Shown: piece after piece, positions 1-64,000 of the stretch
Position numbering within the stretch: the stretch's first letter is position 1
Layout of the letters: the number at the start of each line of letters is the position of its first letter
Source: Prorocentrum cordatum
Taxonomy: Eukaryota; Sar; Dinophyceae; Prorocentrales; Prorocentraceae
NCBI GenBank assembly: GCA_963575745.1
Contig: CAUYUJ010016882.1
Coordinates: 620,969 to 684,968 of the forward strand
DNA length: 64,000 nt
Direction of reading: 5' to 3'
The notes under the pieces: model-generated
The model's input: only the letters and a program-made list of their open reading frames with translations
Database searches by the model: none
What the model was told of the DNA's origin: nothing
Position numbers and translations under genes: made by a program

Positions 1-146
1 TGAGGCGGAGGACTGTCGGGTGGCGGCGGGCTGCCTGCCACCGACGGGAATCGTGAAATCGGATGTCGGGCTGAACAGCCCTGGCACTGCTGCGGAATAG
101 CAGCTTCCAGTCAGGCACGGAGGCGCGGAGCCCCAAGTGCAAGCAT

Positions 147-167
147 CTGGAGCCAAAATGGCTACGG
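147..167 (-). other. Relict dinoflagellate spliced leader (DinoSL)
   Basis: Read on the minus strand, these 21 bases match the conserved DinoSL (ending TTTTGGCTCAAG) at 20 of 21 positions; the one difference is near the 3' end. DinoSL is trans-spliced to mRNA 5' ends, so a genomic copy away from SL-RNA genes normally marks an mRNA that was reverse-transcribed and re-inserted. An ATG follows directly on the minus strand, but its frame stops after 11 codons, so the gene behind it is decayed or spliced, and it runs to the window edge. Bases 1-146 hold nothing else I recognise. Confidence 0.8.
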
Positions 168-173
168 AGGGGG

Positions 174-940
174 GCGGAGGAGGAGGAGGAGGAAGAGGAG
201 GAGGAGGAGGAGGAGGAGGAGGAGGAGGGGAGGGGGTGGGGGAGGAGGATGGAGGAGGAGGAGGAGGAGGAGGAGGAGGAGGAGGAGGAGGAAGAGAAGG
301 ATGATAAGGAGAACGACGAGAACGAGGAGGAGAAGGAGGAAGAGGAGGAAGAGGAGACGGAGGAGGTGGGGAGGAAGAGGAGGAGGAGGAGAGGCGGAGG
401 AGGAGGAGGAGGAAGGGGTGGCGGAGGAGGAGGGGGGCTCTGGAGTGGAAGGAGCGGGAGGACCAGGGGAAGCCGGAGGAGTGGACAGGAGGGGGGCGAC
501 AACGACCTAAGACCTGGAAAGTGGTGGCCCGCGCTTGGGCGAAAGCCCCAGTCTGCACGACGGGAGCGGAGCGCAGGTCCCAAACATGAGGACCACGCTG
601 CAGCAGCAGCAGCAGCAGAATTTCGAGACTCCGAACATGCTCCTATGGAAGAAGCAACACATCGAAGGAAGGAGAAGGAGGAGGAGGAGGAGGAGGAGGA
701 AGAGGAGGAGAGAGGAGGAGGAAGACGAGGAGGAGGAGGAGGAGGAGGAGGAGGAGGAGGAGGTAGAAGAGGTAGGAGAAGGAAGAGGAGGAGGAGGAGG
801 AGGAGGAGGAGGTAGGAGGAGGAGAAGAACAAAGAGGAGGAGGAGGAGGAGGAGGAGGAAGAGGAGGAGGAGGAGGTAGGAGAAGAAGGAGGAGGAGGAG
901 GAGGAGGAGGGGGATGAGGAGGAGCAGCAGACGCACGAGG
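174..940. repeat. GGA/GAA purine tract (triplet microsatellite)
   Basis: Almost uninterrupted GGA, GAA and GAG triplets, broken at about 420-660 by a short mixed stretch. The open frames across it (poly-Glu on plus, poly-Ser/Leu on minus) follow from the triplet period and are not taken as genes. Confidence 0.9.
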
Positions 941-1625
941 AGCAAACGCAGGGTAAAGAGAAGCACTTTCGTGGGCATCTGGGAGGTCCAGCACAACGCG
1001 ACGTCCAGCACCAGGCGACGTCAAGCATAAAGGACCTCGACCTCCCCCTGGGCGCTGCCAACTTCGTAACCGTTGCCACGTCCGTGCGGTCCTGGGTGAC
1101 GCCCTCCGCAGATCAAAATGAGGCCTCGAGCTCCACGCTGGCCACGAGCTGCGCACATTTCGCCACGTTCGTGCGCGTCTGGGAGGTCCAGCGGGACGAC
1201 GTCCTGTGCAGATCCAAAACGAGACCTCGCCTGGGAGGCCCACCAGAGGGACGCCAGGCGCAGGCCCCCGTACGAGACCTCGCCTTCCCTCAGGGCTGCC
1301 AACTAGGGAGCTGTCGCCACTGCCCTGCGTCTCCTCGGAGACCCAGCGGAGTGGCGTCCTGCCTCGCTCGCCCCAGGGGGGAGACCTTGCCCACCCCCCA
1401 GGGGCGCTGCCGACTGCGCGCCTGCCGCCATGCTCGTTGGTCCCGTGGAGGTCCTGCGGGGGTGCCAGCTTCGCGAGTGGCGCCGCTACGCCAGTGAGAC
1501 CCCCCCGAGAGGTCCAGCGGAGCTGCCAACCGCACAGCTGTCGCCACTTCCATGATCTCCTTGGGAGGTCCCGCGGTGAGGTGCTGCCTCACTCAGCTCG
1601 GCCGCGGGAAGCATGAAGCGCGGGC
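940..1625. repeat. Degenerate tandem repeat of roughly 100 bp
   Basis: About six diverged copies share the anchors GGGAGGTCCAGCG (near 982, 1180, 1337, 1446, 1508 and 1565) and GCTGCCAACT followed by GTCGCCAC. Spacing is irregular (55 to 200 bp), so the array is old. Bases 1626-2108 beyond it show no gene or repeat I can support. Confidence 0.55.
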
Positions 1626-2108
1626 CCCTCCCCCATGCAGCTTTCACAAGCAAATCGCATTCCGTGCCGTGCCATCATCCATTTTCACTTGATACGGTCA
1701 CGTGCTGCAGGTGCAAGTGGGTTGGGTACGCCACGGGGTAATATCGGAAGTGGCAACAACGTTGTTGATGCTATGATGTTGCTCTTAACCAGAACACTGG
1801 CATGCATTATATTGGTTGCAGACGTTGTGATGTTCCTACGTTTGGTCGTCGTACGAAGGGTGTTGTGTTCCGTGTTAGTCGAAGCCTTCTTACCCTCACT
1901 ACCGAACGGCATCATACGACGCGCAACCTGGCTCTGCGATACGGGCCTCAGGATGGGTTTCACAATGTCAGAGAACGCAGGGTCTCAGGGTAGGGGGCAT
2001 GCGGAATACGAGGTGAGAGAGTCTCGGGGGCTCGGAGCGGTCCCCCTGGCCGACGCAACGAAGGAGCTCGAGGGAGCTGGTGGGCATGAGGCATGGCCCC
2101 CTTCTCAC

Positions 2109-2393
2109 CTGAGTGCTGATCACCTTCATGCTGCCTATGGCGGCCACCACAGCATACACGACCAGCTGAACGAGGAGCATGGACTTGGTGGACATGCCCA
2201 GACACCTCTGAATCTGTGCGTAGCCCCAGATACCGGAAATCATAACGATCGGCAGGAGAAACGCGTACAGCAAGGAGTCGCTCAGCGTGGCCTCGAACTG
2301 GGACTCCAGGATCAGGGGGGCGATGGTGACGAGGGTGTTGTAGGCGTCGGAGTAGATGAAGTACGCGATCATGAAGAACAGCATGTTGCGGTA
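2109..2393 (-). CDS. Internal exon, Atg22/UMF1-like MFS transporter
   Basis: A phase-0 exon of exactly 95 codons, from YRNMLFFMIAYFIYSDAY to GSMKVISTQ. The acceptor is CTTGCAG just upstream (2394-2400) and the donor is CAG/GTGAGAAG (2104-2111). The block NMLFFMIAYFIYSDAYNTL followed by two more hydrophobic helices resembles the early transmembrane segments of the Atg22/vacuole-effluxer branch of the MFS, which exports amino acids across vacuolar membranes. An upstream exon may end at 2478 (GAG/GTGAGAC), giving an 84-nt intron at 2394-2477; its Pro-rich sequence is not diagnostic. No downstream exon was found, so the gene is partial here. Family assignment is from residue pattern only. Confidence 0.6.
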
Positions 2394-2650
2394 CTGCAAG
2401 ACGTGCGGGGGGCGGGCAAGGGGAGAAGGGTGGGCCCGGACGGAGGTGCGGCTCGTGCCGTGGGTCGAGGGTCTCACCTCGGCGGCGAGCCCCGGAGGAG
2501 GTGGGCAGGGGGGAGGGCCTCCTCGGAAGGCTCGGACGTCCCCTGGCCTTCGGGGAGAAGTTCTCTGGGCATTCCCAGGAGACACAGAACACTTCTCAGA
2601 GAGCGCGGGGGCTTCTGAAAGGTTCCACCACCTTCTGAGAAGGCCTTCTG

Positions 2651-2805
2651 TTAAGTCGGGCGTGTCCCCCTACAGGGGGGTTCTGGACGACAAATAACAC
2701 AAAAAATATCCCAGAACAATGCTCAAGCAATGCTCAGAATGGTCCCCAGACTATGTTTTGACTACTTTTCAAAATTCCTACTGTAGAGGGACAAGCCCGA
2801 CTTAA
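2651..2805. mobile_element. TTAA-ended MITE, copy A (155 bp)
   Basis: Starts TTAAGTCGGGCGTGTCCC and ends GGGACAAGCCCGACTTAA, giving terminal inverted repeats of about 18 bp, with a further CCCCTACAGGGG hairpin inside the left end. No coding capacity. A copy of identical 155-bp length lies at 52744-52898 and left ends lie at 37029 and 45321. TTAA at both ends suggests piggyBac-type target choice; a TA-duplicating family is also possible. Confidence 0.8.
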
Positions 2806-2939
2806 GCCTTCTGTCTCCTTCTCATCCCTCCCCCTCGCTCTCCGCCGATGGCCGTGAGAAAACTTGGGCACGACGGGCTCGCCCCCCTCTCGCTCCTCCC
2901 TCCTCCTGTGATGGCCCCAAGAGTGCCCTGAACGCAACA

Positions 2940-3206
2940 CATGCAGGCAACCTCCTCCTGCTCCTCCTCCTCCTCCTCCTCCTCCTGTTCGTACGTGTAT
3001 GCTTCGTCTTCTTGCTATTATTCCTCTTATTGCTATTCTTATTCCCCATATCCGAAGGATGGGATTCTTGTTATTATCAGACCACGCCGGACCACCCATA
3101 CCATGATGACCATGGCATGGTGAGAGCATGATCTGAGTATGATGGCGATGGTGAATGATGGATGAGTATGATGATGGTGCTGATGATGAAGATGATGATG
3201 ATGATG

Positions 3207-3282
<76 letters not shown>

Positions 3283-3290
3283 AAGCAGAT
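2940..3290. repeat. CTC and GAT triplet microsatellites
   Basis: A CTC run near 2955-2990, mixed CTT/ATT sequence, then nearly pure GAT triplets from about 3155 to 3282 (poly-His, -Ile or -Met depending on frame). No gene. Confidence 0.9.
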
Positions 3291-3293
3291 GAT

Positions 3294-3660
3294 GAGGATG
3301 TCTCGAGCGGCTCGCTGGTTTTAACACTCCTACGGGGGGGCCGCCAGGGGTATTGCACGGCCTCCGTTCGCGCCCAAATAGTGGGGATGTGTCAGGCGGT
3401 TTGCCTGTGTTGGTCAACAACATCCCCCGTTTTCGGAGCAGAATTTGAGGATGTCTCGTGTGAGGCGCCTCCTGGGGGGGGGGCACCAGGGGTATTGCAC
3501 GGCCTCCGTTCGCGCCCAAGTGGCGGGGATGTCTCAGGCGGTTTGCCTGTGCTGGTCCCCAACATCCGCCGCTTTCGGAGCAATTTTGGAGGATGTCTCG
3601 AGCGAGGCGCTCATGTTCGCCCCCCAGGGGGCCATATGTTGAGGATGTCTCGATCGGTTC
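3294..3660. repeat. Tandem repeat of about 150 bp
   Basis: The word GAGGATGTCTCG opens copies at 3294, 3447, 3589 and 3641 (spacings 153, 142 and 52). Each full copy carries AGGGGTATTGCACGGCCTCC and GGTTTGCCTGTG. The last copy is truncated and runs into the GGAGGCC minisatellite. Confidence 0.8.
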
Positions 3661-3699
3661 GCCTGTTTTGGTGGCCAGACTCGTGGGCACAGATTCTCC

Positions 3700-3960
3700 C
3701 CAGGATGCCACAGGAGGCTCCAGCAGGCTTCAGGAGGCCCCAGGAGGCCACATGAGGTCCCAGGAGGCATCAGGAGGCCACGGAAAGATTCAAGAGGCCA
3801 CAGGATGTCCCAAGAGGTTCCAGGAGGCCCCAGGAAGCTCCAGGAGGCCTCAGGAAGCAACAGGAAGCCCCAGGAGGTCACAGGAAGCGCCAGGAGGCCC
3901 AGGCAACAAGAGGCCCCGAGAGGCCCCAGGAGCAGGAGGCCTCAGAAGGCAACAGGAGTG
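3700..3960. repeat. CAGGAGGCCC minisatellite, block 1
   Basis: Variants of a 9 to 12 bp unit around CAGGAGGCCC in tandem; it translates as runs of RRPQEAPG-like residues, not accepted as a gene. The same unit returns at 4240-4410 and a related CCAAGAGGCC unit fills 45.5-49.2 kb. Confidence 0.8.
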
Positions 3961-4240
3961 GTTCCAATCCCATGTGTTTTACGTATGTTCCTATGTACTG
4001 GGCCTCACCTGGAGCACGAATCCGTGATGTGATACGTATGTTTCTATAGATTGTCCTTATCCTGTATATACAATCCTAACTGGTGTACGTCTGCTCCTAT
4101 AGATTGGGCCTCCCCTGGGGCACGAGTCCTTCGTGCTTTACGCGTGCTCCTATAGACTGCACTTCTCCTGTGGCTCCAATCCGCAATGTTTTATGTACGT
4201 CTGTTCCTATAGATCAGGCTTCTCCTGAGGCACGAATCCT
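3961..4240. repeat. About 60-bp repeat, four to five copies
   Basis: Copies share ACGTATGTTCCTATAGATTG followed by GGCCTCNCCTGGGGCACGAATCC, near 3975, 4035, 4085, 4145 and 4195. It sits between two blocks of the CAGGAGGCCC minisatellite. Confidence 0.65.
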
Positions 4241-4410
4241 CCCTAGGAGGTCCCAGGAGGCTCCATGAGGCTCCAGGAGGCTACGCGAGGCTCCAGGAGG
4301 CCTCAGGAGGCCACTCGAAGCCCCAAGAGGCCCCAGGAGGCCCCAAGAGGCTCCTCGAGGCCCTAGGAAGGCCCAGGAGGTTTCTGGAGGCCCCAGGAGG
4401 CCCCAAGCTC
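4240..4410. repeat. CAGGAGGCCC minisatellite, block 2
   Basis: Continuation of the 9-12 bp unit of 3700-3960 after the 60-bp repeat block. The following bases 4411-4560 show nothing recognisable. Confidence 0.75.
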
Positions 4411-4559
4411 ATGCGCAGAGACGCGCTCGTACTACCGAGACTCATTCACGCTCCAATCCGTTCTAAATTAGTTTCATGACGAGACCGTCACCACTCACGG
4501 CGGACAGGTCCATGCGAATATATGCACATATGGGGAGCCCCACGCAGTGAATAATAACA

Positions 4560-4730
4560 ACAATTATGTATTAGTAGTACTACTAGTCTGATCAGTATCA
4601 TTGTTATTGGTATTATTAGTATTATCAGTACTACGGATCTTGGTAGTACTATTGTTGTCCGCATACTGAATAGCAGTAGCGTTAGAAGCATGATGATGTT
4701 TATTATTAGTATTAGTAGTCTTCCTTTTAC

Positions 4731-4782
<52 letters not shown>

Positions 4783-4860
4783 CGTAGTAGTACGATTAGT
4801 CATATTATTATTAACAATATTATTAATATGATGATGTTGCTGTTGTTGTTGGACCCTCTC
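4560..4860. repeat. ATT/TAG triplet-rich tract
   Basis: AT-rich triplets with a pure TAG run at about 4731-4780. It stands out from the GC-rich surroundings. No gene. Confidence 0.85.
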
Positions 4861-5019
4861 TCTCTCATGTGAATATTAAAATAATAAGTATTACTGATCC
4901 TCCCTCACCCGAGCATACGATGTTTCTCAATCAAGATGTGCCCCTCGACGATAGGCTCAAGACAAGATGCCTTGACACGAATGGCCTCCGCACCAGTCTT
5001 GAAGGCCCAGCGGTCAGCA

Positions 5020-5049
5020 GCGGCCCTCCTGTTCCTCCTCCTGCTCATC

Positions 5050-5091
<42 letters not shown>

Positions 5092-5380
5092 CTCCTCATC
5101 CTCCTCCTCCTCCTCCTACGCCTGCTCCTCCTCCTCCTCCTCCCGCTCCTGCCCGCCCGTGTTCCCTCCTCCAGCCATCGCCCTCGGCGCCCCGCCGGCC
5201 TCAGACCACCCCCCCCGCTCCCAAGGTCCCACACGACGGCGGGCGCAGGTGTGGCAGGACACACCGTTGGCGGCCGGACGGGCGGCAATGGAGAAGGGGG
5301 TGGGGAGGAGGAGGCGGAGGAGGAGGAGGCGGATGAGGAGGAGGCGACAGAGGAGGAGGAGGAGGAGCACCGTTCTTTAT
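5020..5380. repeat. CTC tract facing a GGA tract
   Basis: A CTC/CTT tract (5035-5150) followed after about 150 bp by a GGA/GAG tract (5297-5370). The two could pair as long inverted arms, but low complexity alone explains this. Confidence 0.7.
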
Positions 5381-5572
5381 TTCGCCGGGCCAAGATCAGA
5401 TCACTGATGGCCGGTTTCTTATCGTATTGGCGAATTTTTGTCCACAGCCCGCGCCGCCTCCTCTAAGGCGAGCGCCTCCCCTGTAAAAAAAAGAAACTGG
5501 ATCGCTGATGAACGTGCCGGCTATAATAAGATGACGGGGACCGTTCGGGGGCCACCTGTCTTCGTTCCTTAC

Positions 5573-5687
5573 CCCCCCCCGGGATGTAGCGCAGCGTGTC
5601 GTACGTCTGGACCCAGCCGAAGCACAGCATGTTCGCGTCGGGGTCCATCGGCGGACCGGGCCGCTGCCCCAGATTCGCGAAGCAGAC
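5573..5687 (-). CDS. Putative internal exon of unknown gene
   Basis: A 115-nt open segment on the minus strand is framed by a good acceptor (CTCGGGCAG ending at 5688) and a donor G/GTAAGGAACG (donor bases 5572-5571). It encodes 38 codons including MLCFGWVQTYDTLRYIPGG. The peptide is compositionally normal, unlike nearby frames, but I do not recognise it. Bases 5690-6240 may hold further exons of the same minus-strand gene; none could be fixed. Confidence 0.4.
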
Positions 5688-6244
5688 CTGCCCGAGGACG
5701 CGGGGGCGAAGTCGTGCGACCGCTGACCAGGGCGGGGAATCGGAGACAGGCGGAAGCATAGCATGAATAAGGGTGGCTCCGAGCCCGAAGGCGCTCCGAG
5801 CCCTGGTGCGGCCACGCAGATGAGGCGAGGCTACGCGCATCAGATATGCCATCTCGAAAGCGGGGTACGAGGATCTGGGTGGACAAAGGTGGACGCGGAA
5901 GGGAATGAGCACAGGGAGGGACACTGACATGGGACTGCCGCAGGGTTTCCCTGGCCTAGGCTCCGAAGTCGTGGCAACAAGACAATAACGTCGTGCAGCA
6001 TCGTGGCCGTAGCTGCCAGCCCTACGTGCACGCGCGCGAATGATCGAGCCGCACCGATCCGTGAGAGTCCAGGGGCCCGGGCACGGGGCAGAGGCACACG
6101 TCGGAGTCCTGCTACGAAGCTGTCCGAGAAACAAATGCGGCAAAAGATCGGCTCTCAGAAGTCCGCGCGAACCTCCGAAGGTGTACTCCCAATGATCATA
6201 TATCGTTGGGTCTTCGCCTTGAATCCGCAGCGTCGCGCGTGTCG

Positions 6245-6313
6245 CCTCTCCTCCTCCTTCTGCTCCTCCTCCTCCTCCTTCGCCTCCTCCTCATCATCAT
6301 CCTCCTCCGTCTC
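6245..6313. repeat. CTC tract at edge of assembly gap
   Basis: CTC/CTT triplets run directly into the unsequenced gap, which probably stopped the assembly here. Confidence 0.8.
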
Positions 6314-6413
6314 NNNNNNNNNNNNNNNNNNNNNNNNNNNNNNNNNNNNNNNNNNNNNNNNNNNNNNNNNNNNNNNNNNNNNNNNNNNNNNNNNNNNNNN
6401 NNNNNNNNNNNNN
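6314..6413. other. Assembly gap (100 N)
   Basis: Exactly 100 unknown bases, probably a fixed-size placeholder rather than a measured length. It cuts off the 3' part of the minus-strand transposase-like gene. Confidence 1.
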
Positions 6414-7569
6414 AACTCCATTGCATCACACAAACACTTGAACTGCGCATGCCCTAAAAGTGCTTTTACTTCTCTGTCGAATATACCAGACACAAAATAA
6501 ATATGCATCCAGTCAAAGCAAATGAATGACGCAGGGAGATATCGCAAACCTGGGTCCATCGCTATGCGTTCGGGGTGGAAGTTCCATCCGTTGTGCTGTG
6601 TGATGGTCGTGTACTGCCCCTCTGAAAACTCCCCCCGCTGATATTTATCCCAATCGGGCCGAAGTCGTTCCAGGATCGCGATGATTGTCGCGTCATCGTT
6701 TCTGCGTATCTTTGACGCATCCAAGCACGCGTCTGTCACAAAGAAACCAGATACATCATATGTCAAATAATCAAACTTCCTATTCAAGACGTTGCGACAT
6801 AACGCACAGGGTTTGGAACCAGCGTGCCCTTTGTTCATGTGTAGTTCCCGCAATGCCTCTTCGTCCCCTATGACGCACGACAGCTTCGCGACGATCGTCG
6901 CGTGCGACGTTGCGTCGCCGTTCTCTGACACGTCTAATGTAACACCGCTCGTCTCAAAATTGAAACCACCAGCAGAATTAAAAACACTTCTTTGAGGGTC
7001 ATCTTGATGCACTGCCCGATGCCACCTGGGATGCTTTTTATTTTTGCGCACCGCGCAGTGCTAAGCGTGAACCACGCATCTTCGTTACCCAAGGACTCGT
7101 CGAACTCAGCGAACGACCAGTAAACAGCATCACCCCCCCGATAATCTTTTCCCTTCGCCGGGGGGTCTCGCGGTGAAATACCATCGAAATATAAAATGAT
7201 GTGCCGCGGCGACGCCAGGCTGCATGGGTGCCCCTGAAGTGAGCGGCGAAACATCTCCCTGACTGGAGCGCTAGCCTTGCAGCAGGAATACAAAAATGGC
7301 CCAGGACAGCACACCCAGTTCTCGAAAGTTCTACCACTGACTAAAGGCGTGTCTATGCAACGCAAGACGTTCCCATATGCGTTCGACTCTTTGGCAATGA
7401 TGTTTTCGTTTGCCTTGTATTGTGAGCTCCGTGAAATATTGTCGGGCAACCCATGGTCTCGCACATAGTTTAGGACACCCGACAGAGCACGCTGTGACAT
7501 GTATGAGCCCCTGTGGAGCTCCACCAGCGCCTCATCCGCCTTGCGTTTCCTGGCGGCGGACGCGGCCAT
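6414..7569 (-). pseudogene. Transposase-like gene, TNP2/KDZ style, frameshifted, cut by gap
   Basis: Reading on minus from ATG at 7569 (MAASAARKRKADEALVELHR), one frame runs to about 6985 and continues one frame over to the gap. Visible blocks are ILYFDGISPRDPP (a possible acidic catalytic segment), a short FHE-like region near AVYWSFAEFDE, then GHAGSKPCALCRNV, a Cys pair in a Gly-His-x-Gly context as in zinc modules of TNP2 and KDZ transposases. The break is a single-base shift at a run of five T (plus 6980-6984), which could be decay, homopolymer error or recoding. A relict DinoSL ends two bases before the ATG, implying passage through a processed mRNA, and the part seen has no intron. Family assignment is by resemblance only. 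Confidence 0.55.
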
Positions 7570-7571
7570 GG

Positions 7572-7592
7572 TTTCAGCCCAAATGGCTACAG
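7572..7592 (-). other. Relict DinoSL directly before a start codon
   Basis: On the minus strand, 17 of 21 positions match DinoSL, core TAGCCATTTGGGCT. The ATG of the transposase-like gene follows after two bases. The 9510-9530 relict has the same T-to-G change in the middle of the leader. Confidence 0.65.
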
Positions 7593-7639
7593 ACTCGATA
7601 ACGATGCCAATGCGCATCATAGGATGCATGCGTCGCGTT

Positions 7640-7860
7640 ATGGTAGGGGCACGCTGCATGATGCATCTGATTGCAGCGAGGCGATAGATCACAACAGAAG
7701 TGCACGTTGCATATCGATGCATATGGCATGATACGACGTCGCATCAGAAGGACATGTAGGTGCATAGTGATGCATACGAAGTGCGACGGTAGCTCGCAAG
7801 AGAAAGGAGTGTTGCATATTGATGCATGCGACTTGCGATGAAAAGATCGCAACAGACTTG
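7640..7860. repeat. ATGCAT-rich direct repeats
   Basis: GTTGCATATCGATGCAT (about 7705) recurs as GTTGCATATTGATGCATGCG (about 7813), with GATCACAACAG/GATCGCAACAG beside them and several further TGCAT words. It lies in the 5' flank of the transposase-like gene and may be its terminal repeats or a promoter region; no boundary could be fixed. Confidence 0.4.
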
Positions 7861-8009
7861 TGTTTTAGACATCATGGTGCAACGTCATACAAGCAAGAGA
7901 GAGTTCGTCGATGTGCGCCGCCCACCGCCGCGCTGCAGCTGCGATGCGAGCTCCCAGCCCTGCTGGTCCTCAACAACCCCCTGGTCATCCCCCTCCCCGC
8001 GTCGAGCAC

Positions 8010-9416
8010 CTAACACTTGGCGTCGATCCACGCCAGCGCCGCGCTCCAAGCCTCAATGCGATTCATCGTCGCATTGCGGTCGAAGCGGACGCGGCGACCT
8101 GCCCTCCCCACAACGGCCCTGAACACCTTCTGTGAAGGCTTGTAGATCACGTAGCCGCACCTGTACGGCGCGTTGCACTCGCACGTCGGCGGCTTGGGCA
8201 GCTCGGCGGGCTTTGGCACGGCAGCCGCGGGTCGCCGCATGGCAGGGGGCCGCGCCTTCTTCATTGGCACAGCCCCCTCGGCGTCTTCGACGCCTGCCCC
8301 GCCCCCGGCGTCACCGACGCCTTCGCCGGCCGCGGAGGGGCGCTTCCTCGCCTTGGCGGTCTTGGCCTTCTTGGCGAGGAGCGCCCTGAGCTTCTCCTCC
8401 TCGTCGGTCAGGTATGGCTCGGGCTCATCATCGCGCGGCTCATCGCGCGGCTCCTCGCGCGGCGGAAGCTTCGGCTCCTGCTGCGGCTCCTCGCGCGGCG
8501 GGAGCTTTGGCTTCGGGGGCTCCAGCTCCACGCGCGGCTGCGCAGGCGGCTCGGGCGGCCTGAGAGCCGCGGCCGCCGAGTTGGCGAAGAGCGCCGCGCG
8601 CAGCGGTGCACCGAACAGGGCCTGCATGACTTGCAACTGCCCGCCAGCCGTAGGGTCTGGGGCTGTCATTGGGGGCGCTGCAGCTGCAAGCGAGGTCTTC
8701 GCCGCGCAACGCCTGCTCGACTTCCTCACGTAGTCTGGCGCGTCCGTCTGGATCTCCTCCAAGGCGGGCCCATCGTCCTTGTAAGCTGATTTCCACCACG
8801 GCTCAGCCGACATGTCCTCGATGCGGTCGAAGTTCCACACCGTGGCGTACCCAAGCGTGGACCAACCCTTGCACGTGATGGACTTGGAGATGGCACCCTT
8901 CACCTCTCCGTGGGGCCTGAGCCAATCGCCCCCATGCCCCTTGCCGCTGCCCCACGCCACGAGCGCGGCCATCTTGCCCTTGGAGCTCTCGGAGAGCGTG
9001 TGGGCGCCGATCAGCTTGCTCCGAGCGGCGACCAGGCGTATGCACGCCTTCTCACTCAGGTCGCCGCTCTTCAGCGATTTGATCTCGCTCGCCGTGAAGA
9101 CCCTCGATGCAATGCTAATCTCTTGCCATTGCTGGGATCCGCCTGGCATTGACAACATGCCTGTCTTGGTCCCGACGCTCTGGCACAAGCGTGCGATGTT
9201 CTCTTGAGTCCAAGTGTTCAGCGAGTGCTCCCTGATTGTTTTCACCAAGGCTGTCGCCTCGTCAGTACTGATCTGTGACAGGTTGTTGATCTTCATGAGG
9301 AAGCTGTCGTACTGGTGCTGGGCCACGGCTGATGGGCACAGGCCACATGCGATTTGTGTCGATACCCACTCTGACATGTGCTGCAGTTCCGCGCGGAGGT
9401 TCGGAACCGTCGTCAT
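8010..9416 (-). CDS. Intact 468-aa protein of unknown function
   Basis: An uninterrupted minus-strand frame with ordinary composition, so very likely a real intronless gene. Residues 1-240 look globular (QHMSEWVSTQIACGL; EKACIRLVAARSKLIGAHTL; KSITCKGWSTLGYATVWNFD). Residues 240-390 are a disordered Ala/Pro/Glu/Lys-rich linker with repeated PPREEP and a basic KKAKTAKARKRPS patch, possibly nuclear targeting. The last 60 residues hold CECNAPYRCGYVIYKPSQKVF and an Arg-rich tail ending WIDAKC, perhaps a small metal-binding or nucleic-acid module. The start codon sits in a hairpin loop (9391-9442) and a relict DinoSL lies about 95 bp upstream, so a retroposed origin is likely. I do not recognise the family. 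Confidence 0.75.
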   Translation of the reverse strand: MTTVPNLRAELQHMSEWVSTQIACGLCPSAVAQHQYDSFLMKINNLSQISTDEATALVKTIREHSLNTWTQENIARLCQSVGTKTGMLSMPGGSQQWQEISIASRVFTASEIKSLKSGDLSEKACIRLVAARSKLIGAHTLSESSKGKMAALVAWGSGKGHGGDWLRPHGEVKGAISKSITCKGWSTLGYATVWNFDRIEDMSAEPWWKSAYKDDGPALEEIQTDAPDYVRKSSRRCAAKTSLAAAAPPMTAPDPTAGGQLQVMQALFGAPLRAALFANSAAAALRPPEPPAQPRVELEPPKPKLPPREEPQQEPKLPPREEPRDEPRDDEPEPYLTDEEEKLRALLAKKAKTAKARKRPSAAGEGVGDAGGGAGVEDAEGAVPMKKARPPAMRRPAAAVPKPAELPKPPTCECNAPYRCGYVIYKPSQKVFRAVVGRAGRRVRFDRNATMNRIEAWSAALAWIDAKC

Positions 9417-9442
9417 AAGACGACAGTTCCGAACCTTCGCGC
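9391..9442 (-). promoter_or_regulatory. 24-bp hairpin with the start codon in its loop
   Basis: The arms 9391-9414 and 9419-9442 are reverse complements at 22 of 24 positions, around a four-base centre. In the minus-strand transcript one of the two exceptions becomes a G-U pair, leaving one mismatch. The loop is UUAU, so the AUG of the 468-aa gene (9416-9414) starts in the loop, and codons 2-9 form the 3' arm. Such a structure should hinder initiation unless it is melted or acted on by a factor. Confidence 0.8.
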
Positions 9443-9509
9443 CTCGCGCCTCGCGATAGGTCGCGCCTCGCGAAAGATCGCGCCTCGCGGCAGATCGCGA
9501 TCGATCGCG
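9440..9509. repeat. TCGCGCCTCGCG short repeat
   Basis: Three or four copies of TCGCGCCTCGCG followed by AAGATCGCG-like words, ending in overlapping GATCGCGATC palindromes. It lies in the 5' leader region of the 468-aa gene. Bases 9540-9890 beyond are without recognisable features. Confidence 0.65.
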
Positions 9510-9530
9510 ATCGAGCCCAAATGGCTATGC
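9510..9530 (-). other. Relict DinoSL upstream of the 468-aa gene
   Basis: On minus, 16 of 21 positions match DinoSL with an intact AGCCATTTGGGCTC core, sharing its internal T-to-G change with the relict at 7572-7592. More decayed than the copy at 147-167. Confidence 0.5.
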
Positions 9531-10015
9531 GACGCGGGCCTGTGTGATCTATATTCGAAACGGGAACCCGACACCAACTGATGCCAACTTGCAATGCCCC
9601 ACGCATCGAAGATTGGCTTCGGATGGCAGTGCGAGTCTACCACCTGCAACGGGTTGCATGCATCTTGGCATACATAGAACCGACGCGTATATGGCGATGT
9701 AAGTGTTGCCGCGTCGCGTATCCCCGCCAGCCCATCCGACTCGAACGAAGAGCGCAGACCACCTGCAGTTGTTATCATCATATGTCTCATCATCATTTTC
9801 GTTAAGTGCACGCGCGCTGATGCCGAGGGGACGGTCCAAGACATCACTCACAGAACTGGCGTTCTGGATTTAACCTCACCAGTCGGGAGCATCCCAAAGT
9901 CGCGATCCTCCGCATCCTCCTCCTCTTCCGCCTTATCCTCCTCATCTTCCCCTCCTCATCCCCCTCCTCCTCCCCGTTGCGGCCTTGGGGCTCTATATGT
10001 GGTTCCTATTGGGGT

Positions 10016-10098
10016 TTTGGTGCTGCGTCATCCTACAGATATCGTGAGGCGTCGGATGATCCTATGACGCGAAAAAGCGGAAACGCATAGCACCAATG
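10016..10098. repeat. Imperfect inverted repeat of about 80 bp
   Basis: TTGGTGCTGCGTCAT at the left pairs with ATGACGC, then ACGCATAGCACCAA at the right. The pairing is interrupted, so it may be a decayed MITE or chance. Confidence 0.35.
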
Positions 10099-10239
10099 CC
10101 ATTCAGAGTGCGAAGCAGTTGTGAGGGAGCGATGGGGGGGGGCACGGCTTAGTAGCGTAGTAGGATGGGCAAGCGCATCAGCACCAGCAGCAACAGGGGG
10201 ACAACGACGAGGAGGGACGAAGAGGGAATGATGTGAAGG

Positions 10240-10345
10240 GGAGGACGAGGATGGGGATGAGGATGAGGATTGGGGGGGAGGGGGGAGGAGGAGGCGGAGG
10301 AGGAAGGAGGAGGAGGAGAAGGGGGAAGATGAGGAGGGGGACGAG
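10240..10345. repeat. GGA/GAT purine tract
   Basis: Triplet-rich purine tract (GGATGA, then GGAGGA). CT-rich sequence precedes it at 9905-9975. No gene. Confidence 0.8.
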
Positions 10346-10452
10346 GCACCTGCGCTATCATGCCGACATTATCATCCCAGACTCATCTTGCATTGATGCA
10401 TGCAGGTTTTTTTCTCTGACCCCTCCACCCGTCGTCCGTCGCCCCCACGCCC

Positions 10453-10893
10453 CTAGCGGGCATCGCGCTCGGCGCGCGCCAGCTCAGTCTCGGCCCGAAC
10501 GTGGGCCGCGCTCGCATCATCCTTGTCGAGCAGCGCGTTCATCCACGCGTCCTTGCTCTTCAAAAACGCATTGAACCTCTTCTCTGCCTATCGGGGGGGG
10601 GGGGGGGGAGGGGGGCGATCGCACGGAGGCGGGTGGGACTGGCGACACCGATGGGGCCATTGACTAAGGGGGTGGGCTCGAGAGCCCATCCCCTCCCCCC
10701 TGGCCTCGAGGGGCCCTTGTGTTGTTGTTAGTTAACAACCGGCTGCCTTCTTCTCAGCCTGCGTCTTCGCTGCTTTGGCATGCTTCAATGCCGCCTTGGC
10801 AGTCTTCACTGACCGCTGGCGTTCCTGCTTTTCATCCTGCAGCTCAAAGCGCACCTGCGCTTCCATCGCGATCGTCTTCGCTGATTTTCCCAT
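10453..10893 (-). CDS. Two-exon gene, 94-aa Lys/Ala-rich helical protein
   Basis: Exon 1 (10740-10893) starts MGKSAKTIAMEAQVRFELQD and ends in KTQAEKKAA; exon 2 (10453-10583) encodes EKRFNAFLKSKDAWMNALLD through to RAERDAR and TAG. The GT donor at 10739-10738 and CAG acceptor at 10586-10584 give a 156-nt intron containing a long C/G homopolymer. The join is phase 1 and the exon sum (285 nt) is divisible by three, a strong internal check. The product should be almost entirely alpha-helical, a charged coiled coil. It faces a gene of the same design at 11303-12052. No known family recognised; an upstream exon cannot be excluded. Confidence 0.6.
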
Positions 10894-11302
10894 GGACACG
10901 TGAACCACAAATGGGGACGCGTAAGCCACGCGTGAACTGGTTCGCAAAGGTGGGCGAATGAACCACAAATGCTGCTGACGGTTTGCCAAACGTTCAGCCC
11001 CGCCATCGTTGGCGACACGTAGTAAGCTGGGGGGGGGGGGGGCGCGAGAGGTGCGAACAGGAGAGGGGTCGAGATGAGGAGGCGGCTGGGGGTGGACATG
11101 CAACGGGAGTGCCCGATCACGGCGTCGATGTAGTGGGGGGGGTATGAGTAGGGCAGTGATGTGTGATCACATGGTTGGCACTCATGCCATGCGACCGCGT
11201 CGCAGACTACATGCGTTTTCACGCAGCCGAGTTGGTGGAGGGCTGAGAGAACGCAGCTTGTAAGCTGCGGCGCGCGCGCGTGTGTACGCGACTACGCCTG
11301 CC
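10894..11302. promoter_or_regulatory. Shared upstream region of the divergent gene pair
   Basis: About 410 bp between two outward-facing starts. It holds GAACCACAAATG repeats (10910 and 10962), a poly-G run at 11029-11042 and an alternating GC run near 11270. No recognisable promoter motif; the assignment rests on gene arrangement. Confidence 0.35.
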
Positions 11303-12052
11303 ATGTCAGCCGGCTTGAAGGCGTTGCGTGCCAAGCACCGCAAGGAGGACACGGAGCACTTCAATGAAAGGTTGGATGCCCTGATCAGGCACAAGCAGCG
11401 CTGCCAGAAGATGTCCAAAAAGGCGGACCGCAAGGCAGCCAGTATCTCATGCATGACATGTCGCAAGTGGTTGCAATCCATTCACGTCGAAATATATTTG
11501 CTGATTAGAGCATAAACGTTTGGGCATCACCCGATGCAGTTGTATGCATGTTCGGTTGTGTTGAAACGCATTGCAATCGGCTGCGAGTAGTTCGCGTCGA
11601 AGGGCGCACTTGTGACACTATGGGGGGGGGGGGGGAGGGGGGGGCGTTGAGGCAACGCCCAATGCAGTCGTATGCATGCGCGTTCGGTTGCGTTGACACG
11701 CAGGTATGTACTATCATGATGTCAGGGTGTGAAATTGGTTGTGTAATGGCTTGGCGTTGCGACTGTGGTCGCATGGTCTCAAGCGGCTGGGCGAACGGTC
11801 GCACTTAGCAACGGCGTGTCAACGCCACGTCTGAACCCCGCCCATGCCCACTCGAAAGGCAGACGCTGCATACAAGAAGATGGAGAAGCTCAGAAGGCGG
11901 AGCAGGCCGCGGATTCGTTCACGTTGCTCTTGGACAACGCCAAGATGTGTAAGGGTGCGGTTGATCGGGCGAATAATCGCCTTGTGGAGGCAGGTGCTGC
12001 CGATCGTGCGCGGGGGCGCAAAGCCTTGGGTATCGGTGAATACGCCGCCTGA
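11303..12052 (+). CDS. Two-exon gene, 104-aa helical protein, mirror of 10453-10893
   Basis: Exon 1 (11303-11441) encodes MSAGLKALRAKHRKEDTEHF to KKADRKAA. Exon 2 (11877-12052), after acceptor ACAAG, encodes DGEAQKAEQAADSFTLLLDN to GIGEYAA and TGA. The donor is A/GTATCT at 11442. The exons sum to 315 nt and join in phase 1 after a KKA..KAA motif, exactly as in the minus-strand neighbour, and both second exons carry an LLD block and an Arg-rich end. I infer divergent paralogues with a conserved intron. The 435-nt intron holds a poly-G tract and a diverged direct repeat (about 11525-11570 and 11657-11705). Confidence 0.6.
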
Positions 12053-12189
12053 GTGTGGGTGTCGGGGCGTACTTAGATGGGGGCTCGTTGGGGTTGTGCG
12101 TGCAAACGCATGTATGCGAGCCTTCAGGTTCTCGTTGCAGCTTTTCGCGCGATAAAGCACCCTGCGGAGAGACCGATGATACGAATACG

Positions 12190-13060
12190 AATGAGGACGG
12201 GGAGAAATAAGAATAGGATGAGGAGGGTTAGGCGGTGGAGGTGAATGAGACGGAGAAGGAGGATGATGGGGGTGAGCATGGTGGGGAGGGATAGGGAGGA
12301 GGAGAAGGAGGACGAGGATGAGGAGAATGGGGAGGGCGAGCAGGAGGAGGAGCAGGATGAGACGCCCCCGCCGTCGTCTCCGCCGCCGTCGAACTCGTCG
12401 CAGCCAACTCGTCGCCACCAACTCTTCGCCGTCGCCGTCGCTATCGCAGCCGCCATGGCAATTACTCCTCCTCATCTTCTTCCCCCTCCTCCTTCTCCTT
12501 CTCCTCCTCCCCATCGTCCCCCTCTTCCTCCGCGCGCTCCTTGTCCTGCTCCTCCTCGTGCTCCTCCTCCTACTCCTCCTCATCCTCGTTGTCGTTCAAT
12601 CGTGGTCGTCACGGTGGCCGCCGCCCTCCCCTGCACCGCGCGCGCAGATGACGGCGCAGGCGACGGCTTCGACGGCGACGGCGGGAACGAGGAGGAGACA
12701 TGCTGAGAATGAAGAGGGCGAGAATGAGACGGAGTAAGAATGAGGAGAATGAGGATGACGAGGAGGAGAATGAGGATAAGGAAGAGGAGGCAGAGGAGGA
12801 GGAGGAGGTGGGGGGAGATGAGGAGGGTGATGAGGCGGAGGAGAAGGAGGAGGAGGCGGCGGCGGCGGAGGAGGAGGCGGAGGAGGAGAAAGGTAGGAGG
12901 GGGAGGGTGAGGATGAGGGGGAGGATGGGCCTTCCCCTCCTCCCCCTCCTCCTCACCCCCCACCTCCTCCTCAGAATCTTCCCCCCTCTCCTTCTCCTTG
13001 TCCTCCTTCTCCAGCGCATCCTCCTCTCATCCCACTTCCCCTTATTCTCGCTCACGCCAC
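12190..13060. repeat. Alternating purine and pyrimidine triplet tracts
   Basis: Purine-rich 12190-12360, pyrimidine-rich 12360-12600, purine-rich 12690-12930, then pyrimidine-rich 12930-13060. Long frames on both strands are compositional artefacts. Confidence 0.8.
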
Positions 13061-13203
13061 GCTCATACATCTCTTATCAACATGACCCAGCGCAGCCGCG
13101 GGCAGCGCAGCCAAGCAGACGAGCCAATTCTAGGCACAACGTCGACCACGAGCGAGATGGAGACCCTCGAAGTTTACTCTAAACATGAGCTCAAACCCTT
13201 GGT

Positions 13204-13496
13204 GTCGTATGTCAGAATCTCACATACGACAAATCTGTCGCATGTCAGAATCTTACATACGACAAATCTGTCGTATGTCAGAATCTTACATACGACAACG
13301 TTGTCGTATGTAAGAATCGTACATACGACATCTCGCTCTTATATATCATAAGGATTCTATTAACACATCCGTCGTATGTTAGAATCTTACATACGACAAC
13401 GGCGTCGTATGTAAGAATCTTACATACGACAACTTTGTCGTATGTTAGAATCTTACATACGACAACTGCGTCGTATGTTAGAATCTTACATACGAC
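13204..13496. repeat. Array of eight 27-nt palindromes
   Basis: Units begin at 13204, 13237, 13270, 13303, 13371, 13404, 13437 and 13470: two blocks of four, each with a strict 33-nt period, parted by a 41-nt AT-rich spacer. Each unit is GTCGTATGTNAGA, a single A, then the reverse complement; the unit at 13404-13430 is perfect (13+1+13). Between units only six variable bases remain. All copies could fold as hairpins. No cas-like gene is present and the spacers are far too short for CRISPR. Confidence 0.9.
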
Positions 13497-13638
13497 GACC
13501 CCCACCATAATAGATCATCCCCGACGGAGGAGAGGCAGCGCGCGGTCTAGAATGGACTCCACGCCTGCTGCCGCGCTGGTGGCGGCACATTAATGCAGCA
13601 GCGGCGGCTTCGGCGCCGCTTTGGTAGTGATTCTGGCG

Positions 13639-15024
13639 CTACTGCAGATCAGCGGCGAACCGCCGCCTCCGCCCAGATGTCGGGAGGAGGAACACATTAC
13701 ATATCCAGTTCTTGGCCCTCATCCCCCCCCCCCCCTCGTCCGCGGTAAGAACCGTTGAAGGAGGAGGGATGAGGGGGCCCGATAGAACTAGATCTGTATT
13801 GTTTTCTTCCACCCAGATGCGCCAGTGCGCCCGCTTGCTCCACCTGACGTAGTCGGCCTTGCCGCGGTCCGACATCAGGTCCTGCAGCCCGTCCAGCTGC
13901 TCCTTGGTGGCAAGGGCCTTCGCCAGCCTGATGTGGCGCCCGCCGCGGGACTTCTCCTCGCGCCAGCCCTTGCCGCCGTCGTAGACTTTATCGCCCTTGC
14001 CGCCGTCGTGGCCCTTGCCACTGTCGATGCCCTTGCCACTGTCGTAGCCTGTATCGCCACGGTCGTAGCTTGGATCACCGCCGTAGCCCGTGTCACCGTC
14101 GCAGCCCTTGCCGACGTCGTAGCCCTTGCGATCATAGCCCTTGTCGCCCTTGCGATCGTAGCCCTTGTCGCCCTTGCGGTCGTAGTCACGGCTGTCGTAG
14201 CCACTGTTGCCGTAGTTGTCGTAGCCACGGTTGTCGTAGCCACTGCTGTCGTATCCGCGGTTGTCGTAGCCACGGTTGTTGTAACCACGGTTGTCGTAGC
14301 CACGCTGGTAGTTGCCATTCTTGTCGTAGCCCTTGCTGTCGTAGCCACTCTTGTCGTAGCCCTTGCTGTCGTAGCCCTTGCTGTCGTAGCCCTTGCTCGA
14401 GCCCTTGTCGTAGTCGCCCCAGCGCCTGCGGTCGTACCACCTGTTGTCGTAGTCATCGTTGTCGCGGTCGTACCACGAGCTGGGGTGGTCATACCACTTG
14501 GAGCTGTACGGGTCGTAGCGGCGGTCGTAGCCCTTGTCGCCCTTGCCACCGTCGTATCCCACGTCGCCCCTGTCACCGTGGTAGCCTTTGTCGCGGCCCT
14601 TGTCGATGTCGTAGCCTTCGCCGCTGCCCTTGCCATCGTCGTGGCCCTTGTCGAAGCCCTTGCTCGAGCTGCCTATGCCACCGCCGTAGCCCTTGCCACC
14701 GTCGATGATGCCCTTGCCACCGTCGTAGCTGGCGTAGTCGTAGCCCGTGTCGTCGCCATCGCCGTCGTCCATGAACTCCTGCAGGCCCTGGAACGGGTTC
14801 AACTCGGGATCCAGCGCGGGCGCCAACTCGAGATCATCGAGCAAGCCGTCGGCCACGCGCGAGCGATCGTACTTCGCCAAGACCTTCGCCGTCGGCGGCG
14901 TGCTTGGCGGCCGAGGGGCCACCTTGCTGGTGGGCTGCAAGACCTTGGCGGCCGCGGCGCGCCGCCGCTGACTGAGATCCTCCGCCGCCCCCAGGAGCAG
15001 CGTCACCGCGGTCTCGTCCGCCAT
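13639..15024 (-). CDS. Gly-Tyr-Asp (GYD) repeat protein, 461 aa
   Basis: I start at the ATG at 15024 (MADETAVTLLLGAAEDLSQ); the frame upstream of it is a Ser/Thr-rich translation of a CTG-type repeat. Residues 1-95 are a helical head (KVLAKYDRSRVADGLLDDLE). Residues 105-390 are low-complexity GYD-KG-SKGYD-NRGYD repeats, likely disordered and possibly prone to Tyr-mediated condensation or cross-linking. A folded segment follows (HIRLAKALATKEQLDGLQDL, then DYVRWSKRAHWRIWV). The last about 50 residues may be intron read-through, since G/GTGGAAG follows WRIW. It stands head-to-head with a second GYD gene. Confidence 0.65.
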   Translation of the reverse strand: MADETAVTLLLGAAEDLSQRRRAAAAKVLQPTSKVAPRPPSTPPTAKVLAKYDRSRVADGLLDDLELAPALDPELNPFQGLQEFMDDGDGDDTGYDYASYDGGKGIIDGGKGYGGGIGSSSKGFDKGHDDGKGSGEGYDIDKGRDKGYHGDRGDVGYDGGKGDKGYDRRYDPYSSKWYDHPSSWYDRDNDDYDNRWYDRRRWGDYDKGSSKGYDSKGYDSKGYDKSGYDSKGYDKNGNYQRGYDNRGYNNRGYDNRGYDSSGYDNRGYDNYGNSGYDSRDYDRKGDKGYDRKGDKGYDRKGYDVGKGCDGDTGYGGDPSYDRGDTGYDSGKGIDSGKGHDGGKGDKVYDGGKGWREEKSRGGRHIRLAKALATKEQLDGLQDLMSDRGKADYVRWSKRAHWRIWVEENNTDLVLSGPLIPPPSTVLTADEGGGGMRAKNWICNVFLLPTSGRRRRFAADLQ

Positions 15025-15200
15025 GGTGCTGCTGGTTGCACCGGTGATGCTGCTGCGGGTGGTGCTGCTGGTTGCACTGGTGGCGATGCTGCAGCTGGTG
15101 CTGCTGCGCGTGGAGCTGCTGGATGCACTGGTGGTGCTGATGCAGCTGGTGCTGCTGCGCGCGGAGCGCTGGTAGCTGCTGCGCGTGGGGCGCTGCAGCT
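15025..15200. repeat. CTG-rich imperfect tandem repeat
   Basis: GTGCTGCTGGTTGCACTGGT-like units of about 30-50 bp directly upstream of the minus-strand GYD start. Bases 15200-15740 hold no repeat or gene I can support. Confidence 0.6.
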
Positions 15201-15749
15201 GGTCGCGCACTGTCGCGGCCCAAGCAACGCTCGGGCCTAAACGGCGGTGGCAACGGAGGATGATGAGGTCGGGAAGGGATATTCACATCATAGCGTAGCA
15301 TTGCATGGCATACCATAACCAACATCATGGTTCGCGGTACTGAGTTCATTGTGAGGTCGTGTGATGCTGAGTTAATTGTGAGGCTGTCTCGAGCGAACGC
15401 AGACGACGATGCTAACGCATCTCATTTTCAAGTTCACATCCCCAAGTAAACTCTGACACAACGCATGCATTGCTGCATGCACCCATGAGTGCACAGCGCG
15501 AAACGATTCGCGACGCAGCCACGCCCCCTCACCCGAATCGCCCCCTCACCTGAATCGCACCCCCCCTCCCCCCATTTGCGCGCGCTGCTGTTTCTGGACC
15601 GAGGCCCCCTGGGGGGCCCCTTTCTCCTCCCAGGGGGGCGTGGCCGCGCGCGGTGGCGCGCGCGGCCATGGCGTGCAGCGCCGAGGCGCTGAGCCGCGAG
15701 GCGCGCCTACACGAGGACTGCCGGGGTGAGGGCCACAGGAGAAGGATGA

Positions 15750-15885
15750 AGGGGGATGAGGAGGACGAGGAGGAATGCGAGGATGATGAGGAGGAAGCGG
15801 AGGAGGAGAAGGAATAGGAGGAGGAGGAGGATGAGGAGGAGGGGGAGCAGGAGGAGGAGGAGGAGGAGGAGGAGGAGGAGGAGGG
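15750..15885. repeat. GGA/GAT purine tract
   Basis: Triplet purine tract upstream of the plus-strand GYD exon; its Arg/Glu-rich translation is not accepted as coding. Confidence 0.8.
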
Positions 15886-15914
15886 AGGTCGGCGGATTTT
15901 CGCCCTCCATACAG

Positions 15915-16916
15915 GAGCTCCAGCGGGAGCGGCGGATCACAGACAGGCTCCTCGACATCGCAGACATCCTGCTTGGCTACGACAACAGTGGCTACGACAA
16001 CAGTGGCTACGACAAGGGCTACGACAGAGGCTACGACAAGGGCTACGACAAAGGCTACGACAAGGGCTACGACACGGGCTACGACAGCGATGGCAAGGGC
16101 GACGACGACGGTGGCAAGGGTTACGACGATGGCAAGGGCAAGGGCTACGACGGTGGCAAGGGCAAGGGTTACGACAGTGGCAAGGGCCGCGAGAATGGCG
16201 GCAGCGGCAAGGGCCGCGACAAAGACGGCGACAGCGACAAGGGCCACATCAGGCTGGCGAAGGAGCAGCGTGACGGGCTGCAGGACATGATGTCGGACAG
16301 CGGCAAAGGCTACGACGGCGGCAAGGGCAGCGACGGCGGCAAAGGCTACGACGGCAGCAAGGGCTTCGACAAAGGCTACGACGGCGGCAAGGGCAGCGAC
16401 AAAGGCTACGACCCGTACGGCAGCTCGAGCACGGGCTACGACGCGGTCTACGACACGGGCTACGTCAATGGCTACGACAAGGGCTACGACAAGGGCTACG
16501 AAAAGGGCTACGACGATGGCAAGGGTGCTGATGGCATCGATCGCGGCGGTACAAGCTACGACGGTGGCGCGGGCATCGACGACGAGGCCATGGGCTACTA
16601 CGACGGTGGCAAGGGCTACGATGGTAGCAAGGGCAGCACCGACGGTGACAAGGTCTACGACGGTGGCCAGGGCTACGACGATGGAGAGGGCTACAACGGT
16701 GGCAAGAGCATTAACGACGGTGGTAAGGGCAAGGCGACGGCCCTCGACAGCGGCGGGGGCTACGATGGCGGCAAGGGCCCCGACGAGGGCAAGGGCATGA
16801 GCATGGGCAGGGGCGCCGATGTGCCGAACAGCGGCATGCGCGACGATGGCCCTCCGCATCTTGAACTGAGTTCTGTTACTGAGTCCCCGCCGCCAGCGGG
16901 GCCAGATTCGGACTGA
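15915..16916 (+). CDS. GYD-repeat protein, 3' exon, paralogue of 13639-15024
   Basis: A phase-0 segment after an acceptor (CCATACAG/GAG at 15914/15915) encodes ELQRERRITDRLLDIADILL and then about 280 residues of GYDKGYD and YDGGKG repeats, ending at TGA. It contains HIRLAKEQRDGLQDMMSD, clearly related to HIRLAKALATKEQLDGLQDL in the neighbour, and both share DPYSS/DPYGSS next to GYD repeats, so the two are inverted paralogues. Here the conserved block sits within the repeats instead of at their C-terminal side. The upstream exon and true start were not found. Confidence 0.6.
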   Translation, partial: ELQRERRITDRLLDIADILLGYDNSGYDNSGYDKGYDRGYDKGYDKGYDKGYDTGYDSDGKGDDDGGKGYDDGKGKGYDGGKGKGYDSGKGRENGGSGKGRDKDGDSDKGHIRLAKEQRDGLQDMMSDSGKGYDGGKGSDGGKGYDGSKGFDKGYDGGKGSDKGYDPYGSSSTGYDAVYDTGYVNGYDKGYDKGYEKGYDDGKGADGIDRGGTSYDGGAGIDDEAMGYYDGGKGYDGSKGSTDGDKVYDGGQGYDDGEGYNGGKSINDGGKGKATALDSGGGYDGGKGPDEGKGMSMGRGADVPNSGMRDDGPPHLELSSVTESPPPAGPDSD

Positions 16917-16990
16917 GCACGCGAGGCAAAAATAGAATAGAGATTGGAGGGAGAGGGAAGTGGAGGTGGGAAGGCGAAGAGGGAGTGGAG

Positions 16991-17590
16991 CTACTGGAAG
17001 CTAAGCGTCGTATGGCGCATCTCCCGTCGGCGAGTGAAAAAAGAGGGCGGCCCATCACCTGGTGGCGAACCATCGCCTGGCGAACCATCACCTGGCGGCG
17101 AACCAACGCCTGGCGAACCATCGCCTGGTGGCGAGCCATCGCCTGGTGGCGAGCCATCGCCTGGTGGCGAGCCATCGCCTGCTGCGACTGGCGGGTCATA
17201 GTACTCCTCGGACCCATCAGCTTCAGCCTCATCACGTGCCTCGGTATCTAAGCGATCACGAAGGGATTGGGCTGCGTTGTTGATGTACGTGGGAGTCCAA
17301 TCGTCCACTCGCTCCTGCAGACGCTTGCCGTCGACCACCATGACCACCGTCCTGCGACGTTTGTCGCATTTCACACCTTCCACCCCTGCTGGTGCTGACC
17401 GCAAGCGATGTGTTGCCTCCTGACTGCATGAAACCGCTGCTGCGATAGATGCAACCCGTATGCACTCAAGTCCCGTTGGCGTACATTCGACCCACACCTT
17501 CTTAGTAGCATTCAGCTCAAACAGAAGCTTCAAGGCAACTGCATCGTGATGCAAATGCTCATCACCATGGTCGCACTGGACTGCGGGCAT
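16991..17590 (-). CDS. Unknown protein with PPGDGS repeat tail
   Basis: The frame starts MPAVQCDHGDEHLHHDAVAL (ATG at 17590). Residues 1-130 look globular, with a Cys-containing middle and RTVVMVVDGKRLQERVDDW. Residues 135-185 are PPGDGS repeats from an 18-bp minisatellite (about 17055-17180), then a short basic tail. HLHHDAVALKLL and RTVVMVVDGKRLQERV match HLHPDAAVVSLL and STIVMVADEFLQKVR of the gene at 18688-21094, so this looks like a shortened relative. Tail-to-tail with the GYD gene at 15915-16916. Confidence 0.55.
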   Translation of the reverse strand: MPAVQCDHGDEHLHHDAVALKLLFELNATKKVWVECTPTGLECIRVASIAAAVSCSQEATHRLRSAPAGVEGVKCDKRRRTVVMVVDGKRLQERVDDWTPTYINNAAQSLRDRLDTEARDEAEADGSEEYYDPPVAAGDGSPPGDGSPPGDGSPPGDGSPGVGSPPGDGSPGDGSPPGDGPPSFFTRRREMRHTTLSFQ

Positions 17591-17599
17591 ATATATCGA

Positions 17600-18090
17600 G
17601 ACAGTTTCTGGTAGACCACCATCCCTTTAGGGCACATGTCTAGAATGCGTTCTCTTCTACGCCCTTCATCCCCTTGGGGGAGTGGTTTGCCTGGACGGTG
17701 GTTCCAAGAGGGGCTCATATATACTTCAAGATGTCCACGGATATGTCCCAATATCACGCGATGCTTCAACATGCAGGCATGGATATCACGCGACCCAAGA
17801 TTGCCCAAGTTTGTCCAAGATATCACGCGATCCTAGATTGCCCAAGAAGTCTCAAGGTCAAGAGATCGATCCAAGAGTGGCCCAAGAGCGGCCTATTCAC
17901 GCAAGCGAATGAAGGCATCTCCTATTCCTCCTCCTCATCCTTTTTTTGTCATCCTTATGCTCCGTCCTCCTCCCCCTTTCCCTCCTCCCATTTCTCCTCC
18001 ACCATCCCCCTCTGTTTCAGCCCCTCCTCCTCGCCCCCCTCCCCCGCCACTCCACCTCATCATCCAATGTATCATCCTCCTCCTCTCATT
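17600..18090. other. Intergenic: short direct repeats, then CT-rich tract
   Basis: GATATCACGCGA followed by AGATTGCCCAAG occurs twice (about 17780 and 17818), with a related copy near 17750. A CCT-rich tract follows at 17925-18090. No gene is supported. Confidence 0.5.
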
Positions 18091-18109
18091 CCTCCTCCCC
18101 TGGTGGGAA

Positions 18110-18630
18110 TGCGCGAAGCGTCCACGATTGCGACATATCCAGAGAACTCCTATTGTTCTTAATGACGCTGGCCCTGTCGCAATCTTGCTGAAGCAATGGG
18201 TCGGCCTGCTTCAAGTGGTCCCAAATGGCCTCTGTGCAAGCGGCGTTGCGCATCTTCAAGATCTGATCGAAAAACGAATTTGTCGCCAGAGGCGATTGGC
18301 TCTTGGTGGGGTTGGGCACAGATATAAATTTTTGCAGCTGCCTATCCGCTCTCGACAGCTCCACGAAGAGCCCCCCTGCCGTATGCATCACCGCCCTCGG
18401 GACCCATGGCTCGCGATCCTTAAGGCCGCCCCCCTCGATGGCCGTGCGGAGCTGCACGCTCACTGCCATCTGCAGCTGCAGTGCGTGCGCAGATGCAGCG
18501 TGCACTCGCTTGGACACAGCCAAACGCCTGCGGGCCGATGCAATGGACAATTGCAGACGAGTCCGATGCGCGTTGACGCAATGATGCAACGATTGCAGAG
18601 GAACGATACCGACGATGCTTTCATACATTT
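18110..18630 (-). CDS. Probable coding segment, unknown helical protein
   Basis: A minus-strand frame of normal composition, from about MYESIVGIVPLQSLHHCVNA through RRRLAVSKRVHAASAHALQL and a Gly-Gly loop to DQILKMRNAACTEAIWDHLK. The open frame extends to 18691, overlapping the stop of the next upstream gene by four bases, but its first 15-20 codons are doubtful. The 3' end before the CT-rich tract may be spliced. No homology recognised. Confidence 0.45.
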
Positions 18631-18687
18631 CATAAACACCCCCCACGACACATGGTATGTGTAACCGATGCTGCCAACACGCGAGCC

Positions 18688-21094
18688 TCATCGCTCCCTG
18701 GCCTTCTTAGCCGCGGGCGCAGCAGGCACATCGTCTACCTTGCGCTTGGGCATGAGCGATGCCAGCTGGGCGCTAAGGACATCGCCCTTGTTGATGGCGC
18801 ACTTGTTTGTCAAAATTGGTACATACACTGATGGGACAGCTGTAGACTTGACGGTCATGTTGGGGGCGCCGTGCTCACCTGAATCCTGTGCGAGCCAGAA
18901 GGGGATGACGAGCGAAGACGGTGCCTGCTTCAGCCCTCCAACGCCAGTGTTCGTCTCAGCCTTAGGCATCTTGATGCCACCACTGGGGGCCAACACGATA
19001 TTGAACGTCAACCCCTTGGGGTCCTTGTATGTCTTCATGAACACATGCCCGCACTGAACTATATCAGTCTGCTTCTTCAAGTAGATTGCCGAAGAGAGTG
19101 GGACAAGCACCAGCTCTTCAGCCTCAAACGAACGCGTTACGGTGAGAGCACGAAGCTTAACAGGCGTAATCACGCCACTCAAGTACTTGAGACAGTTGCC
19201 GTTCTGGCTGTATACTTCATCCAAGGCCAGCCTGATTTTGGCCTCCTCGATACCCCACTGGTAATCGACAGACTTGAGGGGGCCATGATCAGCGAACTTG
19301 TCGATCGTTTCCCCTATGGGGGAGCAGCGGGAAAAAAAAGATGAGACATGACGACGCAGAGCCAAATGAGATGAGGGAACGACGAACGAGAATTCAAAGG
19401 TGCGGGGGTGTATATGCATTTCACATGCATTACGACGAGGTCGCAAGACTGTCCTTCATAATCGTGGACACGACGAACTTGCCACGTAAGAAGTCGTCGA
19501 TGGGGTGGCATGTCGCACTGCCCGTGGCCTGAAGCTTCAACTTCACGCCAGTCGCAGCGTCGATGGAGATCAGCTCGTAAATGTTCTCACCCAAGGCGTC
19601 GCTCGCCAAGGCGACTTTGGCGCCAACCTCAAACCCCTTGTCACTGAGCTTGTCCACTTGGTTCGACCACTTGCCCGAAGCGGTGTACTCTTTCACATAT
19701 GAGCTACGCGCCTGCCCTGTCACGGCTTTGGATGCGCCCTCGCGACCGATCTGCTTCCATGGGCTAGCAACTGCTTTGCCAACGCGCGTTGCCAACGCAG
19801 CGGTGAAGCTGACCCCGATGTCATTCAGCGTCTTGCAAGTGCCTAAGCGCTCATCGGGCTTGTTGAACACGAAATGAACTACGCGAACGTCAGTCAATCC
19901 CCCGATGGTGCCGTAGGCGACCGTGTCTGCCGTGATGCCCTCACCGCATGCGATCTGTCGCACTTTCTGAAGAAATTCATCGGCCACCATTACAATCGTA
20001 GACTTCTTATCGCTCGACAAGGCGGTCACGTCGCCTGGCTTCAAAAGCATCTGATGGCCATCCCTCGCGAACTTACCCGTCGCACATGTCATCGCCTTCA
20101 AGCATGCGAGCTTGAATGTCGCAGCGGCCCCCTCATGCTTGATCTGCACCTCGGCGAGAGACTTCGCCATTGAACCCGTGACCACGCACTGGGAGGTCAG
20201 CTGCCGCGAGAAGTCGCGAAGCTCGTTCAGAAAGATCGGGTTGCCGAGGCCGCCAGACACCTCCTTCACATATTTTACTAAGCCATCGATCTCCCCAGGA
20301 AAGAGAGAGCCTGCGCGAGTCGCCTCGCGGATCACACTATCCCAATCGATCATGGTGCCACCCGTGTGGTGTCGGTTGGCAATTGCTGCGATCTTGTACA
20401 TGAGACTCATGCGAGATTCGCATCTGGCAATTTGTTGGCCTGCATTGCCAGCCTCCTGAGCAAGAGTACTAATCCACGGGAACTCCTTCACGAACTCGTA
20501 CCGAAAGACCTTCCACTCAATTCCTTCGTCACACGCCTTAGCGTAGTCTGGTTGAACCTCCCGTAACCTCGTCAGTGACAATTTCCCTTGGTGCGAGATT
20601 CTGTCGAAACGCTCTGGCATGACCGTGGGTGCTGGAACCCCTGCGTTGATGCAACGCAAAACCATGGATGTGTGGCCGCACGTATAGGATGCGAACTTTG
20701 CATCGCAATCATACTGCGGCAGCTGGCCCGCTGAGTCCTCCATTATTTCGAAATTGAAGTTCTTGATTGCATTGTACTCAGGCGTGCCCACTGGTGGAAG
20801 TTCCATGCAAGCTGGATTCTGGAGGGCTGAGTTCTTGAATCCATGTTTGAAGATCTTGGACATCAAATCCATAACCTCGCTCGGAATGATTCCATCTCCG
20901 TAACGATTCTCTGTGCACACCATCATATACTTCGAGTGTATTTTTTCTACCCTCAGGCAGTCTATGCCTCTTGCAATGCTGCATACGTCTTCAAGTAATG
21001 AGACCACCGCTGCATCAGGATGCAAGTGCATGTCCTTGATGGCCATCATCTTGGGGCGGACCTCCGCGATCTGCTGTTCACGGGAGGCGTTCAT
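18688..21094 (-). CDS. Large unknown protein, about 744 aa, two exons
   Basis: Exon 1 starts at ATG 21094 (MNASREQQIAEVRPKMMAIK). The proposed donor is C/GTGGCAAG after 19486; the acceptor CCCCCATAG precedes exon 2 (18688-19313). This leaves a 172-nt intron, phase 1, total 2235 nt, divisible by three. A second phase-1 donor (A/GTCTT, just downstream) is also possible, or two separate genes. No transmembrane segment. Visible blocks: HLHPDAAVVSLLEDVCSIAR, SYTCGHTSMVLRCINAG, MIDWDSVIREATRAG and STIVMVADEFLQKVR. Exon 2 ends in a Lys/Arg-Ala tail (PKRKVDDVPAAPAAKKARER) resembling a nuclear localisation signal. Partly similar to the gene at 16991-17590. Function unknown. Confidence 0.6.
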
Positions 21095-21404
21095 CACGCC
21101 GCGTGCAGGAGGACGCCACAAGCGCCAGCAGCAATCCTCGCCCAAAGGGCTGGAGCCCAAACTCTAGTGACATTCAAAAACATGTGCAACAGAGGGTTGC
21201 GAATTCGAAATGATATGTTGCATTTGCAATGCACAACATTATTGTAACGCTCGATACAATATTCTGAATGCGTTCGCACGCAAGTCTTGATCATGATTTC
21301 CGATATGCGTGATCCCGAAAATCCAAACACATGCATGCGTTTCTGGAGGCAACATCCAAGGAAAACCCGATGCAGCAGCTCTGATTTCACGTAAGCATGT
21401 AAAA

Positions 21405-21431
21405 GTTAGCGAAGTTAGCAACTTCGCTAAC
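21405..21431. repeat. Perfect 12-bp hairpin, AGC loop
   Basis: GTTAGCGAAGTT, AGC, then the exact reverse complement. A looser GTTAGCCGACTTAG copy follows at about 21463, then CTTACTTGCAACC-type repeats to 21545. It lies about 310 bp upstream of the minus-strand start at 21094, so a regulatory role there is possible. Confidence 0.8.
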
Positions 21432-21630
21432 TCAAGCTATCTACCTCCAAATGCACCGCCCGAGTTAGCCGACTTAGTAACATTACTAATGGTTATAACT
21501 TACTTGCAACCTAGTTGCAACTTACTTATAACCTACTTACATGTGCTGCTAACAATTAGTAAGGCCGAGGGCCTTCAGGCGGCCCCGGCCCCGGGCTCTC
21601 CCGTGCCGTTTTGGCTCGAGACCGCCAGCC

Positions 21631-22074
21631 ATGAAGGCTAGGAAGCCCGACACAAGGATGGGGCGATGCCGCATCGGCGAGAAGAGGAGTAGGAAGCCCG
21701 ACACAAGGACGGGGCGATGCCGCGTCGGCGAGAAGAGGGCCCCCCGGAAACCGGACAACAGACCTCATTCGAGCAAGCGCGCTGGGGCGGCGGCTCGACC
21801 CACGGCCGCGTCGGCGAAGGCGGCCGCGCAGCCGCTGGCCCGGCGCGGGCTGAGCTCCAAGAAACAAGCTCTCGCAGCAGCGGGGGCTGCTGTCTTGGAG
21901 CGCGGTGGGTTGTGGGCTGAGAAGACTGCTCGGAGGACAGGCGTGGAAGAGGACGATCAATTTGATCGGGCACTCTGGTACCGTGACCATTCGGGCAACT
22001 GGTTCAAACTAGGCTCCAAGATGCCGCCAGTCGGCAGCGGCTGGCAAGAAGAATTCGCGCCCCTTCGGATGTAA
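21631..22074 (+). CDS. Small basic protein, 147 aa, unknown
   Basis: The frame opens with two tandem 51-bp units (ARKPDTRMGRCRIGEKR), continues through an Ala/Arg/Lys-rich stretch and ends in a more ordinary domain (DQFDRALWYRDHSGNWFKLG). A hairpin of the AGCA family (21868-21887) falls inside the coding frame. The C-terminal 60 residues look genuinely coding; the N-terminal part may be repeat. Confidence 0.4.
   Translation: MKARKPDTRMGRCRIGEKRSRKPDTRTGRCRVGEKRAPRKPDNRPHSSKRAGAAARPTAASAKAAAQPLARRGLSSKKQALAAAGAAVLERGGLWAEKTARRTGVEEDDQFDRALWYRDHSGNWFKLGSKMPPVGSGWQEEFAPLRM
21868..21887 (+). repeat. AGCA-loop hairpin, first (variant) copy
   Basis: GCTCTCGC, AGCA, GCGGGGGC. All eight stem pairs form only if two U-G wobbles are allowed, which works for plus-strand RNA but not for minus. 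Confidence 0.6.
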
Positions 22075-22562
22075 TAACGGGGCGGATGAACACGACGGCG
22101 CCCCCGTCTGGTTGGATGTACGTTCCTCAGGATGACGACGACAACCCGAGCGCACAAGGGGAGCGCCCCTCCGCAGCAGCGGAGGGATGCCTCACGAATT
22201 TCGCGGAGGGGGGGTGACCTCGGCGGAGGGGCGGACTCGCGCGCGCGCGGGGGAGCGCGGTTTCGCGCGTCGCGTGCGGCATCGCATGCGGTGAAAAAAA
22301 AACTGCCATCTGTGCTGTCGTCTTCGTCCTGCCCCCTCCTTTGCTTTGCTTCCCCTTGCATTCCCTCCTGCAATCCCCCGCCCGCCATCATTTCTTTTTC
22401 CTGTCCATCGCTTCCACTCACGCAACTCACACAGCGACCCCTTCTCTCACAGATGGGTACGGGGCGGGAAACCTTTCTCTCACAGAGGGGGGGCCGATGC
22501 ATCAATGGTTCTGCTGTTCAGGCGGATCGGCGCGCATCGAAAAACTGGGAAGGCCGCGTCGA

Positions 22563-22577
22563 CCCGCCGTTCGTCGC

Positions 22578-22635
<58 letters not shown>

Positions 22636-22676
22636 ATCGATCTCCCTTCTCTCTCTCTTTCGCTCTCTCTCTCTTC

Positions 22677-22729
<53 letters not shown>

Positions 22730-22745
22730 CTCTCTCTTTCTTACT
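22563..22745. repeat. CT dinucleotide microsatellite
   Basis: TCTCTC tract of about 180 bp with few interruptions. No gene. Confidence 0.95.
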
Positions 22746-22890
22746 GTCCTTCTCCTCCTTGTCAAGTGCGGGAGGCCCGCGGGCCGTGATGGCCCCTCCT
22801 CCTGTCCGCGCGCGCGCGACAGGCGTTCGCGCTCCAAGCGGGGCCCCGCAGCAGCGGGGGCAACCGTCGCGGGGCACTTGGTTTCGCGGC

Positions 22891-22912
22891 TGCCCCCGCA
22901 GCAGCGGGGGCA
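22891..22912 (+). repeat. AGCA-loop hairpin with 9-bp perfect stem
   Basis: TGCCCCCGC, AGCA, GCGGGGGCA. It follows another copy at 22846 by 50 bp and lies just before the ATG at 22922. Confidence 0.85.
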
Positions 22913-22921
22913 CCGACAAAG

Positions 22922-25352
22922 ATGGCCGAGGACATCAAGTCAGGCAACCTGAATGATTCCGCCATGTTGCGCAGCCGCCACGCCTTGAAGGACTCCGAGG
23001 GGCAGCGGTTGAAGGCCAAGATCTCCTTGGAGGATTTCAGCGCCCACCCGCAGAACAGGGGTGGAACGTGCCCCTTCCGCTGCCGGAGCGGTTAATCCCC
23101 CGCGTGGGATTCTGAAAGACAGGCTCCTCATGAACGAGGCGCAGCACGAAGCAGCGGTCGTTCAGGAACTCCCTGCCGAGAAGAAGGCCGAGCACGAGCG
23201 CCTCCATGGCAAACCGTGCAAGACGCATGCGGACCACAACAGGCAGAACATGGAGTCCGTAGAGGCTCTCCGCCTGGCGCACACAAGCCTGTCAACGTTC
23301 AACTACGGGGCGTTGAGCCACTGCACGCTGACCCTTGGTCTGATGGGCCTCAAGCACGGCGCGGTGTGGGTCATTCCCGAGGAGCACAAAGGGCATGGTT
23401 TGGAGGAGTTGCAGACAGGTCCGGGTGGCTCCTGGGATATCCCAAGGATGCGTCGCGCACCGAAGTTCAGCGAATTCATGGACGTGCTCGATAACGGTTT
23501 GCTTTGCGGGGTGCTCTCGTGGGAAATTCACTTCGATGCCGACTTCGCGCGAGGCCCAGCGCCCATTTCCGCGGCCCTGAACGACCCGCAGGGAAAAGGT
23601 GTGACCTGTCACGAAATCGAGATCCTCACGTCCGTCGGTGATCTCGTCGCCACCGCAGCAGCGGAGGCCAAGAAAGCAGCCTCGGGATCTGACAAAGAGC
23701 AGCCCTTGAATATCCCCTACGACAGTATCCTGAAGACCTGCGGGCAACGACACCCAGAGCACGCGAAGGCCAAATGGTTCGAGGACACGCCCACTTTCGC
23801 GATCAACGTAGGGGCCGCATCAGGGCAGCACATACCGCAAATTCTGGATTATGACAGACGTTGGGTGGATCTCAAAATACGCCCCCTGTCACCAGCCACA
23901 TGGGGCGTCCTCAACCAACTCCCCATTGACTGTCCCCATGTGAAGGTTGCCCTTGTCATGAGGGCGTACTCCCAAGAGCCGAAGGGCGGGCGATGCCTGG
24001 CGCCGGAAACGGCATGGGGACAAAGCGAAGGCATTCGAGTGCAGGAGCCGAATGCCTTGTCGGGGTATGTCCGTCGCATCTTGGCCCCCGCAGCAGCGGG
24101 GGCGGAGGGGGGGGGGGGGGGCGCGATTTCGACAGCGGGAGCGGTTCTGACTGCGACGGAGGCCTTCTACCAGGCGCGCGCGCGATGGCATATCGCAGCA
24201 AACCTGCGGGCGGTGCGGTCGTGGAGGCCGCGTGCGAGGCAGCGCGTCCGCACTGCGCTCAAGTGCGCGAGGCCTGCCAGACAATGGAAAATAACGCACA
24301 GGAAGACTTCCCGCCCCCTCCTGCGCCGCGGGCCGCCAAGCTGCCCGCGGCCCCCGAGAGCCCCGGCGGCTTCCGCAGCAGCGGAGGTCGCGAGGGCCCT
24401 CGCCCGCAGCCAGTGCTGATAGAGATCAACGAAGAAGACGAGCCTCTGAACAGGCAGATGTCTGAACTGTCAAAGCCCCTGAACAGCCTGGTGATGGCCC
24501 CAGTGAAATCGCGGCGCGCTTCGGCCCCGTCTGCCAATCTCGACGCAGAAAGGTGGCGCGAAGCAAGCGTCGCGGAAGTGATGACTGCCTTCCATCGACA
24601 CGCGGACATCTGCGCCCAACCCGTCCAGATGCAATGCGACGTTCAAGCCAAGAGTGTCCATGTGGTGGCTACTGAGGACATCGCCGAGGGGAGTATGATG
24701 CTCTTCCCTTGCTGCCCCACCGCGAAGATTTTCCCGGAAGTCTCGAGCAACCCGCGGGCAGCGGAGGTGCTAGTCGGTGAAGCGTCCGACTCCTGTCGAG
24801 GAAATGGAAAAGTATTGGGCACTGCCCGATTTCAAATTGCCAGAGCTGGAGCTCGAGCCCGCGCGGCAGGGAGCGGCCTCCGCAGCGTCGGAGGGCGCGG
24901 AGCTCGACGGGGCGGTCCCCGCAGCAGCGGGGGGCGCACAGGGCGAGGCCGACCAGTCAGAGAATCCGTACCACTTCAAGTTCGGAGGCACCGAGCCCTT
25001 GCATTTCTTTTGGGGAGTTGACAGGATGACAGCAGACGAACTTGCCCGAGCCCAGCTAGTGCAGGGACAGGGGCACTGGAAGTTCAACGTGGCACTTCGA
25101 CCACAAGAGTTCGCGACCATGACGAAGTGCGCGGCGTCCGCCCCCATCCGCGTCTGCAGCGCGCTTGTCCCGCGCATGGACAACGCGGTGCCTCTGGTGC
25201 GCGGAGATCGGCTGATGCTGCAGATCAGAAAGGAGAAGAAGGCCCCCGAACCCAAAAAGGAGAAGCAAGCATGGCAAAAGGAGCAGAAAGAGAAGGGGAA
25301 GAAACGGAAGAAGGACGCGGAGGAGGGACGGACAGCGACCAAGAGCGGTTAG
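22922..25352 (+). pseudogene. Unknown multi-domain gene broken over four frames
   Basis: Four consecutive segments look coding: 22922-23080 (MAEDIKSGNLNDSAMLRSRH), 23085-24105 (LKHGAVWVIPEEHKGHG; SWDIPRMRRAPKFSEFMDVL; DNGLLCGVLSWEIHF), 24180-24760 (SVHVVATEDIAEGSMMLFPC, faintly like a SET N-terminus) and 24777-25352 (EPLHFFWGVDRMTADELA, then a Lys/Glu-rich tail). The order and shared strand imply one gene. Breaks occur at a CCGCTGCCGGAGCGG palindrome (about 23078), a 15-G run (24107-24121) and a CCCGCGGGCAGCGG word (24751), so introns, hairpin insertions or decay could be the cause. It resembles, from memory, a multicopy dinoflagellate gene family of unknown function. Confidence 0.5.
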
Positions 25353-25933
25353 ATGACAATCCCTGGCCAGGGGGCCCACTTCGCGTGATCCTGCCGCAGC
25401 AGCGGAGGGCGCGCGAAACAGGGCAGCAGATGACAGCGGCAGATGATCGCCTAAGCGCAACGGCCCCGAACGGGCCGTCAGCTGGAGGGGGGCGAGGAAA
25501 GGGGGGGAGGAGGAATAGGGCGGGGGGGGAGGTCGAAGAAGGAGGGGGGAGGGTGGCAGCAGAAACAGCACAGGACAGGGATGGGGGAGGTGACGCATCC
25601 GCCGCAGCAGCGGCGGTGGCACAAGTGTTATCATGGCGGCGCGGCGGTCGCTGAGAAGTGGGGCAAGTGCGAGGTCCTGCTTGCGCTTATGCGCGCCTCT
25701 CGCCCCCTCCCCTCCTCTTCCTCCATGAGATCTCTCTCCTTTGTCCTCGCGGTGCATGCCCCCTCCCAGGTCTCGCCCTGCCCCTCTCCCTCTGCGTTCG
25801 TCCTGTCCCCCCCTCATGCCTCGCCTCCGCCTCCGCCCCCCCTCGTCCGTTCCTGCCTCCCTCCCGTGTCCTGTTTTCCTCTCTCCGATCTCATCGTCCT
25901 GCTCATCGCCCTGCCGTCCTGTTCGCGGGCCCC

Positions 25934-26071
25934 CCCTCTGTGACAGAGGGGCGGTCCGGGATGACGAGGGCCCCCCCTCTGTGACAGAGGAGCGGTCCGG
26001 GCACGCAAGGGCCCCCCTCTGTGACAGAGGGGCGGTCTTTGGAACAGGAGGGCCCCCTCCGGGACAGAGGG
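25934..26071 (+). repeat. About 40-bp tandem repeat built on CCCTCTGTGACAGAGGG
   Basis: Copies of the 17-nt palindrome at 25934, 25975, 26015 and a diverged one at 26053, each followed by CGGTC or CGG. CCCTCTGT, one central G, ACAGAGGG gives an 8-bp stem with almost no loop. Two more copies lie at 36763-36811. The region 25640-25930 before it is CT-rich, without a gene. Confidence 0.8.
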
Positions 26072-26368
26072 GCGGCGGCGGCCCTGGTCGGGGCGCCCTG
26101 CGAGCCACCGTGCCATTCTGGCAGGCGATCAGGGGGGCGAACGGGGGCTAAGGGGAGGGCAGCCAGGAGAAGGAGTTGCCCGAGACGGAAGGATAATCGA
26201 GGAGGGAGAATGATGCTGATGAGGAGGAGTAGGAGGATCTGTTGGAGACGAGGCGCCCGCTTTCCATAGCCGCTTGTTTCTCAGACGGGCGAGGCGGATC
26301 ACCAGTGAGGGGAGCAGACGCCGAGGACGCGGGCGCCTTCGCAGCAGCGAGGGTTTGCGCGCGGCGGC

Positions 26369-27424
26369 GTGAAACGCAAGGCAGAGGAAACGTGGCGGGA
26401 TGTCGTTGTCGGGAAAGCAGTGCGCCTTGATGGCGCGAGCATGGGGGTGCTCTGCGTGGCTGGCGGGCTGTGCCGGGCGCGCGATGGAGCAGCGGGATCT
26501 GCTTTGGAATGCGAGGGGCGCGACGTTTCCCTCGGCGGCGGCCATGGCCTAGACGCCTTCGTGCCCGTCGGAAAGCACCGCCCGCGGCTGCTCAAGGCGG
26601 TCGGCGGTCTCAGTGCCGTGAAGGGCGCCTTGAACGAAACGACCATGTTAGAGCATTTGCATGCGAAGTTTCGCGCAGGAGAAGGAGACAACGCGGGCGC
26701 TGCAACGGGCGCTTCGAGCGGGGGCTGCAACGGGAGCTTCCGCAGCAGCGGGGGGAGATGCTCGGGGCCCCATGGCGGATCTCCTCGGAACCGCCAAGGG
26801 CGCATCGACAGGGGAAACCCCGAAGAAACGGCAAGGATTTCCTCGAGGCACGCTCTGCAGAGCAACCGTGCCGATGTCTCCTAAGCCAGATGAGGCCGAC
26901 ACGAAACAGGTTGTAGTGCATGAGAAAGGCAAGGCGTTCTTTTCGTTCAGCGTTAGGACCTGCCATGGCTTCTGCACTACCTGCACGAGGAGAGCCAGGG
27001 CAAAAGCGTTCCCGAACCCAAAGACGACGACGAAGACGACGCTTTGGACGAGAAGCGCCCGTGGGCCACCAGGTGGTGCCCCTCTGGGACGTGGGCGGTG
27101 GAGGCCAAAGGAGGGCCAATGGCAGGCCGACAATGGGCCTCCAGGTTTCAGGACTTGGACGACGACAAATGGTCCACAGGCGTGGCGTTGACGGGGGCGA
27201 CGACGCCCTTCAAACAGTCCACCCGCGCGCAGCAGAAGCAGGTTCTCCTAGCGTTCTTGGAGGACGTGGTCCAGAAAGCCATCGCGCAGGAAACAGAGAA
27301 GCGATGCCCTCGTTACCCGCTCGCTGGCGCGCGCCGCAGCAGCGGCGCGCTGACCGCTACGGCGGCTTGTTTTGTGCAGACAGACTCGGTGTTAGCACCG
27401 CAGCAGCGGCGCGCTGACCGCTGA
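26369..27424 (+). pseudogene. Coding-like segments in three frames, unknown
   Basis: Successive plus-strand stretches of plausible protein: KRKAEETWRDVVVGKAVRLD (26372 on), PKPDEADTKQVVVHEKGKAF (about 26880) and WASRFQDLDDDKWSTGVALT (about 27145) followed by QQKQVLLAFLEDVVQKAIAQ. Each frame change lies near an AGCA-loop hairpin (26740, 27334), which suggests one spliced or broken gene, perhaps continuing the unknown gene upstream. No domain recognised. Confidence 0.35.
27329..27350 (+). repeat. AGCA-loop hairpin with 9-bp GC stem
   Basis: GCGCGCCGC, AGCA, GCGGCGCGC. The 25 bases from 27334 recur exactly at 27398-27422, a 64-bp direct repeat of the core plus its 3' flank. Confidence 0.85.
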
Positions 27425-27579
27425 GGTGGATGTCTGCGGTTTTCTGTCGACTGGACAGGGGTGGGGGCCCGCGCGGGGGATCGCGAGCCTGCGGCTCTCC
27501 AGCGTTCGCGCGCTAGAAGACGAGGGAATTCGCGGAGCCTGGCGAGGGGGGGCGGAGGGGCTGGGACAAGTAGGAGGAG

Positions 27580-27598
27580 GAGGAGGAGGAGGAGGAGG

Positions 27599-27638
<40 letters not shown>

Positions 27639-27655
27639 CCCGCAGCAGCACCGAC
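27580..27655. repeat. GGA then CAG triplet run
   Basis: GGA run (27577-27600) followed by a CAG run (27600-27650). Microsatellite; translates as poly-Gln, -Ala or -Ser. Confidence 0.9.
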
Positions 27656-27769
27656 AGGAGGATCACTGCGAGGACGCGGCCGCTTGCTTGCCCTGCGGCG
27701 CTGGGCTCGAGACAAGAGGGCGGCCGCGCGCGCGCGCGCGCGCCTTCGGCCTCATGGCCGCCGCGGCCG

Positions 27770-28092
27770 CCCCGCCCCCAGACCCAGCAGATGCTCGCCC
27801 TGCAGGCGCGCCTCTGCGCCTCGGGCACGACCGCGAGGCCAGCGAATTTGCTGAGTTTTGGTACCAACAAGACAAAACGAAAGATCCCGACCATGTGCTC
27901 ATGGACCCACGGAGACGACGGGAGACAATTTTCGGATTCGGGTACGTTATGCGCCGCAGCAGCGGCGCGGCTTGCCATTATGAATCTGGCAAACGCAAAT
28001 ATGAGAATATTCATTTATGCTCGCAGTGGCCGTGTCCCAGCGACCACCGTCTGTCGGACGGTACTGTGGACTACGCGAAGTGGTCAGACTGA
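27770..28092 (+). CDS. Unknown coding segment with normal stop
   Basis: The frame reading DREASEFAEFWYQQDKTKDP, then YVMRRSSGAACHYESGKRKY and CPSDHRLSDGTVDYAKWSD to TGA, looks like the C-terminus of a real protein. The hairpin copy at 27954 lies inside it, read as RRSSG. The start is uncertain because the upstream sequence is a triplet repeat. Confidence 0.4.
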
Positions 28093-28149
28093 CAAGCGCC
28101 CTGGCATTTAAAGCATTGCGCGGACGGGTGGCCCGAAAGGAGCTGGAGC

Positions 28150-28440
28150 CCCAGCAGCAGCGGAGGCGCCGGCCGAGGCGTGCGCGGCCCCTGTTGAGGC
28201 GGCAGCGGAGCCGCGGGCGGGCCCTGCTGAAGGCCCCGCAGCAGCGGGGCCGTCAGCGGAGGCGTGCGCGGCCCCTGCTGAAATGGCAGCGGAGCCGCAC
28301 CTGGGTTCTTCTGAAGGCCCCGCAGCAGCGGGTGCGTCAGCGGAAGCGTGCGCGGCCCCTCCTGAAGTGGCGGCGGAACCGTTCGCAGGCCCTTCTGAAG
28401 GCCCCGCAACAGCGGAGGCGTGCGCGGGTCCTGCCGGCGC
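28150..28440 (+). repeat. 84-bp tandem repeat, Ala/Pro/Glu-rich in one frame
   Basis: Three and a half units of 84 bp (28 codons). In one plus frame each reads as AAEP..GPSEGPAAAG.SAEACAAP. Each unit contains one hairpin core or variant (28151, 28236, 28320, 28401). The frame stays open downstream to about 28630, so it may be a coding repeat domain. Bases 28700-29330 contain only weak open frames. Confidence 0.7.
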
Positions 28441-29355
28441 GCATGGCGCCGACGCTATCGCCGAGGCCGCTTCCGCAGTGGAGGCTGCCCTGATGGACTC
28501 CGCGGCAACGGCAGCCTTCTCAGCAGAGGGGGTTGCCCGGGTCGCTGCCCCCCAATCCCGCCCCGCTTGCTGTCCGCGACATAGCGGAACCCGCGCTTGC
28601 AGGGGCGGAGATTGCTGCGGTGAGCGCCTCTGAAAAGACAGCCGCGAATGCAGGCGCTGCGGTTGCCCCGCCTGCGCCTGCAGGGGCACTTTCACAACGG
28701 GGCCAGAGGTGCTTCGAGAAGTTGATGAATTTGTCGCGCAGCATTCGCGGAACGCGGGGGGGGGGGCCGAGAGTGGATAGGGCATTCTGTTTTCGTAATC
28801 GCTGCACTTCTGCGGAAGGTGCGCGTCTACGCATGGGAAGGACGGAACAGAGTCGACCTTTGCAAAGCTGTGTTGCCGCCGTGGTAACTGGAGGAGTTAA
28901 CCCGCGAGCCTGCGGCGGACGCGATCGCGTGTTGCGCCGTCCCCCGAGACTCGGGGCCTCCGGACTGGGCCCCCGTGTCGGAGGAGTACCCTTTGGTTAT
29001 ATGCAATCATTTTATCGCGGGCGTCTCCACAGACTTTGTGGACATCACGGGAGATGCTTCGACGGCGGGCGGTTTCTATTATGCTCTCGGTGTGTTCGTC
29101 GCGCCCACAGTCGCAGACGGGGGCTGCGGTTTGGATCGCATGTTGCGGATGACCCAAGAGGTTTCCACGCGAGAGTCTCGCAGGGAGCTCCGCCAGGACA
29201 GTTGCTCTCTCCGACCATCCTGATCCTTCGCTTCCATCTCGGCTGCCCCCGCATGCTCCCCCCATCCTTCCCTCTCCATGTTTCCTTCTTCCCTCTCCCA
29301 TCGCGCCCCCCTCTCCCATCGCGCCCCCCCCGCCGAGTCTCCCCGCCCGTCCCCC

Positions 29356-29490
29356 ATGCCCGCCTGTGAAGAAATCGCGGGCTACATTGTGCAGAGGGTG
29401 CGTTTGGCGCGGTTCCTCGACGTCATGGTCCTGACACAAGAAGTCACTCAGGATGACGCCCAGGAGCTTCGTCGCCTGCAGAGCGCCTAG
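29356..29490 (+). CDS. Short coding-like segment
   Basis: MPACEEIAGYIVQRVRLARF to QDDAQELRRLQSA and TAG: a compact 44-codon helical peptide of normal composition, possibly a last exon of the plus-strand gene upstream. Low certainty because of size. Confidence 0.3.
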   Translation: MPACEEIAGYIVQRVRLARFLDVMVLTQEVTQDDAQELRRLQSA

Positions 29491-29522
29491 ACGACAAGAA
29501 CTTGTCCCGCAGCTGCCACGCC

Positions 29523-29687
29523 GCTCTTGTTCTTTATTTGTATTTTTTGTTTACCTTTTTTTTTTTTGTTTTTTTTTTTACTCATCTTTTCCCGTTTCTT
29601 TATTTTTGTTTTCCTTTGTTTTACTTTTTTCTTCTTTTTTTTTTTGTTTGTTTTTTTATTTAATTTTTTTTTTATTTTCCCCCGGAG
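29523..29687 (+). other. 165-nt T-rich tract ending at a splice-acceptor-like AG
   Basis: TTTTG and TTTTC runs, over 80% T, end in CCCCCGGAG before the transposase coding segment. On plus this is an extreme polypyrimidine tract; its position immediately 5' of coding sequence suggests an intron 3' end, or poly-A-derived sequence inserted on the opposite strand. Confidence 0.5.
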
Positions 29688-31411
29688 CAAAGGCCGGCGC
29701 CGCCGCAGCAGCGGCGGCGCCACCTGGGGACTTGGCAGCGGTGGAAGTCGACGCCGAGGCAGTCTGTCAGGAGCTCGCGCAAGCCATCCAATGGTGGGCA
29801 GGACTGAAAGACGCTGCGTGCGCCCTGGACGTAGCTCGGGAGTTGATGCCCGCAGAGCGGGGGGAGCAGCTCTTGAGGTGCAGGAACCGCGGCTGCGAGC
29901 GCAAAGCCCCCGCCCAAAACAAGAAGCGCGTGGTGGTCCCGTCGCTCCGGTGCTCGAGGATGGAGATAGCGGGTGCTTTCGACGAGCGCATCCGCTCTTT
30001 AGGCTGGACGCCTGGAGAGCGCTTGCCTTATGGAGGGACGCGTTCATTCATGGATGCGTGGGACTGGGGTTCCCAGTCCCATACCTCTCTCGCAAATCGC
30101 ACACCCGTTCTGCAGCGCTGGCACAAAGCTTTTCTGTCGTCGGAATACGCCTCCGCAGTGGCGGAGGCTGCGCGGCATCCAGGGGGGCGCGAGACGCAGC
30201 GCTGGCAGGGGCGCGTCCTCAAGTGGAAAGGGCGGAAAAGGATACCACAACAGGGACAGGGGCCTGCTCGAAAATGTCTTTGGCTGCGGCAAGCTCTGTT
30301 TGAATGGTGGAGTTCCATTCGGCACAGTGTGGGTTGGAAAGCTATCAAAAGTGGAATGCGAAGTACCCAAAGAGAGCCAGCGAATATAGCAAGGTTCACG
30401 CAAAGCATGCTCCAGACCAAAGCGTTGGAGCTCATGAGCGAGTACGTCGCGCAGCAGCTGCGGATCGGGCAGCGACCCGCCGCCGTGGAGTTGAGGTCGC
30501 GCTTGTGGGCCTCCTGGCGCAAGGGATGCGGCCTCAGCATGCGGTGCCCGAACAGGAAGTACACGTGCCCGCTGCCCATCTTGGAAGAGCGCCTCGAGCG
30601 AGGCTGGCTGAACGCGTTCAGGGTACGCGCCGCGCGCGTGCTACTCAACAGCGAGGATCCCGAGATGGAGAACTTCGACCAGTCGCTTTTCAACCACAAT
30701 GAAACAGGATCAGCTGGCGTGAGGACCCTCGCTGTAGCGGGGGTCGAAGTGCCACTGGTGGAGCGCCACGGCGCGGTGCGGGAGCGGTGGGCGGCCAATT
30801 TCATGATAATGAGCGACAAGGATCGACTGCGGAGAGAAGGCGTCGGTCGTTGTAGTGCCTGTTAAAGGGCGGAGGGAGGGGGGAAGAGCTGATGGCCGCT
30901 GGCGCATGCTCGAACACCTTCGGCGCCGAGGTTGGCAGGATGGGCGTCGGCGGACCACCATCGCCAAGGGGTCTTACAGGACACCGTGCGCCTCGTCACC
31001 TGGACCGGCCACCCCCCTATCTGCCCAGAGCCCTCGCAGCAGCGGGCGGGAGGAATTATGGACGGCGGACGATCAGGGCACTCACTCGCCCCGCTTGTGA
31101 GTGAGCTATATTGGCCTCGAGGGTGCACGTTCATCCCGCGCGGGGGGCGGCGCGGCCCCGGACCCCCCCAAACTGCGGGCGCAGATTTGAATCAACGCGC
31201 CAAGCGCGAGTACATGAAGAGAGAAGGAGCCGCAATGCTGATAGCCATGAGGCTGGGCCAGTGCGTCCCACAGCTGGACAAGTTAGAATGCATTGACTTG
31301 ATGGAGGAAGTGATGTCCCAAATGGGTCTTCACTTGGATGCGGCAGAGGGGTACTGGGAAACTGGTTACAAGGCAAATCTGTGGGATGCGGACTTGGACG
31401 CGCGCATATGA
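29688..31411 (+). pseudogene. DDE transposase, dinoflagellate type, frameshifted
   Basis: The frame to 30864 carries a helical N-terminal part and NFDQSLFNHNETGSAG, with the first catalytic Asp at 30677. The next block, TADDQGTHSPRL (Asp at 31068-31073), lies in another frame, and GCTFIPRGG..ADLNQRAKREY (Asp at 31184) in a third. Order and spacing fit a pogo/Tc1-like DDE catalytic core; element-encoded transposases of this kind cut and rejoin DNA as cut-and-paste enzymes. Two frame changes and the stop at 30864 mean this copy is dead or assembled with errors. A variant hairpin (30149-30168) lies in the frame. The C-terminal helical part ends at TGA 31411. Confidence 0.6.
29696..29721 (+). repeat. 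AGCA-loop hairpin with 11-bp perfect stem
   Basis: GGCGCCGCCGC, AGCA, GCGGCGGCGCC: the longest perfect stem of the family, lying at the very start of the transposase-like frame. Confidence 0.9.
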
Positions 31412-31532
31412 AAGGAGGCAGGCCAAATTCTGAGTGAAAGTTGGGGATGCGTGAGAAGTCGCCGCCGAAGTTAGCGGAGGTCGCAGAAGTGCGCAGGCGG
31501 GCCCTTGAGCGGCGGACCTCAAAGGGACATTC

Positions 31533-31841
31533 ATGGCGAACTTGGTCCTACCCACCTCGACCGCGGCCACTTTCGACGCCGCGCAGATCGCAAACCTTGG
31601 AGACGACGCGGCTCTGGGCGAGGGCGACAAGATTTGGCGTGGCATGGAGGGGGCGGAAGACGCTGCCGAGGGCCTCCGCAGCAGCGGGGGCACTGAGGGC
31701 GGCAATTCCGACGACGCCCTCGACGGAGATCCAGATGATGGGAGCGAGGGCGACGACGGGTGGAGCGCCGCTGGCGAGTTTGACAACGGGCGGGCCAGTC
31801 CAAGCCTCAACGCAGCAGCGGCGGGGGAGAGCGCGCTGTAG
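31533..31841 (+). CDS. Acidic 102-aa open frame, unknown
   Basis: MANLVLPTSTAATFDAAQIA, then a Gly/Asp/Glu-rich half ending ASPSLNAAAAGESAL and a stop. A hairpin core at 31676 is read as LRSSGG. Composition is plausible for a disordered protein; no family recognised. Confidence 0.35.
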   Translation: MANLVLPTSTAATFDAAQIANLGDDAALGEGDKIWRGMEGAEDAAEGLRSSGGTEGGNSDDALDGDPDDGSEGDDGWSAAGEFDNGRASPSLNAAAAGESAL

Positions 31842-31868
31842 GCACCGCCTGGCCCGTCGACGTTTCGT

Positions 31869-32201
31869 ATGGAAACCGCGGAGCAGACGTCTAACATGAT
31901 GAGAACGCATTCGTCGATCGCAGAGGAGTTGCGCAGCTGGGGCGACATCGCGGGGGCACGTTCATGGAGACGCAATTGCCGAACGAACGGAGGCGAGTGC
32001 GCGAACTGTCGAAGGAAGATCCCGCGGTTCAGCGGGCCCTCGCAGCATGCGAGGACGCCCGCGAGGGACGCTGAGAATATGAGAACGAAGCGGGATGTCA
32101 AGGCGCGGCGCAGAGAAGAGCTAACCCTCCTGGGGAGCGACGTGAAGAGAGCGCGCCAGCTGCTGTGGACACAGCAAGCCAAACTCTTGGACGCAGAGGC
32201 A

Positions 32202-32242
<41 letters not shown>

Positions 32243-32598
32243 AACACAGGATGAAGCATGTTGGGTTATCCGAGCTGGGCGCGGGCCTTCGCAGCTGCGG
32301 AGGCGCGGCGCGTCGAACGTCGAGGTTCGACGCGCTCAATCAGCTGGCGATGTTGGTCCCTGGGCTTTCTGCAGCTCAGCGGTCAGATTTTGAGTGGTGG
32401 AGGCGGGAATGGGACGCCGCTGGCATGGAGGACTTCGGTGGAAAGTGGGCGGAGATGTTTGCCGCGTGGTTGCAGAGCGTCATAGACGAGCACTTGGGAG
32501 GCAACCAGAGAGCTTCCAGCGTGTTTATGCGCAGTGAGACGCGACGCCGCCTGTCTGACCCCCTGGCGCTGGCGCCCCCTGCAGCCCAGGGCCTCTGA
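31869..32598 (+). pseudogene. LINE gag-like segment split by a TA microsatellite
   Basis: The first part is a basic helical stretch (VKARRREELTLLGSDVKRAR), cut at 32204-32239 by a pure TA repeat. In the shifted frame after it the protein continues: DALNQLAMLVPGLSAAQRSD, WWRREWDAAGMEDFGGKWAE, and SSVFMRSETRRRLSD to a stop at 32598. The SLFM.SETRR-type block is, from memory, typical of the segment before the endonuclease in dinoflagellate LINE-like elements. An endonuclease segment follows at 33905, consistent with that order. Confidence 0.45.
32204..32239. repeat. TA dinucleotide microsatellite
   Basis: Eighteen TA units inside the gag-like segment; not divisible into a conserved frame, so it breaks the reading frame. 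Confidence 0.95.
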
Positions 32599-32884
32599 GA
32601 GGCGCGGCCCGCCGCAGCAGCGGCGAGGCGCGGGGTGCGAAGTTGGGCAGCCGGCGCCGCTCTTCCACTTGGCTGCGACTGAGGCGTCGCGCGCGCAGAC
32701 GTAGCGCAGGCCCTATGCAGAAGAAACAGGGGGGAGGGAGGACGGGGGGGGAGGTGAGAGGAGAGGGAGGGCAGGCAGGGGGAGAAAACCACGCGGGTGT
32801 CGATCACTCCGCCCCTCCTCCTGCTCTCCCCCCTCCTTCTCCCTGGTCACCCTCCTGGTCATTATCTCATTCCTCCCTCCTCCG

Positions 32885-32890
32885 CGTCCG

Positions 32891-32955
<65 letters not shown>

Positions 32956-33162
32956 CTCTTCAATACAAATAATATATATACATATATATATCGTTTTTCT
33001 TTTTTTTTGTTTTCCTCTCTCCTCTGTCTCTCTTCTCTATCTCTCTCTCTCTATCTCTTTCTCCTTTGCCGTCGTCGTCGTTCTCGTCGCGTCGTCGTTC
33101 GTCGTCGCCGTCGGTCGTCGGTCGTCGTACGTCGTCGTCGTCGTCGTCGTCGTCGTCGGCGT

Positions 33163-33201
<39 letters not shown>

Positions 33202-33269
33202 GGGTCGTCGTCGTCGTCGTTCGTCGTCGTCGTCGTGTCGTAGTCGTCGGGTCGTCGTCGTTCGTCGGC

Positions 33270-33302
<33 letters not shown>

Positions 33303-33345
33303 ATACTCTCTCCTCTCTCTCTCTCTCTCTTTTCGCATTCCCGTC
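32885..33345. repeat. CT and CGT microsatellites
   Basis: CT tract 32890-32960 and 33025-33062, GTC triplets 33070-33270, CT again 33270-33330. No gene; the run 33340-33440 is C-rich. Confidence 0.9.
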
Positions 33346-33489
33346 TCCCCCTCTCCCCCCCCCCTCTCTCCCTGCCCGCCCTTTCCTCCCTTATCCGCCC
33401 CGTCCTCCTCCTCTTCGCCCCGCCCCCCCCCTCCCACCGCCGTTTCGGCCCCGGGAGCCCGGCTCTCACGGCCGCCCCCCCGGCAACGC

Positions 33490-33900
33490 TGGCGCAGCGA
33501 GTGGCGGCCGCGGCCGGCAGCAGCAGCAGCGCGGGCCGACTGGGCCCCGCAGCAGCGGGGCCTCGGGACCGACTGTCGGCAGCGCATACAGCGCGGAGTG
33601 GAAAGGTTTGGCGAGCGAAGGGCACTCTGGCTTTGGAGCCAGAGGGCGCTCCCGCAGCAGCGGGGGCTGCGCCGTCTGGCGTTTCAAGCTTAGCAGCGGC
33701 GGCGGACTCGGACAATGAGCCGCGATCAAAAGTTTCTACGATGCGCACCCGCCCAGGCGACTCGGCGGCGGGCCCGACCGATGACGAAGAGCCTCAGGAA
33801 GAGCGGCGCGATCAGCCGGCATTTGGGGGCTGCGCGCCGCCCGACGACGCCCAGCGGCGCAGGTCGGTTCACCGCGACACCATCCCGCCCCAGCTTCTGC
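33490..33900 (+). other. Ala/Gly-rich open segment between hairpin copies
   Basis: An open frame (RVAAAAGSSSSAGRLGPAAA; later PGDSAAGPTDDEEPQEERRD) holding two hairpin cores (33547, 33652). It may be a disordered linker preceding the endonuclease frame or non-coding. Confidence 0.3.
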
Positions 33901-33918
33901 GAGCGTGGCCCAAGTGAA

Positions 33919-34591
33919 CATGCAGCGGAACGACAAGGTGGGCAACCTTTCCGCCCTGTTCGGGAACTGGGGCCCCATGCCGAGCGAGACCAACAACGCG
34001 GACCAGCGGCGGAGAATTGAGTTGCAGCTGCGGCATTGCCCTGCTCTCCTGGCGTGCTTTGCGGAATGCGAGGCGCCGATGGAGGCAATCCCACAGCGGC
34101 CAGGAAAACCGCCGCCGCTGAAGGCGGACGCCCCCGCAGCAGCGGGAGCGTCAGCAGCGGAGGGCCGAAGCAGCAGCAGCGGTGGGCCTTTTGTCGCCCC
34201 CGCAGCGGCGACGGCGACAGCAAGAGGGAGTCGCGCTGCGAGTGTTGGCGATTGCCAACAGCTCCAGAATCGACCAGAGTACGAATACTTGACCCTGCGC
34301 GGGCGTGAGGACAAGTCCTTGTGCATCGCTGCGCGCGCAGGCCTGCGCCACGGGACGCGGCTGCCCCACTGGGAAAGGAGCGTCGACGGCCACTACAAAA
34401 CTGAAGAAGAGGACAAGATGGAAGCGTTCTCGAGGATCATGGTGGTTAAGGTCTCCTTCGATCAAACCTACGCCCACTTCGGCTCGGAGGTGCGGGCGCG
34501 CGCGGTGCACCTCCACCGCGACACGGCGAAAGCTTCCAAAGGCTTTAAGGGGGCCCACAAGACGTGGCGGCCGAGGCCGGCGGCCATATGA
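33919..34591 (+). pseudogene. Endonuclease-type (EEP) segment of a LINE-like element
   Basis: The frame MQRNDKVGNLSALFGNWGPM leads to RRRIELQLRHCPALLACFAE, EYEYLTLRGREDKSLCIAAR and MEAFSRIMVVKVSFDQTYAH, and stops after KTWRPRPAAI. Order and spacing resemble the N-terminal half of an AP-endonuclease-like domain: the Glu in FAECE would be the metal-binding residue and the RIMVVKV strand a core beta strand. An Ala-rich insert containing the hairpin at 34134 separates the first two blocks. The second half of the domain, with the Asp/His catalytic residues, and the RT are missing, so this is a fragment. Confidence 0.45.
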
Positions 34592-34689
34592 ATTCATACC
34601 ATCCCAGCCAAGCCGGGTTCCCCCCCCTGCGGTTCCTTGTCAAATAACACTATGCGGGGACATTTTTCTTTCTAACATAACACTTTTTC

Positions 34690-35130
34690 GCGAATCCCTT
34701 GCAACAAATGGGGCGAAGTGCACGCGCGCGCGTCGTCGCGCGCGCATGCCGAAATCCTTCAAAAACCTTCGGTGCCGGAAGGATTTCGCAATCGAGCTTC
34801 CGAACAACATGCAAAAACACATGGTTTCGCAACACTGAATTGCTAAAAAAACTTTCGCGCGAGCTCTTGCAACATCTTAAGAAAACCATCGGTTTTTCAA
34901 GATTTTCACAAAATGCTACGAAACGGGCTTCGCGCGCGCATGTCGAAATCTGTCGAACAACCTTGCGCGTGTGCCGTCGCGAGAATCCTCTGCAACAAAA
35001 TGGGACGAAGTGCAGACGCGCGCGTCGTCGCGGACGTATGCCGAAAACCTTCAAAACCCATCGGTTTCGGAAGGATTTCAAAATCGTGCGTCCAAAAAAC
35101 CTACAAGAACCCCAGGTTTCGCAACACGGA
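34690..35130. repeat. Two diverged direct repeats of about 140 bp
   Basis: TGCAACAAATGGGGCGAAGT through CCGGAAGGATTTC (34697-34790) recurs as TGCAACAAAATGGGACGAAG through TCGGAAGGATTTC (34990-35082), with a third partial relative between. Unlike its neighbours it is rich in CGCG and TTTCG words. Confidence 0.7.
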
Positions 35131-35159
35131 TTTTCAACAAAAGCGTGCGCGCGCGCTCT

Positions 35160-35195
35160 TGCGTCGTCGTCGTCGTCGTCGTCCTCCCTCCTCCC

Positions 35196-35227
<32 letters not shown>

Positions 35228-35358
35228 TTCTGTCTTTCCTCGTCGTCGTTGTCGTCGTCTTGGCGTCGTCGTCGTTTCCGTCGTCGTTGTCGCCGTGGTC
35301 GTCCTTCCTCCCTCGTTGTCTTAGTCGGCGTCTCGTCGTTGTCCCTCCTATTTCGTCG

Positions 35359-35401
<43 letters not shown>

Positions 35402-35860
35402 GGTCTTCACTCCTCCCTCGTCGTTATCCTCCTCCCTCGTCGTCGTCGTCCGTCGTCGGCGTCTCGTCGTCGTCCCTCCTATTTCGTCGCCGGCGTCGTC
35501 GTCTTCGTCGTCGTTGTCATCGTCGTCGTCTTCCCTCCTCCCTCGTCGTTGTCGTCGTCGGCGTCGCCGTCCTTCCTCCTTCTTCGTCGTTGGCGTCGTC
35601 GCCGTCTTCCCTCCTCCATCGTCGTTGTCGTCGTTGTCGCCGTCGTCGTTTTTTCTCCTCCCTCGTCGTCGTCTCCGTTAGCGACGTCGTCGTCGTCTTC
35701 GTCGTCGTCGTCGGCGTCGTTGTCGTCGTCGTCGGTGTCGTCGTCGTCGTCGTTGTCGCCGTCGAAAAACATTGGAGACGTCGTCGGTGTCGTCGCAGTC
35801 GCTGTCGGCGGCGCCGTCGTCGTCGATGTCGCTGTCGTCGTCGGCGTCGGTGTCGTGGCC
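35160..35860. repeat. GTC triplet microsatellite, 700 bp
   Basis: GTCGTC with interspersed CTCCCTC words. Long Ser/Arg/Val (plus) and Asp/Thr/Arg (minus) frames are artefacts. Confidence 0.95.
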
Positions 35861-35989
35861 AAGTGCCATGTGGTACCTACCGTCACGGTCTTGTCTGAAG
35901 AGGTCTTGCGACCAAGTTGCGGGTGGGAGGGTGGGATGTTTGCACGAGCAGTGGAGAGGGCAGCTTCAAGACGGTCAAGATTAATCACC

Positions 35990-36456
35990 CCCTAGGCGGC
36001 GGCCGACCCCGCAGTGGCCATCTCCCAGGCCTGCGCCGCTGGAGCAGCGAGGGCAAGGGTTGCAAGAGCAGCAGCCGCAGGAGGCGCCGCGGCATCAGCC
36101 GCCAGAGCCCCCGCAGCAGCGGGGGCCACAGACGCCATGGCAGCGCCCAACAGACGGGGGGTGGCGCAGGGATGAGCGGCGCGGCAAATCGTGGGACTGG
36201 TGGCGCACCGGGGAGGGCGAGGGGCGCAAGTGGCAACAGCCGAGCGGCGCGGCTTCCTCGGTGCAGGACCGCAGGGTCGACTCCGCCTGGCGCGACATGC
36301 AAGTGGCATTCGGCAGCGACCCGCGCCCCAGTGGCTGGTGCAGCAGCCACAGTGGGTGGAGTGGCGGCCAGGGGCGCTGGGAGGCCACGACCACGACCAC
36401 CTGGAGGTGGGCCGAACACCCCCCCGAGACCAATCCCTGGGAAGAACTTAGCTGAA
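35990..36456 (+). CDS. Trp/Arg/Gly-rich open segment, uncertain
   Basis: The frame reads QRPTDGGWRRDERRGKSWDW, then VDSAWRDMQVAFGSDPRPSG and WRWAEHPPETNPWEELS to a stop. The Trp content and consistent frame suggest real coding, perhaps an RNA-binding low-complexity tail. One hairpin core (36111) lies inside, read as PQQRG. Start unclear. Confidence 0.3.
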
Positions 36457-36762
36457 CCATCGCACATGTGCCGCCCCTCCGCAGCAGCGGGGGGAGGGCC
36501 TCATCAGTCGAAGGGCGCCCTCTCCGCAGCAGCGGAGGCCTTGCCAGTGCATCGCGGGCGGCGGCGAGTCGCGCGCGCCGCCGTGCTCGGCGACCGCTGC
36601 CAGAGCGGAGAAGGAAAAAGAAACGGTGTTTTCATCGTTGCCGTCGTTGCCTCTTCTCCTTCATCGTTTTCTCCCCCCCCTCCAATCCCCCATCCCGCCG
36701 TCGCATTTGATCGTCTCCAATCGTATTGGGAGCTCCCGCGGCAGAAGAGCACCCAGAACGAG

Positions 36763-36811
36763 CTCCTCCGTGACAGAGGGGGGCCATCTTAGGCCCCTCT
36801 GTGACAGAGGG
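36763..36811 (+). repeat. Two more copies of CCCTCTGTGACAGAGGG
   Basis: A variant (CTCCGTGACAGAGGGG) at about 36765 and an exact 17-nt copy at 36795-36811, about 30 bp apart. Both belong to the family at 25934-26071. Bases 36540-36760 and 36830-37020 hold nothing else supported. Confidence 0.75.
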
Positions 36812-37028
36812 GGGGCAAGAAAAACAAATGATCACTTAAATGCGGCTTTTGGATTGCGTCCTTTGTGGGCCCCCTGGCTGTGGGCAGAAGCCGGCGTGGG
36901 GCAAGGCCCTCTCCCTGCAGGACGACGCGCAGGAGTGGCCCTTCGCCGGAGGCACCTCCGGCGCGGGCCCAGCGGGGCCCCCTCCGATCGCCGAGCGCCT
37001 CGCCCCTGGGCGGCACGCGTGAGTGGTC

Positions 37029-37075
37029 TTAAATCGGGCCTGTCCCTCTCCAGGGAGAGAATTCAAAAATGCGCA
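37029..37075. mobile_element. TTAA MITE, copy B, left end only
   Basis: TTAAATCGGGCCTGTCCC and an inner CTCCAGGGAG hairpin match the left end of the 155-bp MITE; the right end is missing where a 12-bp minisatellite begins. Confidence 0.6.
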
Positions 37076-37129
37076 AAAAATTGTCATCATACCTACCGGT
37101 GTGATCTCGCACTGCATTATTTCCGACCG

Positions 37130-37530
37130 TGCGCCCTGCCGGTGGTCTTGCTGGTGGTCGTGCTGGTGGTCCTCCTGGTGGTTGTGCTGGTGGTTGTGCT
37201 GGTGGTTGTGCTGGTGGTCGTGCTGGTGGTTGTGCTGGTGGTCGTGCTTGTGGAGGTGCTGGTGGCCGTGCTGGTGGTCGTGCTGGTGGTTGTGCTGGTC
37301 GTCGTGCTGGCGGATGTGCTGGTGGTCGTGCTGGTGGTTGGTAGTGGTTGTGCTGGTGGTTGTGCTGGTGGTCGTGCTGCTGGTTGTGCTGGTTGTCGTG
37401 CTGGTGGTTGGTTGCGCTGGCTGGTCGTGCTGGTGGTCGTGCTGGTGGCCCTGCTGGTGGTCCTGCTGGTGGTCCTGCTGGTGGTTGTGCTGGTGGTTGT
37501 GCTGGTGGTTGTGCTGGTGGCCCTCCCCTT
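37130..37530. repeat. 12-bp minisatellite GCTGGTGGTNGT
   Basis: More than 30 tandem units of GCTGGTGGTTGT/GCTGGTGGTCGT. Scattered units recur to 38120. Because 12 is divisible by three, frames stay open; the long hydrophobic translation is not a gene. Confidence 0.95.
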
Positions 37531-38559
37531 ATTCCGACCGTGCGCCCTCACCCCCCGCCCCCCCCCCCCCTCCGTGCCACCCCCCCCCCTGCCCTTCCCG
37601 GACCCCCCCTCCCCTTTAGTCCCTCCATTTCCGACCGCGGCGGCCCTCCCTCCTCCCCCCGGGCCCCCCGTCCCCTTTCTCCCTTCCTTTTTCTCCCCAC
37701 GCCCTCCTCGACCCCCCTTCTCCCCTCTATTCCGACCGTTGCGCCCCTCCCCCCACTCTCCCCTGCGCCTCCCTTCCTCTTGCCCCGTTGCCCCCAATTT
37801 TCCCCGGACCCCCTCCCCTTATTCCGACCGTGCGCCCTCCCCCCGCTCCTCCCCTCTGGTGGTTGTGCTGTGCGTGCTTGTGGAGGTGCCCCCCGCCCGT
37901 GCTGGCGGATGTGCTCCCCAGAGTGGTTGTCCTGGTGGTTGTGACGGCGCCCTCCCCCCTGGTTCCCTGCGCCTCGTGCCTTGGTTGGTTGTGCTGGCCA
38001 TCGTGCGGAGTGGTCGTCTCCCTGGCCCCGCTGGTGGTCCTGTGGTGGTCCTGCTGGTGGTTGTGCCCCTGGTTATTCCGACCGTTGTGCTGGTGGCCCT
38101 CCCCCCCGTCTCCTCCCTTGCGCCTCCCTCCTCTTGCCTCCGGTGCCCCCATTTTTCCTGGAGGCCCTCCCCCCCCTATTCAAAACAGTGCGCCTCCCCC
38201 CCGCTTTCTCCCCTCCGTGCAACCCCCCGCCCTCCCAGGACCCCCCCTCCCCTTAATTCCGACCGTGTGCGCCCTCCCTCCGCTCTCTTCGCCTCCTCCT
38301 CTTTTTTGCCCCCCGTGCACCCCATCCTCCTGGAGGACCTCCCCCCCTCATATTCCGACATATTCAGACCGTGCGCCCTCCCCCCCCGCTCCCTCCCCTC
38401 TGTGTTCCCCCCGCCCTCCCCGGACCCCCCCCCCCTATATTCCGACCGCGCGCCCTCCCCCACTCGTTTTTTTTTTTTTCCCTGCGCCTCCCTCCTCTGC
38501 CCCTCGTGCACCCGCTCCCCTTATTACGACTGTGCTCCCTCCCCCCGCCCCCCCCCCCA

Positions 38560-38592
<33 letters not shown>

Positions 38593-38960
38593 GTTCCCCG
38601 CCCTCCCCGGACCCCCCTCCTCCCCCCGCTCTCCCCCTGCGCCTCCCTCCTCTTGCCGCGTTGCCCCCAATACCTTCCCAGAGGCCCCCCCCCCTTATTC
38701 CGCCGTGCCCCTCTGGGCGCGCCTCCCCTCAGTGTTCCCCACGTCCCTCCCCGGGACCCCCCCTCATTATTCCGGGAACCGTGCGCCCCTCGCCCGTCCT
38801 TCCCTGGCTTTGTCATCCGCGCTTCGCTCTGCGTGTCGTGGTGGGGAAGGGTGGGCCCGACTCCGCCCTCCCCGGACCCCCCTCCCTTATTCCGACCGTG
38901 CGCCCTCCCCCCGCTCCTCCCTGGTGGGGAAGGGTGGGCCCGACTCCGGAGGTGGTCGCG
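37530..38960. repeat. C-rich repeat array with TTATTCCGACCGTGCGCCCTC
   Basis: About 12 to 15 diverged copies of a 70-110 bp unit: CCCTCCCCGGACCCCCC, CTTATTCCGACCGTGCGCC, then CTCCTCCCTGCGCCTCC. Poly-C runs occur (38560-38587). Frames in this region are artefacts. Confidence 0.8.
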
Positions 38961-38980
38961 AGCCTGCTGGCGCAGGTCGC

Positions 38981-39654
38981 CTAGACATTGCTGTATTTCA
39001 GGGCCCTTGGACATGGTCCAGGGCCTTGGACATGGTCCGTCGGCTCCTGCTCCATGGGTCGCATTTCCCCTTCGGGGGGGCGGGTCAGCAGCACGGGACA
39101 TTCCAAGAAGACATGGCCCCAACATTCATCGGGCGCAAGGGCCTTCCCGCAAGCCTGACAGGGGCGCATGGGCATGCCGAGCTTCATGTCCCTGCGGATC
39201 GGCATGGGTATGTTGTCATAGCACCTGCAACGCTCCCAGCTGCCTTGCGGCACGGACACCTTTGACCGCATACCTGAGCCCACGGTGCCAGATAGGCGCG
39301 CCAGCGTTGGAGTACATGTGGCTGGTGAGGCGGTCATGCTGCCAGCGCTGCACGCCTTGCACCAAGAAAGGTCGCAGATCAGCAGGGCACACGCGGTGCA
39401 GGTCATACTTGTTGCCCAGGTGGTCCTGCAAAATGTGCGGCGCTTTCATGTCCCAGGCTAGCCGCTTAAGCGTCAGCCACGTCGCGGCCAGGGGACCTTT
39501 GGCATTGGCCCAATTGATTGGGACAGCCCGCTCATGGAGCACCGTCCAAGCCCTTCGAAGGCGGCCAGGTGACGTGCGCCCATCCCAAACCCAGGCGGCG
39601 TAGTTCAAGACCAGGTCCAGCGTGGCATGATAGAAGGGATCGTACTCCTCCGAA
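38981..39654 (-). pseudogene. C-terminal remnant of a LINE-like reverse transcriptase
   Basis: On minus, DPFYHATLDLVLNYAAWVWD begins a helical region (WTVLHERAVPINWANAKGPL; LTLKRLAWDMKAPHILQDHL) in one frame. After a shift near 39220-39300 comes RPCQACGKALAPDECWGHVFLEC (39096-39160), a CxxC-x11-H-x4-C zinc-type motif as found after the RT domain of many non-LTR elements. No RT catalytic block is present. It opposes the neighbouring elements in orientation. Family by motif order and resemblance. Confidence 0.45.
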
Positions 39655-39659
39655 GGGTG

Positions 39660-39722
39660 TAAGGAGGAGGAGGAGGAGGAGGAGGAGGAGGAGGAGGAGG
39701 AGGATGAGGAGGAGGAAGAGGA
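39660..39722. repeat. GGA triplet run
   Basis: GGA microsatellite, next to CCTCGCCTCCCC repeats at 39835-39950. No gene. Confidence 0.9.
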
Positions 39723-39990
39723 GGGCGCCCGAGGGTCGCAGGCGAGGAGCGTGGCCCCTGGCGCTCTGCGGCACCCTCGTGGGTCCGCAGCTGCTGGCTC
39801 CTGGGCCACACGGGCGGGGTCCGAGAGACGGTCCGGCCTCCTCGCCTCCCCCACGCCTCCCCCTCACCTCCTCGCCTCCCCCACGCCTCCCCCTCGCCTC
39901 CTCGCGTCCCTTCCCATGCGTCCTCGCCTCCTCCTCGCCTCCCCTTCCCCCCTGATGTTTCATTACTCTTCCCCTCTAGCCCTCTCAGAC

Positions 39991-40149
39991 GGGGTCCGAG
40001 CAGACGGGGTCGGAGGATCGCGCCGAATTGCCGATGCATCGGCGATGCGGCTCGATGTGGAGCCCGATTTTCTCCGTGCCGACGTCGCCGACGCATTGCT
40101 GACGTCGCCGATGCATCGGCGATCCTCCAACCCGATGTGCTCGGACCCC
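39991..40149. mobile_element. 159-bp MITE with 31-bp terminal inverted repeats
   Basis: The left arm (39991-40021, GGGGTCCGAGCAGACGGGGT...) and right arm (40119-40149) are reverse complements at 27 of 31 positions. The inside carries two copies of GCCGATGCATCGGCGAT, itself palindromic. No coding capacity; no clear target duplication. Confidence 0.75.
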
Positions 40150-40309
40150 ATGTAGGAGGCCTCTATGCCTGGAGGTCGTGCCAGTCGTGCTCCGCGTCTC
40201 CTTCGGACTGCCATGGCACGAGCTGGTCTGCTGCTGTTCAGTGGTGTGACCGTTATAACGGTGACGATGTCTTTTCCTTGGCCGACAGTGGCAAGGAGGA
40301 GGAGAGAGA

Positions 40310-41130
40310 AGTAGGGGGAGGAGGAGGAGGAGGAGGAGGAGGAGGAGGAGGAGGAATTGTTTGGCGTGGGGCGGAAGCTTTCGCGGGTCGGTCTCGGCCG
40401 ATCCCAGCCGGTGGTGTTATCGTTGCCGTGCGTGCTGCACTCGTCGCTCCCCTTAGGTATGGCTCTCGCGTCGCTGGCAGTTCTCGCTGCAGTGCTCGGC
40501 GGCGCTGAGCGTGGTGCGCTTGGACGTGTGCCTCACGGGCGAGGAGGAGGAGGAAAAGGAGGAGGAGGAGGAGGAGGAAAAGGAGGAAAAGGAGGAGGAG
40601 GAGGAAAAGGAGGAGGAGGAGGAGGAGGAACGCAACATGCCTGACCTTCCTGCCCGCCCGACGTTAAAAAGAGGAAGCCCCCTTATTGGGCGTTCTTGGC
40701 ACGGCCATGGTGGGAGCGCCGCGCTCAGCCTGTCGCCCGAGGCGGGGCCCCCCGTCCCCTGTGTAGGGGGCGGGAGGGGAGGCCGACACCCCCGAGTCGG
40801 GCAACGGGTCTTGCTGTCCTGAGCTTCTTCCTCTTCTCCGCCATCCCTCCTTCCCATTCCACCCTTTCCTTGCTCCTTCTGCTCACCCTCCTCATCGTTA
40901 TCCTCATCTCATTTTCATCCTCCTCCTCCTCCTCCTCCTCCTCCACCTCTTCGTCCTCGTCATCATCTGTTTCATCCTCGTCTGCCCGCCACACACCTCT
41001 TCCGCGCCCTCGGGTTTCATCATCGTCCTTGTTATCCGCAAAGCCCTACTCATCGTCATCCTCCTTTCCCACTCCCCTTTGCCCTCATCGTCAGCATCAT
41101 CATCATCATCGTTAAGGGGGACGGTGAGGC
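40310..41130. repeat. GGA, GGAAAA and CTC triplet tracts
   Basis: GGA at 40317-40355, GGA/AAA at 40540-40632, CTC/CAT at 40900-41115. Intervening 40360-40530 and 40640-40830 show no gene. Confidence 0.85.
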
Positions 41131-41289
41131 GGAAGTAGGGACGAGAAAACGAGGAACGAAGAAGAAGAATACGATATCGAGGAAGGCACTAATGCGAGAA
41201 GGAGGACGAGGAAGAGGACGGCGAGGCAGAGGAAAAATCAGGGGGTGGTGAAGATGAAGAGGATCAGGAAGGCGATAACGACGGTCCGC

Positions 41290-41699
41290 CTCGTCATCCC
41301 ACGCATGATGTTCCTTCCTCTCCTCGTCCTCGTCCCACTCCTCCCTTACCCCCTCCCCTCTTCCTCATCATCCCTCCGCGCACTCTCCCATCCTAACGTT
41401 CTCCCGCCGAACCCCCTATCCCTCCCTCTCGCCTCTATGTCCTTTAACGATGTTTGGTCCGCTCTCATCCTTCTCTGCTACCTCCTCCTCCTCCTCTTCA
41501 CCTTCCTCCTCCTCCTCCTCCTCCTCCTCCTCCTCCTCCTCCCCATCCTCCTCCTCCTCCGCCTCTTCCTCCTCATCCTCCTTCTCCTCCTCCTCCTCGT
41601 CCTCCTCACCATCATCATCATCATCATCATCATCATCAGCAGCAGCATCATCATCACCATCAGCATCATCACTAGCATTATCATTATCAGCATCATCAG

Positions 41700-41730
<31 letters not shown>

Positions 41731-41743
41731 AGCATCCTCATCC

Positions 41744-41785
<42 letters not shown>

Positions 41786-41960
41786 GCATCATCATCATCA
41801 GCATCATCATCATCATCAACAACAACATTAGCATCATCCTTATCGCCACCATCATCATCATCCTCTTCGTCCGTGTTCCCCAACCTCGTCTCCACTTCTA
41901 CTGCTCCTCCTCCTCCTCCTCCTCCTCATCCTCCTCCACCTCCTCCTCCAGCGGTCCTTC
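41290..41960. repeat. CTC and CAT triplet microsatellites
   Basis: CTC tract 41475-41605, CAT/CAG tract 41608-41860, CTC 41900-41960. Poly-Ser, -Ile, -Asp translations are artefacts. Bases 41970-42600 contain nothing recognised. Confidence 0.95.
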
Positions 41961-42619
41961 TCCACCTCCTCAGTTTATTAGCCCTGTCCTCGTTTTTATA
42001 CTTGTTGCTGCATGCGCCCACACTAGAGGAGAAGCTCGCTTACCTCTGGTTGAGGAATATGCGCAAGTTCGCGCCTGAGATACACGCTCGGGCGGTGCAT
42101 CTGAATCAGCTGGATGGCTTCAGGATGGCCCCCGCCCCGTCTTCGCACTCGGGGAGAGGAGAGAGAATCTAGGACGCAATGTTGGAAGGGAGGGGACGTA
42201 GTGGAAATGGGATGGGGCAGGTTGAGGGAATGGATGGGGACGAACTCGGGGAGGTGGAGAGGGGGAGCAGGGCCTGTCTCCTCATCATCACTTATGTTGT
42301 TCCTCATCCTTGCCAACATCCTTGTCATCCTCATCCGACTTCTCATTCTCCCCCTCCCCACCCTCCTGCTGCATCAAGACGACGTCATAACTCCACGAGC
42401 CCGATCCGATCCGCCCCTGATACCCCTTCTCACCATGAGGGAGAAGAAGGGGAAGCGAGAGAAGGTGGCGTTGATCAAAGCAAGAGCATCCTGCCGAATC
42501 CAGGCGACTCCAGAACTCCACGAGTCCAAGCCGATCTGACCCTGAACCTCCCCACCCCCTTGAGGGAGGGGGAGGGGCGCTGATCTGTTCGGTGAAGGAG
42601 AATCGAAGAAATGGAGGAT

Positions 42620-43270
42620 CTAGGAGGAGGAGGAGGAGGAGGAGGAGGAGGAGGAGGAGGAGACGAAGAAGGGTCGAAGGGGAGGGGGATCGAGGAAGAG
42701 AAGGAGGAGGATCGAGGAGGAGGAGGATGAGGACGAAGAGAAGGAGGGGGAGGATCGAGAGAGCGATCGTCAGGGCAAGTGCCCGCTGGCGACGGCCAAG
42801 CGCACCCGCGCAGCCGAGGAAAGGGAAGGACGAGCTGAGCCAGCCAGAAGGTGGATGGCGGAGGAGGAGGAGGAGGAGGAGGAGGAGGAGGAGGAGGAGG
42901 AGGAGGAGGAGGGAGGAGGAGGTGGAGGAGGAGGAGGAGAGGAGGAGGAGGAGGAGGAGGAGCAGGAGGAGGAGGAGGAGGAGGAGGAGGAGGAGGAGGA
43001 GGAGCAAGACGAGGGGGGGAGGAGGAGGAGGAGAAGGACGAGGAGCAGGACGAGGAGGACGCGGAGGAGGAGGAGGAGGAGGAGGAGGAGGAGGAGCATG
43101 GAGGAGGAGGAGGATGGAGGAGGAGGAGGAGGAGGAGCAAGGATCCCGAGGCCGCGCGGCAGGAGGAGTAAGGAGAGGGAGGGGGAGAGAGAGAGAGAGG
43201 GAAAGGGAGAAGGAGAGAGAGAGAGAGAGGGAGAAAGAAACAAAAGAGAGATGGATATATATATATATAT

Positions 43271-43314
<44 letters not shown>

Positions 43315-43315
43315 G
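42620..43315. repeat. GGA, GA and TA microsatellites
   Basis: GGA with a few interruptions from 42625 to 43175, GA 43180-43250, a short TA run 43255-43272, GA 43275-43312. No gene; 43320-43880 is plain except for a CGA run at 43610-43632. Confidence 0.95.
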
Positions 43316-43887
43316 AGGAGCAGAAGGGCGCGAGATCACTCAGCTTCCTTCTTCCACATCCAGCCGACCTCCCCCTCCCCCCACCCACCCACCACCAGAA
43401 CCGCCACCTTTTCCTCTTCCATTCGCTCATGGAGCTCAGGGGGCATATGTTGGAAAGAGCACGTTCTGTGGACGCTTGGAATGGAGGGGGGGTCGGACCA
43501 GCGGGGAGGCCCCTCCGCCCTGAACTGCAAGGGGGAGGGAGGTTCGAACCGGGGGGGGGGGCGCTCGTTAAAGGGGGGGAGGGTTCAAACCTGGAGGGGG
43601 GGGGCCTTCGACGACGACGACGACGACGACGACGGCAGTTGGATCGAGCCCGAGTAAGGGTTTCGGATCGTGCCCAAGTAGGATTCAATTAGAGCTTGAT
43701 CTAGCGGGTCGGGTAAGGGGATTCTTGAAGATCCGTAAGGGCTTCGCCCCCTGCCGCCGGCCCCCTCTCTCGGAGAATGGGCCATTGAAGAGCTAAGTCA
43801 TGAGGCCTTGGCGCTGTCGTGAAGCAGTATCGAAACTTCATGCGAAGCCGATTCGCAATCAGCAAAACCAACTGATCACAAGAGGGG

Positions 43888-44003
43888 TTACCACACCTGG
43901 CGATTGGTAAGACGTGTATGGTTTACGGGCTTGGTTACCACACCTTGCGATTAAAGGGCCGAGGGAGTTCTCGCAGTTTGGGTTACCACGCCTTGCGATG
44001 GAT
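43888..44003. repeat. GGTTACCACNCCTTGCGAT, three copies
   Basis: Copies at about 43888, 43933 and 43981, spaced 45-48 bp, directly before the 73-bp tandem array. Confidence 0.75.
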
Positions 44004-44013
44004 GTGCGTGAAG

Positions 44014-44600
44014 GGTGGCACCGAATTTCAGAAATGTGGCAAATCCCATGTGTTTTTGGACCCTGACCCCGCGGATCTGCGTGAGGGGTGGCACCGAATT
44101 TCAGAAATGTGGCAAATCCCATGTGTTTTTGGACCCTGACCCCGCGGATCTGCGTGAGGGGTGGCACCGAATTTCAGAAATGTGGCAAATCCCTTGTGTT
44201 TTTGGACCCTGACCCCGCGGATCTGCGTGAGGGGTGGCACCGAATTTCAGAAATGTGGCAAATCCCATGTGTTTTTGGACCCTGACCCCGCGGATCTGCG
44301 TGAGGGGTGGCACCGAATTTCAGAAATGTGGCAAATCCCATGTGTTTTTGGACCCTGACCCCGCGGATCTGCGTGAGGGGTGGCACCGAATTTCAGAAAT
44401 GTAGCAAATCCCCTGTGTTTTTGGACCCTGACCCCGCGGATCTGCGTGAGGGGTGGCACCGAATTTCAGAAATGTGGCAAATCCCATGTGTTTTTGGACC
44501 CTGACCCCGCGGATCTGCGTGAGGGGTGGCACCGAATTTCAGAAATGTGGCAAATCCCATGTGTTTTTGGACCCTGACCCCGCGGATCTGCGTGAGGGGT
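44014..44600. repeat. 73-bp tandem array, eight copies
   Basis: The unit begins GTGGCACCGAATTTCAGAAA and contains TTTTTGGACCCTGACCCCGC. The period is exactly 73 bp, copies nearly identical (CCCATG, CCCTTG or CCCCTG at one spot). Since 73 is not divisible by three, the reading frame rotates, which argues against coding. Confidence 0.95.
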
Positions 44601-44687
44601 GTCGATTTCGAGCCCCCCCAGCAATTCAGACAACGCGCCCAGGGGGTGCTAAAAATCCCGTTTGGGCCTCCCCCCCCCTCGCGCGGT

Positions 44688-45020
44688 CAATCAACTAGTT
44701 ACAGTAACCAGCAATCAGTCAACTAGTTACAGTAACCAGCAAGAAGCAGAACTGTAACACTGGAAACTACAAACTACAACTGGTACAGGAAACTGCGAAT
44801 CACGCGCCTCGCAGCCTGGTGGCCCCACAAGGGGGCCGGCGGATTTGGATCGAGGCCGACTAGGATGCGGTGAAAGTTGCAACCAGCTATCGCAGGATTC
44901 TGTTAGAGCTGGATCGAGCCTCAGCAGGATTCAGTGAGAGCTGGACCCAGCTCTAGGGCCTAGGATGCTGCTAAAGTTGGACCCAGCTACAGTGTGATTC
45001 TGGGTAGAGCACGGTCGATC
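44688..45020. repeat. Short repeats TCAACTAGTTACAGTAACCAGC and AGCTGGA-type units
   Basis: Two tandem copies of TCAACTAGTTACAGTAACC (44690, 44718), then five diverged units around GTTAGAGCTGGATCGAGCC and AAGTTGGACCCAGCTA (44870-45015). No gene. Confidence 0.6.
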
Positions 45021-45320
45021 ACCACTGGAGTTATATCAGGTGGAGGGTGGGGGAGGGGAGGGCGCCCTCGAGGGCGCGAAGTTATTCGTGCTTCGCGGTC
45101 CTCGTTCCGTCTCCCCCTCCTTCTCGTCCTCCTATTCTCCCTTTGGCGGGGCGGCGAGAAAGCGCGAAGTTATTCGCGCTTCGCGGAGCGCGAAGCGCGA
45201 AGTTGGGAGCCCTAGGGGAGGGGAGGGGCTGGTTCGACCCCCCCCGTGCACAGGGGGGGGAACCAGGTTCGAACCCACCCACCCACCCCCGTCTTGGACG
45301 GGGGAGGGGGCCAGTTAGGA

Positions 45321-45465
45321 TTAAGTCGGGCCTGTCCCTCTACAGGGGGAATATTCAAGAATAGTCAGAAAATAGTTTGGGGACGATTTGTTGACCATTT
45401 CTGAATATTTTGGGGGCATTTTTTGTATTTTTTTTTAATTTTTCGTCCCAAATCCCCCTGCAGGG
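45321..45465. mobile_element. TTAA MITE, copy C, right end lost
   Basis: TTAAGTCGGGCCTGTCCC and CTACAGGGGGAATATTC match copies A and D; the right half runs to AATCCCCCTGCAGGG, then leaves the consensus just before the terminal repeat, where satellite sequence starts. Confidence 0.7.
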
Positions 45466-45513
45466 TGCCCGGCGTGCTAGATCCTTTCGGTTTTGGTTTT
45501 AGCTTTTTTTCCA

Positions 45514-48500
45514 AAAGAACTCCCCCTGGGGCTCCGGCGCGTCCCGCCGGGGTCCCGGGAAGGATCTCAAAACCTGGTTGCAAAGGTTTTCTTTGCTCCA
45601 GACGGCTCCAAGACGGCCCAAGATGGTCTCCAAGATGCATCCAAGACGGCCAAGATGGCCTCCAAGACGGCTAAGATGGCCCCAAGATGCCTCCAAGACG
45701 GCCCAAGATGCACCCAAGACGGCCTAAGATGGCCTCAAGATGGCCCACAACGGCCCCAGAGGCTCCCAAGAGGCCTCCAAGACGGCCCAAGAGGCCTCGA
45801 AGAGGTCCTCCAGGAAGGCCCGAAGAGGCAAAAATCATTGATTTTCTTTAGGTTTTTGACGTATTTTGACACGCCTTTTCGGCTTTCCGACGGCCCAAGA
45901 CGGCCCAAAAGGCCCCCAATGTCGCCCTAAGATCGCCCAAGAGGCCTCCAAGATGGCCCCATGACGGCCTCAAGACGGCCCCAAGAGGGCCCCAAGACGG
46001 CCCAGAAGGCCTTCAAGACGCCCAAGATGGCCTCTAAGACGGCCCCGAAGCGCCCCAAGAGGGCCCCAAGAGGGCTCAGAGAGGCCCCCAAGACGGCTCC
46101 CGACAGCGTCAGACGTGCCAGGAACCCACAAAGATGGCCGAAGTTGGCTCGAAGCTGGACCAAGACGGCCCAAGAGGCCTCCAAGAGACTTCCAGGAAGG
46201 CCAGAAGGAACGCCAAAAACACTTACTGTCCTAAGGTTTTTGACGGATGTTTGACATTTGCTTCTTTTCGGCCTTCCGACGGCCCGAGACGGCCCAAGAG
46301 CCCCCGAAGATTGCCCAAAGATCGCCCAAGAGGCCTCCAAGATGGCCCCACGACGGCCCAAGAGGCCCCCAAGACGGCCCCAAGAGGCCCCCAAGACGGC
46401 CCAGGAGGCCTTTAAGACGCCCAAGATGGCCTTCCAAGACGGCCCCGAAGAGGGCCCCAAGTCGGCCCAGAGAGACACTCCAAACGGCTTCCAGCGGCGT
46501 CAGACGGGCCAGGAGCCCACCAAGACGGCCGAAGATGGTCTTAAGATGACCCGAGACGGCCCAAGAGGCCTCCAAGAGGGCCTCCAGGAAGGCCCGAAAG
46601 GGCCAAAATCATTGATTTCCCATGGGTATTTGAAGGATTGTGGCATTTGCTTGTTGTTCGGCCTTCCGACGGTCCCAAGACGGCCCAAGTGCCCCCAAAG
46701 ATCGCCCAAGACGGCCCCAATAGGCCCCCAAGACGGCCCAAGAGGCTCCCAAAACGCTCAAGATGGCCTCCCAGACGGCCCAGGAGCCCTCCAAGACGTC
46801 CTCCAAGGAAGCCCGAAAGGTTCAAAATGGCCTCCAGACGGCCCAGATGACCTTCAAGATGCCCACGTGTTCCCCGAAGGCTTTCCAAACCGATTCGGGG
46901 AACACATGGTCCGATAGCTTGGCAGGTCTGGCCTCAACGTTTGGCCACATAGGCGCTTCCAAAAAGGCAGGGAGCGGCGGTGATTCGCCGTAGGCGTCTT
47001 CGATCCGCCGCCCCATTTTGATTTATCAAAGGGGTGCCTGGCGTGCCAAACTATATTGTTCTTGGTTTGGTTTATTTCCAAAAGAACTCCCCCTGGGGCT
47101 TCGGCCCGTCCCGCCGGGGTCCCGGGATCCCGAAAATCCGTCCTTCATTGCTTTTGTTGCCCCAAGTTGGCCCAAGATGGTCTCCAAGACGGCCACAATG
47201 GCCTCCAAGATGCCTCCAAGACAGCCAAGATGGTCTCAAAGACGTCTAAGGTGGCTCCAAGATGCACCCAAGACGGCCCAAGATGGCCTCAATATGGTCT
47301 ACGACGGCCCAAGAGGCCCGCAAGAGGCCTCCAAGACGGCCCAAGAGCCCTCCCAGACGTCCTCCAGGAAGGCCCGAAAGGGCCAAAACCGTTGATTTGC
47401 CATAGGTTTTTGAAGGATTTGGGCAGTTGCGCTTTTTCGGCTGTCCGACGGCCCAAGACGGCCCAAGAGGCCCCCAAGATCGCCCAAGAGGTCCCCCAAA
47501 GGCCCCCATGACGGCCCAAATGGCCTCCAAGACAGCCCCAAGAGGGCCCCAAGACGGCCCAAGAGGCCTCCAACACGCCCAAGATGGCCTCCAAGACGCC
47601 CAAGATGGCCTCCAAGACAGCCCCGAAGCGCCCCAAGAGGGCACCAAGTCGGCTCAGAGAGGCCCCGAAGATGGCTCGCGACTCCCGACGGCGTCAGACG
47701 CCCAAAACGGCCCAAGAGGCCCCCAAGAGGGCCTCCAGGAAGGCCAGAAGAGGCCCAAAACATTGATTTGCCTAAGGATTTTGACGGATTTTGACATTTG
47801 CTTCTTTTCGGCCTTCCGACGGCCCGAGACGGCCCAGGAGCCCCCAAAGATCGCCAAAAGGTCGCCCAAGAGGCCTCCAAGATGGCCCCACGACGGCCCA
47901 AGACGGCCCCAAGAGGCCCCCAAAACGGCACAGGAGGCCTTTAAGACGCCCAAGATGGCCTCCAAGACGGCCCTGGAGAATTCCCAAAGTGCCCCAAGTC
48001 GGCCCAGAGAGGCTCCCCAAACGGCTTCCGACGGCGTCAGACGGACCAGGAGCCCACCAAGACGGCCGAACATGGCCCTAAGATGGCCCAAGACGGCCCA
48101 AGAGGCCTCCAAGAGGGCCTCCAGGAAGGGCCGAAAAGAACCAAATCATTGATTTCCCAAGGACTTTTGAAGGATTGTGGCATTTGTTTTGTCCCTGTAT
48201 TCCGACGGCCCGAGACGGCCCAAGTGCCCCCAAAGATCGCCCAACAAGCCCAAGACACAGCCCCGAGATGCCCCCAAGACGGCTTCCAAGACGCTCAAGA
48301 TGGCCTCCAAGACGGCCCAAGAGCCCTCCAAGACGTCCTCAAAGAAGGCCCGAAAGGTTCAAAATGGCCTCCAGACGGCCAAGATGACCTTCAAGATGCC
48401 CACGTGTTCCCGAAGGCTTTCCAAACCGATTCGGGGAACACATGGTCCGATAGCTTGGCAGGTCTGGCCTCAACGTTCGGCCACATAGGCGCTTCCAAAA

Positions 48501-49160
48501 AGGCAGGGGGCGGCGGTGATTCGCCGTAGGCGTCTTCGATCCGCCGCCCCCTTTTGATTTATCAAAGGGGGGCCTGGCGTGCCAAACTATATGGTTCTTG
48601 GTTTGGGTTTTTTCCAAAAGAACTCCCCCTGGGGCTTCGGCCCGTCCCGCCGGCCACCCGGAAAGGATCTCAAAACGCATCCGTGTTGCCTCTGTCTCCT
48701 CCAGTTGGCCCAAGATGGCGTCCAAGACGGCCAAGATGGCCCAGGATGGTCTCCAAGACGTCTACGACGGCCCAAGATGGCCTCCAAGACGGCTAAGATG
48801 GCCCCAAGATGCCTCCAAGACGGCCCAAGATGGCCTCAAGATGGTCTACGGCGGCCCAAGAGGCCCGCAAGAGGCCTCCAAGACGGCCCAAGAGCCCTCC
48901 AAGACGTCCTCCAGGAAGGCCCGAAAGGGCCCAAATCATTGATTTTCTATAGGTTTTGAAGGATTTGGGCGTTTGCGCCTTTTCGGCTTTCCGACGGCCC
49001 AAGACGGCCCAAGAGGCCCTCAAGATCGCCCAAGAGGCCCCCCAAAGGCCCCCATGACGGCCCAAGTGGCCTCCAAGACAGCCCCAAGAGGCCCCCAAGA
49101 TGGCCCAAGAGGCCTCCAACACGGCCCAAGAGGCTTCCAAGAGGTCCTCCGGCAACATCG
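45514..49160. repeat. CCAAGAGGCC satellite with 1.54-kb higher-order units
   Basis: The base unit is a 9-11 bp word around CCAAGACGGCC/CCAAGAGGCC. Higher-order copies start at the marker AAAGAACTCCCCCTGGGGCT at 45514, 47081 and 48617; the end marker CGATTCGGGGAACACATGGT occurs at 46891 and 48427, exactly 1536 bp apart. Unit 3 is truncated. Between sub-blocks, TTTTGACGGAT/TTTGAAGGATT-containing spacers recur every 350-400 bp. Many open frames, none accepted. Confidence 0.9.
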
Positions 49161-49439
49161 CAGAGCGGATTTCGTTCGGATGACAATGGCATGAGCCCAG
49201 ATTGTCCTTGAGAATTTCGTTCCGGATTTCGAAGTGAATGCCGCGTTTTTTCTCATTGGCCATGAATAAAGACTACAAACAATCCACGTGGAAATCATTT
49301 CGTTTTTCGCTCGCCGTTTCGGGGTTTTGCGGGGAGGAGAGGGACAAGGAAACATGAACAGGAGGGCGAGTCGGGGGATGAGCCGCAGCAGTACGACAAT
49401 AGCAGAGTCATCAATGGCCAGATCAGGCAAAGTACCAGC

Positions 49440-49785
49440 AGTAGGAGGAACATAAGTCATCTGGCGGCGGAGGAGTGAGGAGGAGTGAGGAGGAGGAGAA
49501 GGAGGAGGAGGAGGAGGAGAAGGAGGAGGAGGAGGCGAAGGAGGAGGAGGAGGAGAGGAGAGGGAGGAGGGGAGGGAGGAGAAAGATGAGGAGCAGGAGG
49601 AGCAGGAGAAGGATAATGAGGTAGAGGAGGGGGAGGAGGGTGGGAGGTAGAGGAGGGGGAGGAGGGTCGAGGCAGGAGGGAAGAGGTAGGAGGGACGCGA
49701 GAGGAGGGAGGAGGGAGGGGGAGGGAGGAGGAGGAGGAGGAGGAGGAGGAGGAGGAGGAGGAGGAGGAGGAGGAGGTGGGAGAAG
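49440..49785. repeat. GGA purine tract
   Basis: GGAGGAG tract; 49161-49439 before it and 49790-50055 after it hold no supported gene. Confidence 0.9.
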
Positions 49786-50074
49786 CTCCTGGGGGGTGCT
49801 TCCGTACCGTGCAATTCACCAGCGGGCGTTGTACATACTGGTTTTGTGGGGGTTGTGTCGTGAGAAGTTTGGGCGCATGCATGCCGCCTGCGGCCTGCCA
49901 TTCAGCTGCCATTCGTGGACTGATGTGCGCTGGGGGCTCTAGCATGATTACGACCATGGTTTCGAGGGCGGCATGGGGAGCAAATCCTCACTTCGCGTGT
50001 AGTACGCTCCCGAGCATTGGCACCGAAGATGTAGAACGGGCGCGCGTTCGATGGAAAAAAGGTGGGAGAAGAGA

Positions 50075-50225
50075 TGCAATTGGAGGGGGCAGGAGGAGGA
50101 AGAGGAGGCAGGAGGGGAGGAGGCAGGAGGGGAGGAGGAGGAGCAGGGGAGGAGGAAGGAGAGAGGAGGAGAAGGAGGAGGAGGAGGAGGAGGAGGAGGA
50201 TGGAGGAGGAGAGGAGGATAAATAG
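50075..50225. repeat. GGA purine tract
   Basis: GGA/GCAGGAGG tract. No gene. Confidence 0.9.
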
Positions 50226-50344
50226 TTCAGCTGGCCCGAAGGATGCGCCACGAGCGCAGGCGGGGCGAGAGGCTCGCGGGCGCCACCTCCTCCAGCAGCG
50301 ACAGCACCGACTCCTCCAGTGATCCCCGGCCTCACCAGGGGGGT

Positions 50345-51348
50345 CGCCTCTCCTTCCTCCTCCTCCTCCTCCTCCACCTCCTCTTGCTAGCCATCCTCCC
50401 TTCCCCATCTGCTCCTCCCGATTGTCGTGACCATTGCGCTGCTCGTCCTGCTTCTCCTCACCCTCTGGCCTATTACATCCTCCTTTTATCCTATCCTCTT
50501 CCTCCTCCTCCTCCTCCGCCTCCTCCTCAGCCTCCTCCTCAGCATCATCATCATCATCAGCATCATAATCGTCATCTTCGTCATCATCGTCATCATCATC
50601 ATCATCGTCATCATCGTCATCATCGTCATCATCGTCAGCATCTTCGTCGTCATCATCATCACCAGCAGCAGTATCAGCATCAGCATCATCATCATCGTCA
50701 GCAACATCATCATCACCATCAGCAGTATCAGCATCATAATCATCATCCGGTCTCCTCCCGCACCCCGCCCTTAATTGGTCAGCCTCATTCTTCATGTTAT
50801 GGTGATCATCACCATCATTAGCATCCTCATCATCCTCATCAGAATCATCATCACCGTCGTCATCATCAGCAACATCGTCATCATGGTTATCAGTAGCACC
50901 ACCACTATCAAGGCGGCCAAGACGCTGGTGATCAAGAAGCCGAGCACGGCTGCTGTTGCGGCGAGCGGAGCTTCAAGGGCTTCAAGGATTGCTTCCTCGA
51001 GCTGAAGCTCGTCGTGGGCCTGATTGCCGCCGTTTGCGGCGTCGGGAGTGCTGGCCGAGCTTCGGGCTCGGGTTGCGCCGCACCGCTGCCACGAAATCAG
51101 CATCACCCTCATCACCATCCTTATCAGCATCATCCTCAGCACAATGCTATTATCATCAGCAGTAGCAGCGTCATCAGCATCCTCATCGTCGCCATCAACA
51201 TCAGCATGAGCATCAGAATCATCAGCACAATCACCGTCATCCTCATCACCATCAGCAGCAGCCCGTCATCGTAATCACCATCAACAGCATCACTAGCATC
51301 CCCATTTGCATCACCGCCGTTGGCATTACCATCAGCATCATCGCCATC

Positions 51349-51400
<52 letters not shown>

Positions 51401-51535
51401 CCGCCATCACCACCACCATCATCATCATCACCATCACCATCGCCATCGCCATCGCCATCATCATCAACAACATCATTATCATCGTCATCGTCGACGGCAT
51501 CAGCATCATCATCACCATCGTCGTCGTGCTGCTTC
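50345..51535. repeat. CTC then CAT/ATC triplet microsatellites
   Basis: CTC 50350-50390 and 50500-50540; CATCAT or ATCGTC from 50541 to 50900 and 51095-51530. Only 50930-51095 is of normal composition and shows short open frames without recognisable domains. Confidence 0.9.
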
Positions 51536-51669
51536 TGCTGATCCAAATCTCAACGCTTCGCATAATCCCACCAGCCCATCCAGAAAAGACGCCCAGGCGA
51601 GTTGCCCTGACCAGTCATGTGGAGGAGCACGCAGTGGAATACTGGCTGGGAAGCCGTCATACCTCAAGA

Positions 51670-52095
51670 GGGGAGGATGGAGGAGGAACCAGAGGAGGAG
51701 GCGGAGGAGGAGGAGGAGGAGCGGGAGGGGGAGAAGGGAGGAGGAAGAAGAAGGGAGGAGCGAGGAGGAAGATCAGTCGGATGAGGAAGAGGAAAAGGAG
51801 GAGGACGAAAAGAAAGGCCAGAAGCTTCTTCGATGCCTCCCGGAGTCTCTTCGGATGTCTCTTGAGAGTTTCTTGTGGGCCTGCTGGGGCGTCTTGAGGG
51901 CCTGCTGGCAGTCCTGGGGGCCTCTTAAAGCATCTTCGGTGCCTCAGGGGAGCCTCTTCGGGCCTCTTGGGGGTCTGTTGGGAGCCTCCTGGGGGCATAT
52001 TGGGTGCATCTTGGGAGCCTCTTGGGGCCTCCTGGGCGCCTCGTGGAGCCCTTTTCGGGCACTCTTGGAAGCCTCGTGGGTCATATTGGGGCAAT
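51670..52095. repeat. GGA tract, then CCTCTTGGGGGC minisatellite
   Basis: GGA/GAA triplets 51680-51820; from about 51835 to 52090 variants of GCCTCTTGGGGGCCT, the reverse complement of the CAGGAGGCCC/CCAAGAGGCC unit at 3.7-4.4 and 45.5-49.2 kb. Bases 52100-52740 show only a CTC run (52440-52480). Confidence 0.75.
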
Positions 52096-52743
52096 ATTGG
52101 AGGTGATCGATCAAAGATGGAAGGGGACTGAATTAAGGTTCCCCCCTGACGGAGGCAAAAATTTGACCAAAACCGGCGTACAATGAATGATTGTGGCCTT
52201 CTCACATTAAATCATCTTGGACGCTCTAACGCGCCGCGAACCCCCCCCGTCCACAGGTAGAGGGTAGGGGGCGGGGGAACCCCTTCTCCGAAGGGGAAGA
52301 AATAAGGGGGGTTGGAAGAGGAAACTCTCTCAACTACTCACGACTTCAAGGGCTGGTGAGATTCCTCGTCATCCTCTCCCCCCCCCCCTCCTCTTCCGCG
52401 TTCTATTTCTGCTCATGCTCACGCTCCACACCCTCCTTGTCTTCCTCCTCCTCCTCCTCCTCCTCTTTCTCCTCCTCCTCGGGTCTGACCGGCTCCTGTG
52501 ACCTAGGCGGCGCATTGCTCTCGTAGGCTCACTACCGACCTGCATTCCCCCATCCATCTCGGCGCAAAGCAGGCCACATGGAACAAGCACAGCGCCGCTG
52601 GCGAGGGTGCCCATACCGGACGCTGGACTCTGCCTGCGGCAACCCTGGCCCTGCGCCCGTGCCCGCCGCGGTGTCTTGCCGCCCTTGGCGGCCCCTCGCT
52701 GGCGCTCCCGTCCGCGACCACCCGAGGCATTGTGACGCTGGTG

Positions 52744-52898
52744 TTAAGTCGGGCCTGTCCCTTTACAGGAGGAATTCGAAGATAGCCAAAAAATACTCTG
52801 GGGATTTTTTGGGAGTTTTTTCGACCATGTTGGACTATTGTTTGGTATGTTTAATTTTTCGTCGAAAATCCCCCTGTAGGGGGACAGGCCCGACTTAA
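52744..52898. mobile_element. TTAA MITE, copy D, complete (155 bp)
   Basis: TTAAGTCGGGCCTGTCCCTT at the left, GGGGGACAGGCCCGACTTAA at the right; inner hairpins TTTACAGGAGG and CCCCTGTAGGGGG near the ends, AT-rich centre. Same length as copy A. The terminal inverted repeats are about 25 bp. Confidence 0.9.
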
Positions 52899-52899
52899 A

Positions 52900-54180
52900 G
52901 CTGGTGCGGAGCACCAATCTGGAGGCCTTCCTCCCGCGCATTGCGTGCTGGACGCGCTCGAAGCATTGGGCGCTCGCCCGTTCAGGAGAAGGTGCGGGCG
53001 GCCTCGGCGCTCCAGCGCATCCGCCCGCACCATCGCCTGGTCCGTGCTCCGCGTTGTGCTGAAGCAGCGAGCACCAGAGCGTCGTCTCTACCCGCCAACT
53101 GCCTGGCAGCAGAGTGATGGGGCACCCTGCATCGGCGCGGCCACGCCCGAGGCCCCCATCCTTTTCCGTGATCAGACTCCACATTGAGACCTGGCCACAC
53201 CTCGGCCGTGCGCCGCCCGCCGCAGCATCAGAAGCGGCAGCGCCATCCACGCGGCGCTGGCCGGGCCCCTGGCCGCACCGAGGGCACCGCGGGTGGCCGT
53301 CCGGCCGCCGCCTCGACGGCGCGGCAGCTCCTGGCGAGGAGTGCCGCGCGCAGGGGGCGGCAGCTGACCCCCCCGCCTGGGCCCCTGGCCGCAGCCGCAT
53401 CCCACCGTCGAGCGCCCTTCCGCCGCTCCACGCCGCCACCGAGCCGCTCCCACGGCCTCGGCGGCGCGCGGACGGCGCGCGAGCTCCCGGTGGGCACCGC
53501 GACCTCCGCACACCGGCGCTCGGCCCCACGCTGCTGGCGTCGAGCAGCTCTGCGCCCGTGCCGGCAGGAGCATCCACCAATCTCGGCCCCGGGGCTGTCC
53601 TGGCAAGGGCCTGCGTTGGTGTCAGCGGGCGCCCCCACGCGCGGGTTGCACCAAGTGACCCGAGGTGCCGCCGGGCGCGCTCGGGCCCGCCCCCTGGGCC
53701 GGCGCAGCACCCTTGGCGCCAGCCTGGCGCCGAGGAAGGGCAGCCCCGTGCTGGGCCAGCCAGGCGGCGGCAGAATGCGGCAGCCGCGGCAGTCGACTAG
53801 ACGTAAGAGTGACTTTTCGCCGGAGTGACCTTCGGTGCGGGCACAGATAGGCCCCCAGATGGCTGGAAGCGAAAAGGTGAGGTAGCAGCTGCTTGCGCGC
53901 GTGTGTTTGGCCCCCCACGCGGCCCCAGAAAAGCCGCGCACCAAAGGCCGCTCTTACCCAGGGTCGCTCGCTCGTGCAGCCGAGACAGGCGGCGGCGCAG
54001 GGCCGGTGGACGGAAAGAGCAGCGAGGACTTCGACGAGGTTGTGGCTCTCTTGTTCGAGCTCCTTGCTGGCCAGAGGTTGCTCTCCGTCGTGTCAGCGGG
54101 ATCTGCTCATGATCGCAGAGGGTGTCGCAGAATGCGGCGGGCCCGTCAGGAGCGCGAAATCTCGCTCAAGATCGCTCCTC
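52900..54180. other. GC-rich stretch without a supported gene
   Basis: Open frames exist on both strands (for example the minus frame with VETTLWCSLLQHNAEH near 53050) because stop codons are rare at this GC content. No domain or splice pattern is convincing. Confidence 0.4.
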
Positions 54181-54222
54181 TTCCTCCTCCTCCTCCTCCT
54201 CCTCCTCCTCCTCCTCCATTCC
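54180..54222. repeat. CTC triplet run
   Basis: CTC microsatellite of about 40 bp. Confidence 0.9.
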
Positions 54223-54349
54223 TTTTCCTTGTAAATAATTTTTCTCTGTCGCATCCCGAGGCCAGTTTGTTGGGGCGGGCTGGCCGTTTCGCCTGAGACT
54301 TATTCACCACGTATGACCCTGAAGCTTAGAATGTAGCAACAGTTTCACA

Positions 54350-54477
54350 GATGGAGGGCGGGCGGTTTTCAAAATGTGGTTCTCGCCTTAGCGCCGCGCG
54401 CATTCGTTTTGAACGTTTGCAAAAGTTTCACGGATTGAAGGCGGGTCGTTTTCAAAATGTGGTTGTCACCCTAGCGC

Positions 54478-54575
<98 letters not shown>

Positions 54576-55005
54576 CATACACACACAGTTGTTTTAGAGA
54601 TTTGCAAGAGCTTCACGGAATGAGGGCAGGGGGGTTCAATGTGTGGTTCTCGCTTTAGCGCCGCGAACATTCGTTTTCAACATGTGCAAGAGCTTCACGG
54701 ATTGAGGGTGGGTGGTTTTCAAAGTGTGGTCGCTTTAGCGCCGCGCACATTCTTTTTCAAAATTTGCAGGAGTTTCACGCATTCGGGGCGGGTCGTTTTC
54801 AAAATGTGGTTTTCGCTTCAGCGCCTCGCACACTCGTATTCGAAATTGGCAAGAGCTTCACACATTGAGGGCGGGTCGTTTTCAAAATGCGGTTCTCGCT
54901 TCAGCGCCGCGTACATTCGTTTAAAACTTTTGCAAGATCTTCACAGATTGAGGGCAGCTCCTTTTAAACATGTGGTTCCCGCCTAAGCGCCGCGCACATT
55001 CATTG
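54350..55005. repeat. About 83-bp tandem array, seven copies, split by a CA microsatellite
   Basis: Copies carry TTTTCAAAATGTGGTTCTCG and CTTTAGCGCCGCGCACATTCG at about 54366, 54450, 54633, 54715, 54797, 54880 and 54963. In the second copy a CA run (54481-54536) followed by a GCAC run (54537-54580) has expanded from the CGCACAC of the unit itself. Confidence 0.85.
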
Positions 55006-55039
55006 ATTAAAGTAGCAAGAGTTTCAAGTATTCCCATAA

Positions 55040-55240
55040 TCCAACTACACATCAAAAATCGCGTTTTGGAAGGATTCCGGATTTTGCGGGTGCAATTGTT
55101 ACGTTGATTCGCGGTGTTGTCCCAAGAACATCGTTTTGGCGCGATTCAGGATCGTCAAAACGCAACAGTCAGGTTGATCCGTGGCGTTGGATTCCCGAGA
55201 ACAACGTTTTGGCATGCTTCAGGGTCGTGGAACGGTAGGG
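55040..55240. repeat. About 70-bp repeat, three copies
   Basis: AACATCGTTTTGGCGCGATT, AACAACGTTTTGGCATGCTT and an earlier CGCGTTTTGGAAGGATTC share a GTTGATTCG/GTTGATCCG part. Diverged tandem repeat. Confidence 0.55.
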
Positions 55241-55311
55241 CCTGTGAAGAGGGAGTTTGGAGGGCGGGTTTACTTCAACATCGTTGATGACTCTTGGGTT
55301 TACACTGGTCT

Positions 55312-55432
55312 TCCTCCTCCTCCTCCTCCTCCTCCTCCTCCTCCTGCTCCTCATCCTGCTCCCGCTCCTCCTCCTCCTCCTCCTCCTCCTCCTCCTCCTC
55401 CTCCTCCTCCTCCTCCTCCTCCTCCCGGGCCG
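55312..55432. repeat. CTC triplet microsatellite
   Basis: CTC run with CTG interruptions. Bases 55435-56260 are GC-rich without a supported gene. Confidence 0.95.
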
Positions 55433-56261
55433 CTGGCCTGCGCAGCCTGCCGCGACCCGCAGGTGACGACGCGAGGGACGTCAGGTTCATCGGCCTCTCG
55501 GACCCGGAGGGGCATGGGAGTGCCCAGCGAAGAGGCGGGGGAAAGGGAAAGCATGTTGGAGGCTATCTTGGGCTATCGGGCTGTAGGGCTATTGGGGACC
55601 ATCTCGGTCTACCAGGGGCCCTATTTGGGCATTATTGAACACTCTGACCGCTCGCGCAACCCTACGTCCAGGCCCAGGGGGGGAGTAGGAGAAGAGGTAA
55701 GCCCTTCCCCAGAGGGGAAGCAAGGGGGTCGAGTGAACGAACTCCCTGAACCAGGGGAGGGGGAGGAAGGGGGAAGGGGGAAGGCTCGATGGGGGCTCCG
55801 GAGAACTCCAGAGCCCGCGCCCGAGGCCAGGCCCCCCATGAGTCCTTCCACTCCAGTCGAGAGCTATGGGAGCCCGTGAGCCGGCCAGCAGACCCAGACA
55901 GGGGCCTCGCCTACGGCGCGCCCTCGCCCTCGGCGGAAGGCCAGCGGAAGGCCAGCGAGGGCCCCAGCGGACCTGCAGTGTCGGCAGGCCTGCCGGCGGA
56001 AGCTCGGCGGCAGGCGGCGGAAGCAGGAGCAAGGCGTCCACGGTTGCAGGCTCGGGGCCCCCGGAGTCGGCCAGCCGCCGGCGAGCGTGCCGAGGGGGCC
56101 TCGGGCGGGGGCGCTCCCGGAGCGGTGTGGGCCCCAGGGGCGGCCGGCTCACTGCAGCGGCGGCGGCGCCGCCGCCGGCAGCGAGGCCGCGTCCCTGGCG
56201 AGGCCTCCGCGAGCGGCGTCGCCCCCCGGTGTCAAGCAGTGGCGAAGCGTCCTGGCTCGCC

Positions 56262-56436
56262 TATAGCCCTACCAAACACTGTTCTAAGAACCTTTTGTGG
56301 TTCCCACGAAAGGTTCTCAGAACATTTCTGGCGGAGTCTGTTTTGTTTTTTAGCACGTCGGGTTTATGTTCTAAGAACATCGCCTTTGTTCTTAGAACAT
56401 TTCTGGGTTCTAAGAACACTTCGTGGTAGGACTATG
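56262..56436. mobile_element. Short MITE packed with GTTCTAAGAAC palindromes
   Basis: The left end TATAGCCCTACCA matches the inverted right end CATAGTCCTACCA. Inside lie five palindromes: GTTCTAAGAAC at 56281, 56370 and 56407, GTTCTCAGAAC at 56313 and GTTCTTAGAAC at 56389. About 175 bp, AT-richer than its surroundings, no coding capacity. Confidence 0.65.
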
Positions 56437-56694
56437 GGAATGCCGGGACGGTCGGTCCCTGCTCAACGGTGGGCGGCGCGGTGGCGGACAGCACGTTGCG
56501 GCAGCGCCGCCGTCGCCGCCAGCAAGGCGCAGAGAGCCTTCGCGTGCGCTGCGCGCGGCCTCCGACAAGGCAGCAGCCTGCGCCCCTCGGGCGCCTCGGG
56601 AGGCGCAGGGCGGCGCACGGCACCCAGTGCCTAGTGGGCATGCCGAGACGCGGAGGCGGCGCTGCGGCTGCTCACCGAGCGCGGTCCACAACTC

Positions 56695-56876
56695 CATCTC
56701 CCTCCTCCTCTTCCTCCTCCTCCTCCTCCTCCTCCTCCTCCTCCTCCTCCGCTGGCTCCAGCCGGCTCCAGCCGCCTGGACTAGCCAGCGGGGGCCCATC
56801 CTGGCACACAGCAGTCGGGCAGGCGCGGGGGGGCTGAGAGGGGACAACGGGGAGCGTAGAGTGCAGGGGGTCGTCG

Positions 56877-56913
<37 letters not shown>

Positions 56914-57115
56914 TGTCTCCCGCGCGGCGGGCGCCGCGAGACGCGCGGGCACGAGCTGGACGGCGCCCTGGCGGCGGCGCCGCCCGCGGCGTCGCCGGCG
57001 CTGGCGGGAGCGGCGCGCAGAGGCGGTCGCCCTGGTGCTGAGGGGAGGGGAGGGGCCTCCTCCTCCTCCTACTCCTCCTCCTCCTACTCCTCCTCCTCTT
57101 CCTCCTCCTGGAACT
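56695..57115. other. CTC and GTC runs, GC-rich sequence, no gene
   Basis: CTC run 56700-56752, GTC run 56868-56915, CTC run 57058-57110; between them GC-rich sequence without a convincing frame. The DIRS-like element starts after this. Confidence 0.7.
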
Positions 57116-57219
57116 GTGAGGGCAGAGCATTGATCGCACGAACCCCGCGGCCGTTTCCAACCTCAAAGGTTTTCTGCTGCGCCTGAGGGGTGCACTGGCC
57201 TTCCCCGCAGTCGACCCGC

Positions 57220-58719
57220 ATGCTGTGGGCCAATATTGGGAGCCTCGCGGCGATCAACCTGGCTGTCACCAGCGGGCTCACCGCGTTCTCGGCGTGGGTG
57301 ATCCGCGGGGTTTTCTCGAACGCCGCCCAGTCGGCTCGCGCCGCGGGGCGGGCCGAGGTCATCTGTCCCGAGATCCCCCCCCCCACGTGCCACTGCCACT
57401 GCGTGTGCGAGTCGACGCCGTGCGGGGGCACCACGGACTTCGAGCTGCTGGCGGGGGCCTTCATATCGCTGCTCTTCGGCATCGTGCAGGTGTTGCTGAC
57501 GTGCACCAATGGCGTTTGTCGGCGTTGGGGCTCCAGGGCCGCCAGCTCCAGCTCCGCTTCCTCGGGGGGCGGACGGGTGGCCCTTGCCGACGGGTGCCCG
57601 AGCGACAGCGTTACGGAGAACGTTCGTGAAGTCCGTTGGCGCGGATGAGGAGTTGTTACACGAGCGACTCTTCCTGAGTGACATGGTGAATGGTGTTGTA
57701 ACGGCAGCCTTGCCGGATTACGACGTCTACGATGAGGACTACAGCGACTCGGGCACGTTCGAGCTGGTGCGTTTCCTCGGTGACAGCGGGGAGCTGCCGA
57801 TCGGGGTGGGGGCGACCAACCTGTACAGGTTCGCGGCGGCGCCATCGGACGCGGAGGTGCAGCAGCTGCTCGCGGAGGCGCAGGCGGTGGTCGCGCTTCG
57901 CCCCGCGGCGCCAGCGGCGGCGGCAGGGACCGCAGGCGGCGCGCTGGGCGGCGCTGTAGCGTCGGTGGGCGGAGGCGCGGTGCCCGCTTCCTGGGATGCC
58001 AGCGCCTCGGCCCGTCCTAGTTCGGCAGCTGGCAAACTACCAAGGAAAGATCGACGCGTTCTGCGAGGAGCGGATCAAGTGGAACCAGAGCGCGGTGGCT
58101 TCGCATGGCAGCGACCAGGCCGTTGGCGACGATGTGCGTACGTTGTCGGTGGTCTATGGGCCTGGCGGTCAGCGACGGCGGGAGTTCAGGAAGTCGGTGC
58201 AGGAGATGACGATGGCCGATTTCGACGATTTCCCCCTCGCTGGTCCTCGCCCTTGCGAGTGGCACTGCAGGGAGACCATCAAGATGGCCGAGGGCCCGCG
58301 GGCTCAGCACTCCAAGTGGCTGATGGAGGCTCGGATCCCCGACGGTGACAGGTCGACCCACGAGGACTCGAACTTGGCGCTGATCCAGGAGCTCGCGGTG
58401 ACCTACGACGGGCTCAACATTATGAACCTGGCGTGCATGGAGGTTGCGGTGCGCAGGCGGCAGCTGATCGCGGAGGCGCACCACGCCAACCCGTCGTCGC
58501 CGAACTACGAGGGCGCGGCCCATTCCATGGCCGACGGGCTGCGCGCTGGAGGAGCGCCGGCGGCCCCGGCGCTGGCAGCCCGCGTCTCGGAGAGGCTCCG
58601 CGCCGAGGCGGCGATCGCGATGAAAAAGCGCAAGGCGGCCGAGAACCGCGCGCTCCGCGGCAAGCCTAAGGGAGATGGCAGCAGCCGGGGCGGCGGCGGG
58701 GCCGCCGGGGATGGCTAGT
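57220..58719 (+). pseudogene. DIRS-like element, gag-like region, three frames
   Basis: 57220-57500 (MLWANIGSLAAINLAVTSGL; Cys-rich CHCHCVCES; then a hydrophobic segment FELLAGAFISLLFGIVQVLL) resembles the membrane-segment start of dinoflagellate DIRS-type gag proteins. 57600-57930 continues one frame over (LPDYDVYDEDYSDSGTFELV). 58015-58716 reads RQLANYQGKIDAFCEERIKW to RREFRKSVQEMTMADFDDFP, PDGDRSTHEDSNLALIQELA and a basic tail, ending at TAG. It would form the particle or bind RNA in an active element. Two frame changes make this copy defective. The gap 58720-59080 is GC-rich without a clear frame. Confidence 0.5.
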
Positions 58720-59080
58720 GTCAAGCGATGGGAGGTCGAAGCGGCTTGACGGCCTCCCGCGCACAGCCAGAGCCCCGGCGCAGTGGAACCCCGCTCAGGT
58801 GAGCTCAGCCTGGGCGGGGGTGTCTCAGAGCATGCTGGAGGCCTCAGCGCCGCCGGCGTTTTTGGAGGCAGGCGCCGCCGCCCGACAGCGGGACATCTTC
58901 CCGCTGCCCAGGCTCGCTCTCGGAGTCCTGGATCGCGAGGTGCGGCCCAGTCGTTCGACGACGCGACGACTCCATCGTCGTTTCGCCATCGCCAAGAGGG
59001 TGAACAGGTCCGTCGACGCCCTGAACTCCATGTAATTCGGCGCCAGGACTTGGCGCGCCACTCCAGGTGCCTCTGAGATT

Positions 59081-60080
59081 GTGAGCCTGCCGCAGTGCCG
59101 GCGCGCTGTCTTGGGTTTCTTGGTCTCTCGTGTCCGCGAGCTTGGGCGCCCGCCCCCTGGCCTCGCTCGCTCAGGAGCCCTTCAGGAGCTCCGAGTTTCT
59201 AAGCACTCTTACGCGGGGGGTCTTGGGCAGGGTGCCAGGGCCCCCATGGTTTTGCATGATTTGTCGCTCCCTGGCATGGAGCGATCTCCTGCAGATATGG
59301 TCTCGGTCTTGGCGGGTGCCCCAGGCGATTGCCTCCGCGATTTCGAGGAACGAATGCTTGTCGACGCCGCTGCCCGGAGCGCGCTGGCAGAGCAGGCGGG
59401 AAAGATGCCGCCCTACAGTGACCCTCTTTTGAAGAAGCAAGACGGCTTCGGAGCTTTCGCCTCGACGTTAGCCCCCAGGGGTCTCGTCAGGTTCACGCGT
59501 CGCCCTGCCGCTAGGATAGGTGCTTTCTCCGTGCTGAAAAAGTCTGGGGAGCAGCGTCTGGTCCTGGACTGTAGACAGTGCCGTCTTAGATTTGCCCCCG
59601 CGCCTCACACTGAGCTCGGGGGCTTCAATGCCCTTAGTGATCTCGGACCCCCCGTCGATCAGGCCCTGCGTTGGGCTGAAGCGGATATCCAGTACTGTTT
59701 CTACGAGTGTGGGATCCCAGACGGCCTCTCGGACCTCTGCGAGATGGACCTGTCTGTGAATGATTTGATAGCATCCGGGGTGCCAGAGGAGATGTTCAAA
59801 CATTTCCACGGGGACGGAGTGGTTTCGATGTGTTTGACGGTGTTACCCATGGGCTTTACCTGGTCTTTCTGGCTCGTCCAGGAGTATCACGTTCAGGTCG
59901 ATTTGCGAGATGTTTCGGAGCGATCGATCCTGGTCGACGGCCATCCTGCACCCGGCATCGGCGTGGGGGACACGGTGCACATGGGATACTGCGACAACCT
60001 CAACGCTGGGTCTTTTTCGAGCGAGCTGGCGGGAAGCCTGCGTGATAAGGTTCAGGGTCAGATGAAGGAGATGGTATCAG
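59081..60080 (+). pseudogene. DIRS-like element, reverse transcriptase
   Basis: RSALAEQAGKMPPYSDPLLK leads into RT fingers (GLVRFTRRPAARIGAFSVLK; EQRLVLDCRQCRLRF), an Asp-containing palm block (SDLCEMDLSVNDLIASGVPE), LPMGFTWSFWLVQEYH and the catalytic turn MGYCDNLNAG (TAC at 59987). The usual Y-x-D-D is Y-C-D-N here, keeping the first Asp and replacing the second. The frame shifts just after KEMVSA (60080-60082) into the RNase H frame. Confidence 0.65.
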
Positions 60081-60081
60081 C

Positions 60082-61080
60082 ATGCACGACGTCACGGGAC
60101 CCGATCTCGCTGCCCGCGTGCTGGGTTCGATCTTGGACGGATCACGCGGGGCGCTGCGCCCCGACCCAGAGATGCCTTGGAAGCTGATCGTTGTTTTCGA
60201 CTGGTTTAGCGAGGGGCCCGTGGTCTCAGGGAAGGTGGTGGAGAGGTTGATGGGTCATTTTAAATACATCGCCATGCTCAACAGGAGTGCGCTGTCAGTC
60301 TTGCGCCATCTGCATGACTTTGTCGCGCAGAGCGAAGAGCCCGAGCGTCTCTGGCCGACCTGCTGGAAAGAATGTCGTCCGGTCGCTGGCGCGCCCCCTC
60401 TTTGTGTGTCTGATCTTCGCCAACGGTGGAATCCGACCTTGACTTGCACTGATGCGTCTCCAACAGGATGTGGAGTTTGTCAACGAGAGCCAGGAGAGGC
60501 TGAGATTCGTGGTCTTGGGAGGTGGAACGAGAGGTGGAGGTTCAAGAGGCTGTCCCCTGATCAGTGGGCCCCGCGTTCTCATGCTTTGGGTCTCAACCCC
60601 CTGGAGGACATCGCTAGCGCTGGCCATGTTGGGGCTCCTGGGGTCTCGCAAGAAGGGCCCTGGGAGGACGCTGGTGACTGGGATTCTTTTAGGCACGAGG
60701 GGGGGCCCGACTTTTCCGAGGCACCCGCTGGGTTCTTGAAGGGTGAGGACTGGGACGTGGTTCTCTTTAGCGGTTGGCGTTTTCATGAGGAGCATATCAC
60801 GCTGAAGGGAGGGAGGACCGTCGTTCTGGCATTGAGGAGATCGTTTCGTGCTGATCGAAATTTTGGGAAGCGTCACGTTCTGTTGGTGGATAACATGGGC
60901 CTCTGTTTTGCCTTGTCAAAGGGGCGCGCTTGCTCGTGCGATTTGCTCAGAGTATGCCAGCAGGCGGGGGCTGTGTTGTTGGCTACCAACAGCCGGCTCT
61001 GTCCGCGATGGGTTCCCAGCGAGCTCAACGTCGCTGATGAGCCTTCCAGGCGGCCGCTCTGGCAGGACCGCCAGCGCAGG
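60082..61080 (+). pseudogene. DIRS-like element, RT connection and RNase H
   Basis: The frame carries VVERLMGHFKYIAMLNRSAL (RT thumb/connection), then an RNase H-like domain: TCTDASPTGCGVC with the first catalytic Asp, VVLALRRSFRADRNFGKRHV, VDNMGLCFALSKGRACSCD and PRWVPSELNVADEPSR. These blocks are the ones found between RT and recombinase in DIRS/YR retroelements. After 61080 it becomes Ala/Gly-rich linker up to about 61450. Confidence 0.65.
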
Positions 61081-61462
61081 GCCGACCCTGCTTCCGCTCG
61101 GGGGCGAGACGAGGCAGCTGAGCCTGGGCGCGAGGCGCGGAACAGGCGTGACATCGTCCTCGGGCTTGGCGCGGACTTCATCGCGGAGCCTCCGGGGCTC
61201 GAGCGCCGGCGCGCTGGCGGCGGCGGCCGCGGCGGGTCTTTGGGGGGCGCGTTGCCTGACAGCGGCAGCCTCGCAACCCCCGGACCTGCGGGGGGGCCCG
61301 CCGCTGAGGGCGCGGCAGGCGCTGGAGCGGACGGCGCAGAATCGGCAGGCCGCCGAGGCTGCCGACCCGCGCTGGGCGCTGCTGGCCTGGAGGGGAAAGA
61401 AGTCGCGCCTCGAGGAGAGAAGCATTTCAAAGAAGGTGACCGAGGACTACGAGTTCTAACCT

Positions 61463-62378
61463 GGCGGGGTTCAGGGACTTCTGTACGGGGAACGGGCTGC
61501 CGCCAGGGATCAGCGCGGCGACGGACCTCGCGCCGGTCGACTACTTCGACGCGAAGTTCCTGGACGGATGCGGCCCGTCGCTGGCCGAGAAGACGACGGC
61601 CGCAGTGCAGTTCGCGGAGGCCCGCGCCGAGAACGGCCAGGCGCGGCCGCTGGTGAGGGCGCAGAGGGCGCTCAATGGGTGGAGGAAGGAGGCGCCGCCG
61701 ACCAGCCCCCTGCCGCCCCCGCGGGTGCTTGCGGCAGCGATCGCGAACTTCGCCGCCCACGCGGGTCGCCACGACATAATGCTGTACTTATGCGCGTGCT
61801 TCGCGTGCTACCTGAGGCCGTCGGAAGGGCTCAGCATTCGAGACAAGGATGCGGTTCCTCCTGTTGCGGTGGCTGGACAGGGCTTCGGCAACTGCACGGT
61901 GATAACCAGGGGCTCGGGCGAGAAGATGCCAGACAAGGTCGGGGCGCTCGACAACAGTATCCTCCTCGATCAGATGTACCTGCCGAACTCGGGCATCGCG
62001 CTGCAAAGGCGCGCCCGCGGGCGGGACAGGAGCGCCCTCTTGTTCGACTTCGCTCTGAAGGACGCTCACGAGATGATGAACAAGGCCGCCGTCCATCTCG
62101 GGCGGCAGGATGGCCCGTCGCTGCACCAGTGCAGGCACGGAGGCGCCGCCCACGACCTCGTCGGAAAGATTCGCGACAGGGCGACGGTCATGGCGAGAGG
62201 AAGGTGGCAGACCGAGTCGTCGGTCAGACGTTGTACCAGGATAGGGAAAGCGCAGAACTTGCTCGCGCAGCTGGGCCCCCCAGTGCTGGAGCACGCCAAG
62301 AGGTGCGCGCACGGGCTCGACAGCGTGCTCCTCGGCCGCAAGGCGCCGCTGCTCCCGGCACGAGGCGGGCGAAGATAG
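61463..62378 (+). pseudogene. DIRS-like element, tyrosine recombinase with Tyr-to-Cys change
   Basis: From about AGFRDFCTGNGLPPG the frame continues APVDYFDAKFLDGCGPSLAE, then box I (LYLCACFACYLRPSEGLSI, Arg present), LHQCRHGGAAHD (His-x-x-Arg), RGRW, and SSVRRCTRIGKA where the catalytic Tyr is expected; the codon at 62232-62234 is TGT. Without Tyr the integration step should fail. The frame itself is intact to TAG 62378. DIRS-type elements use this enzyme to integrate circular cDNA. Confidence 0.65.
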
Positions 62379-62429
62379 CGCCGACGCCATCCCGAGGGCC
62401 GACGGCCCAGCGGGGGCGCGCGAGGAGGC

Positions 62430-62557
62430 GAGGCTTCCTTGGGGTTTTCTCGGGGCCAGGCCGCCTCACGAGAGCGGTGCGGAGTCGCAATATTCGAGCT
62501 GAAGGCTTTGATCTCGCCGATGGGATTGATTTTCTTGATGGGTTCAGGAACGTCTGA
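62430..62557 (+). pseudogene. Possible methyltransferase start, truncated
   Basis: In a frame shifted from the recombinase: GFLGVFSGPGRLTRAVRSRN and IRAEGFDLADGIDFLDGFRN, then a stop. F-x-G-x-G-x-L-x-x-A-V followed 10 residues later by an acidic FDLADG fits motif I and II of SAM-dependent methyltransferases, and some DIRS-type elements carry a methyltransferase. Only about 40 residues remain before a CT-rich tract and the 90-bp array. Confidence 0.35.
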
Positions 62558-62721
62558 TGGCCTTAGTGAGAAGTAGACGAGTGTTTTTCCCAACCATCCT
62601 GTGGTGTTGGGTCCTCGTTTTGAAGAAACGGTCCCCGCGTTCTCCCCTCCTCCTCCTCTGCCCCCTCCTCCCCCTCCTCCCTCCTCCCTCCTCCCACCAT
62701 CATCATCGTCATCATCCTCCA

Positions 62722-64000
62722 TTTCGGCACACCCCTCACACGCTTCGTGGCCCCATAGGGAACCCCACCGACGGCGGCCCCAGTGCTGCCGCCCGCATGC
62801 GTCACGCACACCCAATTCGGCACACCCCTCACACGCTTCGTGGCCCCATAGGGAGCCCCACCGAGGGCCCCAGTGCTGCCGCCCGCATGCGTCACGCACA
62901 CCCAATTCGGCACACCCCTCACACGCTTCGTGGCCCCATAGGGAGCCCCGCCGAAGGCGGCCCCAGTGCTGCCGCCCGCATGCGTCACGCACACCCAATT
63001 CGGCACACCCCTCACACGTTTCGTGGCCCCAGAAGGGAGCCCCACCGAAGGCCCCAATGCTGCCGCCCGCATGCGTCCCGCACACCCAATTCGGCACACC
63101 CCCTCACACGCTTCGTGGCCCCATAAGGGAGCCCCACCGAAGGCCCCAGTGCTGCCGCCCGCATGCGTCACGCACACCCAATTCGGCACACCCCATCACA
63201 CGTTTCGTGGCCCCATAGGGAGCCCCACCGAAGGCCCCAGTGCTGCCGCCCGCATGCGTCCCGCACACCCAATTCGGCACACCCCTCACACGTTTCGTGG
63301 CCCCATAGGGAGCCCCACCGAAGGCCCCAGTGCTGCCGCCCGCATGCGTCCCGCACACCCAATTCGGCACACCCCTCACACGTTTCGTGGCCCCATAGGG
63401 AGCCCCACCGAAGGCCCAGTGCTGCTGCCCGCATACTTCGGCACACCCCTCACACGTTTCGTGGCCCCATAGGGAGCCCCACCGAAGGCCACAGTGTTGC
63501 CGCCCGCATCCGTCACGCACACCCAATTCGGCACACCCCTCACACGTTTCGTGGCCCCATAGGGAGCCCCACCGAAGGCCCCAGTGCTGCCGCCCGCATG
63601 CGTCACGCACACCCAATTCGGCACACCCCTCACACGTTTCGTGGCCCCATAGGGAGCCCCACCGAAGGCCCCAGTGCTGCCGCCCGCATGCGTCCCGCAC
63701 ACCCAATTCGGCACACCCCTCACACGTTTCGTGGCCCCATAGGGAGCCCCACCGAAGGCCCCAGTGCTGCCGCCCGCATGCGTCCCGCACATCCAATTCG
63801 GCACACCCCTCACACGTTTCGTGGCCCCATAGGGAGCCCCACCGAAGGCCCCAGTGCTGCCGCCCGCATGCGTCACGCACACCCAATTCGGCACACCCCT
63901 CACACGTTTCGTGGCCCCATAGGGAGCTCCACCGAAGGCCCCAGTGGCGGCGCTCACATGCGCATGCGTCCCGCACACCCATTTCGGCACATCCCTGACA
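62722..64000. repeat. 90-bp tandem array running off the window
   Basis: Fifteen copies start with TTCGGCACACCCCTCACACG (62722, 62816, 62906, 62999, 63090, 63182, 63273, 63363, 63437, 63527, 63617, 63707, 63797, 63887, 63983). Spacing is mostly 90 bp, with a 74-bp deletion copy at 63363. As 90 is divisible by three, frames on both strands stay open and give 30-residue repeats; these are not accepted as genes without expression evidence. Confidence 0.95.

Follow-up and report, generated by a model that had tools for sequence, protein, structure and literature searches.

What is a short hairpin doing when it recurs throughout a cluster of genes, always in the same orientation, and is it read in DNA, in RNA or in protein? 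The question arises in a window of 64,000 nucleotides (the whole stretch of DNA analysed), which is very probably dinoflagellate nuclear DNA because one spliced-leader relic matches at 20 of 21 bases. The relic at 21601 has 2 mismatches in 16 bases and an alignment score of 28, where the best of 10 mononucleotide shuffles of the window, scored on one strand, reached 26; relics at 7590 and 9527 lie near − strand open frames.

We found the 12-base core CCGCAGCAGCGG 24 times in the window, all within 22171-36535 and all on the + strand (none on −, where a copy would appear in sense form as CCGCTGCTGCGG), against a mean of 0.05 and a largest count of 1 in 100 dinucleotide shuffles of the window, and a mean of 0.095 and maximum of 1 under a third-order Markov model (both strands, 200 runs; trained on the core-masked region). 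The other 49 kb of the window hold no exact copy, so the original prediction of 24 clustered cores with none elsewhere stands; the single orientation and the use of more than one coding frame were both absent from it. Cores with one mismatch number six on the + strand, none of them outside the region, and one on the − strand (17434, outside the region), while counts at two mismatches (28 inside and 14 outside on +; 29 inside and 8 outside on −) include, besides CAG repeats, the same copies matched in a shifted register. In 113 control loci chosen because they contain the core in a 16- or 18-base version, the 12-mer occurred once in 111, twice in one and three times in one, and two later loci, both viral, had it once each. 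Regular spacing was not supported (coefficient of variation 0.89 vs. 0.96 for uniform placement, p=0.32, 35 members), no Rfam family matched in the window above its gathering score, and no terminal repeats around the region were among the matches listed, which were largely simple repeats (20 of 31 direct families and 25 of 102 inverted pairs). The family as a whole comprises about 30 copies; all are on the coding strand, some within genes and others near them, and they occupy more than one reading frame (Table 1).

Table 1. Features of the hairpin-bearing region, by position in the window.
Position	Strand	Feature	Remarks
21601..21620	+	Probable dinoflagellate spliced-leader relic	10 bases upstream of ATG at 21631
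21867..21888	+	Variant AGCTCTCGC-AGCA-GCGGGGGCT, 9 bp, two T.G	Best frame Ala-Ala-Ala (codon score)
22167..22186	+	Exact copy 22171, 8 bp stem	
22844..22859	+	Exact copy 22846	Upstream of ATG at 22922
22891..22912	+	Exact copy 22896, 9 bp stem	Immediately 5' of ATG at 22922
22922..25388	+	Gene, relatives P0001-P0008	Carries 23653, 24088, 24373, 24880, 24919
23653..23664	+	Exact copy	Within VATAAAEAK
24084..24103	+	Exact copy 24088, 8 bp stem	Within LAPAAAGA
24372..24385	+	Exact copy 24373	Different frame, FRSSGGRE
24877..24894	+	Variant CCTCCG-CAGCGT-CGGAGG	
24917..24932	+	Exact copy 24919	Within AVPAAAGGA
25394..25405	+	Exact copy	5 bases past TGA 25386-25388, where relative P0002 also ends
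25599..25616	+	Exact copy 25602, 7 bp stem	
26336..26353	+	Variant CCTTCGC-AGCA-GCGAGGG	Compensated change in core
26740..26751	+	Exact copy, T.G flanks	
27329..27350	+	Exact copy 27334, 9 bp stem	
27398..27409	+	Exact copy	Right flank duplicated from 27334, left flank unpaired
27951..27968	+	Exact copy 27954, 7 bp Watson-Crick stem	
28142..28421	+	84-base tandem repeat	Copies 28152 (variant), 28236, 28320, 28404 (variant)
28514..28533	+	Divergent member, AGCA loop, altered inner stem	Covariance model 28512-28535, 19.5 bits
29696..29721	+	Exact copy 29703, 11 bp stem	Within AAAAAAPPGD; P0012 alignment starts at base 29705
30149..30168	+	Variant GCCTCCGC-AGTG-GCGGAGGC	
30723..30746	+	Divergent member	Covariance model, 17.9 bits
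31028..31051	+	Variant 31034	
31670..31693	+	Exact copy 31676	Best frame Arg-Ser-Ser-Gly (codon score)
32038..32054	+	Divergent hairpin CCTCGCA-GCA-TGCGAGG	Three-base loop
32283..32306	+	Variant 32289, loop AGCT	
32610..32625	+	Exact copy 32612	
33543..33562	+	Exact copy 33547, 8 bp stem	
33646..33669	+	Exact copy 33652	Within APAAAGAAPSGVSS; P0011 has APAAAGAAASGVSS
33905..34588	+	Open frame, relatives P0009-P0011	
34128..34151	+	Exact copy 34134	Within DAPAAAGAS; P0009 also DAPAAAGAS
36107..36126	+	Exact copy 36111	Best frame Pro-Gln-Gln-Arg (codon score, small margin); no relative known
36473..36496	+	Exact copy 36479	
36518..36541	+	Exact copy 36524	

The consensus is GCCNCCGC-AGCA-GCGGN'GGC, an 8 bp stem with interchangeable complementary outer pairs and a nearly constant AGCA loop; perfect stems in the exact copies run from 4 to 11 bp. 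When all 256 tetraloops were compared, perfect stems of at least 6 bp with an AGCA loop numbered 14 inside the region, each an exact copy, and none outside it; the reverse loop TGCT was found on no such stem, and the ATAT (11) and TATA (10) tetraloops stem from one AT repeat at 32205-32240.

It had been claimed that the flanks differ from copy to copy and still pair, with examples at 22167, 27329, 28232 and 29696, and those four indeed form perfect stems of 8, 9, 8 and 11 bp; over the 24 exact copies the rule is less strict, the first flank pair being Watson-Crick in 18, T.G in three and unpaired in three. The comparison with shuffled flanks that the original prediction proposed puts this pairing above chance (18 Watson-Crick first pairs vs. 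8.1 with flanks re-paired between copies; summed contiguous Watson-Crick extension 55 vs. 19.9, SD 6.2), and the covariation score of 28 aligned members was 0.346 vs. 0.157 (SD 0.023), a value as high being reached in 0 of 500 shuffles, which ignore the relatedness of the copies. Both results support the proposal that a structure, and not a fixed sequence only, is kept, be it by selection or by a copying process. Double-change cells in the hairpin alignment numbered 21 vs. 7.3 expected, and column pair 6-19 of alignment A5 is CG in 11 members, GC in 5, UA in 5, UG in 4 and other in 3; two weaker covariation measures were not significant (pairs changed on both sides, 4 vs. 2.9, 93 of 500 shuffles; further pair types, 11 vs. 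9.2, 50 of 500 shuffles). The stem-keeping change of the core to TCGC/GCGA that had been noted is present at 26339, but the second example, 32038-32054, has a three-base loop and is a looser relative. Equally borne out was the view that the flanks are inverted rather than direct in the manner of a transposon: direct repeats adjacent to the stems are at chance (longest shared word 1.96 vs. 1.94 re-paired, p=0.505).

At flank pairs 1-4 of the 24 exact copies, sense G.T outnumbers A.C by 11 to 3 (binomial p=0.029), a small excess; the corresponding A5 count of 17 vs. 3 is biased, its six variants having been partly chosen for folding. The sense fold is stabler than the antisense fold in only 21 of 34 cases.

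Relatives match the frames of seven copies, of which six spell Ala-Ala-Ala and one (24373, where P0002 has RSSGGRE and P0003 RSSGGGE) Arg-Ser-Ser-Gly, and one copy lies beyond the codon where a relative ends; at this last copy, 25394, the window's own frame ends earlier, at 25350. The weakest of the seven supported sites is 33652, where the match to P0011 covers 29 residues of low complexity. In frames taken as coding, GCA GCA GCG is present in five of the six Ala runs (one of them inside a six-Ala run) against 0.0102 expected per triplet, while GCA makes up 29 of 187 Ala codons elsewhere. The first flank pair is formed in 5 of 6 copies that are in the Arg-Ser-Ser-Gly frame or untranslated (4 Watson-Crick, 1 T.G) and in 5 of 6 Ala-frame copies. 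At 24088 the peptide is compatible with the hairpin in only four of six relatives; the motif is missing from P0001 and P0005, yet their alignment shows no gap, and judged by this alignment the hairpin was therefore not inserted there. At the other six supported sites the peptide is common to the relatives, or the relatives fit a variant, as an old insertion would also allow. Peptides suggest that the relatives may carry hairpins as well: 12 relatives together have 25 occurrences of [STPA]AAA[EGADV], in 21 runs, vs. 0.97 in shuffled proteins, weak support because the relatives are kin and shuffling destroys Ala clustering.

Pfam gave no match in 10 window frames and, for 10 proteins, a single match below its cut-off; the predicted fold of the P0002 family was too poor to use (mean pLDDT 35.7); three protein groups had no relatives in viral contigs and one group had none in prokaryote genomes; and none of the tested frames was recognised as a viral coat or polymerase gene. 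The gene at 22922..25388 has three frame changes (about 23070, 24190-24230 and 24777) and an early stop at 25350-25352, and may therefore be decayed or mis-sequenced. P0009 and P0010 extend into what we take to be an endonuclease-like GDFN motif, and the window frame 33905..34588 stops short of it.

Since every copy is on the coding strand, while the copies fall both within genes and beside them and use more than one frame, the signal may be one that is read in RNA and not in protein. Our tentative reading, to which we give just short of an even chance, is that the hairpins are a previously undescribed stem-loop family of mRNAs, acting in the sense RNA and probably serving as a signal bound by a protein. 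The stem shows compensatory changes, the loop is conserved, and all 24 exact copies run in the direction of the supported frames. The hairpins would be cis-acting stem-loops, active in the sense RNA transcribed from a dinoflagellate gene array that runs in one direction, and a putative RNA-binding factor would recognise the mRNA by the hairpin's loop and upper stem and act post-transcriptionally, on stability, translation, localisation or packaging; because such a factor would read mRNA, the motif would be kept while the codons it spells vary by frame. A stronger version, a frame-independent RNA code in which one dinoflagellate RNA-binding protein reads AGCA-loop stem-loops repeated along the mRNAs of a gene set, is possible but doubtful; if true, it would define a post-transcriptional regulon whose sites run through conserved coding sequence. 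Few RNA signals are known that could serve dinoflagellate post-transcriptional control. Gene control in dinoflagellates has been described as mainly post-transcriptional (PMC12787238), and covarying, frame-crossing, repeated stem-loops, if they are RNA signals, would offer a concrete testable signal and a handle on the cognate protein. Among the literature matches listed, no title or abstract opening reports such hairpins in dinoflagellate genes, none of the 14 papers containing the 12-mer string is about dinoflagellates by its title, and the relevant passages of two dinoflagellate reviews hold no matching element.

The main rival is DNA-level palindrome conversion, which we consider unlikely: template switching at replication hairpins would perfect near-palindromes and local duplication would spread them, with no RNA function. 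Such correction of imperfect palindromes likewise yields matched flanks and does so without insertion, duplications that carry the hairpin can be seen at 27334/27398 and in the 84-base repeat at 28142-28421 (copies 27398 and 28320 have flanks in common with a neighbour), and template switching is one possible mechanism proposed for nematomorph coding palindromes (PMC6649704); however, this process leaves unexplained the single orientation of 24 of 24 copies, the recurrence of one loop and inner stem at sites that are unrelated, and the absence of the hairpins from the other 49 kb. Were it nevertheless the cause, it would be an unusual palindrome-making activity within nuclear genes.

A retroposition signal, by which a LINE-type reverse transcriptase would recognise the hairpin and so mark RNAs to be copied back, giving retrogene-like clustering, seems improbable. 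It could draw on the relic at 21601, which is in the sense orientation of the array, and on the presumably endonuclease-like relatives of frame 33905-34588, but neither exact nor one-mismatch copies occur in the − strand open frames near relics 7590 and 9527, and the hairpins run along whole genes and not at 3' ends. Recognition of a stem-loop by a LINE reverse transcriptase has been reported for stringent LINEs (PMC5135761). We attach equally little probability to protein-driven or CNG low complexity, in which the string would arise from Ala-rich linkers and trinucleotide slippage and fold only by accident: CCG CAG CAG CGG does consist of CNG triplets, simple triplet repeats are frequent in the window and Ala-Ala-Ala is the product of six of the seven supported copies, but one supported copy is in another frame, one lies past the coding end, the Ala runs favour GCA GCA GCG over the usage elsewhere, and flanks such as TCC/GGA are not CNG repeats and covary. 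A peptide-only explanation is likewise disfavoured by the frames, by the choice of codons and by the copy located past the coding end. An inserted selfish palindromic element of the Volvox organelle or Rickettsia type is very improbable. The constant loop and variable stem recall Volvox plastid palindromes (PMC2670323) and six of the seven supported sites are compatible with an old insertion, but both orientations would be expected where all 24 exact copies have one, two motif-less relatives align ungapped at 24088, and direct repeats beside the stems are at chance. A transposon with target duplication was rejected on the last of these grounds.

The RNA reading may be set beside several known systems. 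Rickettsia palindromic elements, which are inserted and about 100 bases or more long, are likewise palindromes inside coding sequence, but insertion is contradicted at one site here. Packaging stem-loops of satellite tobacco necrosis virus RNA follow a dispersed pattern. They resemble the present hairpins in that a single RNA bears numerous related stem-loops sharing a constant loop motif (PMC3593212), in contrast to the present locus, whose tested frames include no recognised viral coat or polymerase gene. Nematomorph mitochondrial coding palindromes (PMC6649704, where the Rickettsia elements are cited in the discussion) are also inverted repeats within conserved coding sequence, described as perfect, up to 284 bp and with the protein conserved; they have long perfect arms in mitochondrial DNA, whereas here the DNA is of nuclear type, stems reach at most 11 bp, and one core and loop recur. 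The organelle palindromes of Volvox carteri (PMC2670323) are short, many-copy hairpins with a near-constant loop, in the plastid mostly TAAA or TTTA, and a variable stem, but they are described as intergenic and intronic, one rRNA module excepted, unlike the hairpins here, which lie on one strand only and in genes. Dinoflagellate introners, reported as introns ending in inverted and direct repeats (PMC7789003, PMC11453091), share the host, the inverted repeats and the many copies; they are spliced out, whereas seven hairpins here are read as codons in relative-matched frames. Finally, the 3' stem-loop of stringent LINEs (PMC5135761) is a sense-RNA stem-loop read by a protein, as we propose here, but it is one site in a 3' untranslated region, whereas the present hairpins occur by the dozen along genes.

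An exact-match count finds the 12-base core of the hairpin family, CCGCAGCAGCGG, at 24 places in the window (22171-36535), with means of 0.05 and 0.095 copies expected under two nulls, and all 24 copies share one orientation on the + strand, with the reverse form occurring nowhere in the window. The original observation of 24 exact cores, absent from the remaining window, is thus borne out, and its claim that variants are confined to the same region holds for six one-mismatch copies, which lie there and on the same strand, but not for a seventh, which lies outside on the opposite strand. A 28-member covariance model, run unfiltered on both strands of the window, gave no match of at least 17 bits outside 21866-36541 (top scores there 16.6 and 16.4 bits), and its stronger antisense matches were the same hairpin loci read backwards; all copies analysed come from this single 15 kb region. 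When perfect stems of at least 6 bp were counted for every four-base loop, independently of the core, AGCA closed 14 in the hairpin region, each an exact copy, and 0 outside. TGCT closed no such stem anywhere in the window, those with ATAT and TATA loops came from a single AT repeat, and no remaining loop closed more than two in the hairpin region.

The flanks had been described as differing among copies and yet pairing, and re-pairing them between the 24 exact copies upheld this: Watson-Crick pairs were in excess at flank pairs 1 (18/24 vs. 8.1), 3 (19/24 vs. 12.8), 4 (17/24 vs. 10.4) and, significantly, 7 (16 vs. 9.3), with no significant excess at pairs 5 and 6, and with pair 2 uninformative because it is almost fixed as C-G or T-G. 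Leaving out two copies with duplicated flanks altered this little. In an alignment of 22 exact copies and 6 variants (omitting 27398, 28320, 24880, 28152, 31810, 32040, 34171 and the later-found 28512 and 30723), standard pairs filled 94.2% of cells of the 8 bp stem vs. 83.7% when shuffled, and both-side changes occurred in 21 cells vs. 7.3 (0/500 shuffles as high for either); the count of pairs with a double change (4 vs. 2.9) and of pair types (11 vs. 9.2) did not stand out, and the innermost three pairs were invariant, in exact copies a result of core choice. G.T outnumbered A.C at flank pairs 1-4 of the exact copies (11 cells vs. 3, binomial 0.029) and in the alignment, whose variants were partly picked for folding (17 vs. 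3), and the sense fold was more stable than the antisense one in 21/34; the wobble excess supports a sense-strand reading, though not decisively.

Several copies lie in genes. Frame 23061-24419 has eight relatives (P0001-P0008; identity 52-78%, 7993 candidates scored) and, with neighbouring frames to 25388, matches P0002 across most of that protein's length; three reading-frame changes, which on visual inspection fall at homopolymers or simple repeats, and an early stop at 25350 may reflect sequence error or gene decay. Frame 33785-34588 has three relatives (P0009-P0011) and frame 29702-30862 one (P0012). Pfam gave no match in 10 window frames or for P0002, P0003, P0005 and P0009-P0011, and no precomputed match is listed for any of the 12 relatives. 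A T-rich stretch (by eye) at 29510-29690, either an intron or an insertion, breaks a frame continuous in P0012, and the next coding part starts with hairpin 29703.

Relatives were compared at hairpin sites as protein sequences. At 23653 the core codes for AAA in VATAAAEAK, and all eight relatives have AAA and align through it without a gap. At 24088 (LAPAAAGA) six relatives align gaplessly up to the site; four have AAA, P0004 ending there, and it is missing in P0001 (PAEA) and P0005 (VRAK). An inserted element is therefore contradicted at 24088 only, since nowhere else is the motif outright missing. Copy 24373 is read in another frame (FRSSGGRE). P0002 and P0003 share its RSSG, and the RSCG of P0005 would suit an AGCT loop such as variant 32289 has. 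At 24919 agreement is complete for P0002 and extends to AAA for P0003, whose alignment ends there; at 34134 P0009 agrees, with a long gap after the hairpin; at 29703 the P0012 alignment starts at base 29705, and at 33652 the P0011 match is 29 low-complexity residues. Copy 25394 lies 5 bases past the TGA where P0002 ends too.

By codon-use score the best frames of 30 copies and variants were 15 Ala, 8 Arg-Ser-Ser-Gly and 7 Pro-Gln-Gln-Arg, many by small margins, so that what stays constant is the nucleotide string, not the peptide. Seven stretches of frame were treated as coding, of which 28888-29200 was assigned to P0012 by eye and some others reach past the aligned part. Their alanine codons outside hairpins were GCG 79, GCC 58, GCA 29 and GCT 21, giving an expectation for GCA GCA GCG of 0.0102 per triplet; of six alanine runs, four were GCA GCA GCG, one was a six-alanine run containing it and one was GCA GCG GCG. 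This preference is beyond what peptide constraint alone explains.

The window is very likely dinoflagellate nuclear genome, on the basis of a match to the spliced leader (sequence as given in passages of PMC6050394 and PMC7245778), GC content and simple repeats. Since the top scores in ten mononucleotide shuffles of a single strand ranged from 20 to 26, the relics at 9527 (-) and 26108 (+) do not rise above chance; the ATG of the hairpin region's first open frame lies 10 bases after the relic at 21601. A second hairpin family, CCCCTCTG-TGA-CAGAGGGG, shares the region of the AGCA hairpins, with six + strand copies at no more than 2 mismatches and elsewhere in the window only one 3-mismatch match.

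Spliced-leader matches (full or partial relics), other repeats and further features of the window
Feature	Position	Strand	Detail
Spliced-leader match	147-167	-	20/21 bases, score 38
Spliced-leader relic	21601-21620	+	score 28
Spliced-leader relic	7572-7590	-	score 28
Spliced-leader relic	9510-9527	-	score 26, within shuffle range
Spliced-leader relic	26108-26123	+	score 22, within shuffle range
Second hairpin family and variants	25933-26073, 36764-36811		
Second family, partial forms	22440-22489		
Second family, 3-mismatch match	57774		
Tandem array	13203-13496		33-base units folding into ACATACGAC hairpins
Tandem repeat	44000-44601		73-base unit, ~8 copies, 98% matches
100 N within open frames	6314-6413		gap or masked stretch
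Series of long frames	59081-62557	+	no Pfam match, no exact hairpin core
High third-position GC	61440-62375		0.85

The hairpins match an RNA signal more closely than they match an inserted element or a peptide, because the loop is near-constant, the outer pairs are exchangeable, a single strand and multiple frames are used, one copy lies beyond a coding end and one site shows gapless absence. As such a signal, each hairpin would be read by a putative binding factor, with a presumed effect. Possibly the arms were instead made to match by template-switch correction of palindromes, which would also yield matched arms without insertion but leaves the single orientation and the common loop unexplained; PMC6649704 gives template switching as one possible origin of coding palindromes.
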